64,000 nt of DNA, from the NCBI RefSeq assembly GCF_003430825.1, contig NZ_CP024047.1, positions 3,286,001 to 3,350,000 of the forward strand. The letters run 5' to 3'. This stretch comes from Natrarchaeobaculum sulfurireducens (GTDB lineage: Archaea > Halobacteriota > Halobacteria > Halobacteriales > Natrialbaceae). A model generated the notes under the pieces. It made no database searches. It saw only the letters and a list, made by a program, of their open reading frames with translations, and was not told where the DNA came from. Below, one piece after another: positions 1-64,000 of the stretch (position 1 is the stretch's first letter; the number at the start of each line of letters is the position of its first letter). A program made the translations under genes and the position numbers.

Positions 1-2
1 CG

Positions 3-671
3 ACGAAGCCGGTATATCGCCGCCAGATTCGAACGCGCAAAGAGCCCGAGGTGTCCGCGACGAGCGACGCGGAACCGGGAGTCGCCTCGAGCCTGCGCGG
101 GCTGTTCAGGACGGAACTGCTCGTCGTCAGCGGCTTCTATCTCGTCTCGATGATGGCCATCGTGGCCCTCCAGTCGTTCACGACGGTGTTCGCGATCGAA
201 TCGTTCGGGTTCAGCGACTCGGCCGCGAACACCGTGTTGACGGCCTACCTCGTCGGGACGGCAGTCGGCGTCATCGCCGGCGGCCCGTTCGCCGATCGGG
301 CCCCGTTCCAGTACGTCATCGTCGGCGCGTTCGGCCTGGCTGCCGTCGGCATCTGGGTCACCGTCGTCGCGATCCACGGGAGTTACCTGACAGCCCTGGC
401 GGTCTTCGGGGTCGTGGGGTTGCTCATCGGAATGGCCCTCCCTTCGCGGGACAAACTCGCGAACTCCTTCGCGGACGAGGGCTCGACCGGGAAGAGCTTC
501 GGCTTCTTCTTTACGGGTCTCTCCCTCGGCGCCGTCATCAGCCCGGCAGTGGTCGGGGCGATCATCGACGCGTCCTCGGCGACCGCCGCCTTCCTCGTCG
601 TCAGCGGGATCCTCCTCGTCGGGGCTGCGATCGTCGTCGGGCTTGCCCTGTACGCTCGAGGGCGGTCGTAG
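3..671 (+). CDS. MFS transporter, C-terminal half (cut by window edge)
   Basis: The frame is open to the left edge, so the 5' half lies outside the window; a GTG at 51 is probably internal. The visible part starts with a basic, hydrophilic stretch like the central cytoplasmic loop of 12-TM major facilitator proteins. About six hydrophobic segments follow, including VVSGFYLVSMMAIVALQSF, YLVGTAVGVIAGGPFADR and FGFFFTGLSLGAVISPAVVG. The GGPFADR piece resembles the MFS loop motif that follows TM8. It ends with a short basic tail. The substrate cannot be told. It converges on the chemotaxis transducer gene with only 16 bp between them. Confidence 0.8.
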   Translation, partial: TKPVYRRQIRTRKEPEVSATSDAEPGVASSLRGLFRTELLVVSGFYLVSMMAIVALQSFTTVFAIESFGFSDSAANTVLTAYLVGTAVGVIAGGPFADRAPFQYVIVGAFGLAAVGIWVTVVAIHGSYLTALAVFGVVGLLIGMALPSRDKLANSFADEGSTGKSFGFFFTGLSLGAVISPAVVGAIIDASSATAAFLVVSGILLVGAAIVVGLALYARGRS

Positions 672-687
672 CCGGCTCGAGACCGGG

Positions 688-3171
<2,484 letters not shown>

Positions 3172-3312
3172 TTCCGAGACAGTTCTCTCAGCCGTAGTTA
3201 GCAGTTGTGGCCAAACGCGTACTCGAGAAGGAGCGGCGGGCCGCCGGAGGGTCGGCTTCGGTCCGTCGTTCGCCCCGGAAATCGCCGTAGCGGCCGCGAC
3301 GGCTCGAGTTCG

Positions 3313-5883
<2,571 letters not shown>

Positions 5884-6057
5884 TTCGGAAACGATTTTCC
5901 CGACAGACGATATTGTTTATGGCCCTGTAGAAATCATACATTATTATTCGTCCATTGAAATCGAAGACACAGCGATCGATACTGAAACCTTCTTGGAGTG
6001 TCGCCTCACGACTACAGATATGAACGACGGCGATCGCAGCCGCTCGAGGTGGCAGTC

Positions 6058-7077
6058 GTGACGAGCGTCAAGGAGTTCCGCGTCGACGAGCCGCCGACGG
6101 CCGACAGCCTCGGCCGTGGCGCGTTCGTCTTCACCGACGACTACTCGGTGTTCGACTGGGGGAAGATGCCCGATACGATCCCCGAAAAAGGCGCAAGTCT
6201 CTGTACGATGGGGGCGTTCAACTTCGAACTGCTCGAGCGTGCGGGCGTCCCGACCCACTACCGCGGCGTGGTCGAAGACGGCACTGTCGTCTCGCTCGCG
6301 GACGCGAGCGAACCACCCCGCGAGATGGCGATCGATCTCACGCAGGTCCCCGACCTGCCGAACGACGGCCGGGAGTACGACTACGACCAGTACCACGAGG
6401 ACGCCGCGGCGAACTACCTGATCCCCCTCGAGATCGTCTTCCGAAACCGCGTCCCCGTCGGCTCGAGTCTACGCCGCCGGACCGAACCGGCGGACCACGG
6501 CCTCGCAGTCGACGAGTGGCCCGACGAGGCAGTCGACCTCGAGGAGCCGATCCTCGAGTTCTCTACGAAGTACGAGGAGGGCGACCGGTACCTCGAGCGC
6601 GCCGAAGCCGACACCATCGCTGGCATCGCCTCGGTCGAGGACCTCGAGTCGATCGCCCGCGAGGTCAACCGGATCGTCACCGACCAGGCCGCCTCGGCGG
6701 AGCTGGAACACGAAGACGGGAAGATCGAGTGTCTGTACGTCGACGGCGAGATCCGCGTCGCCGACGTCGTCGGAACCTTCGACGAGAACCGCTTTAGCTA
6801 CGAGGGAGTCCAGCTCTCGAAGGAAGTGTTGCGCCAGTACCACAAGCGCGCCCAGCCCGAGTGGATCCGAGCCGTCGAGGCCGCAAAAGCCGAGGCAAAA
6901 CGCGAGGACGTCGCCGACTGGAAAGGGCTGTGTGACCAACAGCCACAGTCGCTCGAGGAGTCGGTGCTCGAGACGGCTCGAGACATGTACTGTGCGGGCA
7001 CCAACGCGTACACGGGCGAGGAGTGGTTCGATGCGCCGCCGCTCTCGAGTGCGATCGGTGCGATAAAAGGCCTGTAG
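6058..7077 (+). CDS. purC: Phosphoribosylaminoimidazole-succinocarboxamide synthase (SAICAR synthetase)
   Basis: Catalyses ATP-dependent ligation of aspartate to CAIR in purine synthesis, in the cytosol. The N-terminal sequence VTSVKEFRV then GRGAFVFTDDYSVFDWG matches the SAICAR synthetase nucleotide-binding start, and MPDTIPEKGASLCTMGAFNF is the family signature region. The C-terminal part carries SYEGVQLSKEVLRQYHKRAQPEW. I chose the GTG at 6058 (339 aa), because homologues begin at this point as MTSVKEF; the frame also offers a GTG at 5998, which adds 20 basic residues without family support. A TATA-like ATTATTATT lies around 5940. purU, purS and purQ lie within 11 kb, but this gene stands alone as a transcription unit. 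Confidence 0.93.
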   Translation: MTSVKEFRVDEPPTADSLGRGAFVFTDDYSVFDWGKMPDTIPEKGASLCTMGAFNFELLERAGVPTHYRGVVEDGTVVSLADASEPPREMAIDLTQVPDLPNDGREYDYDQYHEDAAANYLIPLEIVFRNRVPVGSSLRRRTEPADHGLAVDEWPDEAVDLEEPILEFSTKYEEGDRYLERAEADTIAGIASVEDLESIAREVNRIVTDQAASAELEHEDGKIECLYVDGEIRVADVVGTFDENRFSYEGVQLSKEVLRQYHKRAQPEWIRAVEAAKAEAKREDVADWKGLCDQQPQSLEESVLETARDMYCAGTNAYTGEEWFDAPPLSSAIGAIKGL

Positions 7078-7224
7078 CCGCCAACACGACCCATCGCCGT
7101 CGACCCGCCCGTCAGATCGGACGAAAAGACGAGAGCGTCTCCCCTCGAGTGGATCGACCGCTGGTTCGCTCATCGAAAAGAGTAACCCTCATATGTCGGG
7201 ATTAACCAGATACTGCTGAGTGCA

Positions 7225-7437
7225 ATGACCCTCATTAGCGTCGTCGCATCGAGTATCGCCCCCTTTGACCCCACAGTCGCCATCGCTGGCGTCGCCGGCG
7301 TCGCATTGACGATCTTCGTCGCAATCCTCACGTTCGTCGCCCTTGCTCCGGTCGTCTCTGCGAGCTGGAGCGAACAACTCCACGCGACCCCAAACGGCGG
7401 GCCGTCACTCGAGGCCGAGTCCAACGAAGCCGACTGA
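7225..7437 (+). CDS. Small single- or two-span membrane protein
   Basis: 70-aa protein whose residues 5-48 are almost wholly hydrophobic (IAGVAGVALTIFVAILTFVALA), followed by a short polar acidic tail. This would give one long or two short membrane spans. No family is recognised. The start ATG follows the T-rich stretch near 7190-7200 that could serve as a TATA region. It converges on the acetamidase gene. The reading frame has the GC-rich third-position pattern of neighbouring genes, which argues that it is real; small size keeps confidence moderate. Confidence 0.55.
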   Translation: MTLISVVASSIAPFDPTVAIAGVAGVALTIFVAILTFVALAPVVSASWSEQLHATPNGGPSLEAESNEAD

Positions 7438-7524
7438 ACCCACGGCGGACCGCGGCTCGCGCTCGATTCACTCTCCCGACCGACGCCGTCGCCGAGCCAC
7501 AGCGGACGCAAACGGGTCGCGTCG

Positions 7525-8832
7525 CTACAGGTCGTACTGGTCGCGGACCAGATGCGCCATTCCACGCTCTTCGAGGATCTCCAACGGCGCGAGCACGTCG
7601 AGCTGGACGACGCCCGGCAGACGGCCGACCTGAACACCGCCGGTGAACGTACACCGCGCCCGAACCTCTCCCTCGCTCATGTCGAGCAGCGAGCCCGCGC
7701 GATCGAACGCGTTCTGGGTGGCGTCGTTGATCGTCGCTCCCGAGCCGATGACCTGGATCGGCCCCATTGCCTCCTCGAGATCGACGCCGTGAGCGGCAGC
7801 GAGCTCGCGGCCGGTCTCGAGTTCTTCGTTACTGTAGGGTTTGCTGATAAACGGCAGATCCTCCGCATTTGGCAAAAGGATCGGACCATCGAGATCGAGC
7901 CCCTCGATGACCTCGACGTCCATCCGGACGGTGCCGCTGACGTCGGTCGTGTGCAAGGAGAGTTCGCCGTCGCCCTGATTGGCGTGGAGGTCACCGACGT
8001 AGACGCCGCCGCCGTCGACCTTGACGGGACAGATGAGCGTCGCGCCGGCGCGCACCTCGGAGATGTCCATGTGTCCGTCGGTGCGCTGCTCGAGGTCGGC
8101 TTCGCTCTCGAGTCCCCAGTCGTGATCGGCGTCGATGAGGAACTGTCCGAAGTCACCGGCGTTATGCGAATCGGGCAGTTCGATGGGTGGCGTCGTCCCG
8201 ACGTTCCCGATGAAGGGGCGCAGTCGGCCCAGCGTGCCGGGTATCTCCGAGGGTTCATAGAGCACGATCGGGTGCTGGCGGGCGTTCTCGGGAATGTCCA
8301 TCACGTCCGCTGCGTCCGTGGCGAGTTCGTGAGCCCCGTCGTCGTCCATCGTCAGGCCGACCGTATGGTCGTCGTCGAAGGCGACGGTGTAGCCGTACTC
8401 GAAGCCGAACGCGGAGGCGTTCGCGCCACACTCCGCACAGCGGATGGCGTCCTCGCCGGTTCCCTCGACGACCGAGTCGGGCCACTCGGTACCACAGTCG
8501 GGACAGCGGTGATCGACGAACGGATCGTCGCCGAACGCACCCTCGCGCTCGCGCATCGTCCCCGTACTGGTCGCCATGCTGGTCACCTCGATCTCCCGGA
8601 TCTTCAGCGCGATCGCGTCGCCGACCTCGGCGTTCTCGACGCGAACCGGTCGCGTTACCTCGTGACCACCGCGAAACTCGGGCGTGATCATCGGCCCCCA
8701 GCACGCCGGCGGCGTGTACGTCTCGATCGTGCCACCGTCGGCGACGGTACCCGCCCACTCCTGGTCCGGGCCGACGAGCCCAAGTGTGTACTCGTCGACG
8801 GACAGCTCCTGTTGTACTTCTTGTTGTGACAT
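7525..8832 (-). CDS. Acetamidase/formamidase family amidohydrolase
   Basis: FmdA/AmdA-type enzyme expected to hydrolyse formamide or short aliphatic amides to ammonia and the carboxylate in the cytosol. Family hallmarks seen: an N-terminal GGTIETYTPPACWGPMITPEFRGG-type region, DLHANQGDGE (metal/substrate loop) and a late segment with GSGATINDATQNAF. An inserted zinc-ribbon-like patch, HRCPDCGTEWPDS followed by CAECG, lies around residues 135-165 and is typical of the longer halophile forms. I prefer the start at 8832 (MSQQEVQQELS, 435 aa); an ATG 25 codons upstream (8907) is possible but adds a poorly conserved stretch. It is monocistronic, convergent with the small membrane protein. Confidence 0.88.
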   Translation of the reverse strand: MSQQEVQQELSVDEYTLGLVGPDQEWAGTVADGGTIETYTPPACWGPMITPEFRGGHEVTRPVRVENAEVGDAIALKIREIEVTSMATSTGTMREREGAFGDDPFVDHRCPDCGTEWPDSVVEGTGEDAIRCAECGANASAFGFEYGYTVAFDDDHTVGLTMDDDGAHELATDAADVMDIPENARQHPIVLYEPSEIPGTLGRLRPFIGNVGTTPPIELPDSHNAGDFGQFLIDADHDWGLESEADLEQRTDGHMDISEVRAGATLICPVKVDGGGVYVGDLHANQGDGELSLHTTDVSGTVRMDVEVIEGLDLDGPILLPNAEDLPFISKPYSNEELETGRELAAAHGVDLEEAMGPIQVIGSGATINDATQNAFDRAGSLLDMSEGEVRARCTFTGGVQVGRLPGVVQLDVLAPLEILEERGMAHLVRDQYDL

Positions 8833-8957
8833 CTCATGGCTAGATAGGCCATCGACCGGCATAAACTGACGGTAAAATCCCACGTCGCCTCGCACCTGAG
8901 TGTCCAATCCCGCTACCTGACAGCGACGAACGCCGCTGTATGCAAAACGGCGAGTTC

Positions 8958-9041
8958 TACAGTAGCCACTGCACGTCAGTGCGTACCCGCTCGCCAGACG
9001 GATCGGTGATCAGTGTGTAACTCGTTGCAGTTGTTACTAGA
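8958..9041. repeat. 84-bp structured dispersed repeat, copy 1
   Basis: This 84-bp block matches the block at 17561-17644 over its whole length with about ten substitutions and no gaps. Ends are short inverted repeats (TACAGTA / TACTAGA here, less perfect than in copy 2). Inside are a hairpin (CACTG around 8967 pairing with CAGTG) and GATCGGTGATC. It lies in a 557-bp gap between the amidase start and a small zinc-finger gene; I found no other gene in the gap. It looks like a solo non-autonomous element of REP or MITE type. Confidence 0.75.
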
Positions 9042-9389
9042 GCCCGTCCAGCAGACGGACCACCTCGAGTCGACCGATCGCATGCGAGTCGTCACCGAAG
9101 CCGTCCTCGAGATCCTGCGAGACGCAGCCCAGCGGCGAGGCCGAAGCCGTCGCGACCCCTCAGGTGGACTCGAGCACTGTCCGAGGACGTCGCGTTGAAC
9201 CGCAGCGACGCCTGCGTCAGCGTTCACAGGCTGACGATCGAACACGATACTCACACAGCATCCCACGTTCGTTTGACTCTCCAGGAGTTCGTGTGGTTTC
9301 AGTGGACGATTCAGGAATTGTCAGTGGATCAACCGTCGATACCGCCGCAAACAGTTCGTTCAAGGACCGGTCGTCCGTCGGCTCAGATA

Positions 9390-9548
9390 ATGGTCGATTC
9401 GACCGATTCGGACCCGGCCCGCTGTCGCCACTGCGGCGAGACGCTCGAGGAGCGCCCCCAGCGACGAGTCGTCAGTTCGATCGAGGACGGACAAGTAGTC
9501 CACCGGCAGTTCTGTGCCGACGACTGCCTCGAAGCCTGGAGCGAATAG
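9390..9548 (+). CDS. Small CxxC zinc-finger protein (DUF7576-like)
   Basis: 52-aa protein with two metal-binding pairs: CRHCGE near the N-terminus and FCADDC near the C-terminus, giving a treble-clef-like Cx2C...Cx3C arrangement. Such mini-proteins are common and conserved in haloarchaea; the DUF7576 name is from memory. The ATG at 9390 is chosen because the longer upstream frame is not zinc-finger-like. No function is known. A strong 17-bp inverted repeat follows, apparently ending both this gene and the convergent one. Confidence 0.75.
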   Translation: MVDSTDSDPARCRHCGETLEERPQRRVVSSIEDGQVVHRQFCADDCLEAWSE

Positions 9549-9591
9549 CTCGGCGGCTCGAAGTGTTACCAACAGCCGAAAATCAGTCGTC

Positions 9592-9636
9592 ACGACCGAC
9601 GCTGGCCGTCCGGCGGAGCCGGCCAGCGTCGGTCGT
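9592..9636. terminator. 17-bp perfect inverted repeat between convergent genes
   Basis: The arms 9592-9608 and 9620-9636 are perfectly complementary (17 bp, GC-rich) around an 11-nt loop. The structure sits between the stop codons of two convergent small genes (9548 and 9651), where a bidirectional terminator or transcript-stabilising hairpin would be expected. No T-tract follows on either side, so a role as an intrinsic archaeal terminator is only inferred. Confidence 0.5.
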
Positions 9637-9650
9637 CCTCGAGTCGATGG

Positions 9651-9824
9651 TTACCGCCACTCCTCGAGGGACGCGGCTGCCGTCTCGTGCATCGAGACCC
9701 ACGCGTCGTCCCGCGTGAGATCGGCGATGACGAGCTGTGGCCGACCGTCGATCTCGTCGATCGCGGCGACTACGTCGCGGTCGTCTGCCGAACGTCGGCC
9801 GACCGATCCCACGTTGGGTGTCAT
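9651..9824 (-). CDS. 57-aa conserved haloarchaeal protein (DUF7556-like)
   Basis: I translated this frame by hand: it begins MTPNVGSVGRRSADDRD, continues with VVAAIDEIDGRPQLVIADL and ends with a Trp-Arg pair. The compact alternation of hydrophobic strands and acidic turns suggests a small folded protein with a beta-rich core. The pattern matches a conserved haloarchaeal family that I know as DUF7556; no function is known. The ATG at 9822-9824 directly precedes a TATG-rich intergenic stretch. It is convergent with the zinc-finger gene. Confidence 0.7.
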   Translation of the reverse strand: MTPNVGSVGRRSADDRDVVAAIDEIDGRPQLVIADLTRDDAWVSMHETAAASLEEWR

Positions 9825-10061
9825 ATGCGAAGATTACTCGTCGGGGAGTATGAACGTTACGAAGCTACCCGAGACAGAAAACGTTCGGCCAACAATATCG
9901 ACGCTATCGAAGAATTCCCAAGCGTATTACCATTGGGGCTTGAGAGACCGGATTTGGGCAATCTGACGGCATCGTCGTCAGCCGACCTGTTCGCTCCGGG
10001 CGTCGGCCAGCCGTGACACGAGGCCCCGAGGTCGAGTCGAGTGTGTTCGTTCGACCTGCTA

Positions 10062-11012
10062 TCAGTTGTCGTCGGTGATCGCACGGCCAATCCCATCGAT
10101 CGGCCGGTCCGGCGTGATCTCGGCGACTTCCTCGGGAAGACCGAGCAGGTACTCGTCGCTGTTTTCACGAATCGTCGTGCGGCCGCGGTGGACGGAGACG
10201 TCGCCGCGTAGATGCAGGCGAACCGCCTCGAGAAGCGCGTCGGCCTCGAGTGGCTGGCCCCGCCGTTTCATCGTTTCCACATCGGCGTCGTCGGGGACGT
10301 CGAACGCCCGCTGGGTGATGATCGGCCCCTGGTCGAGGTCGGTCGTCACGTAGTGGGCGGTGACGCCGGCGATCCGGACGCCCTCCTCGACGGCCTGGCG
10401 ATAGGCTTCAGCACCGGGGAACGCCGGGAGCAGCGATGGATGGACGTTGATGATGCGGTCTTCGTAGCGGAAGACGACGTTGGGCGAGAGAATCCGCATG
10501 TAGCGAGCGAGCACGATGAGGTCGACGTCGTACTCCGACAGGACCTCGAGCAGCCGGTCTTCGTTCTGCTGGCCGCCCTCGTCGCCGATATCGTGGAACG
10601 GAACGTCGTAGTGGTCGGCCAGCGGCTCGAGGTCGTCGTGGTTACCGACAACCACGCCGATGTCTGCGCCGAGGTCGTCGTTCGCCCACGCCTCGAACAG
10701 CGCCTCGAGACAGTGGCTCTCTTTGGTGACGAGGACAGCGATCTGTTGTGTCTCTCGGTCCGAAGGAAAGCGAACCTGGACATCGAGGCCGAGGTCGTCA
10801 CCGAGTGTATGGAGATCCGCGCGGAGTTTCGCTTCCGTACAGACCATTTCCGAGGTATCGATGGCGATGTACATCCGGAAGACGCCGTCACGAACCGCCT
10901 GATCGAGGTCCTCGATGTTGAGTCCGCGCTCGAACAGGAGGCTCGTCACGCGCGCGACCAATCCAGTGTCGTCCCCTCCGATCACCGTAATTTCGGCGAT
11001 GTCGGTCGTCAT
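10062..11012 (-). CDS. purU: Formyltetrahydrofolate deformylase
   Basis: Hydrolyses 10-formyl-THF to THF plus formate, supplying formate and balancing one-carbon pools for purine synthesis. The N-terminal ACT domain (residues about 5-80, ITVIGGDDTGLVARVTSLLFE) is followed by a formyltransferase-fold domain. The active-site Asn-His-Asp set is visible in INVHPSLLPAFPGAEAY, GVTAHYVTT and DLDQGPII. About 45 residues extend beyond the usual bacterial C-terminus. The start at 11012 (MTTDIAEITVIGG, 316 aa) is chosen because it begins right before the ACT domain; in-frame starts at 11057 and 11153 are possible. Confidence 0.9.
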   Translation of the reverse strand: MTTDIAEITVIGGDDTGLVARVTSLLFERGLNIEDLDQAVRDGVFRMYIAIDTSEMVCTEAKLRADLHTLGDDLGLDVQVRFPSDRETQQIAVLVTKESHCLEALFEAWANDDLGADIGVVVGNHDDLEPLADHYDVPFHDIGDEGGQQNEDRLLEVLSEYDVDLIVLARYMRILSPNVVFRYEDRIINVHPSLLPAFPGAEAYRQAVEEGVRIAGVTAHYVTTDLDQGPIITQRAFDVPDDADVETMKRRGQPLEADALLEAVRLHLRGDVSVHRGRTTIRENSDEYLLGLPEEVAEITPDRPIDGIGRAITDDN

Positions 11013-11285
11013 CGGCTCCACCTCCGCTCGAGCGTTCGTCGGAACATCAGTACGCATCTCAGTTTTCCGCCGGTGAAAAGTCCTGCTTTCCTCGAATTCG
11101 GCTGCGAGCGATTCGATATCACACCAGTACATCCCACGCCCACCTGATCCCACGGGCGTCCCACACGTTCTCCGCCCGGACCACAGCGCCGAAACGCCGG
11201 CAAAAAGGGCCTTTCTGTCACTGGACCCTCATCGCCGAACGATGACCGACTCGAGGAGTCGCGTTTAATTCGGGCTCACGAGCGT

Positions 11286-11501
11286 ATGACGATCGTGTTG
11301 ACGGTTATAGCGCTCTCTGAAACGGCACCCGACGAACTCGATCGAATCTACGACAGGATCGATCCTGATAGCCTGGAGAGCCTCTTCGTTCCGGCCAACG
11401 CCGCTGCAAAGCGTAACGCGGACCAGGTGTCGTTCAGGCTCGGGGGGTACACGGTTACGGTTCACGCGTCCAGGACGATCATCGTCACAGGTTCGGCGTG
11501 A
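11286..11501 (+). CDS. HalOD1-like small regulatory domain protein
   Basis: 71-aa protein that is essentially one HalOD1-type output domain: an N-terminal strand, then APDELDRIYDRIDPDSLESLF and a C-terminal beta-hairpin (VSFRLGGYTVTVHASRTIIV). HalOD1 is a haloarchaeal domain often found at the end of response-regulator-like proteins, and stand-alone versions are common; what it binds is not known. It lies divergent from purU and upstream of a leftward C2H2 gene. The start ATG is clear. Confidence 0.65.
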   Translation: MTIVLTVIALSETAPDELDRIYDRIDPDSLESLFVPANAAAKRNADQVSFRLGGYTVTVHASRTIIVTGSA

Positions 11502-11570
11502 CGATGGCATCGAGTCTCCGCGTCGACGGTTGGACTCGAACCGAGAAGCAGTGTCTGGTCGACCGTCCGA

Positions 11571-11723
11571 TCAGTGGGCCGCGTGAACGTGTTCGCGAAG
11601 GCCGTCGACCTCGTCGAACGCCTCGTCGCAGACGGCACAGGTGTTGTGATGCAACGCGACGTGTTGGGTGACGCCGGCCGCTGACTGGAAGCTCTCGTCG
11701 CAGGTGGAGCAGTTGTATCCCAT
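11571..11723 (-). CDS. 50-aa protein with two C2H2 zinc fingers
   Basis: Hand translation gives two fingers in tandem: MGYNCSTCDESF...HVALHH and CAVCDEAF...HVHAAH, each Cx2C-x12-Hx3-4H with classic finger spacing. Such di-finger micro-proteins are widespread in haloarchaea and could bind DNA, RNA or protein; the function is unknown. Upstream lies an A/T-rich promoter zone with the 12-bp palindrome GCTATCGATAGC at 11773-11784, about 50 bp before the start. Confidence 0.75.
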   Translation of the reverse strand: MGYNCSTCDESFQSAAGVTQHVALHHNTCAVCDEAFDEVDGLREHVHAAH

Positions 11724-11957
11724 AGCGTTAGTAAATTGAGTGAGGCAGCGTAAAAACAGTTGCTAGGATATAGCTATCGATAGCCCATTTATTTTAATAA
11801 CACGAGCGTGTGTGGTCATACCATCTTCACGATCGACCGACCGAGCGGGCCAGCCGATAGCGTGCTCGTCTCGGGCGTACCGACGTGCTCGTGACGTGCT
11901 CGGCGTGACGACACGAACGTTCGAACCGGTCAGGAGGGAGTAGCCGAGAGACGACGC

Positions 11958-12179
11958 TCACCTGGCGTCCTCACGCGAGACGAACGCGTCGCCCCAGGCT
12001 TTGATCCAGCGGTCGCGTGTCGCCTCGAGCGTCACCGACGAGTAGATCGTACAGGAGTCGGGGCGGTGGTCGCGTCGCTCGACGTACGCCTCGTAACACG
12101 GCGAGACGTCGGGCAGCGGTGGCTCACCTGCTACGTCCGCTGTGGTGGACTCAGCGTCGCGTTCTGACACTCGATCCAC
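11958..12179 (-). CDS. Small haloarchaeal protein with PDxCTIY motif (DUF7511-like)
   Basis: 73-aa acidic protein. Its core (YEAYVERRDHRPDSCTIY, then a Trp-containing helix) resembles a family of small haloarchaeal proteins with a PDECTIYP motif that I recall as DUF7511. The start lies 4 bp after the stop of the COG0523 GTPase gene on the same strand, so the two are almost certainly one operon, which suggests a link to metal homeostasis. No metal-binding cluster is evident beyond two cysteines. Confidence 0.55.
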   Translation of the reverse strand: MDRVSERDAESTTADVAGEPPLPDVSPCYEAYVERRDHRPDSCTIYSSVTLEATRDRWIKAWGDAFVSREDAR

Positions 12180-12183
12180 CCAT

Positions 12184-13470
12184 TTAGTCTGCGAGCCCGA
12201 TCTCTTCCTGGTCGTCTTCCGTCTCCGCTCCTGGACCGTCAGTTGCGTCCTCCGCCTCCGATTCTGCTGACGGCTCGAACGGCGGGAACCGGTTCTCGTA
12301 GCTCGACCAGTCTTCCTCGAGTTCCCCGTCGGTGAGCAGACAAGCCTCGAGCGCGTCCCGAAGGTCGTCGTGGTCCATCTCGACGCCGATCACGACGAGA
12401 CGGTCGTTTCTGTCGCCCCAGCGGTCGTGCCAGGCGTCCTCGAGTTGTGGATACGCCTCGAGTTGCTCCTCGCGTTCGTCGGCCGGAAGCGCATCGACCC
12501 ACCGTCCGGCTGGAGCGACCCGGATCGACTTTCCGGCGACGTTGAGCGTGATCGCTACGTCCTCGCGGGTTGCGATCCAGAAGTGCCCTTTCGAACGGAC
12601 GACGTCCTCCGGGAACGCATCGAGCAGATCCGCGAACCGCTCTGGGTGGAACGGTCGGCGCGCCTCGAAAACGAACGAGGTGACGCCGTGTTCTTCTTCG
12701 GCCGATTCGTGGGGCTCCTGAAGCTCTTGCATCCAGCCAGCGGATCGGCTCGCGTCCTCGAAGTCGAACCGGTCGGTGTCGATGACGTCGTCGGGATCGA
12801 CACGACCGTGTTCGATCCGCAGGATCTCCGCACGCGGCTGGAGGACCGACACCGTTTCCTCGATCTCCGAAAGGGTGTCCTCGTCGACGAGGTCACACTT
12901 GTTCAACAGGAGGACGTCACAGAATTCCACCTGTTCGACGAGCAGGTCGCCGAGGTGCTTTTTCGTTCCGTCGTCATCGAGGACCTCATCCGATTGCATC
13001 GCCTCGTGGAACTGATGGGCGTCGACAACGGTGACCGTCGTATCGAGGTGACAGCCCTCGAGCGGTTCGATGCCGGTCTCCTCGTAGAACTCCGTGGGAT
13101 CGAGATCGGACTGATCGAACCCGAGCGTGAGCGTCTGAGCGACCGGCAGCGGTTCGGCAACGCCGGTCGACTCGACCACGATGGCGTCGAACTCACGATC
13201 CGAGGCGGTGAGCTCGCCGATCGCATCGAGTAGGTCACCGCGCAGCTCACAGCAGATACAGCCGTTCGAAAGCTCGATGAGCTCTTCGTCTTCGTCCGTG
13301 ATATCAGAGGATTCGGCAACCCGGTCGGCGTCGACGTTGACCTCTCCCATGTCGTTGACGAGAACGGCGAGGTCGCGGTCGGTCTCGTGCAAGACGTGGT
13401 TCAACGTCGTCGTCTTGCCAGCACCGAGGGTTCCGGACAGTACCGTCACGGGAATCGAGTCGTCGGACAT
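12184..13470 (-). CDS. COG0523 (CobW/P47K) G3E-family metallochaperone GTPase
   Basis: 428-aa GTPase of the group that inserts or allocates Zn, Co or other metals. Walker A is GTLGAGKTTT (residues about 13-22), the metal-binding CxCC motif is in NGCICCELR (about 68-76), Walker-B/G3-like EST is in VVESTGVAEPLPV, and NKCDLVD is the guanine-specificity motif. The C-terminal CobW_C domain has GHFWIATR and GRWVDALP. An acidic tail (about 45 residues) follows. A perfect 8-5-8 inverted repeat sits 23-43 bp before the start codon, where the promoter should be, suggesting repressor control, plausibly by metal. The substrate metal cannot be told from sequence. Confidence 0.9.
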   Translation of the reverse strand: MSDDSIPVTVLSGTLGAGKTTTLNHVLHETDRDLAVLVNDMGEVNVDADRVAESSDITDEDEELIELSNGCICCELRGDLLDAIGELTASDREFDAIVVESTGVAEPLPVAQTLTLGFDQSDLDPTEFYEETGIEPLEGCHLDTTVTVVDAHQFHEAMQSDEVLDDDGTKKHLGDLLVEQVEFCDVLLLNKCDLVDEDTLSEIEETVSVLQPRAEILRIEHGRVDPDDVIDTDRFDFEDASRSAGWMQELQEPHESAEEEHGVTSFVFEARRPFHPERFADLLDAFPEDVVRSKGHFWIATREDVAITLNVAGKSIRVAPAGRWVDALPADEREEQLEAYPQLEDAWHDRWGDRNDRLVVIGVEMDHDDLRDALEACLLTDGELEEDWSSYENRFPPFEPSAESEAEDATDGPGAETEDDQEEIGLAD

Positions 13471-13492
13471 TCAGTTAACAACTATGCTTCCA

Positions 13493-13513
13493 AGATAATA
13501 GAAGTTATTATCT
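13493..13513. promoter_or_regulatory. Palindromic operator candidate for the COG0523 operon
   Basis: AGATAATA-GAAGT-TATTATCT is a perfect inverted repeat with 8-bp arms and a 5-bp spacer. It lies 23-43 bp upstream of the GTPase ATG, overlapping the expected TATA/BRE position of a leaderless haloarchaeal promoter. Symmetry plus position fits a site for a dimeric repressor (for example of the DtxR, Fur or ArsR kind); which one is not shown by the sequence. Confidence 0.6.
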
Positions 13514-13572
13514 CGATTTAGAAGTTTAGTAACAGCCACGAGGACATTGGTTCGAGCGTCCCACTCGAGCGG

Positions 13573-13627
13573 TCAGTAACGAACGCGACGACCGATCAGT
13601 AACGAACGCGACGACCGATCAGTAACG
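13573..13627. repeat. 23-bp tandem repeat, 2.4 copies
   Basis: The unit TCAGTAACGAACGCGACGACCGA occurs perfectly at 13573-13595 and 13596-13618, with a partial third copy starting at 13619. It lies between the COG0523 promoter and the end of the SHOCT-protein gene, and probably reflects slipped replication. Confidence 0.85.
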
Positions 13628-13641
13628 CAGGCAACAGGCGA

Positions 13642-14061
13642 TCACCCTCGCTCGAGTTCCGGCTCGGGTTCGAGGGCGTCCGGTTCCGCGTCGCCTCCTG
13701 ATCCGTCGACGTACCGGTCGACGTCGGCGACGGTTTCGGTCGCTACCAGGGTCTCGAGTTTGCGTTCGAACTCGGCGTCGGAGAGGTCGCCGGCGGCATA
13801 ACGCTGGCGGAGAACCTCGAGAGCGCTTCCCGCGTCGTCGTCGGCAGCCGACTCGGCTGCATACTGGGAAGATGACTCTACGTCGAGGCCCGTCGTCACT
13901 CGGTCTAAGAGTTCACCGCCGAAGATCATCGCGAAGATGACGAGGATGATCGCGACTCCCGAGTTGATCGCCGCAAGTGCGATAAGACTCCCCAGGAGAA
14001 CGACGACGCAGACGACTACTGCAGCCGTCGAAACGTGGATTACCGGACGATCTTCGGCCAT
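13642..14061 (-). CDS. Two-TM membrane protein with SHOCT domain
   Basis: 139-aa protein. Two adjacent transmembrane segments (residues about 10-32 and 34-50, AAVVVCVVVLLGSLIALAAI and VAIILVIFAMIFGGELL) are followed by a linker and a SHOCT motif, ALEVLRQRYAAGDLSDAEFERKLETL (about 82-108). SHOCT is a short C-terminal oligomerisation-type module found on many prokaryotic membrane proteins. The acidic C-tail is low complexity. The reverse-strand TATA box TTTTTATAG lies about 25 bp before the ATG, consistent with a leaderless transcript. Confidence 0.75.
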   Translation of the reverse strand: MAEDRPVIHVSTAAVVVCVVVLLGSLIALAAINSGVAIILVIFAMIFGGELLDRVTTGLDVESSSQYAAESAADDDAGSALEVLRQRYAAGDLSDAEFERKLETLVATETVADVDRYVDGSGGDAEPDALEPEPELERG

Positions 14062-14263
14062 ACGAAAACGTCGATAACCGGCTATAAAAAGTCACCTCGA
14101 CTACAATAACTTTCGACACGTACCGATCGAATAGGTGGACAGTCAGGCAAACCAACCAGTCGGCACCGTCGAGCGGCGTACGTGTTACCAAATTTTGGTC
14201 CCAGGGTAGTATTATGTGCTAACTCGATAGTCTAAAGTAATAATATACCGTACGACGGAGCGT

Positions 14264-15487
14264 ATGCTCGAGTGTGCGATCGTCGGCGGTGGGATCCACG
14301 GCACATACCTGGCACAGCGACTGCTCGAGGAGACGGCAGTCGAGCGATCGGACCTTCGGATCGTCGATCCACACGAGCGGCTGCTCGAGTCGTTTCGCCG
14401 GAAAGCGCGAGCCTGCGAGATGTCTTCGATGCGGTCGACGTTCGTCCACCACGTCGGCACCGAACCGTTCGGCCTCGAGGAGTTCGCCGAAGCACGAGAC
14501 CGTGGCGACGAACTCCTGCCGACGCAGGAGTATCCGCGACGCCCCTCGCTGTCGCTTTTTCTCGACCACGCCGATCACGTAATCGGGCGCTACGACCTCG
14601 AATCACTTCACCACCGGACCAGCGTCGAGTCGATCCAGCCACGAGCGAACGACGAGGTCGACGGCTCGTTCGTCCTCGAGACTCCCGACGGGGACTCGCT
14701 CGTGGCTCGAGCCGTCGTGGTCGCGATCGGCCACGGTGGCCGATACCGTCGCCCGGCGTGGGCCGACGGCGTCGACGGCATTAGCCACGTCTGGGACGAC
14801 GCGTTCGATCCCAACACCGCGGTCGACGAGACGACCGTCGTCGGTGGCGGGATCACCGCAGCCCAGCTTGCAACCACGCTGACCGAGCGTGAGTCGGTCA
14901 CGCTGCTCTCGAGGACCGAGCTCGAGACGGAGACGGTGGAGGCCGATCCGCTCTGGATCAACTGGAACCACGTCGAGCGACAGCTCCATCGGCACCCGCC
15001 CGGATCACGACGGCGACTGGACGTGCTCTACAGCGCACAGAATCGAGGCACGATTCCGCCGCGGCTCGTCTCGGCTCTCGAGTCAGCTGCCGACCGCGAT
15101 GCACTATCGATCCGCCAGGGCGCAGTTCGCTCGGCGCGGGTAGTCGACGGTCGGGTTCGGCTGCTCCTCGAGACCGGTGGCTGTCTCCCCGCTGATCGCG
15201 TCGTGTTGGCAACCGGCTTCGAGTCGGTGTTCGAACACCCGTTCGTCGGCCACGTCGCCGACGCCTGCGGGCTCGAGCGTGGCTACCGCGGGATGCCCGT
15301 CCTCGAAGACGAGACGCTCGCGTGGCGACGGACGACTGGTGACGCGAGTCGATTATTCGTCACCGGGGCACTCGCGGCCGGAACCGCAGGCCCGCTGGCC
15401 GGTACGGTCATCGGCGCACGGCGGGCAGCCGACCGAATATGTGACTCCATAAAGCCCCCCAGCGAGTCACCGGTAATCGCCGACTGA
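14264..15487 (+). CDS. FAD/NAD(P)-binding oxidoreductase (lysine/ornithine N-monooxygenase-like fold)
   Basis: 407-aa flavoprotein. A Rossmann GxGxxG-type motif sits at the very N-terminus (CAIVGGGIHGTYLAQRL), a second dinucleotide-binding motif near residue 190 (TTVVGGGITAAQLATTL), and a late ATG-type motif VVLATGFESVF. The layout resembles SidA/IucD/PvdA-like and other two-dinucleotide-domain oxidoreductases, but no substrate can be assigned. A TATA-like AATAATATA is about 27 bp upstream of the ATG. A rhodanese gene follows 77 bp downstream on the same strand, suggesting a possible link to sulfur chemistry. Confidence 0.75.
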   Translation: MLECAIVGGGIHGTYLAQRLLEETAVERSDLRIVDPHERLLESFRRKARACEMSSMRSTFVHHVGTEPFGLEEFAEARDRGDELLPTQEYPRRPSLSLFLDHADHVIGRYDLESLHHRTSVESIQPRANDEVDGSFVLETPDGDSLVARAVVVAIGHGGRYRRPAWADGVDGISHVWDDAFDPNTAVDETTVVGGGITAAQLATTLTERESVTLLSRTELETETVEADPLWINWNHVERQLHRHPPGSRRRLDVLYSAQNRGTIPPRLVSALESAADRDALSIRQGAVRSARVVDGRVRLLLETGGCLPADRVVLATGFESVFEHPFVGHVADACGLERGYRGMPVLEDETLAWRRTTGDASRLFVTGALAAGTAGPLAGTVIGARRAADRICDSIKPPSESPVIAD

Positions 15488-15564
15488 TCGTCACGGATCA
15501 CAGCGGGGTGAAACGTACGAATCGATCCCACTACGTTTTGTACTCGTGTGAGGTATTGGGCTGT

Positions 15565-15936
15565 ATGAGCAAGATCAATCCGCCGGAACTCGAGGAGCGA
15601 CTCGAAGACGGGACGTCGCCGTACGTCCTCGACATTCGCCCGCGAAAAGACTACCAGCGTATGCACATCAACGGCAGTCACAACGTCCCGGTCTACCACG
15701 ACCTTCGGTCGGGCGATGAGAGCGAGTTCCGGAAAGCGCTCTCACAGATTCCACAAGACAACCCCGTCGTCACCGTCTGCAAGGCAGGAATCGTCGCTCG
15801 GAAGGCGACAACACTCCTCGAGAACGAGGGCTACGAGGCCACCACGCTCGCCGGCGGAATTCGACGCTGGAACGGCTACCAGAACAACTCGCTCGGATAC
15901 CGGTTGCGGGCGACGCTCGCCGGATTGCTCCCGTAG
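15565..15936 (+). CDS. Rhodanese-domain sulfurtransferase
   Basis: 123-aa single rhodanese domain. Visible landmarks are PYVLDIRPRKDYQRMHINGSHNVPV (CH2A-type segment), the active-site loop VVTVCKAGIVARKA with the catalytic Cys, and the closing LAGGIRRWNGY. It would carry persulfide sulfur in the cytosol. The ATG at 15565 starts just before the domain; a further in-frame ATG at 15508 adds 19 residues without domain support. Confidence 0.85.
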   Translation: MSKINPPELEERLEDGTSPYVLDIRPRKDYQRMHINGSHNVPVYHDLRSGDESEFRKALSQIPQDNPVVTVCKAGIVARKATTLLENEGYEATTLAGGIRRWNGYQNNSLGYRLRATLAGLLP

Positions 15937-16053
15937 GCCCTCGAGCAGGCCTCGCGGGATGGAGTGGGTCACCGGTACACCCGAATATCCACGATCGTGT
16001 ATTACGGAGACAAGGCGAAAGCGTTTTTGAGCACGAATACGGGGTTTCAGGTG

Positions 16054-16305
16054 ATGACCGCCTACACCGCGACGGTGACGGTTCGACTCAAACGCGGCGT
16101 ACTAGACCCCGAGGCCGAGACGACGAAGCAGGCGCTCGAGCGACTGGGCTTCGACCTCGAGGGACTGCGCTCGGCCGACCGCTTCGAGGTCGACCTCGAG
16201 GCCGAGTCGGCCGACGACGCCCACGAACGGGCGAGTGAGATGGCCGAACGGCTACTGGCGAACCCAACCATCCACGACTACGACGTGGAGGTCGACGAAC
16301 GGTAG
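16054..16305 (+). CDS. purS: Phosphoribosylformylglycinamidine synthase subunit PurS
   Basis: 83-aa small subunit of the PurL-PurQ-PurS FGAM synthase complex, thought to pass ammonia from PurQ to PurL. The sequence (YTATVTVRLKRGVLDPEAE, then GFDLEGLRSADRFEVDLEA and a C-terminal EMAERLLANPTIHDY) is the standard PurS beta-alpha-beta fold. The ATG at 16054 removes 30 unsupported residues of the longer frame. The stop codon is directly followed by the ATG of purQ (16306), so the two are translated from one message. Confidence 0.93.
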   Translation: MTAYTATVTVRLKRGVLDPEAETTKQALERLGFDLEGLRSADRFEVDLEAESADDAHERASEMAERLLANPTIHDYDVEVDER

Positions 16306-16989
16306 ATGACCGTCGCAATAATCCGGTTCGGCGGCTCGAACTGCGACCGCGACGCCGAGCGGGCGCTCGCCCACCTCGAGATCGACGCGGAAATCGTCTG
16401 GCACGAGGACGGTCTCCCCGCGAATACGTCTGGAATCGTCCTTCCCGGGGGCTTCTCGTACGGGGACTACCTGCGTGCGGGCGCGATGGCCGCACACTCG
16501 CCCATCATGGACGAGGTCCGTGAGGCAGCCGACGACGGCGTACCGGTCCTCGGGATCTGCAACGGCGCTCAGGTCGGCTGTGAGTCGAGTCTCACCGAGG
16601 GCGCGTTCACGACCAACGAGAGCGCCCGGTTCCAGTGTGAGCACGTCTACCTCCGCGTCGAACGCGACGACACCCCCTGGACGGCCGCCTACGAGAAAGG
16701 CGACGTCATCGAGGTCCCAATCGCCCACGGCGAGGGTCGCTACGAAATCGACGACGACCGTCTCGCCGAGCTCGAGGCCGACGATCGGATTCTCTTCCGG
16801 TACTGTGACGAGGACGGCAAGACGGGGCCGGACGTCAACCCGAACGGTTCGAAACACAACGTCGCAGGCGTCCTCGGCGACCGCAAAAGCATCGCCGTCC
16901 TGATGCCCCACCCCGAGCGCGTCAGCCTGCCCGACGTCGGCTCGACCGACGGCCAGGGCATCCTCCGCGGCTTCGAGACGGCACAGTAG
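16306..16989 (+). CDS. purQ: Phosphoribosylformylglycinamidine synthase, glutaminase subunit PurQ
   Basis: 227-aa class I glutamine amidotransferase that supplies ammonia for FGAM synthesis. It shows the oxyanion region LPGGFSYGDYLRAGAMAA, the nucleophile Cys in VLGICNGAQVGCE, and the His-Glu pair in MPHPERV. It abuts purS with zero spacing. purL is not in the window. Confidence 0.95.
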   Translation: MTVAIIRFGGSNCDRDAERALAHLEIDAEIVWHEDGLPANTSGIVLPGGFSYGDYLRAGAMAAHSPIMDEVREAADDGVPVLGICNGAQVGCESSLTEGAFTTNESARFQCEHVYLRVERDDTPWTAAYEKGDVIEVPIAHGEGRYEIDDDRLAELEADDRILFRYCDEDGKTGPDVNPNGSKHNVAGVLGDRKSIAVLMPHPERVSLPDVGSTDGQGILRGFETAQ

Positions 16990-17132
16990 CGGCGGACGAA
17001 CACACCACTTCTCGATCGAGTCGACCGTCTCGAGCGACCAGACAGGTCACGGACTTCTCAGGCCTACGTGAGGAGCCGAAACCGTCGAAACCGGTCGAAA
17101 GGACCTCGAGTCAAAAGAAGAGAGATGCGCAA

Positions 17133-17426
17133 TCAGGAGACGTACAGCGAGTAGGCGATCACGACAAAGCCTACGAGCATCAACAGGCTCTCAAGGAGGA
17201 TTCCCATGCCGAGTGAGACGCCGAGGAGTTCATAGAGGGTGCCGGCCAGAACTAGCCCCAGCGTGACGAGTCCAAAACCGACAGCCAACATACCGAGCGC
17301 CCGCTGTCGGGTCCGGCGGTAGGCCTTATAGGCGAGTACGGTTATCAGACTGCCGACGATCAAACTGAGCGTCTTCACGATGGCGAGGGCGAGAGAGATC
17401 GTCGGCCCTGCGGCGTCCGGGCTCAT
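17133..17426 (-). CDS. Three-TM membrane protein (DUF7521-like)
   Basis: 97-aa protein with three hydrophobic spans: ALAIVKTLSLIVGSLITVLAY, LGMLAVGFGLVTLGLVLAG and GILLESLLMLVGFVVIAYSLY. The short basic loop AYRRTRQRA after the first span is the recognisable family feature of small haloarchaeal proteins that I know as DUF7521, often near ArsR-type regulators. The start at 17426 (MSPDAAGPT) is preferred over 17477 because it begins just before the first span. Confidence 0.65.
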   Translation of the reverse strand: MSPDAAGPTISLALAIVKTLSLIVGSLITVLAYKAYRRTRQRALGMLAVGFGLVTLGLVLAGTLYELLGVSLGMGILLESLLMLVGFVVIAYSLYVS

Positions 17427-17560
17427 TTGAACTACAGATCGAAATTCGTGACGACCACTAAGTAGTTTGTCGTTCACACGTATTGAAAGCCCGCCGAATG
17501 ACGTGGATGTCGAGACTGTCGGACAGCAGTCATCGAAGGGCAGCCACCGGATGGGAGTTA

Positions 17561-17644
17561 TATAGTAGCCACTGCACGGCAGTGCGTACCTGCTCGCCAG
17601 CCGGATCGGTGATCAGTGTGCGACTCAGTACAGGTGTTACTATA
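17561..17644. repeat. 84-bp structured dispersed repeat, copy 2
   Basis: Ends are the inverted repeat TATAGTA / TACTATA. The interior contains a perfect CACTGC-ACG-GCAGTG hairpin and GATC-GGT-GATC. It aligns gap-free with 8958-9041. It occupies the gap between the DUF7521-like gene and the CDGSH gene, where I see no other gene in 17427-17805. The better-formed ends here suggest the younger or more intact copy. Confidence 0.8.
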
Positions 17645-17805
17645 GATCCCCGCACTCGTTCTGTCCGACAGTGTAAAGCGAGTTTACGGGACGGGAGTGG
17701 CGACGTCACACGGGTTTTGACGCCACAGCCGAGCGAAGGCCGCGTACCGACCACGTCGTCATCACTCGAGCGAGCTTTTTCGTCACTGCCGACACAGTAC
17801 CGAAC

Positions 17806-18117
17806 ATGACACGACTGGTGGAACTCGAGGCGACCGGCCCGCGAAAGCTCGATCCCGACGACGTAGATCCCGAGAAGGGCGACGTCGCGGTCTGTCAGTG
17901 CGGTCTCTCGGCGTCGTTTCCGTTCTGTGACGGTACTCACCGACAGACCAGAGACGAAGCCGAAGGCGAGACGTACGTCTACGAGGATGGCACGCGAACG
18001 GTCGTAAAACGGATCGTAACGAGCGACGAGAACGCACCCGACGACGATGGAGGGACGTTCGGGCGCGAAGAAAAGGCGGATGACGACGACGAGCCGTCCG
18101 ATAGCGACGGATCGTAA
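17806..18117 (+). CDS. CDGSH-type iron-sulfur protein
   Basis: 103-aa protein with one CDGSH cluster motif, CQCGLSASFPFCDGTH (residues about 30-45), which has the three Cys and one His ligands of a [2Fe-2S] mitoNEET-like site. A Asp/Glu-rich, probably disordered tail (about 35 residues) follows. It would act as a redox or Fe-S transfer protein in the cytosol. It converges on the copper-ATPase gene with 6 bp between the stops. Confidence 0.88.
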   Translation: MTRLVELEATGPRKLDPDDVDPEKGDVAVCQCGLSASFPFCDGTHRQTRDEAEGETYVYEDGTRTVVKRIVTSDENAPDDDGGTFGREEKADDDDEPSDSDGS

Positions 18118-18123
18118 GCGAGG

Positions 18124-20571
18124 TCACAGCGATCTCGAGGAGTTCAACACGACCAGGAGGCTGCTCGTGGCCATCGCGAGCGCCGCAAAGAGCGGGTTCA
18201 ACAGGCCCGTAAGCGCGAGCGGGATCGCGATGGCGTTGTAGACGAACGCCCAGCCGAGGTTCTGTCGGATACGGCTGTGCGTGCCGGAGGCGACGTCGAA
18301 GGTCTCGGCGACCGCCGCGAGATCGTCGCCGACGATGACGGCGTCGGCGGCGTCGGTCGCGAGTTTCGTCCCGCTGCCCATCGCGATACCGACGTCCGCA
18401 GCTGCAAGCGCGGGGGCGTCGTTGCTCCCGTCGCCGACCATCGCGACGGTGCCGCGAGAGCGGAGGCGGCGGACGGTCTCGGCTTTCGCTTCCGGCGGCA
18501 CGCCGGCAAATACCTCGTCGACGCCGTCGACGTCGCGGAAGCGATCCGCCGCCGCCCCCTCATCGCCAGTGAGGACGACGACCTCGCGGCCCGACGAGAG
18601 CGTCGCAACGGCCTCACGCCACGTATCTCGCGGCGAGTCGCCGACGACGATCACGCCTCGAACGCGGCCGTCCCAGCCGACGGCGACCGGGACGTCGCCC
18701 GCTGCTCGAGCGTCGTCGATCGTCGACTCGAGGGCATCGGGGACGGACTGCCCGCGCTCGCGGAGGAAGTCGGGATGACCGACAGTGACGCGCTCGCCGT
18801 CGACGACGCCGCTGACGCCGCGACGTTCACGTTCGAAGTCGGTGACGTCGGCAGCGATGGCAGTGCCGCCGTCGGTGGTTTTCTTCCCCGTACTGGAGGG
18901 AGCTACCGGAGCTGCATCGACGATCGCCGCGGCGATCGGGTGTTCCGAAAGCGCCTCGACTGCGCCAGCGCGGCGGCAGAGGTCGTCTCCGCGCTCACCA
19001 TCCGTGGCGTGGACGTCGACGACACTCATCGCGCCGGTCGTAAGCGTCCCCGTTTTATCGAGAACGACGACGTCGACGCTGGGAGCGTCCTCGAAGATCG
19101 TCTCCGCGGCGACGACGATGCCGCGTCTGGCGGCTTCCTGGACCCCCGAGGCGATCGCCAGCGGGGTCGCCAGCCCGAGCGCGCACGGACAGGAGACGAT
19201 GACGACCGTCAGGCCGACTAACAGTGCCGTCGAGGGACCAGCACCAGTCGCGAGCAACAGCACCGTCACGGCGGTCGCGAGCACGAGGACGAGCGGGACG
19301 AAGATCGTCGCGAGTTTGTCCGCGAATCGCTGGACGCCCGGCCGAGCGCTCTGGATCGACCACAGCAGCGAGACGAGCCGGTCGAGCGTACTCTCGGCCT
19401 CGTCGCCGACTTCGACGACGACCGGCGCGTCGGTGACGACGGTGCCGCCACGGAGGGGGTCACCCGGCTCTTTCTCGACGGGCAGGGACTCACCGGTGAC
19501 CAGCGACTCGTCGACCGCCGCCGTCCCCTCGGTGAGCTCGCCGTCGAGCGGGACCCGCTCACCCGGTTTGACGAGGAGCCGGTCACCCGGATCGACAGCC
19601 TCGAGCGACACTGTCTCACCGTTCTCGAGGCGGGCTTCGTCGACCTGTTGTTCGGTGAGATCCGAGAGCAGGCTCGCGGCGCGGCGCTTGATCGTGGCCT
19701 CGTAGTACGTGCCGGCGGTGACCACGAGGACGACCGCGACGCTGACGTCGAAGTAGAGATCGGTCCGACCGAGCGCCATCGCGAGGGTACTGTAGGCGTA
19801 TGCACCGACGGCCGCCGTCGTCACGAGCAGGTCCATGTTCGGAACGCCCGCCCGGAGGCTGACGTAGGCCCCACGGAGGATCGGGTAGCCGGTGTAAAAG
19901 AGGACGAACGAAGTCATGAGCCAGATGTTGACGGCCACGTAGTAGCCGTCCCAGCTCCCGAAGTCGGCGAACGGTTCGTAGCCGAAGTACGTCGGGTAGA
20001 GGAAGACGGCGTACCAGATCATCACCATCATCCCGAACATCCCGCCGCCGACCAGAAACCGTACGAGCGCCTGGTCGCTGCCGGAGTCCGCACCGTCGTC
20101 CGCGCGGTCTCGTGCGGTGTAGCCGTAGCCGGAGACCAGCTCCGGCAACTCATCCTCCGCGAGGTCGTCGTCGTCATAGACGACCCGCATCGTCTCGGTC
20201 GCGTAACTGGCCTCCGCCCCAACGACGCCGTCGACCGACTCGACGCGCGTCTCGAGGAACGCCTCACAGGTCGAACAGTGCATGCCCTCGACCCGGAGGA
20301 ACGACTCCTCGCCGGCGTCCTCTATGTCGTCGAGCCTGCTGCCCGCTTCGGCTCGCTCACGAACTGACTCGGCGTCGACGTCGTCGACGGTCTCGAGCGT
20401 CTGATGGACCTGGAGACAGCCCAGACAACAGAACTCGCCGTCCACGTCGGGATCGGTGATCGGGTCGGCCGGCGTCGGGAGCGAACAGAGCGTACACTCA
20501 CCGCTTCCGACGTCGTCGACGCCGTCGGCGTCAGTGGCAAGGTGCGAGTCAGCGCGTGGTGACCAGGTCAT
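18124..20571 (-). CDS. Copper-type P1B ATPase (CopA/CcoI-like)
   Basis: 815-aa heavy-metal pump. The N-terminus has a Cys-rich metal-binding domain (CTLCSLP...FCCLGCLQ, residues about 27-55) of the kind found in FixI/CcoI ATPases, then an HMA domain with GMHCSTCEAFLE (about 95-107). Eight TM segments follow, with the CPC site in VVSCPCALGLATPLA, the phosphorylation site DKTGTLTTG and the hinge GDGSNDAPAL. CPC implies Cu(I). The CcoI-type N-terminus and the position divergent from the ba3 oxidase operon suggest that it supplies copper for oxidase assembly rather than pure detoxification; that is inference. Confidence 0.92.
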   Translation of the reverse strand: MTWSPRADSHLATDADGVDDVGSGECTLCSLPTPADPITDPDVDGEFCCLGCLQVHQTLETVDDVDAESVRERAEAGSRLDDIEDAGEESFLRVEGMHCSTCEAFLETRVESVDGVVGAEASYATETMRVVYDDDDLAEDELPELVSGYGYTARDRADDGADSGSDQALVRFLVGGGMFGMMVMIWYAVFLYPTYFGYEPFADFGSWDGYYVAVNIWLMTSFVLFYTGYPILRGAYVSLRAGVPNMDLLVTTAAVGAYAYSTLAMALGRTDLYFDVSVAVVLVVTAGTYYEATIKRRAASLLSDLTEQQVDEARLENGETVSLEAVDPGDRLLVKPGERVPLDGELTEGTAAVDESLVTGESLPVEKEPGDPLRGGTVVTDAPVVVEVGDEAESTLDRLVSLLWSIQSARPGVQRFADKLATIFVPLVLVLATAVTVLLLATGAGPSTALLVGLTVVIVSCPCALGLATPLAIASGVQEAARRGIVVAAETIFEDAPSVDVVVLDKTGTLTTGAMSVVDVHATDGERGDDLCRRAGAVEALSEHPIAAAIVDAAPVAPSSTGKKTTDGGTAIAADVTDFERERRGVSGVVDGERVTVGHPDFLRERGQSVPDALESTIDDARAAGDVPVAVGWDGRVRGVIVVGDSPRDTWREAVATLSSGREVVVLTGDEGAAADRFRDVDGVDEVFAGVPPEAKAETVRRLRSRGTVAMVGDGSNDAPALAAADVGIAMGSGTKLATDAADAVIVGDDLAAVAETFDVASGTHSRIRQNLGWAFVYNAIAIPLALTGLLNPLFAALAMATSSLLVVLNSSRSL

Positions 20572-20725
20572 GTGAAACTCAGTTGAATCGGGCGTCGATC
20601 GCGGACCGGCCGCTCGAGTGAGCAGACGGCTGGCAACGGCAAATGGGTATCGGGGTCGAGACGGTGGGTGATCGGGTCGGCATCATGGGGAACGGACTCG
20701 AGTTCGTCACGGGTGCGTGTACGCG

Positions 20726-20932
20726 TCACAGTGGCTGGTAGAGCGACAACGGCGGGTGCGGGAAGTGAATGCCATACAGCAGCAGGCCATGCCGGAGCGG
20801 GACGTAGCCGAGCGCGAGAAAACCGACGCCGAGAGCCCGGTCGACCGTGTTCGTGTATCTGTGCGACGAACTCGAGACTGCACATGTGCAGTTACGACGT
20901 CGTGTCGCCCGAAGCGTGACTCCCGTGGCCGT
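20726..20932 (-). pseudogene. Start-less small ORF, possible decayed membrane protein
   Basis: Hand translation of this frame gives TNTVDRALGVGFLALGYVPL, a membrane-like segment, then a Pro/His-rich end (FPHPPLSLYQPL). It looks protein-like, but no ATG, GTG or TTG occurs between the upstream in-frame TAG (20933) and the stop at 20726. It overlaps the end of the neighbouring small membrane-protein gene in another frame. It could be a frameshifted C-terminal part of that gene, a gene that has lost its start, or chance. The rest of the 320-bp gap upstream of the copper ATPase shows nothing else. Confidence 0.3.
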
Positions 20933-21098
20933 CTACGGGCTGAAACGCCACGTACAGACCGGCGAGAATAAGGATCACGTTGAGGACGGAAACGAGACCG
21001 GCGGTTAGTGATCCCTCGAGGGCATACCACAAGAGCGGAACGACTGCCAGGAATCCGACGAGCAAGGAATGGCGCGGGGAGAGCGCGTCGAAGGTCAT
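20892..21098 (-). CDS. Small two-TM protein beside the ba3 oxidase
   Basis: 68-aa protein with two hydrophobic spans (LLVGFLAVVPLLWYAL and GLVSVLNVILILAGLYVAF) and a His-rich polar tail (DGHGSHASGD). The start at 21098 (MTFDALSPRHSLLVG) is chosen because upstream residues are not membrane-like. It is divergent from the oxidase operon, with shared A/T-rich promoter DNA at 21110-21180. Small membrane proteins are regular companions of haloarchaeal ba3 oxidases; the exact role is unknown. Confidence 0.6.
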   Translation of the reverse strand: MTFDALSPRHSLLVGFLAVVPLLWYALEGSLTAGLVSVLNVILILAGLYVAFQPVDGHGSHASGDTTS

Positions 21099-21198
21099 AT
21101 CGGTACCTGAGTATAGCGGATACTTAAACAACCCACCCGTTCCCAGTCGGTAGGAACGAGAAAGGGGGGTAAGTCGGTATTGTTCCCTACCCACCCGT

Positions 21199-21432
21199 AT
21201 GAGTTCGGCGACAGACCAAAGTCAAGCCGATCACGGGACCGGGGGGTCGAAGGTAGACCAACCGGTTCGTGAGATCGGCCACGATGAGTACGACCCGATC
21301 GGGACGTTGACCCTGATACTGATTTACTTCGTGTTGCTCGCATTCTTGTGGGTATTCATGTACTTCGTCGAGTTCCTGGGTAACGATCCGACGGTGATCG
21401 GCTGGATCGGTGCGGGGGTGGGGCTCGCGTGA
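21199..21432 (+). CDS. cbaD: ba3-type cytochrome oxidase small subunit CbaD
   Basis: 77-aa protein: a polar, His-containing N-terminus (about 40 residues) followed by one membrane span, TLTLILIYFVLLAFLWVFMY, then a short C-terminus. Size, single span and position immediately before subunit II match CbaD of the Natronomonas ba3 oxidase operon. Its stop overlaps the GTG start of the next gene (GTGA at 21429-21432), so translation is coupled. Confidence 0.75.
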   Translation: MSSATDQSQADHGTGGSKVDQPVREIGHDEYDPIGTLTLILIYFVLLAFLWVFMYFVEFLGNDPTVIGWIGAGVGLA

Positions 21433-22238
21433 AAATACACACCTACGAGAAGCTCTGGCTCGTCGCCGCGATGGTGTTGATCGTCGGAATTATCGCAACT
21501 ATCACATATGGCACCGTCGGCCTCGGTATCGCGATGGTCGACGATCAAGAAGACACCATCAGCCCGAACGACCTGGGAGAAGACGAGCGCTTCAGCGACC
21601 CACGCGTCGAACAGGTCGGTGAGAACGAATACGAAGCGTACGTGATCGCACAGACGTTCACCTACCAGCCGAATCCGATCGAGGTGCCCGAAAACAGCGA
21701 AGTGACGTTCTACGTCACGAGCCGCGACGTCATCCACAGCTTCAGCCTCGTCGGAACCAACGTCAACACGATGGTCGTCCCAGGTGAAGTCGCCTCGATA
21801 ACCGCCGAGTTCGACGAACCCGCCGAGTACGGCGTCGTCTGCAACGAGTACTGTGGCTCCGGCCACCACGACATGGAAGGAATGGTCTACGTGCTGCCCG
21901 AAGACGAGTTCGATCTGACTGAGCTGTCGGTGACCGCCGACGAAGAGGTCGAACTCGGCGACGACGCCACGTTCGAGGTCACCGTCGACAACGGCCAGCT
22001 CGACGATCTCGAGACGACGATCGAACTCGAGGTTGGCGACGAGACGTTCGAAGAGGACGTCACCGTCCCGGGCGACGATACCTACGAAACGACGTTCACC
22101 GTCGACTCGGCTGAGCTCGGCGAGGACGACCACGACTGGACCGTGACCGTCGACGACCACACCGAACAGGGTACGCTGAGCGTGGTCGAAGACCTCGAAG
22201 ACGACGAAGACGACGATGGAGGTGACGACGATGAGTGA
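21429..22238 (+). CDS. cbaB: ba3-type cytochrome oxidase subunit II (CuA subunit)
   Basis: 269 aa. An N-terminal membrane anchor (residues about 10-35) is followed by an extracytoplasmic cupredoxin domain with the CuA ligands: His in DVIHSFSLVG (about residue 103), the VCNEYCGSGHHDMEG loop (two Cys, His, Met; about 138-152). After the CuA domain comes an unusual acidic domain of about 100 residues with alternating strands (FEVTVDNGQL, YETTFTVDSAELG) and a poly-Asp/Glu end, which resembles a CARDB/Ig-like adhesion fold; this is absent from minimal ba3 subunit II. Its end overlaps the start of cbaA. Confidence 0.9.
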   Translation: MKIHTYEKLWLVAAMVLIVGIIATITYGTVGLGIAMVDDQEDTISPNDLGEDERFSDPRVEQVGENEYEAYVIAQTFTYQPNPIEVPENSEVTFYVTSRDVIHSFSLVGTNVNTMVVPGEVASITAEFDEPAEYGVVCNEYCGSGHHDMEGMVYVLPEDEFDLTELSVTADEEVELGDDATFEVTVDNGQLDDLETTIELEVGDETFEEDVTVPGDDTYETTFTVDSAELGEDDHDWTVTVDDHTEQGTLSVVEDLEDDEDDDGGDDDE

Positions 22239-24066
22239 TGCAACCGTCAACGATACCACGAAGACGACAGGAGAGCCACTAGGTGAGGCCTACCTCGATA
22301 AATTCCCAGCAGAAGCGAAAGTCGTTCGCTCCGCGCTGTACAGTTCGTTCCTCATGCTCGCGTTGGGTGGGCTGTTTGGAGTCATCCAGACGTTACACCG
22401 AACCGACTTCCTCCGCATTATGGAGTCTGAGACGTACTACACCGTCCTTACCGCCCACGGCGTGTTCTTGGTGATCGCGTTCACGATCTTCTTCCTCGTG
22501 GGCGTGTTCACCTGGGGCGTGACGACCAGCCTCGATCGTGGGGTCGAGGACATACGCTTCACCTGGGTCTGGTTGGGAACGATGTCCGCTGGAGCGGTGA
22601 TGTCCGCCGTAGCGATCCTTGCTGGCTTCACCGACTCGATCGACATGAGCGCGGACGTCCTGTTCACGTTCTACGCTCCGATGCAGGCTCACCCCCTGTT
22701 TTACATCGGGCTGACCGTGTTCGTCGTCGGCACCTGGTTGGCTGGCGCAGACTGGTTCCGTTCGTGGTGGGCCTGGAAGAAAGAGAACCCAGGCGAGCGC
22801 ATCCCGCTACCGACGTTCATGGTCCTGACCACCATGATCATGTGGTACGTCGCCACGATCGGCGTCGCAACGGCGATTCTGGCGTTCCTGCTGCCGTGGT
22901 CGCTCGGACTCATCGACTCGGTGAACCCGACCCTGACGCGAACGCTGTTCTGGTTCTTCGGCCACCCGGTCGTCTACTTCTGGCTGATGCCAGCGTACAT
23001 GATGTGGTACGTCCTGCTGCCGAAGATCTCCGGCGGGAAGCTGTTCAGCGATCCGCTCGCCCGCGTCGTCTTCGTCCTCTTCCTGTTGCTCTCGACTCCC
23101 GTCGGAATCCACCACCAGTACCTGGATCCCGGCATCTCGGAAGGGTTCAAGTTCATCGCGATGACAAACACGATGTTCCTGTTGCTGCCGAGTCTGCTGA
23201 CGGCGTTTACGGTCGTCGCCAGTATGGAACACGGCGCGCGCCAACGCGGTGGCACCGGGCGAATCGGATGGCTCAAAGCCCTCCCGTGGCGTGACCCTGT
23301 CTTCGCCGGGATGGCGCTGGCCGGCCTGATGTTCGCCGCCGGTGGTTTCTCCGGAATGATCAACGCCGGGATGAACATCAACTACCTCGTCCACAACACG
23401 CTGTGGGTGCCCGGTCACTTCCACCTCACCGTCGGCACCGCCGTCGCCCTAACGTTCATGGCCGCCACCTACTGGTTCCTCCCTCAGCTAACCGGGAAGA
23501 AGCTCTGGGGCCGGTCCGTCGCACTCGTCCAGGTCGTCCTCTGGTTCATCGGAATGACGTTCATGACCAACGCGATGCACCGCGCTGGCCTGCTCGGGAT
23601 CCCCCGACGAACCGCCGAACCACAGTACGATGGCTTCGAGTTCGAAGCTGGGGTCGGCAGTGTCGCCGAGCTCGACGCCCAGATCGCGCTGGGCAGTATC
23701 TTCCTGACCCTTTCGCTCGTGTTGTTCTTCGCAGTCGTCATCGGGACGGCACTCGGCAGCCGCAGTGACGACATCCCGGCAAACGGCTACGCCGAGGCAC
23801 TCTCCGGGCCCGAAGACTCCCCGAAGATCCTCGACAACCTCAAACTCTGGTTCGGGCTCGCGGTCGTCCTCGTGATCATCGCGTACACGTTCCCACTGCT
23901 GAGCATCATCGAACGCGGCGGCCTGTTCGGCCCCGACATCACCGCGTTCCCACAGAGCATCGATATCGTCTCGATGGCGTGGGTCACCGCCGAACAGTAC
24001 GCTGTCGATGCGTTCACGTCGGCCAGTGAAGCCACACAGGCAGCCATTAACGGGGTACTTCGCTAA
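22231..24066 (+). CDS. cbaA: ba3-type cytochrome oxidase subunit I (haem-copper catalytic subunit)
   Basis: 611 aa with 13 or so TM segments. Low-spin haem and CuB ligands are visible: an early His in VLTAHGVFLVIAF, the HPVVYFWLMPAYMMWY region (His-Tyr pair of CuB), the HHQY pair, and the proximal haem ligands in NTLWVPGHFHLTVGTA. The sequence lacks the D-channel motif, as type B oxidases do. The start at 22231 (MSDATVND) is favoured; 22216 is an in-frame alternative. It overlaps cbaB and cbaC (TAATG at 24064-24068), completing a tight four-gene operon. Confidence 0.95.
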   Translation: MSDATVNDTTKTTGEPLGEAYLDKFPAEAKVVRSALYSSFLMLALGGLFGVIQTLHRTDFLRIMESETYYTVLTAHGVFLVIAFTIFFLVGVFTWGVTTSLDRGVEDIRFTWVWLGTMSAGAVMSAVAILAGFTDSIDMSADVLFTFYAPMQAHPLFYIGLTVFVVGTWLAGADWFRSWWAWKKENPGERIPLPTFMVLTTMIMWYVATIGVATAILAFLLPWSLGLIDSVNPTLTRTLFWFFGHPVVYFWLMPAYMMWYVLLPKISGGKLFSDPLARVVFVLFLLLSTPVGIHHQYLDPGISEGFKFIAMTNTMFLLLPSLLTAFTVVASMEHGARQRGGTGRIGWLKALPWRDPVFAGMALAGLMFAAGGFSGMINAGMNINYLVHNTLWVPGHFHLTVGTAVALTFMAATYWFLPQLTGKKLWGRSVALVQVVLWFIGMTFMTNAMHRAGLLGIPRRTAEPQYDGFEFEAGVGSVAELDAQIALGSIFLTLSLVLFFAVVIGTALGSRSDDIPANGYAEALSGPEDSPKILDNLKLWFGLAVVLVIIAYTFPLLSIIERGGLFGPDITAFPQSIDIVSMAWVTAEQYAVDAFTSASEATQAAINGVLR

Positions 24067-24275
24067 TGCGAATCTCGAAGGAAGCACTGCTCATCGTGCT
24101 CGCGTTCACCGTCCCGTTCGTCGTCGAGCTTCGAACGGTGCTCGCCTGGTTCCACATCGAGGTCACGGTGTTCGAGTCACTCCTGCTCGGTGCTGCACTG
24201 ATCGTCGCGATCCTCGTCTGGGCGCTGTTCCCCCAGGACGGCAGTCGAGACACCGACGCGTCCGGCTCGAGCTAA
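24066..24275 (+). CDS. cbaC: ba3-type cytochrome oxidase accessory subunit CbaC
   Basis: 69-aa protein with two hydrophobic segments (ALLIVLAFTVPFVVELRTVLAW and ESLLLGAALIVAILVWALF) and a short polar tail. It overlaps the stop of subunit I by one base. Position and size match CbaC of the haloarchaeal ba3 operon. 277 bp without any recognisable gene follow. Confidence 0.75.
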   Translation: MRISKEALLIVLAFTVPFVVELRTVLAWFHIEVTVFESLLLGAALIVAILVWALFPQDGSRDTDASGSS

Positions 24276-24552
24276 CCACGCTCGTCTCACCTACGGGCTG
24301 TCGCGACTGGACCGATCGACCGATTCCGAACCGACGCCGACCGAACGCAGTTTTTCGTCCTGGCTGAATGTACACTCGAGGCCAACAGTACTAGCTACAA
24401 CCCCGCGCGGCAGTCACCGACAGCTGCCACCGAGAGCAACCACCGAAAGATCATTCCGAACTTACAGTCTCGAGCGTGACCAAAAGCTGTTCTGCCGACG
24501 CGACGGTCGACCTGATAAGTCCGATAGACGATCGAAAATAGACTCGCACTCG

Positions 24553-24864
24553 TCACCAGGTTTCGATTCGGCCCTCGCGGACGTCCTCCGCACAGCCCTC
24601 ACAATCGGGATGTCCCGTCTCGTAACAGGCTGGTCGGTACTGATCGTCCAAGGCCGCCGCTCGCCGTTCGGCATACCGACGGCAGACGAGCTGTACGCGT
24701 CCCTCATCGTCGGCCGGGAGACTCCGGGCATTTTTTGCGACCCGGTAGGCCTCGCGAGCCTCCGCGAGTTGTTCGTCCGTCGACTCGCGCAGCTGTTCGT
24801 ACTCTTCACCGGCCTCCTGAAGCTTCGACCGCAGGAACCGCTCGAGTCGACGGCGATCCGACAT
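24553..24864 (-). CDS. Conserved haloarchaeal protein with C-terminal CxxC (DUF7091-like)
   Basis: 103-aa protein: a basic N-terminal helix (MSDRRRLERFLRSKLQEAG), a charged coiled-coil-like middle, then LVCRRYAERRAAALDDQYRPACYE and PDCEGCAEDV near the end, giving four cysteines that could bind a metal. The pattern matches a haloarchaeal family that I recall as DUF7091. The start at 24864 is chosen over 24945 because the family begins with the RRRLERF helix. It lies just left of the tRNA that bounds the island. Confidence 0.7.
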   Translation of the reverse strand: MSDRRRLERFLRSKLQEAGEEYEQLRESTDEQLAEAREAYRVAKNARSLPADDEGRVQLVCRRYAERRAAALDDQYRPACYETGHPDCEGCAEDVREGRIETW

Positions 24865-25023
24865 CGACTTGCTCTTCGACCGCCGGCCACATATACTGTC
24901 GGACGATGTCAGTGCTCGCCTGACGCGTCCACAACCGATCGGCATCGAACTGTACCTGCTCGAGAGAGATACCCACGACGGAGAGTAAGGGTTAACTTCA
25001 GGCCCCGTTTTTTACCCGATAGC

Positions 25024-25130
25024 GGGCCCTTAGCTCAGTCTGGTTAGAGCGCTCGGCTCATAGCACGGTCGCGTCGGTCGCGGTCGTGGGAGACACCGAG
25101 TGGTCGATGGTTCGAATCCGTCAGGGCCCA
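25024..25130 (+). tRNA. tRNA-Met (CAU anticodon) with 32-nt intron
   Basis: A full cloverleaf can be drawn: acceptor GGGCCCT (25024-25030) with AGGGCCC (25123-25129) and discriminator A; D-arm in TAGCTCAGTCTGGTTAGAGC; anticodon stem CTCGG (25052-25056) with CCGAG (25096-25100); anticodon CAT at 25059-25061; T-arm GATGG-TTCGAAT-CCGTC. The intron fits 25063-25094, between positions 37 and 38, the usual archaeal site, leaving the loop CTCATA|A. Elongator tRNA-Met of haloarchaea carries an intron here; tRNA-Ile2 (also CAU) is the alternative. No CCA is encoded. The gene is the left boundary of the low-GC island, the usual place for integrative elements. Confidence 0.92.
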
Positions 25131-25774
25131 TCCAAATTCTGCACGGTTCTGAGCCAACGGATATTCAAGTTACAACGCTTGTATCCCCTGTTTTCTGATT
25201 TTGGGTGGTGGTTGGCCCTCGAGGCGCGTTTGGAGTTCATCCATCTGCTAAACGCGGGTCGCTGTCGTCGTGCCTTCTCTGATAGCCGACGCTCGGAAGT
25301 CATTTAATCAACAAGCGATTGATCCGCTCCAGCGTGTCATACAATACACTCCACACCTCTACTTAGTGCTTCGACAAGCCTGAACTGCGGTGTCGAATCC
25401 GTCGCCGCTGACCAGTTCGACCCTGCAGTTGACGCTTGGCGGAGTACTTAGCGGTTATGCAGTCCGCATTCGGGTGTATTCTGCGAATCTCACCAGTTGT
25501 CAGTTTTTGTTCAGAGAAGAGCAGCAGATAATGGCTGTTGAGGACCATTGCAAGTCACGCTCATGTGTTCAAGACCCTTGCTAGTTAGAGTCCCAGATAT
25601 CCTGTTCAGGTGAAATGGCTACAGGGGGCGGGCTTTTCAATACTCGCTGTCTAGACATACGGCTGACATCACACCTATATCGGTCTACAGCGTGGATCAA
25701 TCCATGGTCTTGTGGTTGCCCTGCTCAAAAAGACGAGACTTGAAGCACAGCATTAATCAGACCAGTTGAGGCGG
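25131..25774. other. Gene-poor 644-bp left edge of the island
   Basis: I see no convincing gene on either strand. Base composition drops towards 50 percent GC relative to the DNA left of the tRNA. TCGAATCCGTC at 25393-25403 repeats 11 bases of the tRNA T-arm (25112-25122), which is too short to call an att copy. The right end carries only the downstream region of the leftward DUF6339-like gene. Confidence 0.6.
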
Positions 25775-26464
25775 TTATTGGGATTCAGCGACGATCTCTC
25801 GAATTATCTCTCGTGCCTCGTCCTCTGATAGTCCTTCAAGTTGTACGTTCGTCAGTGCGTGGTTGAATCGTCGCGTGGTCTCGTCAATGACACGCGACTT
25901 TTCATCTTCAAGTTCGTCACACATGACTTGAACGGCAGGCTGATAGCGCGCAAACCAGCGGTCAAACACCTTGTTGACCATAGTCTGATTGGCAAAGACC
26001 GCGTCTGTTGTCGAATAATCGTCACCACGAGATGTGAGCTCTGCGATCCACCAGAGACGGTGGATGGCGTTTGAGTACAAGTCGGAGCCTGCACCGAGGA
26101 ACTTCTCTCTCATCGCCTCCTCAGAACGATACTCCCAACGGTGCCGGACGAGATCGGGATACCGGACGACTGCTAGCCAGTGCCAGAGGCCCGGATCCCC
26201 GGCAGTTCGCCTTGTAATGTCAAGGCCGCGATGAATGTCTTCAGCGAGTGCACCATCTATAGCAGTGTTGTACTCCTGATACTCATCTAACACCTGCTGT
26301 ACCGCCGAATCAATCCTGTCAAGGTCGGCCTTCGGATGTCCTGGCATAGGCTCTACGTACTTATTTAGCTGTTCGTCGGTGAGCGTCGCCTCGCCTTGCA
26401 TAAACGATTCACCAACGAGGCGGCGTCCGTCTTCGGTCAGTCGGTGTAATTCTGTTTCGGTCAC
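25775..26464 (-). CDS. DUF6339-like protein A1 (cassette 1, third gene)
   Basis: 229 aa, soluble, mostly alpha-helical by composition. The core seen in all three copies in this window is: a helix ending LDITRRTAGDPGLWHWLAVV, then a FP/YP-D motif with an Arg-Trp (LVRHRWEY), then LYSNAIHRLWWIAELT, and a final helix pair around RWFARYQPAVQ. The D(P/A)xLW(H/A)(W/Y)L plus RLWW.AxLT pattern is what I know as DUF6339, of unknown function. It starts with GTG at 26464, 1 nt after the stop of B1, so it is translated last in the cassette. It has no nuclease or ATPase motif that I can see. Confidence 0.8.
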   Translation of the reverse strand: MTETELHRLTEDGRRLVGESFMQGEATLTDEQLNKYVEPMPGHPKADLDRIDSAVQQVLDEYQEYNTAIDGALAEDIHRGLDITRRTAGDPGLWHWLAVVRYPDLVRHRWEYRSEEAMREKFLGAGSDLYSNAIHRLWWIAELTSRGDDYSTTDAVFANQTMVNKVFDRWFARYQPAVQVMCDELEDEKSRVIDETTRRFNHALTNVQLEGLSEDEAREIIREIVAESQ

Positions 26465-26465
26465 G

Positions 26466-27503
26466 TTAGATCTGGAGGCCCTCCTCCATGAGATGGATCA
26501 GTTGCTCTCGGGGATTTATGTACTCCTGAAGTTCGCTATCGATCCGCTGTATCACGTGGGGTAGGGTTTGCGAGTCAGAAAGATTGTCCCTGAGACGGTG
26601 AGTCGCTTCTGACACATCACTAGTATCGTAGAGGTTGCGGGCAAACGTCTGAAGCACCATTTCTTGCCACTCGTATTCAACATCGCCCTCTACGTCTACG
26701 GCACTACCAGCCCGAACAAGCAGTTGTATCCACACACCGTAGCTCACTTGATCAAGTATCACGTCACGCATCCGAGCCTCGGCCCCGACAGATCCCCTAC
26801 TCTGTAGTACCTCGGCAATACGGGGATGATCTGAGTTGATCCACAGTTTAGGACGACTCTCGTTTCGGAAGTCAAGGTAGTAGAGCTTGTTTCCGTCTGG
26901 GAGGTGAGCGTTTTGTGAGAACCGCACCCGCTCACCATCAATAGCGGCTCGCTCTTCGCCGTCGGTGCGGTCAACGACGACGTAGTACAGTGTCCCACTG
27001 GCGACGCGGAAGTTCTTTTGATCGGCGTAATCGCTCAGTCCTTCTCCTGAATGAGATTCTGTGCGAACGAGATACGGACGGAGTTCAAAAGTTCCTCGAA
27101 CAGTGCTCTTCGGAACTTCTATCGTGACGTCGTATTCACCGGGCGTCGTAGGTGCTTCGGAAATGACGACCCGATCACGATAAATCGTCTCGTGACAGCG
27201 AATGGTTACGTAGAGCTTGGCCGGAGGCTGTGCCCGTTCGTCCTGTGGAAAGACTGCTTGAACTGTCTCCTCGGACAGGCCCAGTTTCCCGTGGAGAGTG
27301 ATCGTGTTCCAATCCGGATCATCACTACTGTCGGACGACGACACTGCCGACGCGAGGTCAATCTCTGTTTGTGCGGGGTTCAGTTCAAGTGCTGTTTGAT
27401 TTCCGTCGTCAACGGTGTACGAATCCAGTTCGAAGTCTACTCCCTTATCCCGGTAGCTGAACGGGAGTACCGTAGTACGGTGTCGCTGCGAGTGCCTGGT
27501 CAC
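26466..27503 (-). CDS. Cassette protein B1, unrecognised family
   Basis: 345 aa, unrecognised. It begins with a basic segment and LPFSYRDKGVDFELDSY, shared in form with B2 (LPYRYREDAIDLQIGEY) and B3 (LPHEYQEDALEFSVESF). A beta-rich middle follows (strand-like TITLHGKLGLSEETV; YDVTIEVPKSTVRGTFEL). The C-terminal half is helical: PKLWINSDHPRIAEVLQ, RDVILDQVSYGVWIQLLV and YEWQEMVLQTFARNLY are conserved among the copies. This suggests an N-terminal beta domain and a C-terminal helical interaction domain. Its GTG start overlaps the stop of C1 (GTGA at 27503-27500). Confidence 0.75.
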   Translation of the reverse strand: MTRHSQRHRTTVLPFSYRDKGVDFELDSYTVDDGNQTALELNPAQTEIDLASAVSSSDSSDDPDWNTITLHGKLGLSEETVQAVFPQDERAQPPAKLYVTIRCHETIYRDRVVISEAPTTPGEYDVTIEVPKSTVRGTFELRPYLVRTESHSGEGLSDYADQKNFRVASGTLYYVVVDRTDGEERAAIDGERVRFSQNAHLPDGNKLYYLDFRNESRPKLWINSDHPRIAEVLQSRGSVGAEARMRDVILDQVSYGVWIQLLVRAGSAVDVEGDVEYEWQEMVLQTFARNLYDTSDVSEATHRLRDNLSDSQTLPHVIQRIDSELQEYINPREQLIHLMEEGLQI

Positions 27504-29404
27504 GCTTGATCCTCCTCTGTTGTCTGTAATTCTGCGAGTATCTCTAGTTGTGTCGCGCCGACATCACCGTGCACTAAGTCAGCGGCTTCATCAGAATGAG
27601 AACGGCCATAGAACGATACTTCATTGACGGTTTCGTCGGCGACGAGGTGAGCACATCCATCGTCGTACGACACGGTCACGCCGGATTGTTCGATTTCAAC
27701 GGAATCGATGGGAATGTCGTCATAGCGGGATCCGTCCTCGCCAACACCGGTGAGTGAGATGTCGGCACTCCATCCATCGAACTCCTCTAAGAGGACTTCA
27801 ATTCGACCAGAGATCGTCCATGCGTCGCCATTGAAGCGAGACGAGCTGTCGATCTCAAAGGCAGGGTCGGCAGGCGACGTCGTGGATCGAGGATTCCCGC
27901 TCCCGTGAATCGGGAACCGGTTTAGAACATTGTCAGAGAGGGAGTCGCTGTTGCTGCCCTTCGATATCAAGTGGCGGAGGCCATCACGCACCGTTCCAAA
28001 CATGTCGTCGAGTGCCGTCCGGAAGCCACGTTGGTACTGCTCACGAAGGTTCTCGGTAGACTCCCACTCGTCGTGCTCGGGTGGCTCGGCGAACCGCAGG
28101 AACCGGTCTACTTCTCTGTCACTCTCGGACGGGATCCCTTCCGGCCGTGCTTCGCCAGCGGCCAACACGCCGAAGAAGTTTCGGTCACCATAGGCCACAC
28201 GGCTCTGGTCGTAATACTTGACCACCATCCCTGCTCCCCGGAACAGTGCGACGTTATTCAGGTACGCATCGTCGTCTGCGGGGGATGCAAGACGAGCCGA
28301 CAACCGAACTGAGCCGTCGGGAGTCTCGGCTCCGTCGGCACGGGGCGGGAGCTTAACCGGGATATCAAGTCCGGCGACGTCCCCGGGGTCTACCAGCGTC
28401 TGAGCGTCCGTAGTTCTCTCGTCGTAAGCCTCAACGAACGGTCGGATGGCCGGGACGCTCTCTACGTCGGCCGTCAGTATCTCGTCGGACGTTTCGACCG
28501 TGATTTCGAGGTCACCCCGATAGATCGCTGGCCAGAAGTACTTGACAGAGGCGTCAACAAACTCCTGTGCGAGGTCTTCGATATCCGGTCGCTCATCCCG
28601 CGTCGGGTCCTGGAATTCGACGACCATAGCGCTTGTTCCACTGACAGCGGGCCGTTCCACGTGCAGTTGTTCTGCGAGCTGCGACGCACGCTCTCCCCAG
28701 AATGATTCCGGTCGGGGGCCATCGTCCGTCTCCACAGGCTGGCAGAGCCACCCAGCACCTTGGTACGTCGTATCGTCGTTCGCGAGTTGGTGTGTCGGGA
28801 ATTTAGAGCGGGCAATGAGTCGCGGGGAATCATCCTCACGCACACCGTGTGTAAGGTGCGAGTTGAAGACGACCGTTGAAGCACCCGAAAAGGTCCAGAG
28901 TACGGACTTGCCGAGACCGTACGAGCCACCGGCGGTGTCATCCTGCTTGCTGCTGTAGAGTTCGTCGCGGACCAGCGCAGCGTAGTTTGAGTCTTCGTCC
29001 CAGTTTCCGGTTAAGCCGGTCGTATTTCTGTCTTCAACGACAAGGAGTCGGATTTCAGCATCGGGATCGTTAACTCGTTCAACGACCCGTTCGTAGCGAC
29101 GACCATTATTTGTGTCTGCGACCGCTCGCATCCGTTCACCGAGTCCATCATCCCAGCCAAGTCCGTTAAGGAACTCTTCTTTCTCGTCACCCCTGAGTGT
29201 GACGAAACGGAACGCCACCTCAACTGGATCGCCATTCGGGAGGCCCTGGTCATTCGCGTTTTGGAGGACCTCACGGACGAAAGCCTCGGAGTCGTGGTCA
29301 ACGGCGTGTTTGGTTGGATCGTCGCCGTAACGTGGCGCTCCTGGTCCACCACTGAAGAAGAACCACTCGGCCGCTTCGTTGATTTGTATCTGCTCCTGAT
29401 CCAT
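27500..29404 (-). CDS. GHKL-fold ATPase C1 (cassette 1, first gene)
   Basis: 634 aa. The N-terminal half has the Bergerat (GHKL) ATP-binding motifs: N-box FVREVLQNANDQG (residues about 42-54), a G1-like LVVEDRNTTGLTG (about 121-133, DxxTxGL in place of DxGxG) and the lid GGSYGLGKSVLW (159-170). The layout between motifs is like MutL/MORC/Hsp90-type ATPases rather than histidine kinases; no kinase H-box exists. The C-terminal third (after about residue 500) is beta-rich and ends without a known domain. It is first in the leftward cassette C1-B1-A1 and divergent from the cytosine methyltransferase gene, with 195 bp between. ATP-driven clamp formation on DNA is the inferred mode. Confidence 0.85.
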   Translation of the reverse strand: MDQEQIQINEAAEWFFFSGGPGAPRYGDDPTKHAVDHDSEAFVREVLQNANDQGLPNGDPVEVAFRFVTLRGDEKEEFLNGLGWDDGLGERMRAVADTNNGRRYERVVERVNDPDAEIRLLVVEDRNTTGLTGNWDEDSNYAALVRDELYSSKQDDTAGGSYGLGKSVLWTFSGASTVVFNSHLTHGVREDDSPRLIARSKFPTHQLANDDTTYQGAGWLCQPVETDDGPRPESFWGERASQLAEQLHVERPAVSGTSAMVVEFQDPTRDERPDIEDLAQEFVDASVKYFWPAIYRGDLEITVETSDEILTADVESVPAIRPFVEAYDERTTDAQTLVDPGDVAGLDIPVKLPPRADGAETPDGSVRLSARLASPADDDAYLNNVALFRGAGMVVKYYDQSRVAYGDRNFFGVLAAGEARPEGIPSESDREVDRFLRFAEPPEHDEWESTENLREQYQRGFRTALDDMFGTVRDGLRHLISKGSNSDSLSDNVLNRFPIHGSGNPRSTTSPADPAFEIDSSSRFNGDAWTISGRIEVLLEEFDGWSADISLTGVGEDGSRYDDIPIDSVEIEQSGVTVSYDDGCAHLVADETVNEVSFYGRSHSDEAADLVHGDVGATQLEILAELQTTEEDQA

Positions 29405-29599
29405 GTGAGAAACCGGTATGTTTGTACGGAACTAAGACCACCTGTTTAGTATTATTGTTACGAGTTGCTGGAGTCCCGTCAATAGGAATGACCAGAGGCA
29501 CCAACTAGGGGAAGATCACCGCCCTCTTCGGGTGGTAAGAAGTAGTCGGGATGTTGTCGTTGCCGAACGCTTATGTAACGATACACAAGAAAGTGGATT

Positions 29600-30715
29600 A
29601 TGAAAGTAGCCGCAGTGGATCTGTTCTGCGGGGCTGGCGGACTCAGTTACGGCCTCCAACAAGCCGGCGTCTCGGTCGTTGCAGGAATTGATCAGGACCC
29701 AGACTGTAAGTACCCGTACGAACAGAACATAGACGGCGAATACGTACGAGCAGACGTTCACGCGTTAGCACAAGATCCCGAACCAATCGCACAGATGTAT
29801 CCGTGGGATGCAGATCTCAAAGTCCTCGCAGCATGTGCACCTTGTCAACCGTACTCCACAATGGGGCACTCAAAGGGAAAGGGTCACGAGGACCATCAAA
29901 AATGGGGTTTGCTAAACGAAGTGTCACGGATCGTAGAGTACGTTGAACCGGACGTAGTCGTCACCGAAAACGTACTCCAAGTAAATCAAGAGGATGGGGT
30001 ATACGACGCGTTCATCAAAAGTCTCGAGTCCCAAGATTATCAAGTAAACCGTGACGATAATAAGAATGTCTACTGTCCTGAATACGGGATCCCACAGAAG
30101 CGGAAGCGGTGGGTTGTCATGGCGTCCAAGCGGGGGTCCCTTTCTCTTCCCAACCCCCCGATTCGGAACGAAGACGACTACCCGACGGTTCAAGATACGA
30201 TTGATCATCTACCACCGATTGAAGCAGGAGAAGTGAGTGAAGAGAACGACGTACATAGAGCACGTTCTCTCTCGGAGAAGAACCTAGAGCGTATCGATAA
30301 CATGGAACCTGGTGGGGATTGGACTCTCTGGGAAAAAGAGGGCCTCAACCATCTTCTCGCAGACTGTCACCGGAAGGCCACTGGGCGCTCGTACAAAGCT
30401 CCCTACAGCCGGATGCGGCCCAACGAACCCTCGCCGACTATCACGACGCAGTTCTACAATTACGGGAGTGGTCGCTTCGGACACTACGACACAGACCAGA
30501 ATCGGGCACTCTCGATCCTCGAGGGAGCACTACTTCAGACGTTCCCAGAAGACTATGACTTCTACGACGATTGGGAGGACGTCGGTGTGTCAAATCTGGG
30601 CCGCATGATCGGCAACGCGGTCCCCCCGAAGCTCGGTGAGTACATGGGCAAGGCAATCCTTTCACACGTAGGCGCGGCAGCGCCGTCTGTCGAGTCTACA
30701 GTCGCCGACGACTGA
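29600..30715 (+). CDS. DNA (cytosine-5-)-methyltransferase
   Basis: 371 aa with all main C5-MTase motifs: I DLFCGAGGLSYGL (7-19), IV APCQPYS (catalytic Cys82), VI ENV (123-125), VIII PQKRKRWVV, IX RPNEPSPTITT and X GNAVPP. The target-recognition region (about 205-275) is short. It should transfer methyl from SAM to C5 of cytosine in an unknown site. A TATA-like TTATGTAA centred 25 bp upstream of the ATG suggests a leaderless transcript. A mismatch-glycosylase-like gene follows 10 bp downstream. No adjacent classical restriction endonuclease is evident; the GHKL cassettes flank both sides. Confidence 0.95.
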   Translation: MKVAAVDLFCGAGGLSYGLQQAGVSVVAGIDQDPDCKYPYEQNIDGEYVRADVHALAQDPEPIAQMYPWDADLKVLAACAPCQPYSTMGHSKGKGHEDHQKWGLLNEVSRIVEYVEPDVVVTENVLQVNQEDGVYDAFIKSLESQDYQVNRDDNKNVYCPEYGIPQKRKRWVVMASKRGSLSLPNPPIRNEDDYPTVQDTIDHLPPIEAGEVSEENDVHRARSLSEKNLERIDNMEPGGDWTLWEKEGLNHLLADCHRKATGRSYKAPYSRMRPNEPSPTITTQFYNYGSGRFGHYDTDQNRALSILEGALLQTFPEDYDFYDDWEDVGVSNLGRMIGNAVPPKLGEYMGKAILSHVGAAAPSVESTVADD

Positions 30716-30725
30716 GAGAAAACGG

Positions 30726-31361
30726 ATGTCATCTGAGACCCAGCACCGATTTCGGACAAACCTGCTTGAATGGGGAAAGGAGAACCGCCGTGAATATCCG
30801 TGGCGGCAACTGGATCGAACACTATACGAGGTATTCATAGCGGAGTTCTTCCTGACTCAGACACCGGCTGACAACGTTGCAGCGGTCTATCCAGGGTTCT
30901 TGGAACGGTTCCCAACGCTGGAGGAGATTACGGAGGCCGGTGAGCAGGAGCTCGTTGAAGCTATTGAGCCCCTCGGATTCCAAAACATGCGTGCAGAGGC
31001 GCTGAAGCAGATTGCCTCAACGCACGATCACCTCCCCATTGAGCCGGAAGCGCTGATGGAACTTCCGCGAGTGGGTCGATACGTGGCGAACGCCACGTTG
31101 TGCTTCGCTCGTGGTGACCGGTTACCGGTACTTGACAGGAATGTTGAGAGGGTGTACAGTCGAGTATTTCGAGATGCATGGCCCGAGACAGAAGCGGATC
31201 AGTTGACTTTCGCGCAGAGACTGGTACCTGACGAAGCTCGTGTGTACAATCTCGCTTTGCTCGATTTCGGTGCGTTGGTTTGCCGGACAGAACCGCTATG
31301 TGAGCAGTGTTTCGCCAACAAGTACTGTGTTTACTTCCAAGGATCGGCAGGGCGTACGTAG
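30726..31361 (+). CDS. HhH-GPD DNA glycosylase, thymine-mismatch (Mig)-like
   Basis: 211 aa. Helix-hairpin-helix LPRVGRYVANA (113-123) is followed by the catalytic Asp in LPVLDRNVERV (Asp137) and a C-terminal cysteine cluster C186-x5-C192-x2-C195-x5-C201 for a [4Fe-4S] cluster, one residue shorter than in EndoIII/MutY. The position of EndoIII's catalytic Lys is Tyr119, as in the thymine-DNA mismatch glycosylase Mig of Methanothermobacter, while MutY has Ser there. The early EYPWR and FFLTQTPADNV resemble MutY and Mig. The gene directly follows the C5-methyltransferase (10 bp gap), where it would repair T:G mismatches made by deamination of 5-methylcytosine. Confidence 0.88.
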   Translation: MSSETQHRFRTNLLEWGKENRREYPWRQLDRTLYEVFIAEFFLTQTPADNVAAVYPGFLERFPTLEEITEAGEQELVEAIEPLGFQNMRAEALKQIASTHDHLPIEPEALMELPRVGRYVANATLCFARGDRLPVLDRNVERVYSRVFRDAWPETEADQLTFAQRLVPDEARVYNLALLDFGALVCRTEPLCEQCFANKYCVYFQGSAGRT

Positions 31362-31631
31362 CATTATAAAAACGCTGGCAACACTTCTTGGGATAGCGTG
31401 CATCACTTGGCAGTCCTGTTTGCTTCAGCAAAAACCGACGTGAGTGATTTATCGACCACACAAAAACATCTCCGCATCTCTGGGACGGTGACTGCTGATG
31501 AGTTGAGTTAATCCATTATGGGTAGGCTCTCGTTAGACATTACCCCCCCAATTTCCAAAGACAGTTGAGGTGAGCGGTGATGTTTTTACCAGTACATATT
31601 CATAGCTCCTCTATCAAATAGCATTTTACTG

Positions 31632-33623
31632 ATGACAGATCCCATCTGGAAGTTCCCAGAGCAGAAATCGGGAATAACAGAGTATCACAAAAACCCAACA
31701 GAAAGTGCTCTGGATAGTACTCTTGAAACGTTTGTTCGTGAAGTCCTGCAAAACGCGAACGATCAAGGCATCTCCGAGGAAGAACCTGTCAAGGTTACGT
31801 TTGACTTTACCACACTTACAGGAAGCGAACTTGGGGAGTTTTTAAAGACGCTCATCTGGGAGGAACACGATGGGAGCCCAGAAGATCTCCGCTGGCATAT
31901 AGAACGCGCAATCGAAAACGACCAGGCCCGTGACCCCGGGCTCAAACGCTTTCTTAATCATTTTGACGGCGACAGCCTCACCATCCTGACCATTCACGAC
32001 GAACATACGACAGGCCTTCGAGGCAACGAGACAGACACAAAGGAGCCGTATGCTTCTCTTGTCAAAGACTTCGGCAGTACGAACAAACCGGGATCTAGTT
32101 CAGGCGGGAGCAAGGGCCTCGGTAAGACAGTCCTCTGGGCTTTTTCAGGCCTTTCGACAGTTCTGTTCAATTCGCATCCAGACTCCTTCCCCCCCGATGG
32201 TGGTGACGAGCCGCCACGGCTCGTCGGACGTACAATCGTCCCAGCACACACGGACAAGGATGAAACGACACACTACACGAACCACGGCTGGTATGGTCGA
32301 AACAACCCCGACCGAATTGATGACATTGGTCGTCCCAGCTCACTCTGGGGCGACCTCGACGACGCAGATAGACTTGCAGACACGCTTTCAGTAAGCCGAC
32401 CGACCGACAACTACGGCACAAGCATCGGCGTTGTGGGTTTCCGCATTCCAGGCCGAGAGTCTGAGCCCGACATGGAAGAGTTAGCTGCCTCTTTCCGCCA
32501 CGCGTCGGTGAAATACTTCTGGCCGGCGATGGTGCGAGACGAATTGGAAGTCCACGTCGAAACTCCAGACGGTACCCAAACGGAGGCGACACTTGACGAT
32601 GCCCCCGGTGTCAAACCATACGTCAAGTGCTACAGCGAATACTTCGATATCACTGATACGGAACTGAGTGGGGCCGGCAGCTTTGCGAAACGAGAAGTCC
32701 CGATCGAAATCCCACGTGAAGATCCAGAAACGGTAGATGAGGACCCACATGATGGCTACCAAACTGCCGTTGACCTTGTCGTACGTCACCTCACCCCGGC
32801 GGATCGGACTGCTTTCGACGCGGACGATGATGATGAACTAGGAATTAACCATGTGGCGAGACTCCGTGGGGCGCAGATGGTAGTTGACTATGTTGACATG
32901 TCTCGGGCTGCTAACCGCGGCAAAGACTTCGTTGCAGTCATGGTTGCCGGCGAAGCACAGACGCGACCTGATGAGGACGTATCGGAAGCAGAAACGGCTC
33001 TTGAAAAGTTCCTCAAGAGGTCCGAACCCACACAACACGACGACTGGATTGGCTCTGACAACGACTATCTCAACGAACACTACATTGGAACCATCACAGC
33101 CGAAATTAACGCGTTAAAGGGTGAACGGCTGGAAGCTGTGATCAACGACATCGTTCAGGAGGATATCGATTCTGGTGACGAAGTGCCTGGAATGGATGAC
33201 ATCGCCCCGATCATGGATGGTCGAGACACCGATAACGGCGAGGACTCTGCCCTCAGCTGGGAAACTAGACCCGACGTCTGGATTGACGACGAGAGGTGGC
33301 AATTCTTCGCTAAAGGTGGCCCCAGCGACCCAGACCATGGCGGCTGGACACTCACCGTTAAACTCGTACGACTCGACAGTCAAGGACACGAAGGTGAATC
33401 GGTCCCGATTGACGAATTCGAAGTCGTCGAAGGAGAAGCCGACGACTCAGTTGATGCCGACGGAGTCGCCCATCTCGAAGCCGATGGGACGGCCGACCGT
33501 GTCGCATTCCAAGGAGGATCTATCCAACTAGACGGGTTCTCTCGGGACCCAGGGGAACTCTTTGATGTCGGCGAAGCCACCCAAACAAAAATTAAAATCA
33601 GTGCCGAAATCATGGAGGAGTAA
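31632..33623 (+). CDS. GHKL-fold ATPase C2 (cassette 2, first gene)
   Basis: 663 aa homologue of C1 and C3. Motifs: N-box TFVREVLQNANDQG (about 33-46), G1-like IHDEHTTGLRG (about 120-130), lid SGGSKGLGKTVLWAFSG (about 156-172). The conserved middle HASVKYFWPAMVRDELEVHVET and the LRGAQMVVDYVDM segment are shared with the other copies. It is more divergent from C1 and C3 than these are from each other, and has a longer, acidic C-terminal beta-rich region. The start is supported by a TATA-like TATTCATA about 30 bp upstream. B2 starts 5 bp after its stop. Confidence 0.85.
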   Translation: MTDPIWKFPEQKSGITEYHKNPTESALDSTLETFVREVLQNANDQGISEEEPVKVTFDFTTLTGSELGEFLKTLIWEEHDGSPEDLRWHIERAIENDQARDPGLKRFLNHFDGDSLTILTIHDEHTTGLRGNETDTKEPYASLVKDFGSTNKPGSSSGGSKGLGKTVLWAFSGLSTVLFNSHPDSFPPDGGDEPPRLVGRTIVPAHTDKDETTHYTNHGWYGRNNPDRIDDIGRPSSLWGDLDDADRLADTLSVSRPTDNYGTSIGVVGFRIPGRESEPDMEELAASFRHASVKYFWPAMVRDELEVHVETPDGTQTEATLDDAPGVKPYVKCYSEYFDITDTELSGAGSFAKREVPIEIPREDPETVDEDPHDGYQTAVDLVVRHLTPADRTAFDADDDDELGINHVARLRGAQMVVDYVDMSRAANRGKDFVAVMVAGEAQTRPDEDVSEAETALEKFLKRSEPTQHDDWIGSDNDYLNEHYIGTITAEINALKGERLEAVINDIVQEDIDSGDEVPGMDDIAPIMDGRDTDNGEDSALSWETRPDVWIDDERWQFFAKGGPSDPDHGGWTLTVKLVRLDSQGHEGESVPIDEFEVVEGEADDSVDADGVAHLEADGTADRVAFQGGSIQLDGFSRDPGELFDVGEATQTKIKISAEIMEE

Positions 33624-33628
33624 CTCGC

Positions 33629-34612
33629 ATGACGTCCGACATCCGACGTGCGACTGCCAACGCCGACGACCTCCCTTATCGCTACCGAGAAGACGCGATA
33701 GATCTCCAGATTGGCGAGTACAGTGTTGACGAAACTGAACCTTCCGAACCGGAGACAGACGATACCACCCTGCCACTCTTTCGGTATCAGCCGTGGGATC
33801 GGGCAGAGCTCTCGCTGTCGCTGTCAATCTCTGACCGAGACTTGGACCACGTTTGTGAGGGCGACACCCCTTACGATGCCAAGCTGATCGTAGTCGTCGA
33901 ATCGAAATCGACACACCTACGGTACGAAGTAGTGGTCGAGGACGAGCCACTAGCTGCTGGGACGTATGAGAAAACTATCGATCTTGAATCCCATCTCTTT
34001 CGTGACACAGTGACGCTGACCCCGCGGATCGTCACCTCTGACAGCGTATCTAGCGGATTACCGTTCGCCCCGAAAGGGGGTATGCGTATCGCAGGTGGTG
34101 ACGTTTGGAAAATTCAAGTAGATGAACCCGAACAGAGTGGTACTGGTTACCCGTTCCGGTACAGAGACTTCTCCGATGGCGACTATCCAGAGGGTGCGGT
34201 CCATCTGCTCAAGAGCAACCCACGAGAACCTGCAGTTCTTGTCAACACTCTTAACCAGCCGATAGTGGACATACTGGAAACCAAGACGTTCTACAGCTTT
34301 GATTCCTATCTAAAGAACGTCATCAAGGCGGAATTAGGCACGTCAACCTGGATACAGCTCGTCGTTCATACGGCAACGACGATCGCCGAATCCGACGAGC
34401 CACAGTACGAATGGCAGGAGGGGTTGATCGAGGAGATCGGCCCGTACCTCTACGAGGGCTCATCGTACGATGAGGTAGTTGAAAACCTCGGTGAGGCTGT
34501 GTCCGAACCCGACGAACTTCGGAGCTTCATCCGTGAACTCAACATCGCCGTACAACTATATCTTGACCAAGCATCACAGCTCAACGACTTCATTAGCGAC
34601 TTCAGACCATGA
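33629..34612 (+). CDS. Cassette protein B2, unrecognised family
   Basis: 327-aa homologue of B1 and B3, with the same order of landmarks: LPYRYREDAIDLQIGEY near residue 20, a beta-rich middle (YEVVVEDEPLAAGTYEKTI), then EPAVLVNTLNQPIVDIL, LKNVIKAELGTSTWIQLVV and YEWQEGLIEEIGPYLY. The Leu-Trp-Ile-Asn-x2-His-Pro motif of B1 and B3 has changed to LVNTLNQP, so that motif is not strictly required. The stop overlaps the start of A2 (ATGA at 34609-34612). No enzymatic motif is seen. Confidence 0.75.
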   Translation: MTSDIRRATANADDLPYRYREDAIDLQIGEYSVDETEPSEPETDDTTLPLFRYQPWDRAELSLSLSISDRDLDHVCEGDTPYDAKLIVVVESKSTHLRYEVVVEDEPLAAGTYEKTIDLESHLFRDTVTLTPRIVTSDSVSSGLPFAPKGGMRIAGGDVWKIQVDEPEQSGTGYPFRYRDFSDGDYPEGAVHLLKSNPREPAVLVNTLNQPIVDILETKTFYSFDSYLKNVIKAELGTSTWIQLVVHTATTIAESDEPQYEWQEGLIEEIGPYLYEGSSYDEVVENLGEAVSEPDELRSFIRELNIAVQLYLDQASQLNDFISDFRP

Positions 34613-35319
34613 CTGATATTCCACGACTCACGGATTCTGGCCGGGATATGGTAGAGGAGCACGACGAATTCACCTCTAGGGAGGAGGTACGCTCTCTGAG
34701 AGATGACTTAGAAGCCCATGTCGAATACGACCCGGTCCCTGAGGCTAATATTGATGTAGATGCGCTGAACGAGGCAATCGAACGCGCCACAACGGTCTTC
34801 AATCCAGATATCGACACCCAGCGTTCGGCGATGGATTCAGTACTTTCCCCACTTGTCCATCAGTATTACGAGATCCCACCACGTGTCGCGGGCCAAATCG
34901 GCGTCTGGCAATACCTTGCGCTTGTTGAATTCCCAGACTATGTTGTGACTCGTTGGCTTGGACATGGTGATCTCAAAGAGAAACTTCTAGGTGAACAAAA
35001 CGACCTCTATTCGAATCAAATGGCACGTCTGTGGTGGGGTGCCCACTTAACCTACGACCGAGAAGCAGATCACTACTACGGCACCCATAAAATGTTCAAT
35101 AAGCAACGGATTGCCAATTACGTTCTGGACAGCGAATTCAACCGTTGCCGGCCCGCTGTGCTTGCCTTTGTCGGCAAGCTGCACTCGGAATCTGGGACAA
35201 CTATTGGCACTGTTGGACGGAGGTTTAACCAATCGCTCTCAACGTATCAAATGGACTCTCGAAGTCGCCAGGATTTCGAAGACCAATTAGATAGAATTCT
35301 TGATTTCGTCACCACATGA
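34609..35319 (+). CDS. DUF6339-like protein A2 (cassette 2, third gene)
   Basis: 236-aa homologue of A1 and A3: IGVWQYLALVEFPDYVVTRW, then DLYSNQMARLWWGAHLTYD and a C-terminal helical region with NRCRPAVLAFVGKL. The N-terminus IPRLTDSGRDMV is like A1 (LHRLTEDGRRLV). It overlaps B2 by 4 nt, so the cassette is translationally coupled. 261 bp of A/T-richer DNA follow, containing a promoter and a small ORF for the next unit. Confidence 0.8.
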   Translation: MTDIPRLTDSGRDMVEEHDEFTSREEVRSLRDDLEAHVEYDPVPEANIDVDALNEAIERATTVFNPDIDTQRSAMDSVLSPLVHQYYEIPPRVAGQIGVWQYLALVEFPDYVVTRWLGHGDLKEKLLGEQNDLYSNQMARLWWGAHLTYDREADHYYGTHKMFNKQRIANYVLDSEFNRCRPAVLAFVGKLHSESGTTIGTVGRRFNQSLSTYQMDSRSRQDFEDQLDRILDFVTT

Positions 35320-35456
35320 GTTCCTCGTTACATCTCAAAAACCCCGGCTATGCGCATTCTATCCAGTACAACCACCGAAAATCGTCATCCTACAAAAATT
35401 TCCCAACACAGCTGCGTAAATCAGACTACGCTTGAGTACCGGTTTAACATGGAGGC

Positions 35457-35464
35457 TTTAAATT
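35457..35464 (+). promoter_or_regulatory. TATA box for the small ORF/methylase-like/GIY-YIG transcript
   Basis: TTTAAATT is centred 28 bp upstream of the ATG at 35489, the distance expected for a leaderless haloarchaeal transcript. It is 120 bp upstream of the methylase-like gene, so the message most likely begins at the small ORF. Confidence 0.55.
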
Positions 35465-35488
35465 GAGCCACTGTCTAAGCGCATAACA

Positions 35489-35584
35489 ATGACACTCTAC
35501 GCAGACTCTACACGGATGTGCTCTATGGGGATTCCTCTTAACGGCTCCCAGACCGCTGAACATGGTTCGGGTGGTCCTGCATGA
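35489..35584 (+). CDS. 31-aa small ORF coupled to the methylase-like gene
   Basis: ATG at 35489, directly positioned for leaderless translation, ends with TGA at 35582-35584, overlapping the ATG of the next gene at 35581 (ATGA). The peptide begins MTLYADSTRMCSMG and contains no known motif. It is either a real micro-protein or a leader whose translation delivers ribosomes to the downstream gene. The evidence is position and overlap only. Confidence 0.4.
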   Translation: MTLYADSTRMCSMGIPLNGSQTAEHGSGGPA

Positions 35585-36357
35585 CTTCAAGCGAGGACAA
35601 CTCAAGCGAATATCCACTCATCCTCCACTGTTTCGCAGACTACGGGACGGAATCAGAGATACTCAGCGACTTTGGAGACGTAATTCGTGTCGGAATTGAT
35701 CCCAAAGACACGAACGAAAGTGCGCCGGTTAAAGCAGACGCCCATATCGAAAAAAAGGAGTGGGACCTACCGATTAAGGACGGTGTCACATTTGATCTCG
35801 GACTATTCCACCCGGTTTGCTCCAGGTGGGCCGCGACAACGAGTATCTCAGGGAATCCCGACGAGCACGAAAACATGATCCCGAGTGCGCGGATGCTCGC
35901 GGAGAAGTACTGCGACCACCACATTATTGAGAACGTCCCACGCGCCCCACTCAACGACCCTGTCGTGTTGAACGGACGGATGTTTGGCATGCCCATTGAG
36001 TATGAGCGTGCCTTCGAAACCTCTTTCAAAGTACCACAGCCCCCCCGTGAGAAGCAGCTCTTGACTACAGATGGATCATCTGATAAGGCCGAGACCTCGT
36101 CGTTCTTCTTCTCCGAACGTTCCAGAGAGTGGTGGGCGGCAGTTAAGAACTACCCCCCAGGGCCGTATCCGAAGGGCCACTTGGCGAAGAACGCGATTCC
36201 CGCGCCGTTCATTTATTACCTAGTTCGGATGTGGTTGATGGTGTATGAGGATGAGAAAGGTATCTCGGATGGGCGAGTGGACTACTCCGACTACAATGAG
36301 CGGATGGACACTAAGCGAAAAAGTGAGGATAATCGCCAGTTAGACGAGTTCCGATGA
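35581..36357 (+). CDS. Phage-type C5-methyltransferase-like protein, motif-degenerate
   Basis: 258 aa. The region IIENVPRAPLNDPVVLNGRM (115-134), followed by FGMPIEYERAFETSF, is typical of the short phage DNA methylases (ENV motif plus RxxLFET). Motif IV is HPVCSRWA instead of PPCQxxS, with the candidate nucleophile Cys80 kept. Motif I is CFADYGTESEIL, replacing FxGxGG, which makes SAM binding doubtful. It may be a divergent methylase with a special target, or a binding-only derivative. The stop overlaps the start of the GIY-YIG gene (ATGA at 36354-36357), indicating a paired product. Confidence 0.7.
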   Translation: MTSSEDNSSEYPLILHCFADYGTESEILSDFGDVIRVGIDPKDTNESAPVKADAHIEKKEWDLPIKDGVTFDLGLFHPVCSRWAATTSISGNPDEHENMIPSARMLAEKYCDHHIIENVPRAPLNDPVVLNGRMFGMPIEYERAFETSFKVPQPPREKQLLTTDGSSDKAETSSFFFSERSREWWAAVKNYPPGPYPKGHLAKNAIPAPFIYYLVRMWLMVYEDEKGISDGRVDYSDYNERMDTKRKSEDNRQLDEFR

Positions 36358-37880
36358 GAGATAAGGAGTGTTACGTGTATCTGGATCGGGGGTCTAAGAC
36401 GTCGTACGTTGGCGATCCGTTCGTGGGGGTGCCGGTGTCTCGTAACATCGTTGAATCCGTCGCTACCCAGCGTTCCATTAAGGCTGATTCACTCGCAAGA
36501 GCGCTGCGAGAAGTACGAAATACGTCGGTGATTGACACTGAGACCCTGTTCACGGGATTCGACCCCCTTCCGATAGGACGGAGTGACGACGGGCTATTGT
36601 ACGTGGTGGCCGAGGCGGACGGGTGTTGGGACGCGGCTGCTAGTAGAATCGGCCTCACCGAGGAGGGTCGTGACGCCGCAGCGACCGCTCACGACCGGCA
36701 GGTCGAAAAAGTGGTTGGAGATAGAGAAGAGGGAAGCGGTAGTGGGTTCGTCGTTTCGTGTTCCGAGTTTCCTGCAGACGCTATTGACAACATCGTAGCG
36801 GTAGCAGACAGGACCAGACTGACGAATCGGCAAGCGACGATATGGGTCCTCTCACAGTACGTCCCAGGTAGTGACGCAATCGCCCATATACTCTCGGTTC
36901 CAGAGTCAATCGTGCAGTCTGAACTCGCTACCGTTGACCGGACTACGCGACGGAGCGCGGCAGAGACACGAACTCTCGACGTCCCCGGACCGCTCACTCG
37001 CCTTGATCCGGAACCTCAATCCAGAACGTGGATGGGACTCAATTGGTCAAGGTGGTTCAACCTTCGAGACCGCAAAACGCTCCGAAAAGAATTGCCACGC
37101 CGTCCAGGCCTCTACCGAGTTCGACACTCAGAACTCCCGGGTTTGATGTACGTTGGGGAGTCGGGATCAGAAGGAGGCGTTCGACAGCGCGTAGGGCTCG
37201 GTCTATCCGCCGGGGTGAACGAATCGGATCAACAGACTGGAGACAAACATGGTGCTGCCCGTGCCCTTCGGCAAATCACTGAGACAACGGGGGGCAAGAT
37301 GGAGGTTTCTGTCACGGTGCCCCCGATATCGTCGAATGGAAGACACCGGCGGGCAATTGAAGCAACCCTGGTGGCCATCTCGCGGCGAGAGACCGGTTGG
37401 ACTCCGATGGTCCAACTGAACCGAGAGCCTACTGAGCACGCAACCGGCTCCCATGGCGAATTACATCATGAATTAATAAGCATCGCAGAACGGTCCTCGT
37501 ATACCGTACCGTCGTGGCAGCCCTGGCGTGACGTGACCGACCCAAGATGGTTGGGACTCGACTGGACCGAGAGCCGTCCACTCTCTGAGCGAGACAGGAT
37601 CGACAGTAGTGGAGTACATGCGTTTCGATTGTGGCGAGAGGATCAAACGGGGGAACAGTGGAGTCAAACGATCCAAGAGATGGGCACGACCGGATCGATA
37701 TCAAGTCGGCTGTTCAAATTGCAGAACGAGTATGGAGGCGAGGTGCGTTTCTCTGTTGTCACCCTTGACGGGCTAAGCTCTGACACACAACATCGGTCGC
37801 GTGAACTCAGAGAAACCCGCTATGACCTCGTCGGCGCACACTACTTGGCCACTGGCATTCCCCCGAAGGCACAGTACTGA
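36354..37880 (+). CDS. GIY-YIG nuclease-domain protein
   Basis: 508 aa. A GIY-YIG-like domain starts near residue 251: PGLYRVRHSELPGLMYVGES (GLY...YVG), then Arg in VRQRV and a Glu in RRAIEATLVAIS, matching the order of the catalytic residues in this nuclease family. A second related half may start near residue 430 (SGVHAFRLW...SGELSSRLFKLQ-like), lacking clear YIG. The first 240 residues form an unrecognised domain that could bind DNA. Coupled to a phage-type methylase-like gene, it is a candidate modification-dependent or -blocked endonuclease. Followed by 69 bp and a small ORF ahead of cassette 3. Confidence 0.7.
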   Translation: MRDKECYVYLDRGSKTSYVGDPFVGVPVSRNIVESVATQRSIKADSLARALREVRNTSVIDTETLFTGFDPLPIGRSDDGLLYVVAEADGCWDAAASRIGLTEEGRDAAATAHDRQVEKVVGDREEGSGSGFVVSCSEFPADAIDNIVAVADRTRLTNRQATIWVLSQYVPGSDAIAHILSVPESIVQSELATVDRTTRRSAAETRTLDVPGPLTRLDPEPQSRTWMGLNWSRWFNLRDRKTLRKELPRRPGLYRVRHSELPGLMYVGESGSEGGVRQRVGLGLSAGVNESDQQTGDKHGAARALRQITETTGGKMEVSVTVPPISSNGRHRRAIEATLVAISRRETGWTPMVQLNREPTEHATGSHGELHHELISIAERSSYTVPSWQPWRDVTDPRWLGLDWTESRPLSERDRIDSSGVHAFRLWREDQTGEQWSQTIQEMGTTGSISSRLFKLQNEYGGEVRFSVVTLDGLSSDTQHRSRELRETRYDLVGAHYLATGIPPKAQY

Positions 37881-37949
37881 CCCCACCAAGAAGCCACACC
37901 GGGCGCACACCGCACACATTTATGTCGGCTGCGGAGAGTTGTAGCAATC

Positions 37950-38018
37950 ATGAACCGTAACATACACTTTTCCAACATATCTGCGGTCACGCCCGCCAGT
38001 GCTAGTGGGGTGTCGTGA
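37950..38018 (+). CDS. 22-aa small ORF coupled to ATPase C3
   Basis: ATG at 37950 with a TATA-like TTTATG (37919-37924) about 28 bp upstream, so the transcript would be leaderless. It ends in TGATG, where its stop overlaps the ATG of the ATPase gene (38018). The peptide starts MNRNIHFSNISAV and has no recognised motif. As at 35489, it may act as a translated leader. Confidence 0.4.
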   Translation: MNRNIHFSNISAVTPASASGVS

Positions 38019-39904
38019 TGAGCGGTCAGTGGGGATTCACCACGTCTCGACCGACTGATGCCCGATACGGTGACGATGTCGCAAAATACGCGATGTCGCA
38101 CGGTGAACCGGGGCTGAAGACGTTTGTTCGGGAGGTGTTACAAAACTCGAACGACGCACGGTTAGCCAACGATCAACCAGCACGGGTCACGTTCAGGCTG
38201 AAATCCTTACAAGGCGACGAGGCAATAGAGTACCTCAAAGCACTTGACATCGAGACGTGGTCCGAACACGCTAATTTGGCGACAGATACGGAGAGCGGTA
38301 AGCACATCGCTGAGGCGATCAAGCGCATAAAAGACGACGAGAAAATCCGTATTCTGACTATTGAGGACGAAAATACAGAGGGTCTACTCGGTGAGGAGAA
38401 CGCCGACGAATCAAACTTCACCGCTCTAGTCCGCGACGTCCTGTTCAGCAGTAAATCGGGGGATACTGCCGGCGGGAGTTACGGTCTGGGGAAGGCTGTC
38501 CTCTGGCTGTACTCGGGCCTGTCACTTGTAATGTTCAACTCAACGCTGAGCGATTCCGACCCGAAAGATCAGTCCCCTCGACTGATCGGTCGGACGCGCT
38601 TGCCGACGCACAAGTCGGAGGATGGCGATACGGTGTACCAAGGACACGGTTGGTACGGTGGTCTGAACGACGAGGAGGGCGCAAGGCCGGAGTCCATCTG
38701 GGGAGAAGAGGCTGAATCGATAGCGGACGACCTCCAGTTGAGTCGTCCGGACGGACCGGGAACGAGCATCCAAGTTGTGGACTTCCGCGTACCTACAGCA
38801 GAAGAGCGCCTGAACGACGAAGAGTTAGCGGACCAGATCACGGAGATGGCAATCGAATGGTTCTGGCCCGCGATTTATCGTGGCAATCTGGAGGTAGCAG
38901 TCGAAGTAGAGGGTGAGACGAAGCAAGCAAGTATCGACGAGTACCCGCAATATGAACCGTTCACCAACTGTCTGGACAACCGTTCTAACTCGGTTGACCA
39001 ACTGGCCGAACCCGGAGATGTCACGCAAGCGGCCATATCGATAGACGTCCCCGAGAAGAGCGACGGAAGTGGCGGTGCAGACGGCCAACTAGATTTGGTA
39101 GTTCGGCGTACGGATACGGGCGAGTATCAGCATCGAAACGAGGTAGCGTTCGTTCGAGGTGCGGGGATGGTTGTTGAGTATTACGACCGAGACCGAGTCG
39201 TCGTCGGGAATCAAGACTTCCACGCTGTCCTCCTCGGTGGGCGTGCGCGACCTTGGGGAACCGAGGGATGCCCACAAGATACAGACACTATCGTGGAGGA
39301 ATTTTTGACCGCTGCGGAGCCACCTCAACATGATGAATGGGTGCGAACGGAGACACTGGCGAACACCTATTCTAGAGGATTCCGGACTGCAGTAGAGGGT
39401 ATCAAGTCTGACGTGACCGAGGCGTTACGTGGACTCGTCGCACCCGACGTTAACAGAGGCGCGACTGGACCTCAGCGTCTGGGAAACCGGTTCAAAATCG
39501 GAAATGAATCACGAGGGGGTCATTCTGACCGTGAATCACCCAGTAGTCAGCGTGTCACCGGAAGCACAAACATCTCTTTTGACGAGGTGTACACACACTG
39601 GTCATTCAACGGTGAGGTGGAGCCTTTGAGCGACCGTAACGAGATCCGGGCAGTCACCGTCTCATTGGTTCGGATGGCAGAGGAGAGAGCGACATCGGAT
39701 CGTCTTCCCGTACAGAACATCTCGTCAGATACGGCTGGGGTCTCAATATCGCTCCCGGAACAGAAGGGAGTCCAAGTAGGACGGCTGGAGCCCGTTCCTG
39801 GTACATCAAAGATATCCTTTGAAGGTGTCTCAAAAGAGGACCACAGACAAGTAGAGACCAGACTGAAAGTGTCAGTTGAAGTGGCAGAACGGAGGGGTGA
39901 CTAA
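38018..39904 (+). CDS. GHKL-fold ATPase C3 (cassette 3, first gene)
   Basis: 628 aa. N-box FVREVLQNSNDARLAN (about 34-49), G1-like IEDENTEGLLGEE (about 116-128), lid GGSYGLGKAVLWLYSG (about 152-167). It is closer to C1 than to C2: both share RYGDD near the N-terminus and SN(Y/F)(A/T)ALVRD..(F/Y)SSK..DTAGGSYGLGK. The C-terminus includes HWSFNGEVEPL, a beta-rich end domain as in C1. I take the ATG at 38018; a GTG one codon earlier (38015) is the alternative. It overlaps B3 by one base (TAATG). Confidence 0.85.
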   Translation: MSGQWGFTTSRPTDARYGDDVAKYAMSHGEPGLKTFVREVLQNSNDARLANDQPARVTFRLKSLQGDEAIEYLKALDIETWSEHANLATDTESGKHIAEAIKRIKDDEKIRILTIEDENTEGLLGEENADESNFTALVRDVLFSSKSGDTAGGSYGLGKAVLWLYSGLSLVMFNSTLSDSDPKDQSPRLIGRTRLPTHKSEDGDTVYQGHGWYGGLNDEEGARPESIWGEEAESIADDLQLSRPDGPGTSIQVVDFRVPTAEERLNDEELADQITEMAIEWFWPAIYRGNLEVAVEVEGETKQASIDEYPQYEPFTNCLDNRSNSVDQLAEPGDVTQAAISIDVPEKSDGSGGADGQLDLVVRRTDTGEYQHRNEVAFVRGAGMVVEYYDRDRVVVGNQDFHAVLLGGRARPWGTEGCPQDTDTIVEEFLTAAEPPQHDEWVRTETLANTYSRGFRTAVEGIKSDVTEALRGLVAPDVNRGATGPQRLGNRFKIGNESRGGHSDRESPSSQRVTGSTNISFDEVYTHWSFNGEVEPLSDRNEIRAVTVSLVRMAEERATSDRLPVQNISSDTAGVSISLPEQKGVQVGRLEPVPGTSKISFEGVSKEDHRQVETRLKVSVEVAERRGD

Positions 39905-40971
39905 TGGCGACTGTAAATGAGGGAGTTGAAGCAGCAGAACCAGAAGAAGAAAAAGACAACGTCCAGACAGGCAGCTTAGTCAGCCAGTCTCTCCCGCATG
40001 AGTACCAAGAAGATGCACTCGAATTTAGTGTTGAATCATTCCATCTGGATGGGGGTCCTCTCGGTGATAGAGGAGATCTTGACGAGGACGACCAGTTTCT
40101 ATCGCTAGTAGACGAGGCTGACTGGAAGACTCTGGAGTTAGAAGGTACAGTTACCGTTGATCAGGATATCGTTGAGGATGTCTTCCCGTTTGACGAGTGG
40201 GAAGAGACGCCGGGTCGTCTCGCACTGGTGAAGGAGAACCCCCTCGCGATAAACCGAGACCGGCAGATACTGGCCGATTCTCCCTTTGATGGAGGGACCT
40301 ACGAATTTACTCTGTGTATCAACCGTGACGACCATCGTGGACAAGTGAAAATCAAGCCGTTCCTCACCAGAACGAAGAAAGGCGGCTCTGGTGGGTCGAA
40401 ACACGCGTCCAAGGTTGGTGCACGAGTCGCTGACGGGCTCTCGTGGGTCATCCGACTCGACGAGAGGGAGGATGGGGGAAGTCTTCTCATGCCGATCATA
40501 GAGGATTTCAGCGACTACGACAGCTTCCCTGACGAGAACCACATCCACCATCTCAGCCTGGAGGCACCTCGGAACCCACAGCTCTACCTGAACAGGGAAC
40601 ACCCACAGGTGGTCGAGGTTCTGAACAACACGGGGTCCACAGGTGGCCCACCACGGCTGCGTGACGTACTCTACGACTACATTGAACACTCCGTCTGGAC
40701 GCAGCTACTGATACAGACGGCACACGACACAAGCCCCGACACCGGTGAGCCGGAGTACGGCTGGCAGGAAGACGTATTGGACATCTTTTTGGACGATTTG
40801 TACCCTAATCTCGGCGACGACGAGGCAGCGATCCAACTTGCTGAGGACGTTCGGAGTCACGCTGATCTCCCGGATCTTGTACAACGAATCGAACGTGCGG
40901 TACATCAGCAGTACAACATCCCATCCGACACGACGAATCTGATTGAGGAGGCGATCCAAAGTGACGACTGA
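39904..40971 (+). CDS. Cassette protein B3, unrecognised family
   Basis: 355-aa homologue of B1 and B2. An extra acidic N-terminal 25 residues precede LPHEYQEDALEFSVESF. The C-terminal landmarks are QLYLNREHPQVVEVLN, LRDVLYDYIEHSVWTQLLIQ and YGWQEDVLDIFLDDLY, matching B1 position for position. In all copies the WQE(D/E/G/M)xx motif is the most constant point. The start lies at the stop of C3; the stop lies inside the start region of A3. Confidence 0.75.
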   Translation: MATVNEGVEAAEPEEEKDNVQTGSLVSQSLPHEYQEDALEFSVESFHLDGGPLGDRGDLDEDDQFLSLVDEADWKTLELEGTVTVDQDIVEDVFPFDEWEETPGRLALVKENPLAINRDRQILADSPFDGGTYEFTLCINRDDHRGQVKIKPFLTRTKKGGSGGSKHASKVGARVADGLSWVIRLDEREDGGSLLMPIIEDFSDYDSFPDENHIHHLSLEAPRNPQLYLNREHPQVVEVLNNTGSTGGPPRLRDVLYDYIEHSVWTQLLIQTAHDTSPDTGEPEYGWQEDVLDIFLDDLYPNLGDDEAAIQLAEDVRSHADLPDLVQRIERAVHQQYNIPSDTTNLIEEAIQSDD

Positions 40972-41752
40972 GCTTTACCACCTCCAGAGTGCGGCCCATC
41001 CGATGATTGACAATCGATTCCTTGCGGGAGATCGTGAGCTCACGGAAGAGGATCTTCGTCCGTACTTACAACCGCTAGGTCGTTCCATAGACCTAAGTCC
41101 GATAGACGAGCGGATTGAGGAGATCCGTGCTGATAGCGAGATAGGTGCCCAGTCCTCACTAATTGACGCTGAGTTAGCGCCGACACTACACCGTGCTCTC
41201 GACCTGACGCGCAATGAGGCGGCAGATGCCGGGTTGTGGCATTACCTCTGTGTCGTTCGATTCCCGGAGTTCGTTCATTACCGGTGGGATCACGTCTATG
41301 ATCCGGAGAGTCCAGGTAATATGGAAGAGAAGTTCTTAAAAGCCGGAACGGACGCCTACTCCAACGCATTGCACCGAATCTGGTGGGGTGCAGAGCTCAC
41401 CTATGAGAAAGCTGAATCGGGAGATATCAAGGATCGGGACTACAGTAGAACAAAACGAGTCCTCGGTTTCCAGGAACTCGCCAATGATATTCTGGACCAC
41501 GACTTTGCACGGTACATCCCCGTTACGCACGCCTGCGGTGATCTCCTCTGCCACGACACGCTGAACGAGATTAAGGAGGAGGGTACGTACAACAATCCAC
41601 CGTCAAACAGTAACATTGTGAGCCGAACGACGACACTACTCCGGGAAGAACTGACGGTTCGACGTGTGGAGATGATGGAGGAAGACGACATTGTGGAGAC
41701 AATAGAGGACCTGCGTGACGACGTGATGCGCCGAGAGGCTGGCTGGTCGTAG
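40961..41752 (+). CDS. DUF6339-like protein A3 (cassette 3, third gene)
   Basis: 263 aa, the longest of the three A proteins. Core: LHRALDLTRNEAADAGLWHY, FPEFVHYRWDHVYDP, then DAYSNALHRIWWGAELTYE. The C-terminal region has an added helical extension (TTLLREELTVRRVEMMEEDD). The start is set at GTG 40961 (MTTELYHLQSAAHP), matching the N-termini of A1 and A2; this overlaps the stop of B3 by 11 nt. A MITE begins 20 bp after its stop. Confidence 0.8.
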   Translation: MTTELYHLQSAAHPMIDNRFLAGDRELTEEDLRPYLQPLGRSIDLSPIDERIEEIRADSEIGAQSSLIDAELAPTLHRALDLTRNEAADAGLWHYLCVVRFPEFVHYRWDHVYDPESPGNMEEKFLKAGTDAYSNALHRIWWGAELTYEKAESGDIKDRDYSRTKRVLGFQELANDILDHDFARYIPVTHACGDLLCHDTLNEIKEEGTYNNPPSNSNIVSRTTTLLREELTVRRVEMMEEDDIVETIEDLRDDVMRREAGWS

Positions 41753-41772
41753 CACAGATTATCGAATTAAAC

Positions 41773-41952
41773 GGCTCTGGTGAATCACTAGACGGCGGCG
41801 GCTTACCGTGTACCATCCTACCGCTTAAGGCGTCACGATGGTACAATCGCGACTGTACTTTTGAGAATTCTAGCGACGACGAACCGATTAACCGATCTCA
41901 GGACGACTTCAAGCCCCTTCACCCCGACGCAGTATGGCGATTCACCAAAGCC
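41773..41952. mobile_element. 180-bp MITE of the ISH1-type IS5 family
   Basis: Ends are GGCTCTGGTGAATCACTA on the left and TGGCGATTCACCAAAGCC on the right, which are the terminal inverted repeats of the IS copies at 50-55 kb. An 8-bp duplication AATTAAAC flanks it at 41765-41772 and 41953-41960. The interior carries no transposase and no gene. It would be mobilised in trans by the intact transposase at 53581-54438. The 368-bp gap that it sits in (41757-42124) has no gene. Confidence 0.85.
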
Positions 41953-42124
41953 AATTAAACTATGGTGCCTCATTTATGTATCAATTGGTGAAAACAGCGT
42001 GCGACATCCAGAGCATGAACGCAGTAAATGGACACGATTTTCAATCGATTTATGATGAATTACCGGCAATAGAAATGTAAACGTAGCGGTGGACTAATGC
42101 AGCTTGTAAACTCAAAACGAATTA

Positions 42125-42385
42125 ATGGAAAACATCCCGCAACCATCTCGTGATTCATACTCAGCCGGCGACCGAGTGATAATTTACGTCGGCTCTGATG
42201 ATCCAGATTCTCGGTTTCACGGTGTAGTCTGCGAGGTAGTTGAAGTTCTTACCGATGATTTGGATTCGGAAACCGGTCGAACCACAGATGCATGCTTGTA
42301 CACTCTCTGGGATGTGGAAACAGACGAGGAACTCCCAATATCATTTCGTCACCATGATTTAGTACCAGTTGAAGATGCTCAGTAG
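42125..42385 (+). CDS. Small conserved haloarchaeal protein (DUF8139-like)
   Basis: 86-aa acidic protein with YSAGDRVIIYVGSDDPDSRF, HGVVCEVVEVLTDDLDS and a final FRHHDLVPVE. The GDRV...HG..G.VVEV pattern looks like an SH3/KOW-type barrel seen in several small haloarchaeal proteins (recalled as DUF8139). Function unknown. It is alone between the MITE and a leftward HTH gene. Confidence 0.55.
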   Translation: MENIPQPSRDSYSAGDRVIIYVGSDDPDSRFHGVVCEVVEVLTDDLDSETGRTTDACLYTLWDVETDEELPISFRHHDLVPVEDAQ

Positions 42386-42593
42386 CTTACCTCAGTTAGG
42401 TGGTCTCCACCGTCGTAGAACAATCCAGATCTCGTAGGACATCGCGCCCAGTATTCAGTACAGCGCTACGGACTTTAATCTAAATTGATAGAATATATTG
42501 GTAAATAAATGTGGTGCTGTTTTGGATTATCCGTTAAAGTTGATTCTGGATAGGTGTCGGGAACTATTTTATACACAATCTGGATTGCGAATT

Positions 42594-42839
42594 TCACAGC
42601 GGATCAGAATTCGATGTGTGACCGGGATACCACCACACCATTCCTCGAGCACCAACTTTCTTACATTCAAGTACTCCCTCTTGCTCGAGTTTCTCCAGTC
42701 GATCTCGAACACCACGATGCGTGATATCAAAATTAGACGCAACTTCTGACGTAGTCAAAACGGGATCAGAACTCGAACGAAAGACGTCGAGGATGTCGTC
42801 ATTAGTGACCGTCGGTTTCCGACCAGGTCCATCGCCCAT
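42594..42839 (-). CDS. Winged-helix transcription regulator
   Basis: 81-aa single-domain protein: TNDDILDVFRSSSDPVLTTSEV, then FDITHRGVRDRLEKLEQEGV and a short wing VLECKKVGARGMVWWY. This is the common haloarchaeal wHTH arrangement for small DNA-binding repressors. The start codon faces an A/T-rich region at 42840-42910 shared with the following rightward genes, so it may regulate itself and the neighbouring unit. Confidence 0.75.
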   Translation of the reverse strand: MGDGPGRKPTVTNDDILDVFRSSSDPVLTTSEVASNFDITHRGVRDRLEKLEQEGVLECKKVGARGMVWWYPGHTSNSDPL

Positions 42840-43024
42840 TATGAAAATCCCTGGTCAGACCGTAGTTAGCCATTTATTCTCTTGAGAGAATTAATCTTTA
42901 ATAGTTCTTTCAAAAGAACTAATTTGACCCAAGGGTTTGCAAACGTCTATGCAGGAACTCACCTGGAGAATCTCCTTCCGAGCACTGACGAGCCACTCGC
43001 TCGCGCACGACCAACGAATCCACT

Positions 43025-43414
43025 ATGGGCCGTAACAACTGCGGTGGCGACTACCTCTCGAGGGTATATCACTCCCTCAGAGCGCCACGACGCCGTTACG
43101 TGATCGAATTGGTTGCTGATAGCGATGAGGACCTCTCGGTTCGAACTCTCGCTCGAGAGATCGCTGCTCGAGAGCAAGATGTCCCGTTGGAACGCGCGAC
43201 CGGTGAACCGTATCGAAACGTGTACAATGCACTTTCTCAGACGCATCTATCGACCCTATCGGATGCTGACGTCATCATCTATGACTCCGAGCGCCAGACC
43301 GTAGCCGCAGGGCCGAACCTAGCGATCGCCCTTCTTCTGAGTAATCTTAATCAAGCCGCTCTCCGGACATTACAGAATCTCGAGTACGTAAATCCCGATG
43401 AATCCGACTCGTGA
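43025..43414 (+). CDS. DUF7344-type winged-helix regulator
   Basis: 129 aa: YHSLRAPRRRYVIELVADSD at the N-terminus (the typical LLS..RRR.VL.LL start of DUF7344), SVRTLAREIAAREQDVP as the second helix pair, and YNALSQTHLSTLSDADVIIY as recognition helix plus wing. A C-terminal helix may dimerise. Such proteins are DNA-binding regulators widespread in haloarchaea and their mobile elements. It is upstream of the Cas4-like/recombinase/TFB operon on the same strand. Confidence 0.75.
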   Translation: MGRNNCGGDYLSRVYHSLRAPRRRYVIELVADSDEDLSVRTLAREIAAREQDVPLERATGEPYRNVYNALSQTHLSTLSDADVIIYDSERQTVAAGPNLAIALLLSNLNQAALRTLQNLEYVNPDESDS

Positions 43415-43500
43415 ACACAATCGCCTGTTGATCAAGTGACCTCTTCGTGTGGTTCTCACCTGCATGGCTAACGATCAAACCATCAGCGAGGAGGACCACG

Positions 43501-44601
43501 ATGAGCGAAGTAGGTAGTAGCGAAGAGGAGTCCCAGATGCCCGAGGCCAACCTGGTCGACGAGATTTCTGGAGAGCGATTTCGAGACTGGTATCGGAAAA
43601 GGGAGTTCAGAAAGAACATCGAAGACGGAAACCCGTATTTTAACGGTCCCTCGTCGGTCCCCTCCCCCAGAAAACACAGTCCAAGCCAACTACTGCAGTG
43701 TCACCGGAAAATCGCGTACCGACAGCACAACGCACCAGCAGAAAAATCGGACCCAGTGGGAATCTTCTGGTTCGGGTCCCGATTTGAAGAAGAGCTTGTG
43801 CAGGCCTTTCTCAAAGAAGCTGTGATCGATGATCACGAATACGTTACAAACTCACTCTGGGTCGATTTCACGGTCCAGACAGACGCTGGTGAGATCCAGA
43901 TCAAAGGTGAAACGGACCCCGTAATCGTAGACTCAGACGGCAATCCATTGCTTCTGACAGAGATCAAGACCAAGCAAGCCGTAGACAACGTTCAATCGCC
44001 GAACAGACATCACCGGGCACAGGCGCATGCCTACATGAAGGGGCTGAGCGAGAAACACGACCGGAAAGTGACGGACGCAGTCGTCCTGTACGGAAGTCGA
44101 AAAACCCTTGATGTCAAATCGTTCCACATCGAATTCGATCCGTGGTTCTGGCGCAACACGGTCCTAGCTTGGGCGGAGACACATACGTCGTATCGGCTTG
44201 ACGAGGAGTTGCCACCAGCAAATCCCGAGTACGGCTGGGAGTGTAACTTTTGTTCTTTTAGAGACCGGTGCGGTCGAGGGAGTGCAAGCTACGAGAGCAT
44301 AGGCCCTGTAGGATTGCTCCCGCTCCATGAATACCCCCGAGAAGAGGCTATACGTCACCTGGAGAGTCATGGGAATGCAAAACTTACACCGACCCTATCA
44401 AATCGGTATCCAGAATTAGCGAGCAGATTCGAGGTCCACGATTGGCGATGTGAACGTTGCGATGCGACCTATCCACACGATTCAGTTGAATGGACCGGAG
44501 ATCTTTCGGAGCCACCTCTCTGTCCCTCCTGTTGCGATTGCGGTGTGCCAGCTACACTGCGTGGAGACTCCATCCTCTCACAGGGGAAAGAGGGTGAATG
44601 A
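43501..44601 (+). CDS. PD-(D/E)XK nuclease, Cas4/RecB-like, with Fe-S and zinc clusters
   Basis: 366 aa. N-terminal SPSQLLQCHRKIAYR has the Cas4-type first Cys; GETDPVIVDSDGNPLLLTEI then KT supplies the catalytic D...ExK; QAHAYMKGL is the QxxxY motif; CNFCSFRDRC completes a Cas4-like Fe-S cysteine set. After the nuclease comes an added zinc ribbon (CERCDAT...CPSCC). I use the ATG at 43501, which follows a GAGGAGGA purine-rich Shine-Dalgarno-like stretch. No cas1/cas2 or CRISPR array is near, so a role in mobile-element DNA processing is likelier than adaptation. The next gene starts 1 nt after its stop. Confidence 0.8.
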   Translation: MSEVGSSEEESQMPEANLVDEISGERFRDWYRKREFRKNIEDGNPYFNGPSSVPSPRKHSPSQLLQCHRKIAYRQHNAPAEKSDPVGIFWFGSRFEEELVQAFLKEAVIDDHEYVTNSLWVDFTVQTDAGEIQIKGETDPVIVDSDGNPLLLTEIKTKQAVDNVQSPNRHHRAQAHAYMKGLSEKHDRKVTDAVVLYGSRKTLDVKSFHIEFDPWFWRNTVLAWAETHTSYRLDEELPPANPEYGWECNFCSFRDRCGRGSASYESIGPVGLLPLHEYPREEAIRHLESHGNAKLTPTLSNRYPELASRFEVHDWRCERCDATYPHDSVEWTGDLSEPPLCPSCCDCGVPATLRGDSILSQGKEGE

Positions 44602-44602
44602 A

Positions 44603-45544
44603 ATGGACGGGCCCCACATTCCGAAACGGGAGGGTTCGATTGCTCAAAGCGGCTCTGAAGATGAGTCAGAACTCGAAGCTGGGATCTATGCGAGAACTTC
44701 TTCTCCGTCTCAAAATTCAAAATACTCCATAGATGAACAGATCAACCGTTGCTGGGAACAGTGCGAGGCAGCTGGTTGGTCGGTTGAGTATGTGTTCTTC
44801 GATAAAGCAGAATCGGGTCGAGACGTCGATAGGCCACAGTTTCAGAAGATGCTGGAGCAAGCCGAAGCAGGTCGGATCGATGTCGTCGTCTTCTGGAAAT
44901 TAGATCGGTTTTGTCGGTCGCTTGCGGATCTGGTTCGAATAGAAGACAAGTTGCGCTCCTGGGATGTTGCGCTACAGAGTGTAACGGAATATATCGACAC
45001 GACATCTCCAGTTGGCCGGTTCAACTTCCGGAATCTTGCATCGGCTGCAGAACTGGAAAGCGATCTCACGAGCCAACGAGTCCAAATCGGCATGTATGGA
45101 CTGGCCAAAGATCACAAGTGGCCGAACGACCATCCACCGCTCGGTTACGAGAAAACCAGCGATGGACGATTGGAGATTAACGACGAGGAAGCGGGTCTCG
45201 TTCGGAGGATTTTCCGAGTCTACCTTGAGGAGCGCTCCATGCCCCAGGTGGCCTATCTACTGAATGAGAAGGATCTCACGACGAAGAAAGGTGAGAAATG
45301 GTGTCGACAATCGGTAAGAACGGTACTTAGTAACGAGTTGTACGTCGGGAATTACGAGCTGGCAGATTTTAATGAATATGTAGAAGAATATCAAATTGTA
45401 AGCGAAGACTTGTTCGAAGCAGTCGTCGAGACTCGGTATCGGTTTCAAAATGCGAGTGACGAGATGGATCCACAGCGAAAGAAATCGAAAAGCGAGGAGA
45501 TACTGAGTCACTTCAAGACAATGGTCAAGAGAGGTGATGGATAG
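44603..45544 (+). CDS. Serine recombinase (resolvase + recombinase domain)
   Basis: 313 aa. The catalytic N-terminal domain has IYARTSSPSQNSKYSIDEQ with the Ser nucleophile in the YxRxSS motif and the VVVFWKLDRFCRSLADL loop (D-R-x-x-R). A recombinase domain follows (PPLGYEKTSDGRLEINDEEA and VAYLLNEKDLTTKKG). It lacks a long C-terminal zinc/coiled-coil region of large serine integrases, ending after about 310 residues. The start at 44603 is 1 nt from the previous stop; its stop overlaps the GTG of the next gene, so it is the middle of a three-gene operon. Confidence 0.88.
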   Translation: MDGPHIPKREGSIAQSGSEDESELEAGIYARTSSPSQNSKYSIDEQINRCWEQCEAAGWSVEYVFFDKAESGRDVDRPQFQKMLEQAEAGRIDVVVFWKLDRFCRSLADLVRIEDKLRSWDVALQSVTEYIDTTSPVGRFNFRNLASAAELESDLTSQRVQIGMYGLAKDHKWPNDHPPLGYEKTSDGRLEINDEEAGLVRRIFRVYLEERSMPQVAYLLNEKDLTTKKGEKWCRQSVRTVLSNELYVGNYELADFNEYVEEYQIVSEDLFEAVVETRYRFQNASDEMDPQRKKSKSEEILSHFKTMVKRGDG

Positions 45545-46341
45545 TGGCCGAAACAACCTGCCCACAATGTGGTGGGCAAATAAAAGAGATGGATCCGAAG
45601 GTTGGTAGCTCGGTTTGCCAGAGTTGTGGATTAGTCGATCCAGAAACGGAAACCGAGCAGTCAGAGGTGGATAATAAAGAAGATGGATCGAATACCCCTG
45701 TACAAACAGAAACCTCATCGCTAAACGTGACGTGGGTAAGCGACGTCAACGTCAGGGATTCGTCTGACGAAAATATAGTAGAGCTACTCTTATTGCTTGA
45801 CAGAGCCGCTCACCAGCTGAGGTTTTGCAGAGATAATCGAATTCGTGCGGCCGAACTGGTGATCTCTGGATGGGAAAACCGTCTCCTACAAGGCCGCAGT
45901 AAGGATGCCCTCGTAGGTGCATCCGTTTATTTGGCATCCCGAGAAAGTGAACGGCCTGTACCCGTCAGTATTATAGCAAAGGTCGTCGGTGAGAAGGAGG
46001 GACTGATCAATAATTCATATCGGGAACTGATCAAGACGTTAGAAATTGAGGTACCCGTTACCGGACCAGAGGCCTACACTCAGTATTTAGGAGAAGAGTT
46101 AGGAATTCAGGTTGGCCTCGTTCGGAAAGTTGAAGAATTTCTAGACTGTGAGACTGATATAAGCGGGAATCCAGCTGCTATCGCTGTTGGAGCACTTTAC
46201 CTCACTGCCAGCGCTCATGGGCACGAGATAACACTAGCTGAAGCCGGAAAAGCGGCTGGCGTAGCTAAAGAAACAGTCTGGAGAAAAGTCAACGATCTCC
46301 GGAAATTAGAAGTCTGTGAGAGCTACCTGATTCAGACCTGA
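45544..46341 (+). CDS. Divergent TFB-like transcription factor
   Basis: 265 aa. An N-terminal zinc ribbon (CPQCGG...CQSCG, residues about 5-29) and two cyclin-like repeats (first around DALVGASVYLASRE, second around AAIAVGALYLTASAHG) identify it as TFIIB-related. The B-reader/linker between ribbon and core, normally strongly conserved, is replaced by a low-complexity acidic stretch, so initiation function may be altered or lost. It is coupled by a 1-nt overlap to the serine recombinase. It may be a special factor for the element's own promoters. Its last 36 nt are antisense to the following leftward recombinase. Confidence 0.8.
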   Translation: MAETTCPQCGGQIKEMDPKVGSSVCQSCGLVDPETETEQSEVDNKEDGSNTPVQTETSSLNVTWVSDVNVRDSSDENIVELLLLLDRAAHQLRFCRDNRIRAAELVISGWENRLLQGRSKDALVGASVYLASRESERPVPVSIIAKVVGEKEGLINNSYRELIKTLEIEVPVTGPEAYTQYLGEELGIQVGLVRKVEEFLDCETDISGNPAAIAVGALYLTASAHGHEITLAEAGKAAGVAKETVWRKVNDLRKLEVCESYLIQT

Positions 46342-47598
46342 TCCATCCTCATCGCTAATTTGATCTTCACGGGCTTGATCGGTGGGTGTATCTCCTGTCC
46401 ACGTGAACTTGAGATCTGGCCGTTCAAATCCACGCCGATATTTGTCGGGAAGCAAATCGGTTCCAAACACGTTACCGCACCTCAAGCACGTGTACGAGTA
46501 ATCCCAGTCTCCGCCCTCGTTCTGGTCAATCTCAAAGTGTTCAGTCTCGGGACAAGAGGGACACCGCAATGGGAGCGTGTCGTGTAGTTCATTGAACTCT
46601 TCCTGCGTGAGAAGGGGGCCTTGGTGGTCACAGTCTTGGCAGACGTAGTTTTTCAACTTCGTTTCCCAGCGCTCAATATCTCCATTATGCTGTAGATCAC
46701 CGCCGCATTTTCTGCACTGTGTGTCTATGCTGTCGATCAGAGTCAGGACGTACTCTTCGCCATATTGCTTTGCAGCTCGCTCTACAGGTTTAGGAACCGC
46801 TCGAGTACCTGTTGAAACTGAACTCCGTCTATCAAGGATTTCTTGGACTGCATTGAAGACATCTAGACCAATGACTGCAAGCTGTGGGTTCTCCTTGATA
46901 ACCTCGCCTTCGAGTGTTAGTTGGCCCAGACACAGACGGCTTTGAAGGAGTGTTTTCAGTTGAGAGTCACTTACTGTACGTTCATATCGGTCATTAATTA
47001 TCCGTTTTACTTCCGCCCGGTTTTGCTTTTGCCGATACAACTCGAAGATTTCAGGAATGATCTCTTCACCCTGCTCGGTTAACAAAACGTAATCATTATC
47101 ATCTTTGTAGTAACCGAAAGGCGGCTGTCCGAAAGGCCACTTTCCTTGCTCAAGTTTTCCAATCTGGCCGTCACGCGCATTGTCACGGATTCGCTGATAC
47201 CATTCCCGTGAGAAAACGACCTGGCGAACTAACATCTGGAAGTCGTAAAGATCATCCCAGTCGAAGTAGCCGTGTGTGCCTGCGTAGAGGATGACGTCGG
47301 CTTCCTTCAACCGTTTCAGATATTCGAAACTCTCCCATGGATCCGCCCGAGTAAGACGATCAAGTTTCGAGACGCCAACAATATCAATCTCGCCTTTCTC
47401 TGCAAGAGCTGCAATTTCTTCTAACGATTCCCTTTTTACGGTAGCTGCTGACTCGGCGACTTCCACTTCTTTCCGAACATCTCCGTCAACTCTTTTGACT
47501 TCATTCTCAAGGTTGTTGAGTTGCCTCTCGGTGCTCTGTCCGGCCATTTGGGGACCAGTGCTTACGCGCGAAAGGAGCGCCCACCGGTCGCCATCCAC
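46306..47598 (-). CDS. Serine recombinase 2 with C-terminal zinc ribbons
   Basis: 430 aa. Catalytic domain: LLSRVSTGPQMAGQSTERQ (Ser nucleophile) and DIVGVSKLDRLTRADPW. Recombinase domain: WPFGQPPFGYYKDDNDY. The C-terminus has two Cys clusters (CRKCGGD...CQDC and CPSCPE...CLRCG). The GTG at 47598 (VDGDRWALLSRVS) is preferred because the longer start at 47652 adds a hydrophobic leader atypical of recombinases. It converges and overlaps with the TFB-like gene by 36 bp. It is only distantly related to the recombinase at 44603. Confidence 0.85.
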   Translation of the reverse strand: MDGDRWALLSRVSTGPQMAGQSTERQLNNLENEVKRVDGDVRKEVEVAESAATVKRESLEEIAALAEKGEIDIVGVSKLDRLTRADPWESFEYLKRLKEADVILYAGTHGYFDWDDLYDFQMLVRQVVFSREWYQRIRDNARDGQIGKLEQGKWPFGQPPFGYYKDDNDYVLLTEQGEEIIPEIFELYRQKQNRAEVKRIINDRYERTVSDSQLKTLLQSRLCLGQLTLEGEVIKENPQLAVIGLDVFNAVQEILDRRSSVSTGTRAVPKPVERAAKQYGEEYVLTLIDSIDTQCRKCGGDLQHNGDIERWETKLKNYVCQDCDHQGPLLTQEEFNELHDTLPLRCPSCPETEHFEIDQNEGGDWDYSYTCLRCGNVFGTDLLPDKYRRGFERPDLKFTWTGDTPTDQAREDQISDEDGSGLNQVALTDF

Positions 47599-47710
47599 CT
47601 TATCACGTCGCAAGAGACCTAGCAATAGAGGAAAGAAAATGGCACTCTCCATGAGCAGGAATTGAAGCAGAATAGTCGCTCCTGCTGTAAGGATGATTAT
47701 CCCCGTCTTA

Positions 47711-48843
47711 TAGTGATGTCCAAAGTGATTTACCGGTCTGAATGCAACGAGATGTGATGGGTCGTCTGGACGATATCTCTATAGAAGAGCTTCACGAGCT
47801 TCGAGAGCAGACAGAGGGAGAGATTCCACGGGAGCGAGTGCTTGCGGCGATCGGCCGCAAGCAGGGCGACAAGATCGCGACGCTGGCTGAACGTCACGGG
47901 GTTGTCGAGAAAACCATCCGTAACTGGCTCGATCGGTTCGAGGAAGAACCGATCGAGCAGGCACCCTACGACGACCCTCGACCGGGTGGACCATCGAAAC
48001 TCACCGCTGACGAACGCGAGCAGTTGGAAGAAGCTCTCCAGCAGCCACCGACCGAACTTGGCTACGAGCACCAAGCGTGGTCGCCAAAGCTTCTGCTTCA
48101 CTACGTCAAAGAAGAGTTCGACGTTGAGTACACCGAAAGCCACGCGCGATATCTCTTGCACGAGGCCGGGCTGTCCTGGCGGACAGCGCGGCCTCGCAAT
48201 CACGAAGCCGATCCCGAAGAAGAAGCCGAATTTAAAGAGACAGTCGAAAAAAACGGCCCGAACTGAGCGAGAAGACTGTCGTTGTCGTTGATCAGTTCAC
48301 CAAGCGAGTCGGGACGGTTCAACGACGTGGGTGGTATCCGATTGGCTCGAATCCAACAATAGAGACCTCGAACTCTTGGAAGAAGGTGACAGTGCTCGGC
48401 GCTGTCACCGACGACGGTGACAGCTTCTACTTCTGGACGGAAGAAAACCTGAACAGATTTCACGGGATTCGGCTGTTAGAAGCGTTGAAAGAGAAGTTTG
48501 GGGAGGAGTTAGTGGTATTTCTTGACCGGGCAGGGTACTTCTATGCACGGGATCTGTGGGAACACGTTAGTGGTGAGCGGGCGACCGAAACTGTCGGAGA
48601 CAGTTCGGTCGCCTGCGTGCGTGGAGACGGCCTCGAAGTGTGGTACTTTCCGTCGAAACTCCCCGAGCTGAACCCTGTCGAAGGTTGCTGGGATCAGCTA
48701 AACGAGTGGTTCAAACATCGGTTGATCCCAGATCTCCCGAGGCTGAAACAACATCTAGCGAGAGGAATCTCACAGATCAACGAACCAAACATCTGGAATT
48801 ATCTGTGTCCCTGATGAACGGTAAAAATACATCTGCATCACTA
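47711..48843. mobile_element. IS630-family insertion sequence
   Basis: Terminal inverted repeats start GTGATG on the left (47713) and end CATCAC on the right (48841), continuing with a shared TTACCG-type inner part, and TA dinucleotides flank both ends as expected for IS630/Tc1 insertion at TA. The element is about 1.13 kb, with one transposase read by -1 frameshift. It is inserted between the start of serine recombinase 2 and the broken gene at 49077. Confidence 0.85.
47742..48814 (+). CDS. IS630-family transposase, produced by -1 frameshift
   Basis: The first frame (47742-48266) gives a helix-turn-helix/paired domain protein (AIGRKQGDKIATLAERHGV; LEEALQQPPTELGYEHQAW). The frame then ends, while the -1 frame carries the DDE catalytic half (TVVVVDQFTKRVG; LVVFLDRAGYFYA; LPELNPVEGCWDQ). 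The switch lies at 48248-48254, A-AAA-AAC, a canonical slippery heptamer with zero-frame codons AAA-AAC inside a run of seven A. Full length is about 357 aa. Frameshifting of this kind is known for IS630 elements. Confidence 0.85.
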
Positions 48844-49076
48844 TTAGTAGGGATGGACTGTGCATATTTTCGCGCATATGCACTTGATGACTTTAGGATG
48901 GACAGCTCACCTATACCTGTGCTGTCCATCTTTCTTATATAGACTCTATACAGATCTGCCGAAGTTGTGTTTCCTGAGGGCATCCGCACCAACTCTACTG
49001 GTGAAACCCAGCCGAATGCCGCGCTGGACACCCCTTTTCCCCCTACGTTTATAAGGGGTTGTTTGAGTTAGTGATT

Positions 49077-50342
49077 ATGAACGATAAGATAGCAAAAAGG
49101 TTAGAAGAGAAACGAGCAGCACATCTGGGCCCAGAATTAATCGGGCTTGCAAAGAATAGGCCCAGCAGCGATTCAAAATACCTATCCAAGGCGTCAACTG
49201 AATACATTCTGACTGGTAAATCTGGATCATACGAAGAGGGAGACTTAGAAAATCGGATCAGTAATAGAGTATCAGATATTCCGATTCGGATTCAACGTCT
49301 AATAAATGATCTAGCTATTCTTTCGTTCGGTTGATACTTAGGCGATACCAGCCGTCAGTGGGACGAAATTCTCAATATAAAAGGGTACGCTGCTGAACTT
49401 TCGGCACAGAAAACGGTCTCAACAGCGGCTCATCCGGCGACGAGACTTGGGTATGATTTGGGATTGGGGATTAACGAATTGATATGTAGTGAAAAAGACG
49501 GTCAGCGTGGTATTGAATTCCTTTGGGGTATAATCTTATCACAATCTGCTACAGCAACGGGTGATAAGGAAGTAGAAGTGAAAAAGATCTACGAAATATT
49601 AGATGAATTAGAACTAAGACTTGAAAATACAGTTGAAAGCTCTTGCTCTCATCCTGAACCAGACACGGATCCAAATTCAGTATCGGATTTCGAAATCGCA
49701 TCAAAAGTATACGCAGAAGATGAAATAATTGAAAATCTAGAGAGATATGGTGTGGAACCTACACCACACCTTCTCCGAAGTTATAGCAATCTAGTCAGAA
49801 ACCAGACTTATAAAAACGAGATAAATATCCAAGAAGCAGCTGAAAAAGTAGTTGAACAGGGGGTCAATCCGCTGCTTGTAAAATCTGCAAAAGTAAGATC
49901 CAATCTGGTTGATGAGTGGAATACAATTGATCAGGCATCAGTTCCTGGAGTAGATGTGAAAGATATCCTTAATATTGTTTGGGAAAACAGAGAAATATCT
50001 CTTAGCTCTGCTGATATAGCCAGCAGTCTAGGAAATGAATGGGGATACAAAAAACAAGTTACCAATTCACTGAACAGGTTATCCGAAGATGGGAAAAATC
50101 CAGCAGAAAGCCTCCAAACCACGTATGAACACGATGAACTGATCTGTTGGAGAAATAACAGTTGGAGGCTGACTAGTTGGGGTGACCTGCTTTGTTTCTT
50201 TGTTTTTGAGAGAAGTATGGATTCGGAGTGGATCCAACAGTCTATATCTCAAATTGATCTTCAGGGAGATCCGCCCGATCGAGACCCATCAGATCCATAT
50301 GTGATCTTAGAACGGGGTATGAAGAAATCTACTATCGAATGA
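49077..50342 (+). pseudogene. Unrecognised protein gene interrupted by one in-frame TGA
   Basis: Reading from ATG 49077 gives 85 codons, a TGA at 49332-49334, then the same frame stays open to 50342 with no start codon of note until TTG 49458. Joined, the product would be about 421 aa, encoded in AT-rich DNA. The part after TGA begins YLGDTSRQWDEILNIKGY and the C-terminal part ends with SSADIASSLGNEWGYKKQVT and NRLSEDG, a possible winged-helix. A Trp codon TGG changed to TGA is the simplest reading; the sense of the join (SFG-x-YLG) suggests nothing is lost. Stop readthrough or two proteins are less likely. Its own stop codon lies inside the ISH1-type insertion target. Confidence 0.6.
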
Positions 50343-50345
50343 ATC

Positions 50346-51250
50346 GGCCGTGGTGAATCACCATACGGCGATTGATTTGCCTAGCTCACAGCACGCTTGA
50401 TGTTGTAGACGACACATATCAGAACGATCTCACGGAACTCACGACACCAGCTTCGCGCACGCACGACGTGGCCGAGCGTGCGCTTGATCACCGAGAAGAC
50501 GGTCTCAGACAACGCTCTCTGGCCGTAGAGAGTCCCATCGATCCGCGCGTTGTGTGCGTGATCAATGGGACGGAACTCTCGATGCTTGATCAGCGGTCGT
50601 ACGTCCTCTTCCTGGAGTTTATCACGTAATCGTTGCCAGTCGTAGCCTTTGTCGGCGGGCGAGTTGCCAGCCGATCTTCGTGTCGTGACGTTTCTCGGTT
50701 GTGCAATGAACGTCGAGGACAGCCCGTGATGCTGCATCGACGAGAGCGGTTGTTTTGAGCCTCTGAACCCGGTAATTCGTCCGGCGGCAGTAGTGTTTGC
50801 TGGCGTTTTCGCGGTCGAAAAACGTCGCGTCCATCGCTGCATGACCAGATGGCTCGTGCAACTGCGCCGACAGGCGCAGCAGCACTCGCCAGACCGCCAT
50901 CTTGATCCTATCAAACGCTTTTACTAACGTCGAGTGGTCAGGGAGATCGGCCTTCTCAAGGCCGATCTCCGCCAGTATTTGTGGCATCTCGCTCAAGAGA
51001 TCGAGCGCTTCGCGGTAGGACTTCTCCAAGTAAACCCGCAGACAATGTAGCGAAACAACGGCGTAGTCGGCGAATCCGCCGCCACCCTGCGGGGCGGCAG
51101 ATTCGCCTCGACCACCAACAGCATTTTTAGCTAATCGCACTGCTTTCTTCGTGAAGCGGGAAATCTTCGACATGGACATCGGCGGTTTCCCGCTTCATCT
51201 TCCTAGTTCTGACGATTCAAGTCGCCGCAGTCTGGCGATTCACCAGTGCC
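50346..51250. mobile_element. ISH1-type IS5 element, copy 1 (defective)
   Basis: 905 bp. Terminal inverted repeats begin GGCCGTGGTGAATCACC on the left and, read inward from the right, GGCACTGGTGAATCGCC. Flanks are AATGAATC (50338-50345) and AATGAATT (51251-51258), an 8-bp duplication with one change. About 35 bp shorter than the intact copy 2. Confidence 0.85.
50381..51179 (-). pseudogene. IS5-family transposase, frameshifted
   Basis: The N-terminal part (51179 to about 50650) matches the intact transposase at 53581-54438: GGGGFADYAVVSLHCLRVYL, then AAMDATFFDRENASKHYC with the first DDE Asp. After IGWQLARR the frame changes, and the C-terminal part (ADKGYDWQRLRDKL, SETVFSVIKRTLG with the other Asp and the Glu) is in another frame. 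Comparison with copy 2 suggests a small deletion between LARR and ADKGYD of about 35 bp. It is not expected to be active. Confidence 0.85.
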
Positions 51251-51404
51251 AATGAATTGCAATCTCGTTTCGCGATTCAACAGTATTGTCTGGCTTATCT
51301 GTGATGTATTTGTCTGATTCCTATTCTAACCACTTATATGCTCCTTCTGAAACCCCCTTTCTGAGGCAGCTACGCATGGGTTATCACCCTTTGCTCTCAT
51401 AGAG

Positions 51405-52352
51405 ATGCCACCTCGGACTCACGGATCTGCTGTTCAACAAAAAGAGAGATTCAATTCTGTGGTTGAGAGGGACAAGAACTCTTTCGATTCTCTTGACGAT
51501 GCAATTGAGTCCTATCTAGATGAATTATCTGGTAGTGTTCCCGATTCTACCTTTTGGTCCCAGCAAACTACAATCACGAGATTTAGAGAAGAGGTTAGTA
51601 CTCTTCATTCTTCAGAGGACTGCTTAGAAAGTCATCAAATTTGTACTTTTATCAATCAGGTATTAGAGAACACTACCGCTGAGGTCAGCACAATCTGTGG
51701 GTGGGTTAATGATTTGATTAGTCTTCAAGCATATATTCATCACCAAGATCCTACTATTCTCAAGAAACGCCTGCTATCAGAGTTAGAAGAGTCAGAAATA
51801 TTGGATGGTAGGGTGATTACTGAATATCTCTTTAAGGATACACTTGGAAGCGATATCCAAGGGTATTCTGAACGGGTTTTAACATTAGTAGCATACCTCC
51901 GTCAGTACCAATTTGGTACTCGAGTTCACGTATATGTAGAACTCATACTTGACACATGTAGCCAACCAGGGTATGTACGCGATCTTGAGCTTGAAGACAT
52001 CAATTTGGATAACGATACGGTCGTAATCTCGATCCCAGAAACGCACCTTGTAAGCAAGGCTGGTCTCGTAACACAGAGAGTTGCAAATATTTCTCCAGAA
52101 ACTTCTGAAGCTCTTGAAGAGTTCATAGCCTATGAACGGAAAGAGCCTACAGAAATCTCTGATAACCCACTATTGACGACTTCCCATGGGAGGGCGAGTG
52201 AATCGACGCTTCGACGGGAAGTGAAACAAGCCAGTGAGAGCGCAGAGGAATATCCTGTTGTAGCGTCACCCCTCACACGACACCAAACTAGTTGTATCGT
52301 CCCCAGTGAAATCTGGCAGTGTTCCATTTTGCAGTTCCTGGAAAGACAATGA
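51405..52352 (+). CDS. Tyrosine-recombinase-like protein lacking catalytic residues
   Basis: 315 aa. The middle resembles an integrase catalytic domain (LILDTCSQPGYVRDLELEDI, where active enzymes have TG.R..E...L), and PLLTTSHGRASESTLRREVK fits the strand-helix part. The Arg of box I is missing (QPGYVRDL) and the C-terminus, LTRHQTSCIVPSEIW, has neither the HxxR box nor a catalytic Tyr. So it is either a degenerate partner protein or a truncated gene whose C-terminal coding was replaced. Its stop overlaps the ATG of a proper tyrosine recombinase (ATGA at 52349-52352). A TATATG-containing A/T stretch precedes the start. Confidence 0.6.
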   Translation: MPPRTHGSAVQQKERFNSVVERDKNSFDSLDDAIESYLDELSGSVPDSTFWSQQTTITRFREEVSTLHSSEDCLESHQICTFINQVLENTTAEVSTICGWVNDLISLQAYIHHQDPTILKKRLLSELEESEILDGRVITEYLFKDTLGSDIQGYSERVLTLVAYLRQYQFGTRVHVYVELILDTCSQPGYVRDLELEDINLDNDTVVISIPETHLVSKAGLVTQRVANISPETSEALEEFIAYERKEPTEISDNPLLTTSHGRASESTLRREVKQASESAEEYPVVASPLTRHQTSCIVPSEIWQCSILQFLERQ

Positions 52353-53479
52353 ACGAGAATATTGTCTGTCTGCTGTCGGAGATCGATGATCCTGAGACCA
52401 TCGAAAAAGTGCTGAAGCAAATGGACGTGAACGACACGTCCCAAGGGAATTCTTCTCGGAATAGATTTGCTAGAGCCACCCTCTCTGATCTCTACAAACG
52501 ATTTCTTTCGCGCAGGCAGAATCGGAGCCCGTCAACGCGGGCCCAGTACAAGCGAACTATTCCTCGATTCGTTGAATTCGCAGAAGACAACGACATTACG
52601 AACCCAGTAGAGATTTCTTCACCGTTGGTTGATGCGTACGTCGACCACTTACAGTCAGAATATGACTCCGACGCAACGATCCTTACGTATACGAAGAACG
52701 CACGCACATGGCTTCGGTGGCTCAGCCAACGGGAACTATGCGACGAATCAATTTACAGGATCCTCAATAAGGAGGAACTGGGTCTGACTCCGAGAGCACG
52801 TGACGAGGCCATTCCGAAATCTGAAGCCACAGGTCTCCTTCATCGACTCCGGCGACGCCGACGAGGTTCAGGTATGCATGCTCTCACAGAGCTTCTCTGG
52901 AACGGTGGACCACGTATTGGTGGCGTACACTCTCTCGATGTCCCTGATTTTGATCCCGAAATGGAAGAACTCCGCTTCCGTCACAGACCGGCAACAGGAA
53001 CGAGGCTAAAGAATGGAAACGAAAACTCGAACACGGCTGGTGATGGTGAGCGGAACATCGTGTTAAAAGACGAGGTCATAAGCGCAATACAATTGTATAT
53101 CGAGACAGAACGGCCTGACGTTACTGACGAGTACGGCCGAGAGCCGCTATTTGCGACAGAATACGGACGGGCATCTCGGTCGACACTTCGCCGATGGGTG
53201 TACGAAGCTACGAGCTGCCGCTGGAGTCCAAGAGATGCGGATGATTGCTCGTGCGATGGTAGCTGTAATCCTGATTCGAACGTATGTCCGGAGTCTTATT
53301 ACCCACATGCGATCCGTCGAGGATCGATTGTCAACCATCTCAGCGGTGGCCTTCGGAGAGAGCGAGCAAGTGAGCGATTTGATGTCTCTGTGAAGGTGAT
53401 CAAGAAGCACTACGACCCACGCACGGAGCAGGATCGTCTCAACGATCGGCGGGAAGCAGTCAAGCAGTCGTGGAATTGA
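52349..53479 (+). CDS. Tyrosine recombinase (phage-integrase/XerCD type)
   Basis: 376 aa. An N-terminal SAM-like core-binding domain (SPSTRAQYKRTIPRFVEFAE, LTYTKNARTWLRWLSQREL) is followed by the catalytic domain: Arg in WNGGPRIGGVHSL, the YYPHAIRRGSI box (HxxR), and the catalytic Tyr in KVIKKHYDPRTEQDRL. A Cys-rich insertion CSCDGSCNPDSNVCPESYY precedes the HxxR box, as in many haloarchaeal integrases. The start at 52349 overlaps the preceding degenerate recombinase-like gene. Flanked by ISH1-type copies on both sides; it may have been the integrase of the island. Confidence 0.85.
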   Translation: MNENIVCLLSEIDDPETIEKVLKQMDVNDTSQGNSSRNRFARATLSDLYKRFLSRRQNRSPSTRAQYKRTIPRFVEFAEDNDITNPVEISSPLVDAYVDHLQSEYDSDATILTYTKNARTWLRWLSQRELCDESIYRILNKEELGLTPRARDEAIPKSEATGLLHRLRRRRRGSGMHALTELLWNGGPRIGGVHSLDVPDFDPEMEELRFRHRPATGTRLKNGNENSNTAGDGERNIVLKDEVISAIQLYIETERPDVTDEYGREPLFATEYGRASRSTLRRWVYEATSCRWSPRDADDCSCDGSCNPDSNVCPESYYPHAIRRGSIVNHLSGGLRRERASERFDVSVKVIKKHYDPRTEQDRLNDRREAVKQSWN

Positions 53480-53572
53480 GAGCTGATTGGAGACTTCTAC
53501 CATATAGAAGATGCTCGCAACTTCATGAAAGATTAGGCGTGTATCTTGAACTGAGCGCCAATCAGATTAAAC

Positions 53573-54512
53573 GGCCGTGTTTAATCGCATGACGGGAGCG
53601 GAATTTCCTGTTTTGCGGCCTTCTTGATGTTGTAAACCGCACACATCAGCGCAATCTCACGAAATTCTCGGTACCATGTCCGCGCTCGCAGGGCGACGCC
53701 CAGCGAGCGCTTGACAGACGAGAAGACGGTTTCCGACATGGCTCGTTGACCGTAGAGTTCGTCATCAATCCGCGCGTTATGCGCGTGATCGTACGGTGCA
53801 TGGACGCAGTGCTTGATCAACGGCCGAATGTCGAGTTCTCGGAGGTCTTCTCGAAGCCAGTTACAGTCGTAGCCCTTGTCCGCTGTGAGGACGCGCAACT
53901 CGCCCGCGTGCTTGCGGGCGAGTTGCTCACAGATTTCTGCATCACTTCCTTCCCACGTCGTAGTACAGTGAAGATCGAGAATCGCTTGCGTCTCTGTATC
54001 GACGAGTTTCGTCACTTTCATCGTCTGAACGTGGTAGTTTGTTCGTCGGCAGTAGTGGCGACTTGCACGAGAGCGGTCGAAGTACGTCGCGTCGATCGTG
54101 CCGATCTCACCAGTCTCGTGCAGCTGCGCTGAATAGCGCAGCAGCACTCGGCACACACTCATCTCAAGTCTATCGAACGCTAGACATAGTGTGGATGGAT
54201 GAGGGAGATCGGCCGGTTCAAGGCCGATCTTCCGGATTATTCGTGGCATCTCCGTGAGGATGTCGATGGTCATCCGATAGGACGTCCCGAGGTAAATTCG
54301 CAAGCAGTGAAGCGGAATCATCGCATAATCGGCGAACCCGCCGCCGCCTTCCGGGGCGGCGGGTTCGTCCGTGTCGTCAGCAACTCTTTTAGCAGTCCAG
54401 ACACAGCGTTCGGTGAAGCGGAAGATTTGGGTTGGCACAACTTCCCGTCTTCCGCTTCAACACCGTGATTCTAACGACTCAACTTGACGCAGTCTAGCGA
54501 TTAAACAGAGCC
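53573..54512. mobile_element. ISH1-type IS5 element, copy 2 (intact)
   Basis: 940 bp. TIRs GGCCGTGTTTAATCGC on the left and GGCTCTGTTTAATCGC read inward on the right. A perfect 8-bp duplication GATTAAAC flanks it (53565-53572 and 54513-54520). TIR sequence differs at the centre from copies 1 and 3 (GTTTAATC instead of GGTGAATC), so this is a related but distinct IS. Confidence 0.9.
53581..54438 (-). CDS. IS5-family (ISH1 group) transposase
   Basis: 285 aa, complete. DDE triad: Asp in GTIDATYFDRSRAS, Asp in VLTADKGYDCNWL, Glu in MSETVFSSVKRSLG, which with the flanking Tyr-Arg residues is typical of IS4/IS5. The 8-bp target duplication assigns it to the ISH1 group. It is the only complete transposase of its kind here and could mobilise the deleted copies and the MITE if TIR specificity allows. 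Confidence 0.93.
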   Translation of the reverse strand: MPTQIFRFTERCVWTAKRVADDTDEPAAPEGGGGFADYAMIPLHCLRIYLGTSYRMTIDILTEMPRIIRKIGLEPADLPHPSTLCLAFDRLEMSVCRVLLRYSAQLHETGEIGTIDATYFDRSRASRHYCRRTNYHVQTMKVTKLVDTETQAILDLHCTTTWEGSDAEICEQLARKHAGELRVLTADKGYDCNWLREDLRELDIRPLIKHCVHAPYDHAHNARIDDELYGQRAMSETVFSSVKRSLGVALRARTWYREFREIALMCAVYNIKKAAKQEIPLPSCD

Positions 54513-54549
54513 GATTAAACGCGCTGTGATCAGTCAGTAGAGTAGAATA

Positions 54550-55197
54550 ATGGGCCGTGGTGAATCGCCATACGGCGCTTGATTTCGTTAGTTGACGGCA
54601 CGCTTGATGTTGTAGACGACACACAGCAGGACGATTTCACGGAACTCACGATACCAGCTACGCGCACGCACGGCGTTGCCGAGCGTGTGCTTGACCACCG
54701 AGAAGACGGTCTCAGACAACGCTCTCTGCCCGTAGAGAGTCCCATCGATTCGCGCGTTATACGCGTGATCGATGGGACGGAACTCTCGATGCTTGATCAG
54801 CGGTCTTATGAACTCTTCCCTGAGCTTGTCACCGCCAGACCGCCATCTTGATCCTGTCAAACGCTTGCAGTAGCGTCGAGTGGTCTGGGAGATCGGTCTT
54901 CTCAAGGCCGATCTCCGCCAGTATTTGCGGCATCTCGCTCAAGAGATCGAGCACTTCGCGGTAGGATTTCTCCAGGTAAATCCGGAGACAATGCAGCGAA
55001 ACAACGGCATAGTCAGCGAATCCGCCGCTACCCTGCGGGGCGGCGGATTCGCCTCGGCCACCAACGGCACTTTTAGCCAACGTCACGACCTTCCCAGTGA
55101 AGCGGGAAATTTTGGACATGAACCATCCACCGTTTCCCGCTTCAACTCCCTAGTTGTAACGGATCAAGTCGGCGCAGCCTGGCGATTCACCAGAGCC
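54550..55197. mobile_element. ISH1-type IS5 element, copy 3 (internally deleted)
   Basis: 648 bp. TIRs GGCCGTGGTGAATCGCC / GGCTCTGGTGAATCGCC, with perfect 8-bp duplication GAATAATG at 54542-54549 and 55198-55205. It is nearly identical to copy 1 outside a deletion of roughly 260 bp that removes the middle of the transposase. Only 29 bp separate its left duplication from copy 2's right duplication. Confidence 0.9.
54588..55119 (-). pseudogene. IS5-family transposase remnant
   Basis: N-terminal 96 residues (SGGFADYAVVSLHCLRIYLE) stop abruptly after KMAVWR, and the C-terminal part (EFIRPLIKHREFRPIDHAYN, SETVFSVVKHTLG) continues in another frame. The region with the first and second DDE aspartates is missing. 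Together with intact TIRs and target duplication this points to deletion after insertion. Confidence 0.85.
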
Positions 55198-55488
55198 GAA
55201 TAATGTAATGTGGCAGAACATGAATGCTCATTCCTTGTTAAGCAAGGTGTGGGAAATATCAATGAGGGGTTCAGCAGGAAGGGAGAACTCGATATCGATT
55301 CCCGGTAGGAATTAACTTCTAACGGCCGAATTAGGATATACGCCAGATTTGACCTCCCTTGTGTCGCAAGATGTCCGTGACTGACGCCATTGGCGCAACT
55401 GACTCAATCTGACACGTTAGCGGATTCTATTACAGGCAGCTCAGTAAAACATTCAACCATTTTCGAGATTAACGCCGATTAAGTAGTC

Positions 55489-55821
55489 CTACGAGCTGTT
55501 GTCACTCTCTTTGAGTTTAGCAAGTAAGTCGGTTTGTTCAGCCTCAATAAGATCGCAGTACTCAACCACCGTGTTTGGATGCTTCAAGTAGAGAGTCTCG
55601 CCATCTCTGCGAGAAACAGGAGAGCTTTCATGAGCTACGAGTGCCATACACGTTTTTCTGACGAGGGCCTTTGGTTCTTGAGATCCGCAAAACCGCCCAT
55701 ATAAGTCGTCTATCGTAGCTTCTTGGCCGGAAACGGTTTGGAGCTTTTTGAGAAGTTTCTGAGCGAGCTTTCTCACGTCTTTTGGATTATCCTCTTCGAG
55801 AGGACGACCTGTGAACGACAC
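55489..55821 (-). CDS. Hypothetical 110-aa protein
   Basis: Not recognised. It is charged, with a helical middle (RKLAQKLLKKLQTVSGQEA) and a segment LVRKTCMALVAHESSPVS then TLYLKHPNTVVEYCDL, which together could form a small winged-helix-like fold. It is divergent from the wHTH gene at 55893, and an A/T-rich promoter stretch (TTTTATAG, 55847-55854) lies between them. It may be an accessory regulator; confidence in its being a gene rests on length, codon pattern and promoter position. Confidence 0.5.
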   Translation of the reverse strand: MSFTGRPLEEDNPKDVRKLAQKLLKKLQTVSGQEATIDDLYGRFCGSQEPKALVRKTCMALVAHESSPVSRRDGETLYLKHPNTVVEYCDLIEAEQTDLLAKLKESDNSS

Positions 55822-55892
55822 CTAGTTTAACTCTCGTTGTTTGACCTTTTATAGTATTTGGACTAAATAGCTATCCACAAGATCAACAGCAT

Positions 55893-56936
55893 ATGCACAA
55901 TTCCAACAGGCTTATGATCTCCCGCATCAATAGACCAACTATGATGCCAGCAGATCGTGTCAGTACTGATGCTGCAATCACGGATCTTGAGCGTCTGCTG
56001 GGAAAGAAGGGGCTTGTGCAACTCATGGATGTCTTCCTGAGTAACGAAACAATCCCCGTGACCGCAAGTGACCTGGAGGACTTCTCTGGACTCAGCCAGA
56101 GTACGGTCTCACGCGGGGTCAGAGAGCTGCGCGACTACGGGATCATTGAGCGATCCGAGGAGGGCTCGCCTTACCTCTACCGTCTGAATATGGATCACCC
56201 TGCAGCCGAGGGATTGTTGGAAGCTCATCACCACCTGCATGAACATGTTGAGGAGATTCAGGCTGCAAGTGATGAGTTTGATCCCAAGAGTGAGTTGTTC
56301 CACACTGGATCGCCGTTTGTGGAGCTATTCCGCTATCCGACGAATGTAAAGTTGTTAGCAGCGATGCTAGCCAATCCGGACGTAGGGATGCGAGCAGCTG
56401 ACGTTGCACGAGCAGCAGAGGTGGACAAATCAACAGTCTCGGATAATATCAACGTGCTATGTCGGATTGGGCTCATAACAGCTGAGATGCCGCAGTGGGC
56501 AACTGACCCCCGATACTCACTGAATAGAGAACATCCAGCGGCAGAAGGCTTCCTCGGGGCTATTGATGGGCTCCAACGAGAGGTAGAAGACACTCCGTCA
56601 GCGCCGGCTGACAAGGAGAGTAAGCAGTTCCCAGACAACAACAGTGAGACGATTGGCGAGATCAAAGACCAATTCGAAGAACTGATCCCAACGCTTTCCG
56701 GGGATCGCCCTGATGAGAGCCGTCCAGATGAAAACTGGATTGAGAGGTATTCCGTTCAACGTCAGGCTGAGAGACTTGAGGGGGTAACTGGCGACTCTGA
56801 GACGGACTCAGAGCCAACAGATTTGCGGGCTATCAGAGCGATCGATTCTGAGAATCTTCCAGATGATAAAGATCTCAAGCATCAATTGCACTCCGCAACA
56901 CAGGAGATGGCAGCAACAAACAGCTGTGCAGCCTAG
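55893..56936 (+). CDS. Two-wHTH transcription regulator-like protein
   Basis: 347 aa. Two winged-helix domains in tandem: ASDLEDFSGLSQSTVSRGVR then LRDYGIIERSEEGSPYLYRL, and AADVARAAEVDKSTVSDNIN with LCRIGLITAEMPQWATDPRY. Each is followed by the motif HPAAEG, suggesting an internal duplication. The C-terminal 120 residues are acidic and probably unstructured. A later in-frame ATG at 55941 is possible. The next gene starts 2 nt after its stop, so they form an operon. Similar proteins occur on haloarchaeal plasmids. Confidence 0.7.
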   Translation: MHNSNRLMISRINRPTMMPADRVSTDAAITDLERLLGKKGLVQLMDVFLSNETIPVTASDLEDFSGLSQSTVSRGVRELRDYGIIERSEEGSPYLYRLNMDHPAAEGLLEAHHHLHEHVEEIQAASDEFDPKSELFHTGSPFVELFRYPTNVKLLAAMLANPDVGMRAADVARAAEVDKSTVSDNINVLCRIGLITAEMPQWATDPRYSLNREHPAAEGFLGAIDGLQREVEDTPSAPADKESKQFPDNNSETIGEIKDQFEELIPTLSGDRPDESRPDENWIERYSVQRQAERLEGVTGDSETDSEPTDLRAIRAIDSENLPDDKDLKHQLHSATQEMAATNSCAA

Positions 56937-56938
56937 TA

Positions 56939-57715
56939 ATGAGCGACGAAATATTTGATGATATGGTTGCTGACATTGAACAGACGGTTCAGAAGACTGG
57001 TTACACTGAGACCGATATTATAGAGCTTCCTCCACCCCATTCAGAAACGGCAACCGAGCAAGAGCAGACAAACACGCAAGAGCTGCCTCCGGAGCGGAGG
57101 ATAATCCTAGTCAAGGCAGATTCAGGGCCCGATTTTGTAATTAGTGCCGAAGAAGGTGAAGCATTCTTCCAAGTTCAAACGAGTTATCCGTTGTGGCAAG
57201 AAATTGCGGAGGCACTGTCTGTCGAACGAGCAGAAAAACTTGTTTCAGAGGAGTTTGACAAAGGAATTCCAGAAGATCATCCGATTCATGCGAGTGTTCC
57301 TCCCGAAGTTTTAGAAGAGGATGATGAAAGGCGGATACTGATCCTCGCAGCCTTCGAAATTCTCATTGAAGCCGACACAGAAGTCCGGAAAGAGATTGTA
57401 TACCGTTTATCGGAGATCTTCACTAACGCAAAAGTCAAACACGTCATTGATTCACCTAGCGAAACTGGTGCACCACATGGATTTACGGTTATGTATAAGA
57501 TATTTCCCTATGACGACCAGTTTGGCCCACGTGAATTGAACGATGTTATCGAACAGGTCCGAATGGCTGCACATCAAGCAATTTTGTTCCTTCGGTACAC
57601 GTTCAATCTTGGTGTCGATATGAATCAAATGACCGCAGGCACCGTCGAAAACGGTCCCCAGACCCCTGTCCGTGATCTTGATCCTGAGGGTATAACTGAT
57701 AAATCAATTGATTAA
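56939..57715 (+). CDS. Hypothetical protein coupled to the wHTH gene
   Basis: 258 aa, acidic, not recognised. An N-terminal helix and Glu/Gln-rich linker (about residues 1-50) precede a structured part: RRIILVKADSGPDFVISAEE, ILILAAFEILIEADTEVRKE and VMYKIFPYDDQFGPRELNDV. No catalytic motif was found. Only 2 nt separate it from the upstream wHTH gene, so they are likely to act together, perhaps in plasmid or element maintenance. Confidence 0.6.
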   Translation: MSDEIFDDMVADIEQTVQKTGYTETDIIELPPPHSETATEQEQTNTQELPPERRIILVKADSGPDFVISAEEGEAFFQVQTSYPLWQEIAEALSVERAEKLVSEEFDKGIPEDHPIHASVPPEVLEEDDERRILILAAFEILIEADTEVRKEIVYRLSEIFTNAKVKHVIDSPSETGAPHGFTVMYKIFPYDDQFGPRELNDVIEQVRMAAHQAILFLRYTFNLGVDMNQMTAGTVENGPQTPVRDLDPEGITDKSID

Positions 57716-57740
57716 ATGTGGCATACTCTATTTCTGTGAT

Positions 57741-58751
57741 TTAAGCATCGTTCCACGATTTGAACGCGTGAGCTGGGATTTCCCAGTTGAGGTCATCCAT
57801 CAACTGTTCAATTTCATACGAGCCAGTTCGCTCAGTGAGGTGCTTTACCTCTAACTCCTCCAAGTCGGCGAAACTGTCCGGTGATGCCGTGTAAGCGTCG
57901 TCAAGTGGGACTCTGAACAGTTGTCCCATAGCATTTGCGTAGATCAGAACGAATCCAAATCTGACGCGGTTCTTCTCCCTGAGCAGCTGTTTTTGAAGAT
58001 CTCCACAGAACATCGCAAAGTCAGCGTCTTGGTCAGGGCCGAGTGAAAATCGGGGGTGACCTCTAAGAAGAGTAATTCCTTGACTCGGTGGTAGTAATGC
58101 CCCCTCGCTTTGAGGAGGTTTCGTAATCATACCATCCGCCTCTAACTCACAAACATGCGGATATAGGGGTGGATCCTCCTCAAGATCTGGAAAGTCAATT
58201 AGACAGGCGAGCTGGATTTGCTCTGCTGCTTCATCACCGTGGTTTTCAACACCAACACTGACCCAGGTTCCGGATTCGCCTTCGGTTATCTCTAATGTCT
58301 TTGCGGTTGAGTTGGCTTCGAGACTGGGTCGTCCAGCATGAAGTTGAACTCCGTCTGGATGGGAAGCCAGAAAGGGAACATGCTGCCGTTTCATAATCCA
58401 TGCCTGTTGATCTTGGATAGTAGTCTGCTGATCAAGAATGCGATTTTGACTTAGATAGATTGCTGCCAAGGCGAGTGAGACCGCGAGACTTCCTGCAACA
58501 CCAACCCCGTTGACGAGGAGATCTATCACACCCCCCACCGCGGTTTGGTCTGGAGGCACTTCCTCGGCGGTTTGAAACAGTTCGATAAGGGATGCTGCAG
58601 TTGATGAAGTTGGGGTGGTGAGGAGATATCCGATTAGGATAGCACCCACCAAAGCGATAAGAAAAAATCCGACGGCTAATCCCCAAAGAACGGGTACAGA
58701 TCGGGGTTGTGATGGTGTGCCTTCATCTTCCCTGATGAATGTGTCGCCCAT
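57741..58751 (-). CDS. Two-TM membrane-anchored protein of unknown function
   Basis: 336 aa. TM1 about 22-45 (VLWGLAVGFFLIALVGAILI), TM2 about 72-93 (GVGVAGSLAVSLALAAIYLS), short coiled linker (ILDQQTTIQDQQAWI), then a soluble C-terminal domain of about 220 residues with beta-strand-like repeats (GTWVSVGVENHGDEAAEQIQ; FGFVLIYANAMGQLFRV). That arrangement suggests a membrane-anchored sensor or binding domain. No known family. It is convergent with the preceding operon and lies upstream (divergent) of the sacsin-like gene, with 672 bp in between. Confidence 0.6.
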   Translation of the reverse strand: MGDTFIREDEGTPSQPRSVPVLWGLAVGFFLIALVGAILIGYLLTTPTSSTAASLIELFQTAEEVPPDQTAVGGVIDLLVNGVGVAGSLAVSLALAAIYLSQNRILDQQTTIQDQQAWIMKRQHVPFLASHPDGVQLHAGRPSLEANSTAKTLEITEGESGTWVSVGVENHGDEAAEQIQLACLIDFPDLEEDPPLYPHVCELEADGMITKPPQSEGALLPPSQGITLLRGHPRFSLGPDQDADFAMFCGDLQKQLLREKNRVRFGFVLIYANAMGQLFRVPLDDAYTASPDSFADLEELEVKHLTERTGSYEIEQLMDDLNWEIPAHAFKSWNDA

Positions 58752-59423
58752 ACCTAATGCGTTTTTCGCGTAATGATTTGTACATTACGTGAGTAACGGA
58801 GAGGGATCTAAGCGTGATGCCTGGGTAGTAGAGATAGCCAATTAAGAGAAAGCAATACTGTCGTTAATGACCACTGGGTTCCGAATAGAGGACACGGATT
58901 ATTTGTCAGCTTCTTCACCCCCATTGCTGGCGGTTTCAGCGTGAGCCTGTTTGACAGATATGCGCTGTGAGTTCAATACGAAGAGTCCGAATTACTCAAA
59001 CCTTGTCAGGAATAGCGTGGCCGTTACAGAGCATTAGTACAGCACGACATCATCGTTTATTTCACGAGAAATGCAGTGCACCAGTCGTTCAGAAGCCGTG
59101 TGTGGTGTGCGGATGATTCGCCAGATTCAGCGTGGAATAATCGTGCTTCATCCACCTCTATAGTTAACACGCGCTTTCTACCAACTACTGGAAAGGTTGA
59201 ACAAAGCGTACCTGATACAGGGCGTATATTGCGTACTCTGTATACCTTGAAAAGGTATATCCAAGAGAATGCGTGTTCAGACGCCTGCCAGTCGCAGTTG
59301 ACTGAATACAGACATTATTTGTATAAATGCTAGATAGCATGTTACTCTTTGACTCCCTCGAAAACGACTTTAAGACTACTCTACTTTCCAAGCATATCGA
59401 ACGATGAATGGGAGTGACAGTAG
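58752..59423. other. 672-bp region without a recognised gene
   Basis: An 85-codon open frame exists at 59076-59333 but looks like chance: no domain, odd composition and poor codon use. Near the right end, CTTTAAG (59368-59374) may be the TATA box for the sacsin-like gene, which is preceded by a 7-codon minicistron. No repeat or RNA gene was seen. Confidence 0.5.
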
Positions 59424-59427
59424 ATGA
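59404..59427 (+). other. 7-codon minicistron overlapping the sacsin-like gene start
   Basis: ATG at 59404, seven codons, TGA at 59425-59427, overlapping the gene's ATG at 59424 as ATGA. A TATA-like TTTAAG lies about 32 bp upstream. This repeats the arrangement seen at 35489 and 37950. It may guide ribosomes or be coincidental. Confidence 0.3.
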
Positions 59428-62400
59428 GTGGAGACGTTCCTAGTCCTCAAGAGTGGAAGGAATGGATACGCGACCAGCGAACCGATCTGAAACAGGAGTA
59501 CAAACGACGACCACCCCGGCTCGTCTCCGACTACAAACGAGAAGTGTCTCAGCTGAAAGGCTACTCGGACCGTGTCCTTTTAGAGTTGCTACAGAACGCC
59601 GACGACGCAGGTATAGATGCCTCGGAGCCGGTCAGGGGGTTGATCCGGGTCACTGATGCAGGCATCTATGTCGCGAACACTGGCGATCCGTTCACCAAAG
59701 GGGGAGTCGAATCTCTCCTCATTAGTGACAACAGCCCCAAGGAGTTCCGAAACGACAGTATCGGCTACAAAGGCCTGGGATTCCGATCTATCCTCAACTG
59801 GGGCTCCGACGTTCTCATTCTGAGTGGCGAGTTGTCCCTAGGGTTCTCCGACGAGTTTGCAGTTGAGTTTTTGGAGGAGCTTCAAACTGAGAGTCGGGAC
59901 ATCGAACGGCGCGTCAGTGAATTCGAAGCCGCGGGAACGTACCCTCCCATCGCCAAGTTGAGTGTTCCAAAGTGGCTCAACGAAGGTGACATCGAACCAG
60001 AAGCCCTCAAACAGGTTTACCAAGAGGCGACCGAAATTCAGGGAGAAGGCTACGAAACTGTCGTCGGAATTCCTCGAGGGGAAAATGACGAGGTGTCCGC
60101 TCAGTTGGATAACCTCGTTCCGGAAACGACACTCTTCCTGCGAAACCTCTCCACTCTGAGAATCGACCGACACGGAGAGGTCGAAAAGTGGTCTATAGAC
60201 CGTGGTGAAGATTCCGTCTCGATTCAAATCGGTAATGGGAAACCCGAGAGATGGACTGTCCTCGAAGATGAGGGAACCATTCCTGAAGAGTACAAATCGG
60301 AAGGCCAGACTCAAGACGAGTACGAAATCAAAGTAGCATTCCCATCCACAGATGTCCCCGACGCCATCGTCGACGCCGATCTGTTTGTGTTTTTTCCGAC
60401 AGAGGTCAATTTCCCATATCCGTTACTAGCACACGCGACGTTCGAACTAGACGACAGTCGCAACCATCTAGTCACTAGTGACACTAATCATTACGTCGCG
60501 CAGAAACTTGCAGAGGTGATGGCTGACACCGCTATCGAACTAAGTGAGCGCAATGGGAATTCCTGGAGCGCGTTCGCAGCGGTGTCGTCAATTCGCGATC
60601 TCGATTCCCAATTCAAGAAGCTAGGGTCGAAAGACAAGGAAACTGGGTTCGAGGACATCCTTCGAACAGAGGCTGCTGACAAGGCCATTCTTCCTGTTCA
60701 CGGCAACGGTTACATCGCACCCAATCAAGCCACTCGAATCCGAGGGGATTTCGACGGACTGTTGAGTTACAAACAGTTCATCGACGTTGCCCTGAGTCCA
60801 CCATCTGATGTAATCGAAAAGCAGTTGAAGTTGTTCGGGATCCCTGAATTAGAGTACGAAGTGTTCAGAGACCGACTGGAGGAGATCTCAGAGAAGCTTT
60901 CGGTGGAAGAGAGGGCAAGCATCGTACGGGAACTGCTGAGATACGACCTGCTCCAGCCAGAGGACCCGCCCGAACTGCTCATCGATACGAACGAACACGT
61001 AATTCCCAAGGAGGCGAGAGTATTTCTACCCCCAGAGGATGACACGATCTCACTACCAGACTGGGTTCCTCAAAAGATTCTCAGTCAAGAACTCACAGTT
61101 GCGCTTAAAAACGAGCTCAGTGTCACGACCAACCGTAAGCTGATAGACGAACTGGCCCCGTTTTCGATCTCAGAGTATAATTTAGGGAGTCTGGTCCAAG
61201 CGATCGTCGCTGAGACAAACCGTCGAGCAAAGGACTCGCCGAACGACGAAATCGAGTGGTCGAACAAGATGGTCCGGGCACTCTGGGAGTTGTATCGACT
61301 CCCGGACGATAAACCCAGGATTCCTGAGGGTGCCTCTATTCGTCTGCCGACCAGAGGCGGGAATTCGAAACGAGCTACTGAACTGTATCTTGGCGAAGAG
61401 TATCCAAACGGATCACTCCTCGAAGCCCTATACGCACCGCTTGACGACGATTCGTTCGTCGTCTCTGGGGACAGTCTGAGAATCGATGCGATACCTTCCC
61501 AACTTGAATCATTCCTCTGCTGGATGGGTGTGAACGACAAGCCGAAGCGAATCAAAACTCAACCGAACCGCGAGTTTCGTAACTACGTTTTGAACCAACT
61601 GGACTATCCAGCACGGTTTGGCAGAGACGTGTATTTCGACTCTGTCAAGGATGCCAACTCGAGGTCTGGAAGGTACAAGCTAAAGGACTTCGAGACTATC
61701 GATCGGTTGGACAGAATTCTGGAGCAAGCAGATCCCCATGCAATACTAACTTTACTCTCATGGGTCCGATCGGATCTTGAATCCTGGCGAAGAGAGGGCG
61801 ATACATCGGCGACGTTCGCTTTCAAGCCCCACAGAAAACGAAACTGGCGGTACCTGAAGACGCAGTCAATCCCGTCGTACCCGTACTGGCTCATCCAGAA
61901 TACCGAGTGGGTTCCTGTGGAGGGAGGTGAGGTGATGGCTCCAACACAGTGCTCAATCGATTCCGAAGCAAAGAGATACTCCCCTGCAATCGGCTTTCCA
62001 TCCGCGGATCTCGAACACGAACTGTTCGACGAGTTTGATGTAGACAGACACACCTTCCGATCGGTGCTGCAAGATGTCGGTGTCGTAATAGACCTGGCCG
62101 AACTATCGTGGGACTCGCTGTACTCTCTACTGTCGGCTCTTCCGGAAATTAATCCGAGTGACAGTCGCGTCAAAAAGCTCTACAGCCTGATACTGTCCAA
62201 GGATGGTTCTCCTCCTAACGAGCACGTAGACTCCTTCACACGGGACGGGAAGGTTCTCGCTGAACACGATGGCGAGACGTCGTACCATCGCATAAAAAAC
62301 GTTCGATACTCGAGAACAGAGTCGCTTCCAGAAGCTATCCGTGATTCGTACCCGGAGTTAGTAGTAAACACCAGCTTCGGGAGTTCCAAAGTTGCCGACG

Positions 62401-63632
62401 TTCTCGGGGTAAAAACTCTCTCAATGGATTCAGTTGAACTAACAGAGATCGAACCGACTGAATACCCCCTGAACGGGCGCGACAAACAAGAGTTCAAGCA
62501 GCTCAAGCAGTACGTGTATGGCCTTCGTCTTGATCAGCAGAACGAGTCCCGAGATCGGGCTACGATCAAGCAGTTGGATATCCGAATCTGTGAAGCGTTT
62601 CAGGCTAAGGCAATCGTAGACGATACCACGATACCCATCGAACTCAAACGGGGGGACTTCGTACTCTGGAACTCGGTAGCCTATGTGCTTCCGATGGAGT
62701 TGAACTTCGCGGGCCCCCTCCTCACCAACGAGGACTTCGCTGCCTTAGTCGGGGATGTATTCTCCTCCGCTTTGGACGTCAACATCAGGAACGAGGTCTA
62801 CATGTTAGCAACGGCGGGCGACCGCGAGCGGGTATTTGGAATCCTCACCGGAAGAGACAGTACTGTCTTGGACGATGCGAGACGTCGAATGAGTTCTGGC
62901 CCCTCTGACCTCGGAGACATCACTCCACCCGAGATCAACCGGCGAGAAAATAGTACGCTGTCAGGCGAACTGAGCGGAGATAACCCTTCTCCGGACAGGG
63001 AAAACCGTGATGAGAAAGAGCCGCAGAGTGCCGAGGACCTGACGCCCACTGATGTCGGTAGTGTCCGCACCGAACGAGGGAGTGTCGAACTAATAGAATC
63101 GCGAACCATTTCAGTTCGACAAACTCCAACTCCGACAGGTCCTCCCACACGTGAACAATCGTACAGGCAAGCTGACGGTCCTCGGGCGGAGACACTCTGC
63201 ACGAAGTTTGAGGAGGAGCAGGGCCGGTTCCCAATACCCGTGGGACACATACAGGGGTACGACTCCTATCGCTGTGACATTATCTCGTTCAAGACAGAAG
63301 CCAAGCGAGCCCAATTCTGTGACGAAAGTGATCCGACACTAATTGACAGATACATAGAGGTGAAAGCCAGAAGCAGCAAAAAAGGAAGTATTACTCTCTC
63401 GGGGAATGCTCTGCGAGCTGCGGAAGAGCACCGAAACCGATACTTCCTGTACAGGGCCTACGAGAGTACCGCGGACCGCGACTCGTACAAAGTGGTGGTT
63501 CTGAAGGACCCACTCGGATGTAACGAAGCCACCACGAGAAAAGTCAGTGTCAACCCATTCAAAACCGCCCAATCTACCGAATACGACGTCTCGGTTATAG
63601 GCGACCAAGAAGACGAGAGTGGGGCCAATTGA
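59424..63632 (+). CDS. Sacsin-like GHKL ATPase with C-terminal DUF3883 nuclease-like domain
   Basis: 1402 aa. N-terminal GHKL domain of sacsin type: N-box LLELLQNADDAG (about 53-64), IYVANTGDPFTKGGVESLL (about 75-95, with Asn where many ATPases have Asp) and IGYKGLGFRSIL (about 112-123). The long middle has no recognised domain. The last 160 residues fit DUF3883, with Asp in YRCDIISF and the Glu-x-Lys pair in RYIEVKARSSKKGS, i.e. a PD-(D/E)XK-type nuclease core. Such proteins occur in defence islands and in restriction-type operons. It stands alone, starting next to a minicistron, and is the last gene of the window. Confidence 0.85.
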   Translation: MSGDVPSPQEWKEWIRDQRTDLKQEYKRRPPRLVSDYKREVSQLKGYSDRVLLELLQNADDAGIDASEPVRGLIRVTDAGIYVANTGDPFTKGGVESLLISDNSPKEFRNDSIGYKGLGFRSILNWGSDVLILSGELSLGFSDEFAVEFLEELQTESRDIERRVSEFEAAGTYPPIAKLSVPKWLNEGDIEPEALKQVYQEATEIQGEGYETVVGIPRGENDEVSAQLDNLVPETTLFLRNLSTLRIDRHGEVEKWSIDRGEDSVSIQIGNGKPERWTVLEDEGTIPEEYKSEGQTQDEYEIKVAFPSTDVPDAIVDADLFVFFPTEVNFPYPLLAHATFELDDSRNHLVTSDTNHYVAQKLAEVMADTAIELSERNGNSWSAFAAVSSIRDLDSQFKKLGSKDKETGFEDILRTEAADKAILPVHGNGYIAPNQATRIRGDFDGLLSYKQFIDVALSPPSDVIEKQLKLFGIPELEYEVFRDRLEEISEKLSVEERASIVRELLRYDLLQPEDPPELLIDTNEHVIPKEARVFLPPEDDTISLPDWVPQKILSQELTVALKNELSVTTNRKLIDELAPFSISEYNLGSLVQAIVAETNRRAKDSPNDEIEWSNKMVRALWELYRLPDDKPRIPEGASIRLPTRGGNSKRATELYLGEEYPNGSLLEALYAPLDDDSFVVSGDSLRIDAIPSQLESFLCWMGVNDKPKRIKTQPNREFRNYVLNQLDYPARFGRDVYFDSVKDANSRSGRYKLKDFETIDRLDRILEQADPHAILTLLSWVRSDLESWRREGDTSATFAFKPHRKRNWRYLKTQSIPSYPYWLIQNTEWVPVEGGEVMAPTQCSIDSEAKRYSPAIGFPSADLEHELFDEFDVDRHTFRSVLQDVGVVIDLAELSWDSLYSLLSALPEINPSDSRVKKLYSLILSKDGSPPNEHVDSFTRDGKVLAEHDGETSYHRIKNVRYSRTESLPEAIRDSYPELVVNTSFGSSKVADVLGVKTLSMDSVELTEIEPTEYPLNGRDKQEFKQLKQYVYGLRLDQQNESRDRATIKQLDIRICEAFQAKAIVDDTTIPIELKRGDFVLWNSVAYVLPMELNFAGPLLTNEDFAALVGDVFSSALDVNIRNEVYMLATAGDRERVFGILTGRDSTVLDDARRRMSSGPSDLGDITPPEINRRENSTLSGELSGDNPSPDRENRDEKEPQSAEDLTPTDVGSVRTERGSVELIESRTISVRQTPTPTGPPTREQSYRQADGPRAETLCTKFEEEQGRFPIPVGHIQGYDSYRCDIISFKTEAKRAQFCDESDPTLIDRYIEVKARSSKKGSITLSGNALRAAEEHRNRYFLYRAYESTADRDSYKVVVLKDPLGCNEATTRKVSVNPFKTAQSTEYDVSVIGDQEDESGAN

Positions 63633-64000
63633 ACACCAGAAACTGTCTTACCAGCTCTAACGCGGCCACCCTTGCTTCCGTGCGATCAACAAGAGGAACG
63701 AGCTTTTGCGCTGCGGGCCAGCTTTGCTGGCCCTCGGCAAAACATCGATGAAAAGCACGGCCTCGTCCCCCTCAGCTGCGGCTTCGAGGGGCTCCTTGGC
63801 CCGCTCGCCCACTTCGTTTGCTCGCGGTTCAACGGTAACGCCTCAGTCTGCACGTAATGAATGGTTCTGATTACTTCCGGCATTGGGGTGCGGAAATTTG
63901 ACCTGTATAAAACGGTGCCAGCGATACGGCAGTGAGGATTAGGAGCATCAACTCCGTCTGTGTCGAGACGCTGCTAGTAAGGCCAAACACACCAACTTCA
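63633..64000. other. Gene-free right edge with a strong hairpin
   Basis: No credible gene in the 368 bp after the sacsin-like gene. It contains a perfect hairpin, GGGCCAGC-TTT-GCTGGCCC, at 63715-63733, about 80 bp beyond the stop codon, which may mark the end of the transcript. The window ends before any island boundary appears. Confidence 0.5.

Follow-up and report, generated by a model that had tools for sequence, protein, structure and literature searches.

A C5-cytosine methyltransferase gene paired with a predicted Mig-type glycosylase gene in a haloarchaeal GHKL/DUF6339 cassette

In this study, we analyzed a stretch of 64,000 nucleotides from Natrarchaeobaculum sulfurireducens (NZ_CP024047.1, positions 3,286,001 to 3,350,000; hereafter "the window"). 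It contains a C5-cytosine DNA methyltransferase gene and, 10 bp downstream (spacer 30716-30725) and in the same direction, a gene for a short DNA glycosylase of the Mig type. With a probability of about 0.82, we propose that the methylase marks self for a restriction-type cassette, and that the glycosylase repairs the T:G mismatches arising from its deaminated 5-methylcytosine. The pairing principle is already known from the Methanothermobacter plasmid pFV1; what goes beyond pFV1 is the size of the haloarchaeal family, its GHKL/DUF6339 setting, and the fusions described below. Features are collected in Table 1.

Table 1. Genes of the methylase-glycosylase pair and of the surrounding cassette (window coordinates).
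Feature	Position	Strand	Evidence
DUF6339 protein, module 1, PDC-M33C-like	25775..26464	-	Pfam DUF6339 1.4e-19
Middle protein, module 1, no family	26466..27503	-	Homologous to 33629-34612 and 39904-40971
GHKL ATPase, module 1, PDC-M33A-like	27500..29404	-	PADLOC PDC-M33A 6.4e-23
C5-cytosine DNA methyltransferase, 371 aa	29600..30715	+	Pfam DNA_methylase, PADLOC PDLC02651, motifs
Mig-type HhH-GPD DNA glycosylase, 211 aa	30726..31361	+	1kea match, residues, tree
GHKL ATPase, module 2	31632..33623	+	PDC-M33A 1.8e-21; 36% to module 1
Middle protein, module 2	33629..34612	+	25% to module 1 copy
DUF6339 protein, module 2	34609..35319	+	Pfam DUF6339 3.4e-17
Short C5-methylase-like protein, 258 aa	35581..36357	+	Invariant HPVC, IENVP
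GIY-YIG-like candidate nuclease	36354..37880	+	Conserved GLYRVRH...LMYVGESG...GGVRQRVG
GHKL ATPase, module 3	38015..39904	+	PDC-M33A 6.1e-36
Middle protein, module 3	39904..40971	+	31% to module 1 copy
DUF6339-like protein, module 3	40943..41752	+	PDC-M33C 5.1e-14

Residues of the methylase and the glycosylase

Both reading frames are intact. The methyltransferase carries motifs I (DLFCGAGG, aa 7), IV (PCQPYS, 81), VI (ENV, 123), VIII (QKRKRW, 166) and X (GNAVPP, 338) in the order found in C5-cytosine methyltransferases, as an earlier sequence-only reading of this DNA had claimed. The Pfam match covers residues 5-354 (E=1.6e-48), and the PADLOC profile PDLC02651, labelled DrmMII, matches over the full length (3.4e-254). 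Matches among solved structures span the catalytic half only, and our search for a characterized homologue with a known recognition site returned none.

The glycosylase matches Pfam HhH-GPD at 5.7e-15, and associates this fold with the catalytic Asp137 and a four-cysteine Fe-S cluster (Cys186-x5-Cys192-x2-Cys195-x5-Cys201), a combination expected of the Mig type; it also carries Glu40. At the position of EndoIII Lys120 it has Tyr119, as Mig does (Y126), and the lack of a Lys there is that of a monofunctional enzyme. The sequence-only reading had described these residues, the cysteine spacing and the 10 bp distance correctly. One correction concerns Tyr119, which sets the protein apart from EndoIII but not from MutY: the MutY of Bacillus (Bst) and the host's own MutY have a Tyr there as well, and we discarded it as a Mig-diagnostic residue.

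More informative are the two published positions that distinguish Mig from MutY, which are both Mig-like in the glycosylase (Ala48 and Leu176). Their counterparts are A50 and L187 in Mig, and V45 and Q182 in E. coli MutY; the A50V and L187Q changes were reported to shift Mig from T:G towards A:G, and E. coli MutY V45A/Q182L gained no T:G cleavage (PMC2714593). Because of this last result, which counts against a repair role, Ala48 and Leu176 are indicative, not sufficient alone. Further pocket residues are retained (Arg22, Glu40, Leu43, Asn139 and Asp180). At the Ala48 position, Ala (or Gly/Ser) is nearly universal in short methylase-linked proteins, and Val, Leu, Ile or Met is found in long MutY proteins; the Leu176 position varies more in the Mig group (Leu, Trp, Phe, Tyr).

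Alternatively, the glycosylase could be a MutY-type enzyme acting on A:G or A:8-oxoG, a housekeeping duplicate placed beside the methylase by chance. Tyr119 and Glu40 are indeed common to Bst and haloarchaeal MutY, and the best-scoring NCBIfam model is mutY, although its score (140) is below the cut-off (286.5). The nearest PDB sequence match is Mig itself (1kea) at 112.5 bits, while the best-scoring MutY reaches 104.1, a margin that by itself would not settle the matter. On the other side, the pocket is not of the V45/Q182 type, the protein is short and has no MutY C-terminal extension, and separate MutY and Nth genes are present in the host. A phage origin was also considered and rejected: phage records give only MutY-like matches, with at most 35% identity.

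Phylogeny and linkage to C5-methylases

In a careful tree, from which both specificity columns had been removed beforehand, 38 Mig-type proteins form one clade, with 97% bootstrap and 100% SH-aLRT support. Its members are the window glycosylase, pFV1 Mig, and the enzymes of Thermus and Caldicellulosiruptor plasmids, and it also takes in Asgard, Hadesarchaea and bacterial MAG sequences as well as a second haloarchaeal group. Clustering with housekeeping MutY had been set beforehand as the outcome that would contradict a Mig-type assignment; all 14 MutY proteins lie outside the clade in 100% of the bootstrap trees. A quick broader tree of 96 rows gave the same split, with lower support for the Mig side (82) and 99 for the MutY clade.

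Some short haloarchaeal HhH-GPD proteins (L066, L067, L068 and L072), with Ala at 48 and His at the Leu176 position, branch apart from Mig and MutY alike, and no methylase was found in their flanks. Three members of this small group (L066, L067 and L072) were omitted from the careful tree, and branch near the root in the 96-row tree.

Close relatives of the glycosylase (E<1e-43) were detected in about 29 of 391 Halobacteria genomes (about 7%), with scores well apart from those of MutY. We read 27 core haloarchaeal loci with about 9 kb of flanking DNA. A C5-methylase lies at 6.2 kb or less in 24 of them, this limit having been chosen after the distances had been seen; in the three others, which speak against a repair role, the flanking DNA that we read contains no methylase. 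Outside Halobacteria, a methylase is nearby in 18 of 28 Mig-type loci versus 0 of 37 MutY-type loci (p=2.6e-9). When a methylase is in range of a Mig-type gene (62 genes), the distance is 200 bp or less in 31 cases. The absence of such linkage among MutY genes, and their exclusion from the Mig clade at 97/100 even without the specificity columns, add to the residues discussed above and to the MutY already present in the host; MutY identity was thus rejected on tree, residues and context, and we hold it to be highly unlikely. The earlier proposal of a haloarchaeal equivalent of Mig is supported by the clade, by the Mig-like specificity residues and by the recurrent pairing with methylases.

Among the 31 genomes having the window methylase family (E<=1e-70), the glycosylase is present in 23. 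The partner is dispensable, since the remaining eight have no intact copy, and this too weighs against a repair role. One of these eight methylases is 91% identical, and at its locus a different GHKL-like gene occupies the place of the glycosylase. Frameshifted or truncated remnants persist in 2 of the 8. Codon comparisons with close relatives gave dN/dS values of 0.04-0.05 for the methylase and 0.13-0.20 for the glycosylase, and we therefore conclude that both are under purifying selection. That the window glycosylase is a passenger, or a decaying gene with no present role, would fit the broken copies of some relatives and a ratio above that of the methylase, but its frame is intact, every catalytic and cluster residue is retained, and the dN/dS of 0.13-0.20 itself argues against decay; we regard this explanation as very improbable.

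The effectors that accompany methylase-glycosylase pairs are diverse: endonucleases of the NgoPII type on pFV1, of the PLD type on pCALKR01 and of the MvaI/BcnI type in Alisedimentitalea, and GHKL trios in haloarchaea. As effectors differ between loci, the glycosylase follows the methylase, not one effector.

Two haloarchaeal C5-methylase-glycosylase fusions were found (L061, 8956-10797 (-), 613 aa; L205, 811-2301 (-)). That such fusions exist speaks for the repair scheme. In each of them, however, Glu40 and further conserved residues of the glycosylase part are lost, and in L205 Tyr119 and the Fe-S cluster spacing as well. Given these losses, which count against repair, the fused domains may serve another purpose, possibly DNA binding rather than catalysis. 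In six other loci (L044, L045, L046, L047, L049 and L050), the same glycosylase is surrounded by a pair of C5-methylases that belong to different subgroups and share about 50-73% identity with the methylase of the window; such cassettes may address two sites, or one asymmetric site.

The GHKL/DUF6339 cassette and its island

The methylase-glycosylase pair is located in a GC-poor, mobile chromosomal defence island, in which the GC content drops from about 0.62 to about 0.53 at 24-25 kb of the window, and which contains resolvases and integrases. In the same island, a Cas4-like PD-(D/E)XK nuclease gene (43447-44601 (+)) adjoins a resolvase, and a 1402-aa protein (59424-63632 (+)) matches TmtA, a protein of the Tiamat defence system (E=9e-258).

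Three paralogous trios, each made of a GHKL ATPase, a DUF6339 protein and, between the two, a protein of no assigned family, flank the pair (25775-29404 (-), 31632-35319 (+) and 38015-41752 (+)). The copies are divergent (25-39% identical). The GHKL gene of module 1 is oriented divergently from the methyltransferase gene, and its product has the conserved motifs E..QN..D, D.N..G and GGSYGLGK; the GHKL family profile gave no matches against the PDB. The model of the module 1 middle protein is a beta-sandwich with a helical C-terminus (pLDDT 84, pTM 0.53), for which structure matches are generic beta-sandwiches only. The DUF6339 model of module 1 (pLDDT 92) had no PDB match at E<=0.001.

Between the second and third trios are two genes that overlap by 4 bp. 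The first encodes the short methylase-like protein, in which the HPVC and IENVP motifs are invariant in an alignment of 11 homologues, and which is too small to hold a target-recognition domain. By tblastn, it matches halovirus proteins and phage proteins named "DNA cytosine methyltransferase", and it has relatives in mycobacteriophages and in the pleolipoviruses His2 and HRPV-9; its family profile gave no matches against the PDB. The second encodes the candidate nuclease, whose homologues are annotated as GIY-YIG nuclease family. The sequence-only reading, which saw a GHKL cassette instead of a classical restriction operon, was roughly right, but this candidate nuclease is part of the cassette as well. 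With A, B and C standing for the GHKL, middle and DUF6339 genes, several relatives share a core that runs C-B-A, methylase, glycosylase, short methylase, GIY-YIG, A-B-C, the second trio being missing or replaced.

Proposed function and relation to known systems

In the scheme we propose, the methyltransferase would methylate cytosine at a specific site, and the resulting 5-methylcytosine would serve the GHKL/DUF6339 (PDC-M33-like) cassette as its self-mark. Deamination of 5-methylcytosine to thymine would create T:G mismatches at the methylated sites. The glycosylase would then flip out and remove the mismatched thymine, and probably uracil too, with Asp137 and Glu40 as predicted catalytic residues, as known from Mig and MutY, and with a pyrimidine presumably accepted in the Ala48/Leu176 pocket. 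Host base-excision repair would finally restore C:G. Intact genes, membership in the Mig clade, the specificity residues, the recurrent linkage and the purifying selection are observations; T:G excision, its coupling to the sites of the methylase and a defence function for the cassette are inferred.

DNA glycosylases active in phage defence are known. The glycosylase could be an anti-phage effector that removes modified or mismatched bases from incoming DNA and thereby generates abasic sites, the methylase protecting or distinguishing self; this precedent speaks for it, as do the three GHKL trios and the Tiamat-like gene of the surrounding defence island. We nevertheless consider it unlikely: the specificity residues suit a repair enzyme, the glycosylase accompanies the methylase whichever of the very different effectors is present, and its loss from otherwise complete cassettes suits an accessory repair gene better. 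It also seems quite unlikely that, besides repair, base removal in foreign DNA (at T:G, U:G or modified bases) feeds the GHKL/DUF6339 modules, in a 5-methylcytosine-marked base-excision restriction. None of the rival explanations accounts for linkage and residues as well as repair of deaminated 5-methylcytosine.

If the repair scheme is correct, Mig-type repair is no longer limited to a few plasmids of thermophiles, but includes a populous, horizontally moving family of mesophilic haloarchaea. The scheme indicates a rule common to archaea and bacteria, by which C5-methylases are joined by a Mig-type glycosylase in cases where others have recruited Vsr, and it predicts which uncharacterized GHKL/DUF6339 cassettes use 5-methylcytosine as self-mark. 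For the group, which databases name MutY or hypothetical protein, a simple annotation rule can also be proposed: a short protein with Ala48/Leu176 and a linked methylase.

pFV1 is among the closest known systems. Its Mig, a thymine/uracil-DNA glycosylase, belongs to the same HhH-GPD/four-cysteine family and to the same clade, has the same Ala/Tyr/Asp/Leu pocket residues, and is likewise associated with a C5-methylase, but the window glycosylase is only 31% identical to it. The sequence-only reading placed the pFV1 methylase (M.MthTI) next to mig; they are in the same region, but are separated by a small ORF and by the gene of an NgoPII-family endonuclease, so that mig lies two genes away and on the other strand, whereas the window genes are co-directional and 10 bp apart. 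In place of the NgoPII-type endonuclease, the window has GHKL/DUF6339 trios, in a mesophilic haloarchaeal host. The Thermus (pAA1-1c, pPS18) and Caldicellulosiruptor (pCALKR01) plasmids also have a Mig-clade glycosylase adjoining a C5-methylase, but their neighbours differ from the window's, and Trp takes the place of Leu176 in the enzymes from Thermus.

Among defence systems, the PADLOC candidate PDC-M33 resembles the trios through its PDC-M33A (GHKL) and PDC-M33C (DUF6339) components. Matches are partial and distant, the middle protein matches no PADLOC model, and the window differs by its three divergent copies around the methylase-Mig pair; PDC-M33 is itself unvalidated, the literature searched having yielded neither a validation of it nor work on DUF6339. 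The DrmMII label of the methylase hinted at DISARM, which was rejected as none of the scanned proteins between 25.8 and 63.6 kb matched DrmA, DrmB or DrmC.

The MORC/paraMORC restriction-modification families combine GHKL with an S5 ATPase, often with an SFII helicase; the window has the GHKL motifs, and our scans found no helicase. In bacterial restriction-modification loci, Vsr is found alongside C5-methylases and MORC/paraMORC GHKL ATPases (PMC2292703, PMC8011034). Because Vsr occurs there together with C5-methylase and GHKL ATPase in the same way, the glycosylase would replace Vsr here, and most likely serves a restriction-modification-like system as its repair ("V") arm. Both are T:G repair genes, known or predicted, that adjoin a C5-methylase and GHKL proteins, but Vsr is an unrelated PD-(D/E)XK enzyme that nicks DNA, whereas its proposed counterpart in the window is a base-removing glycosylase.
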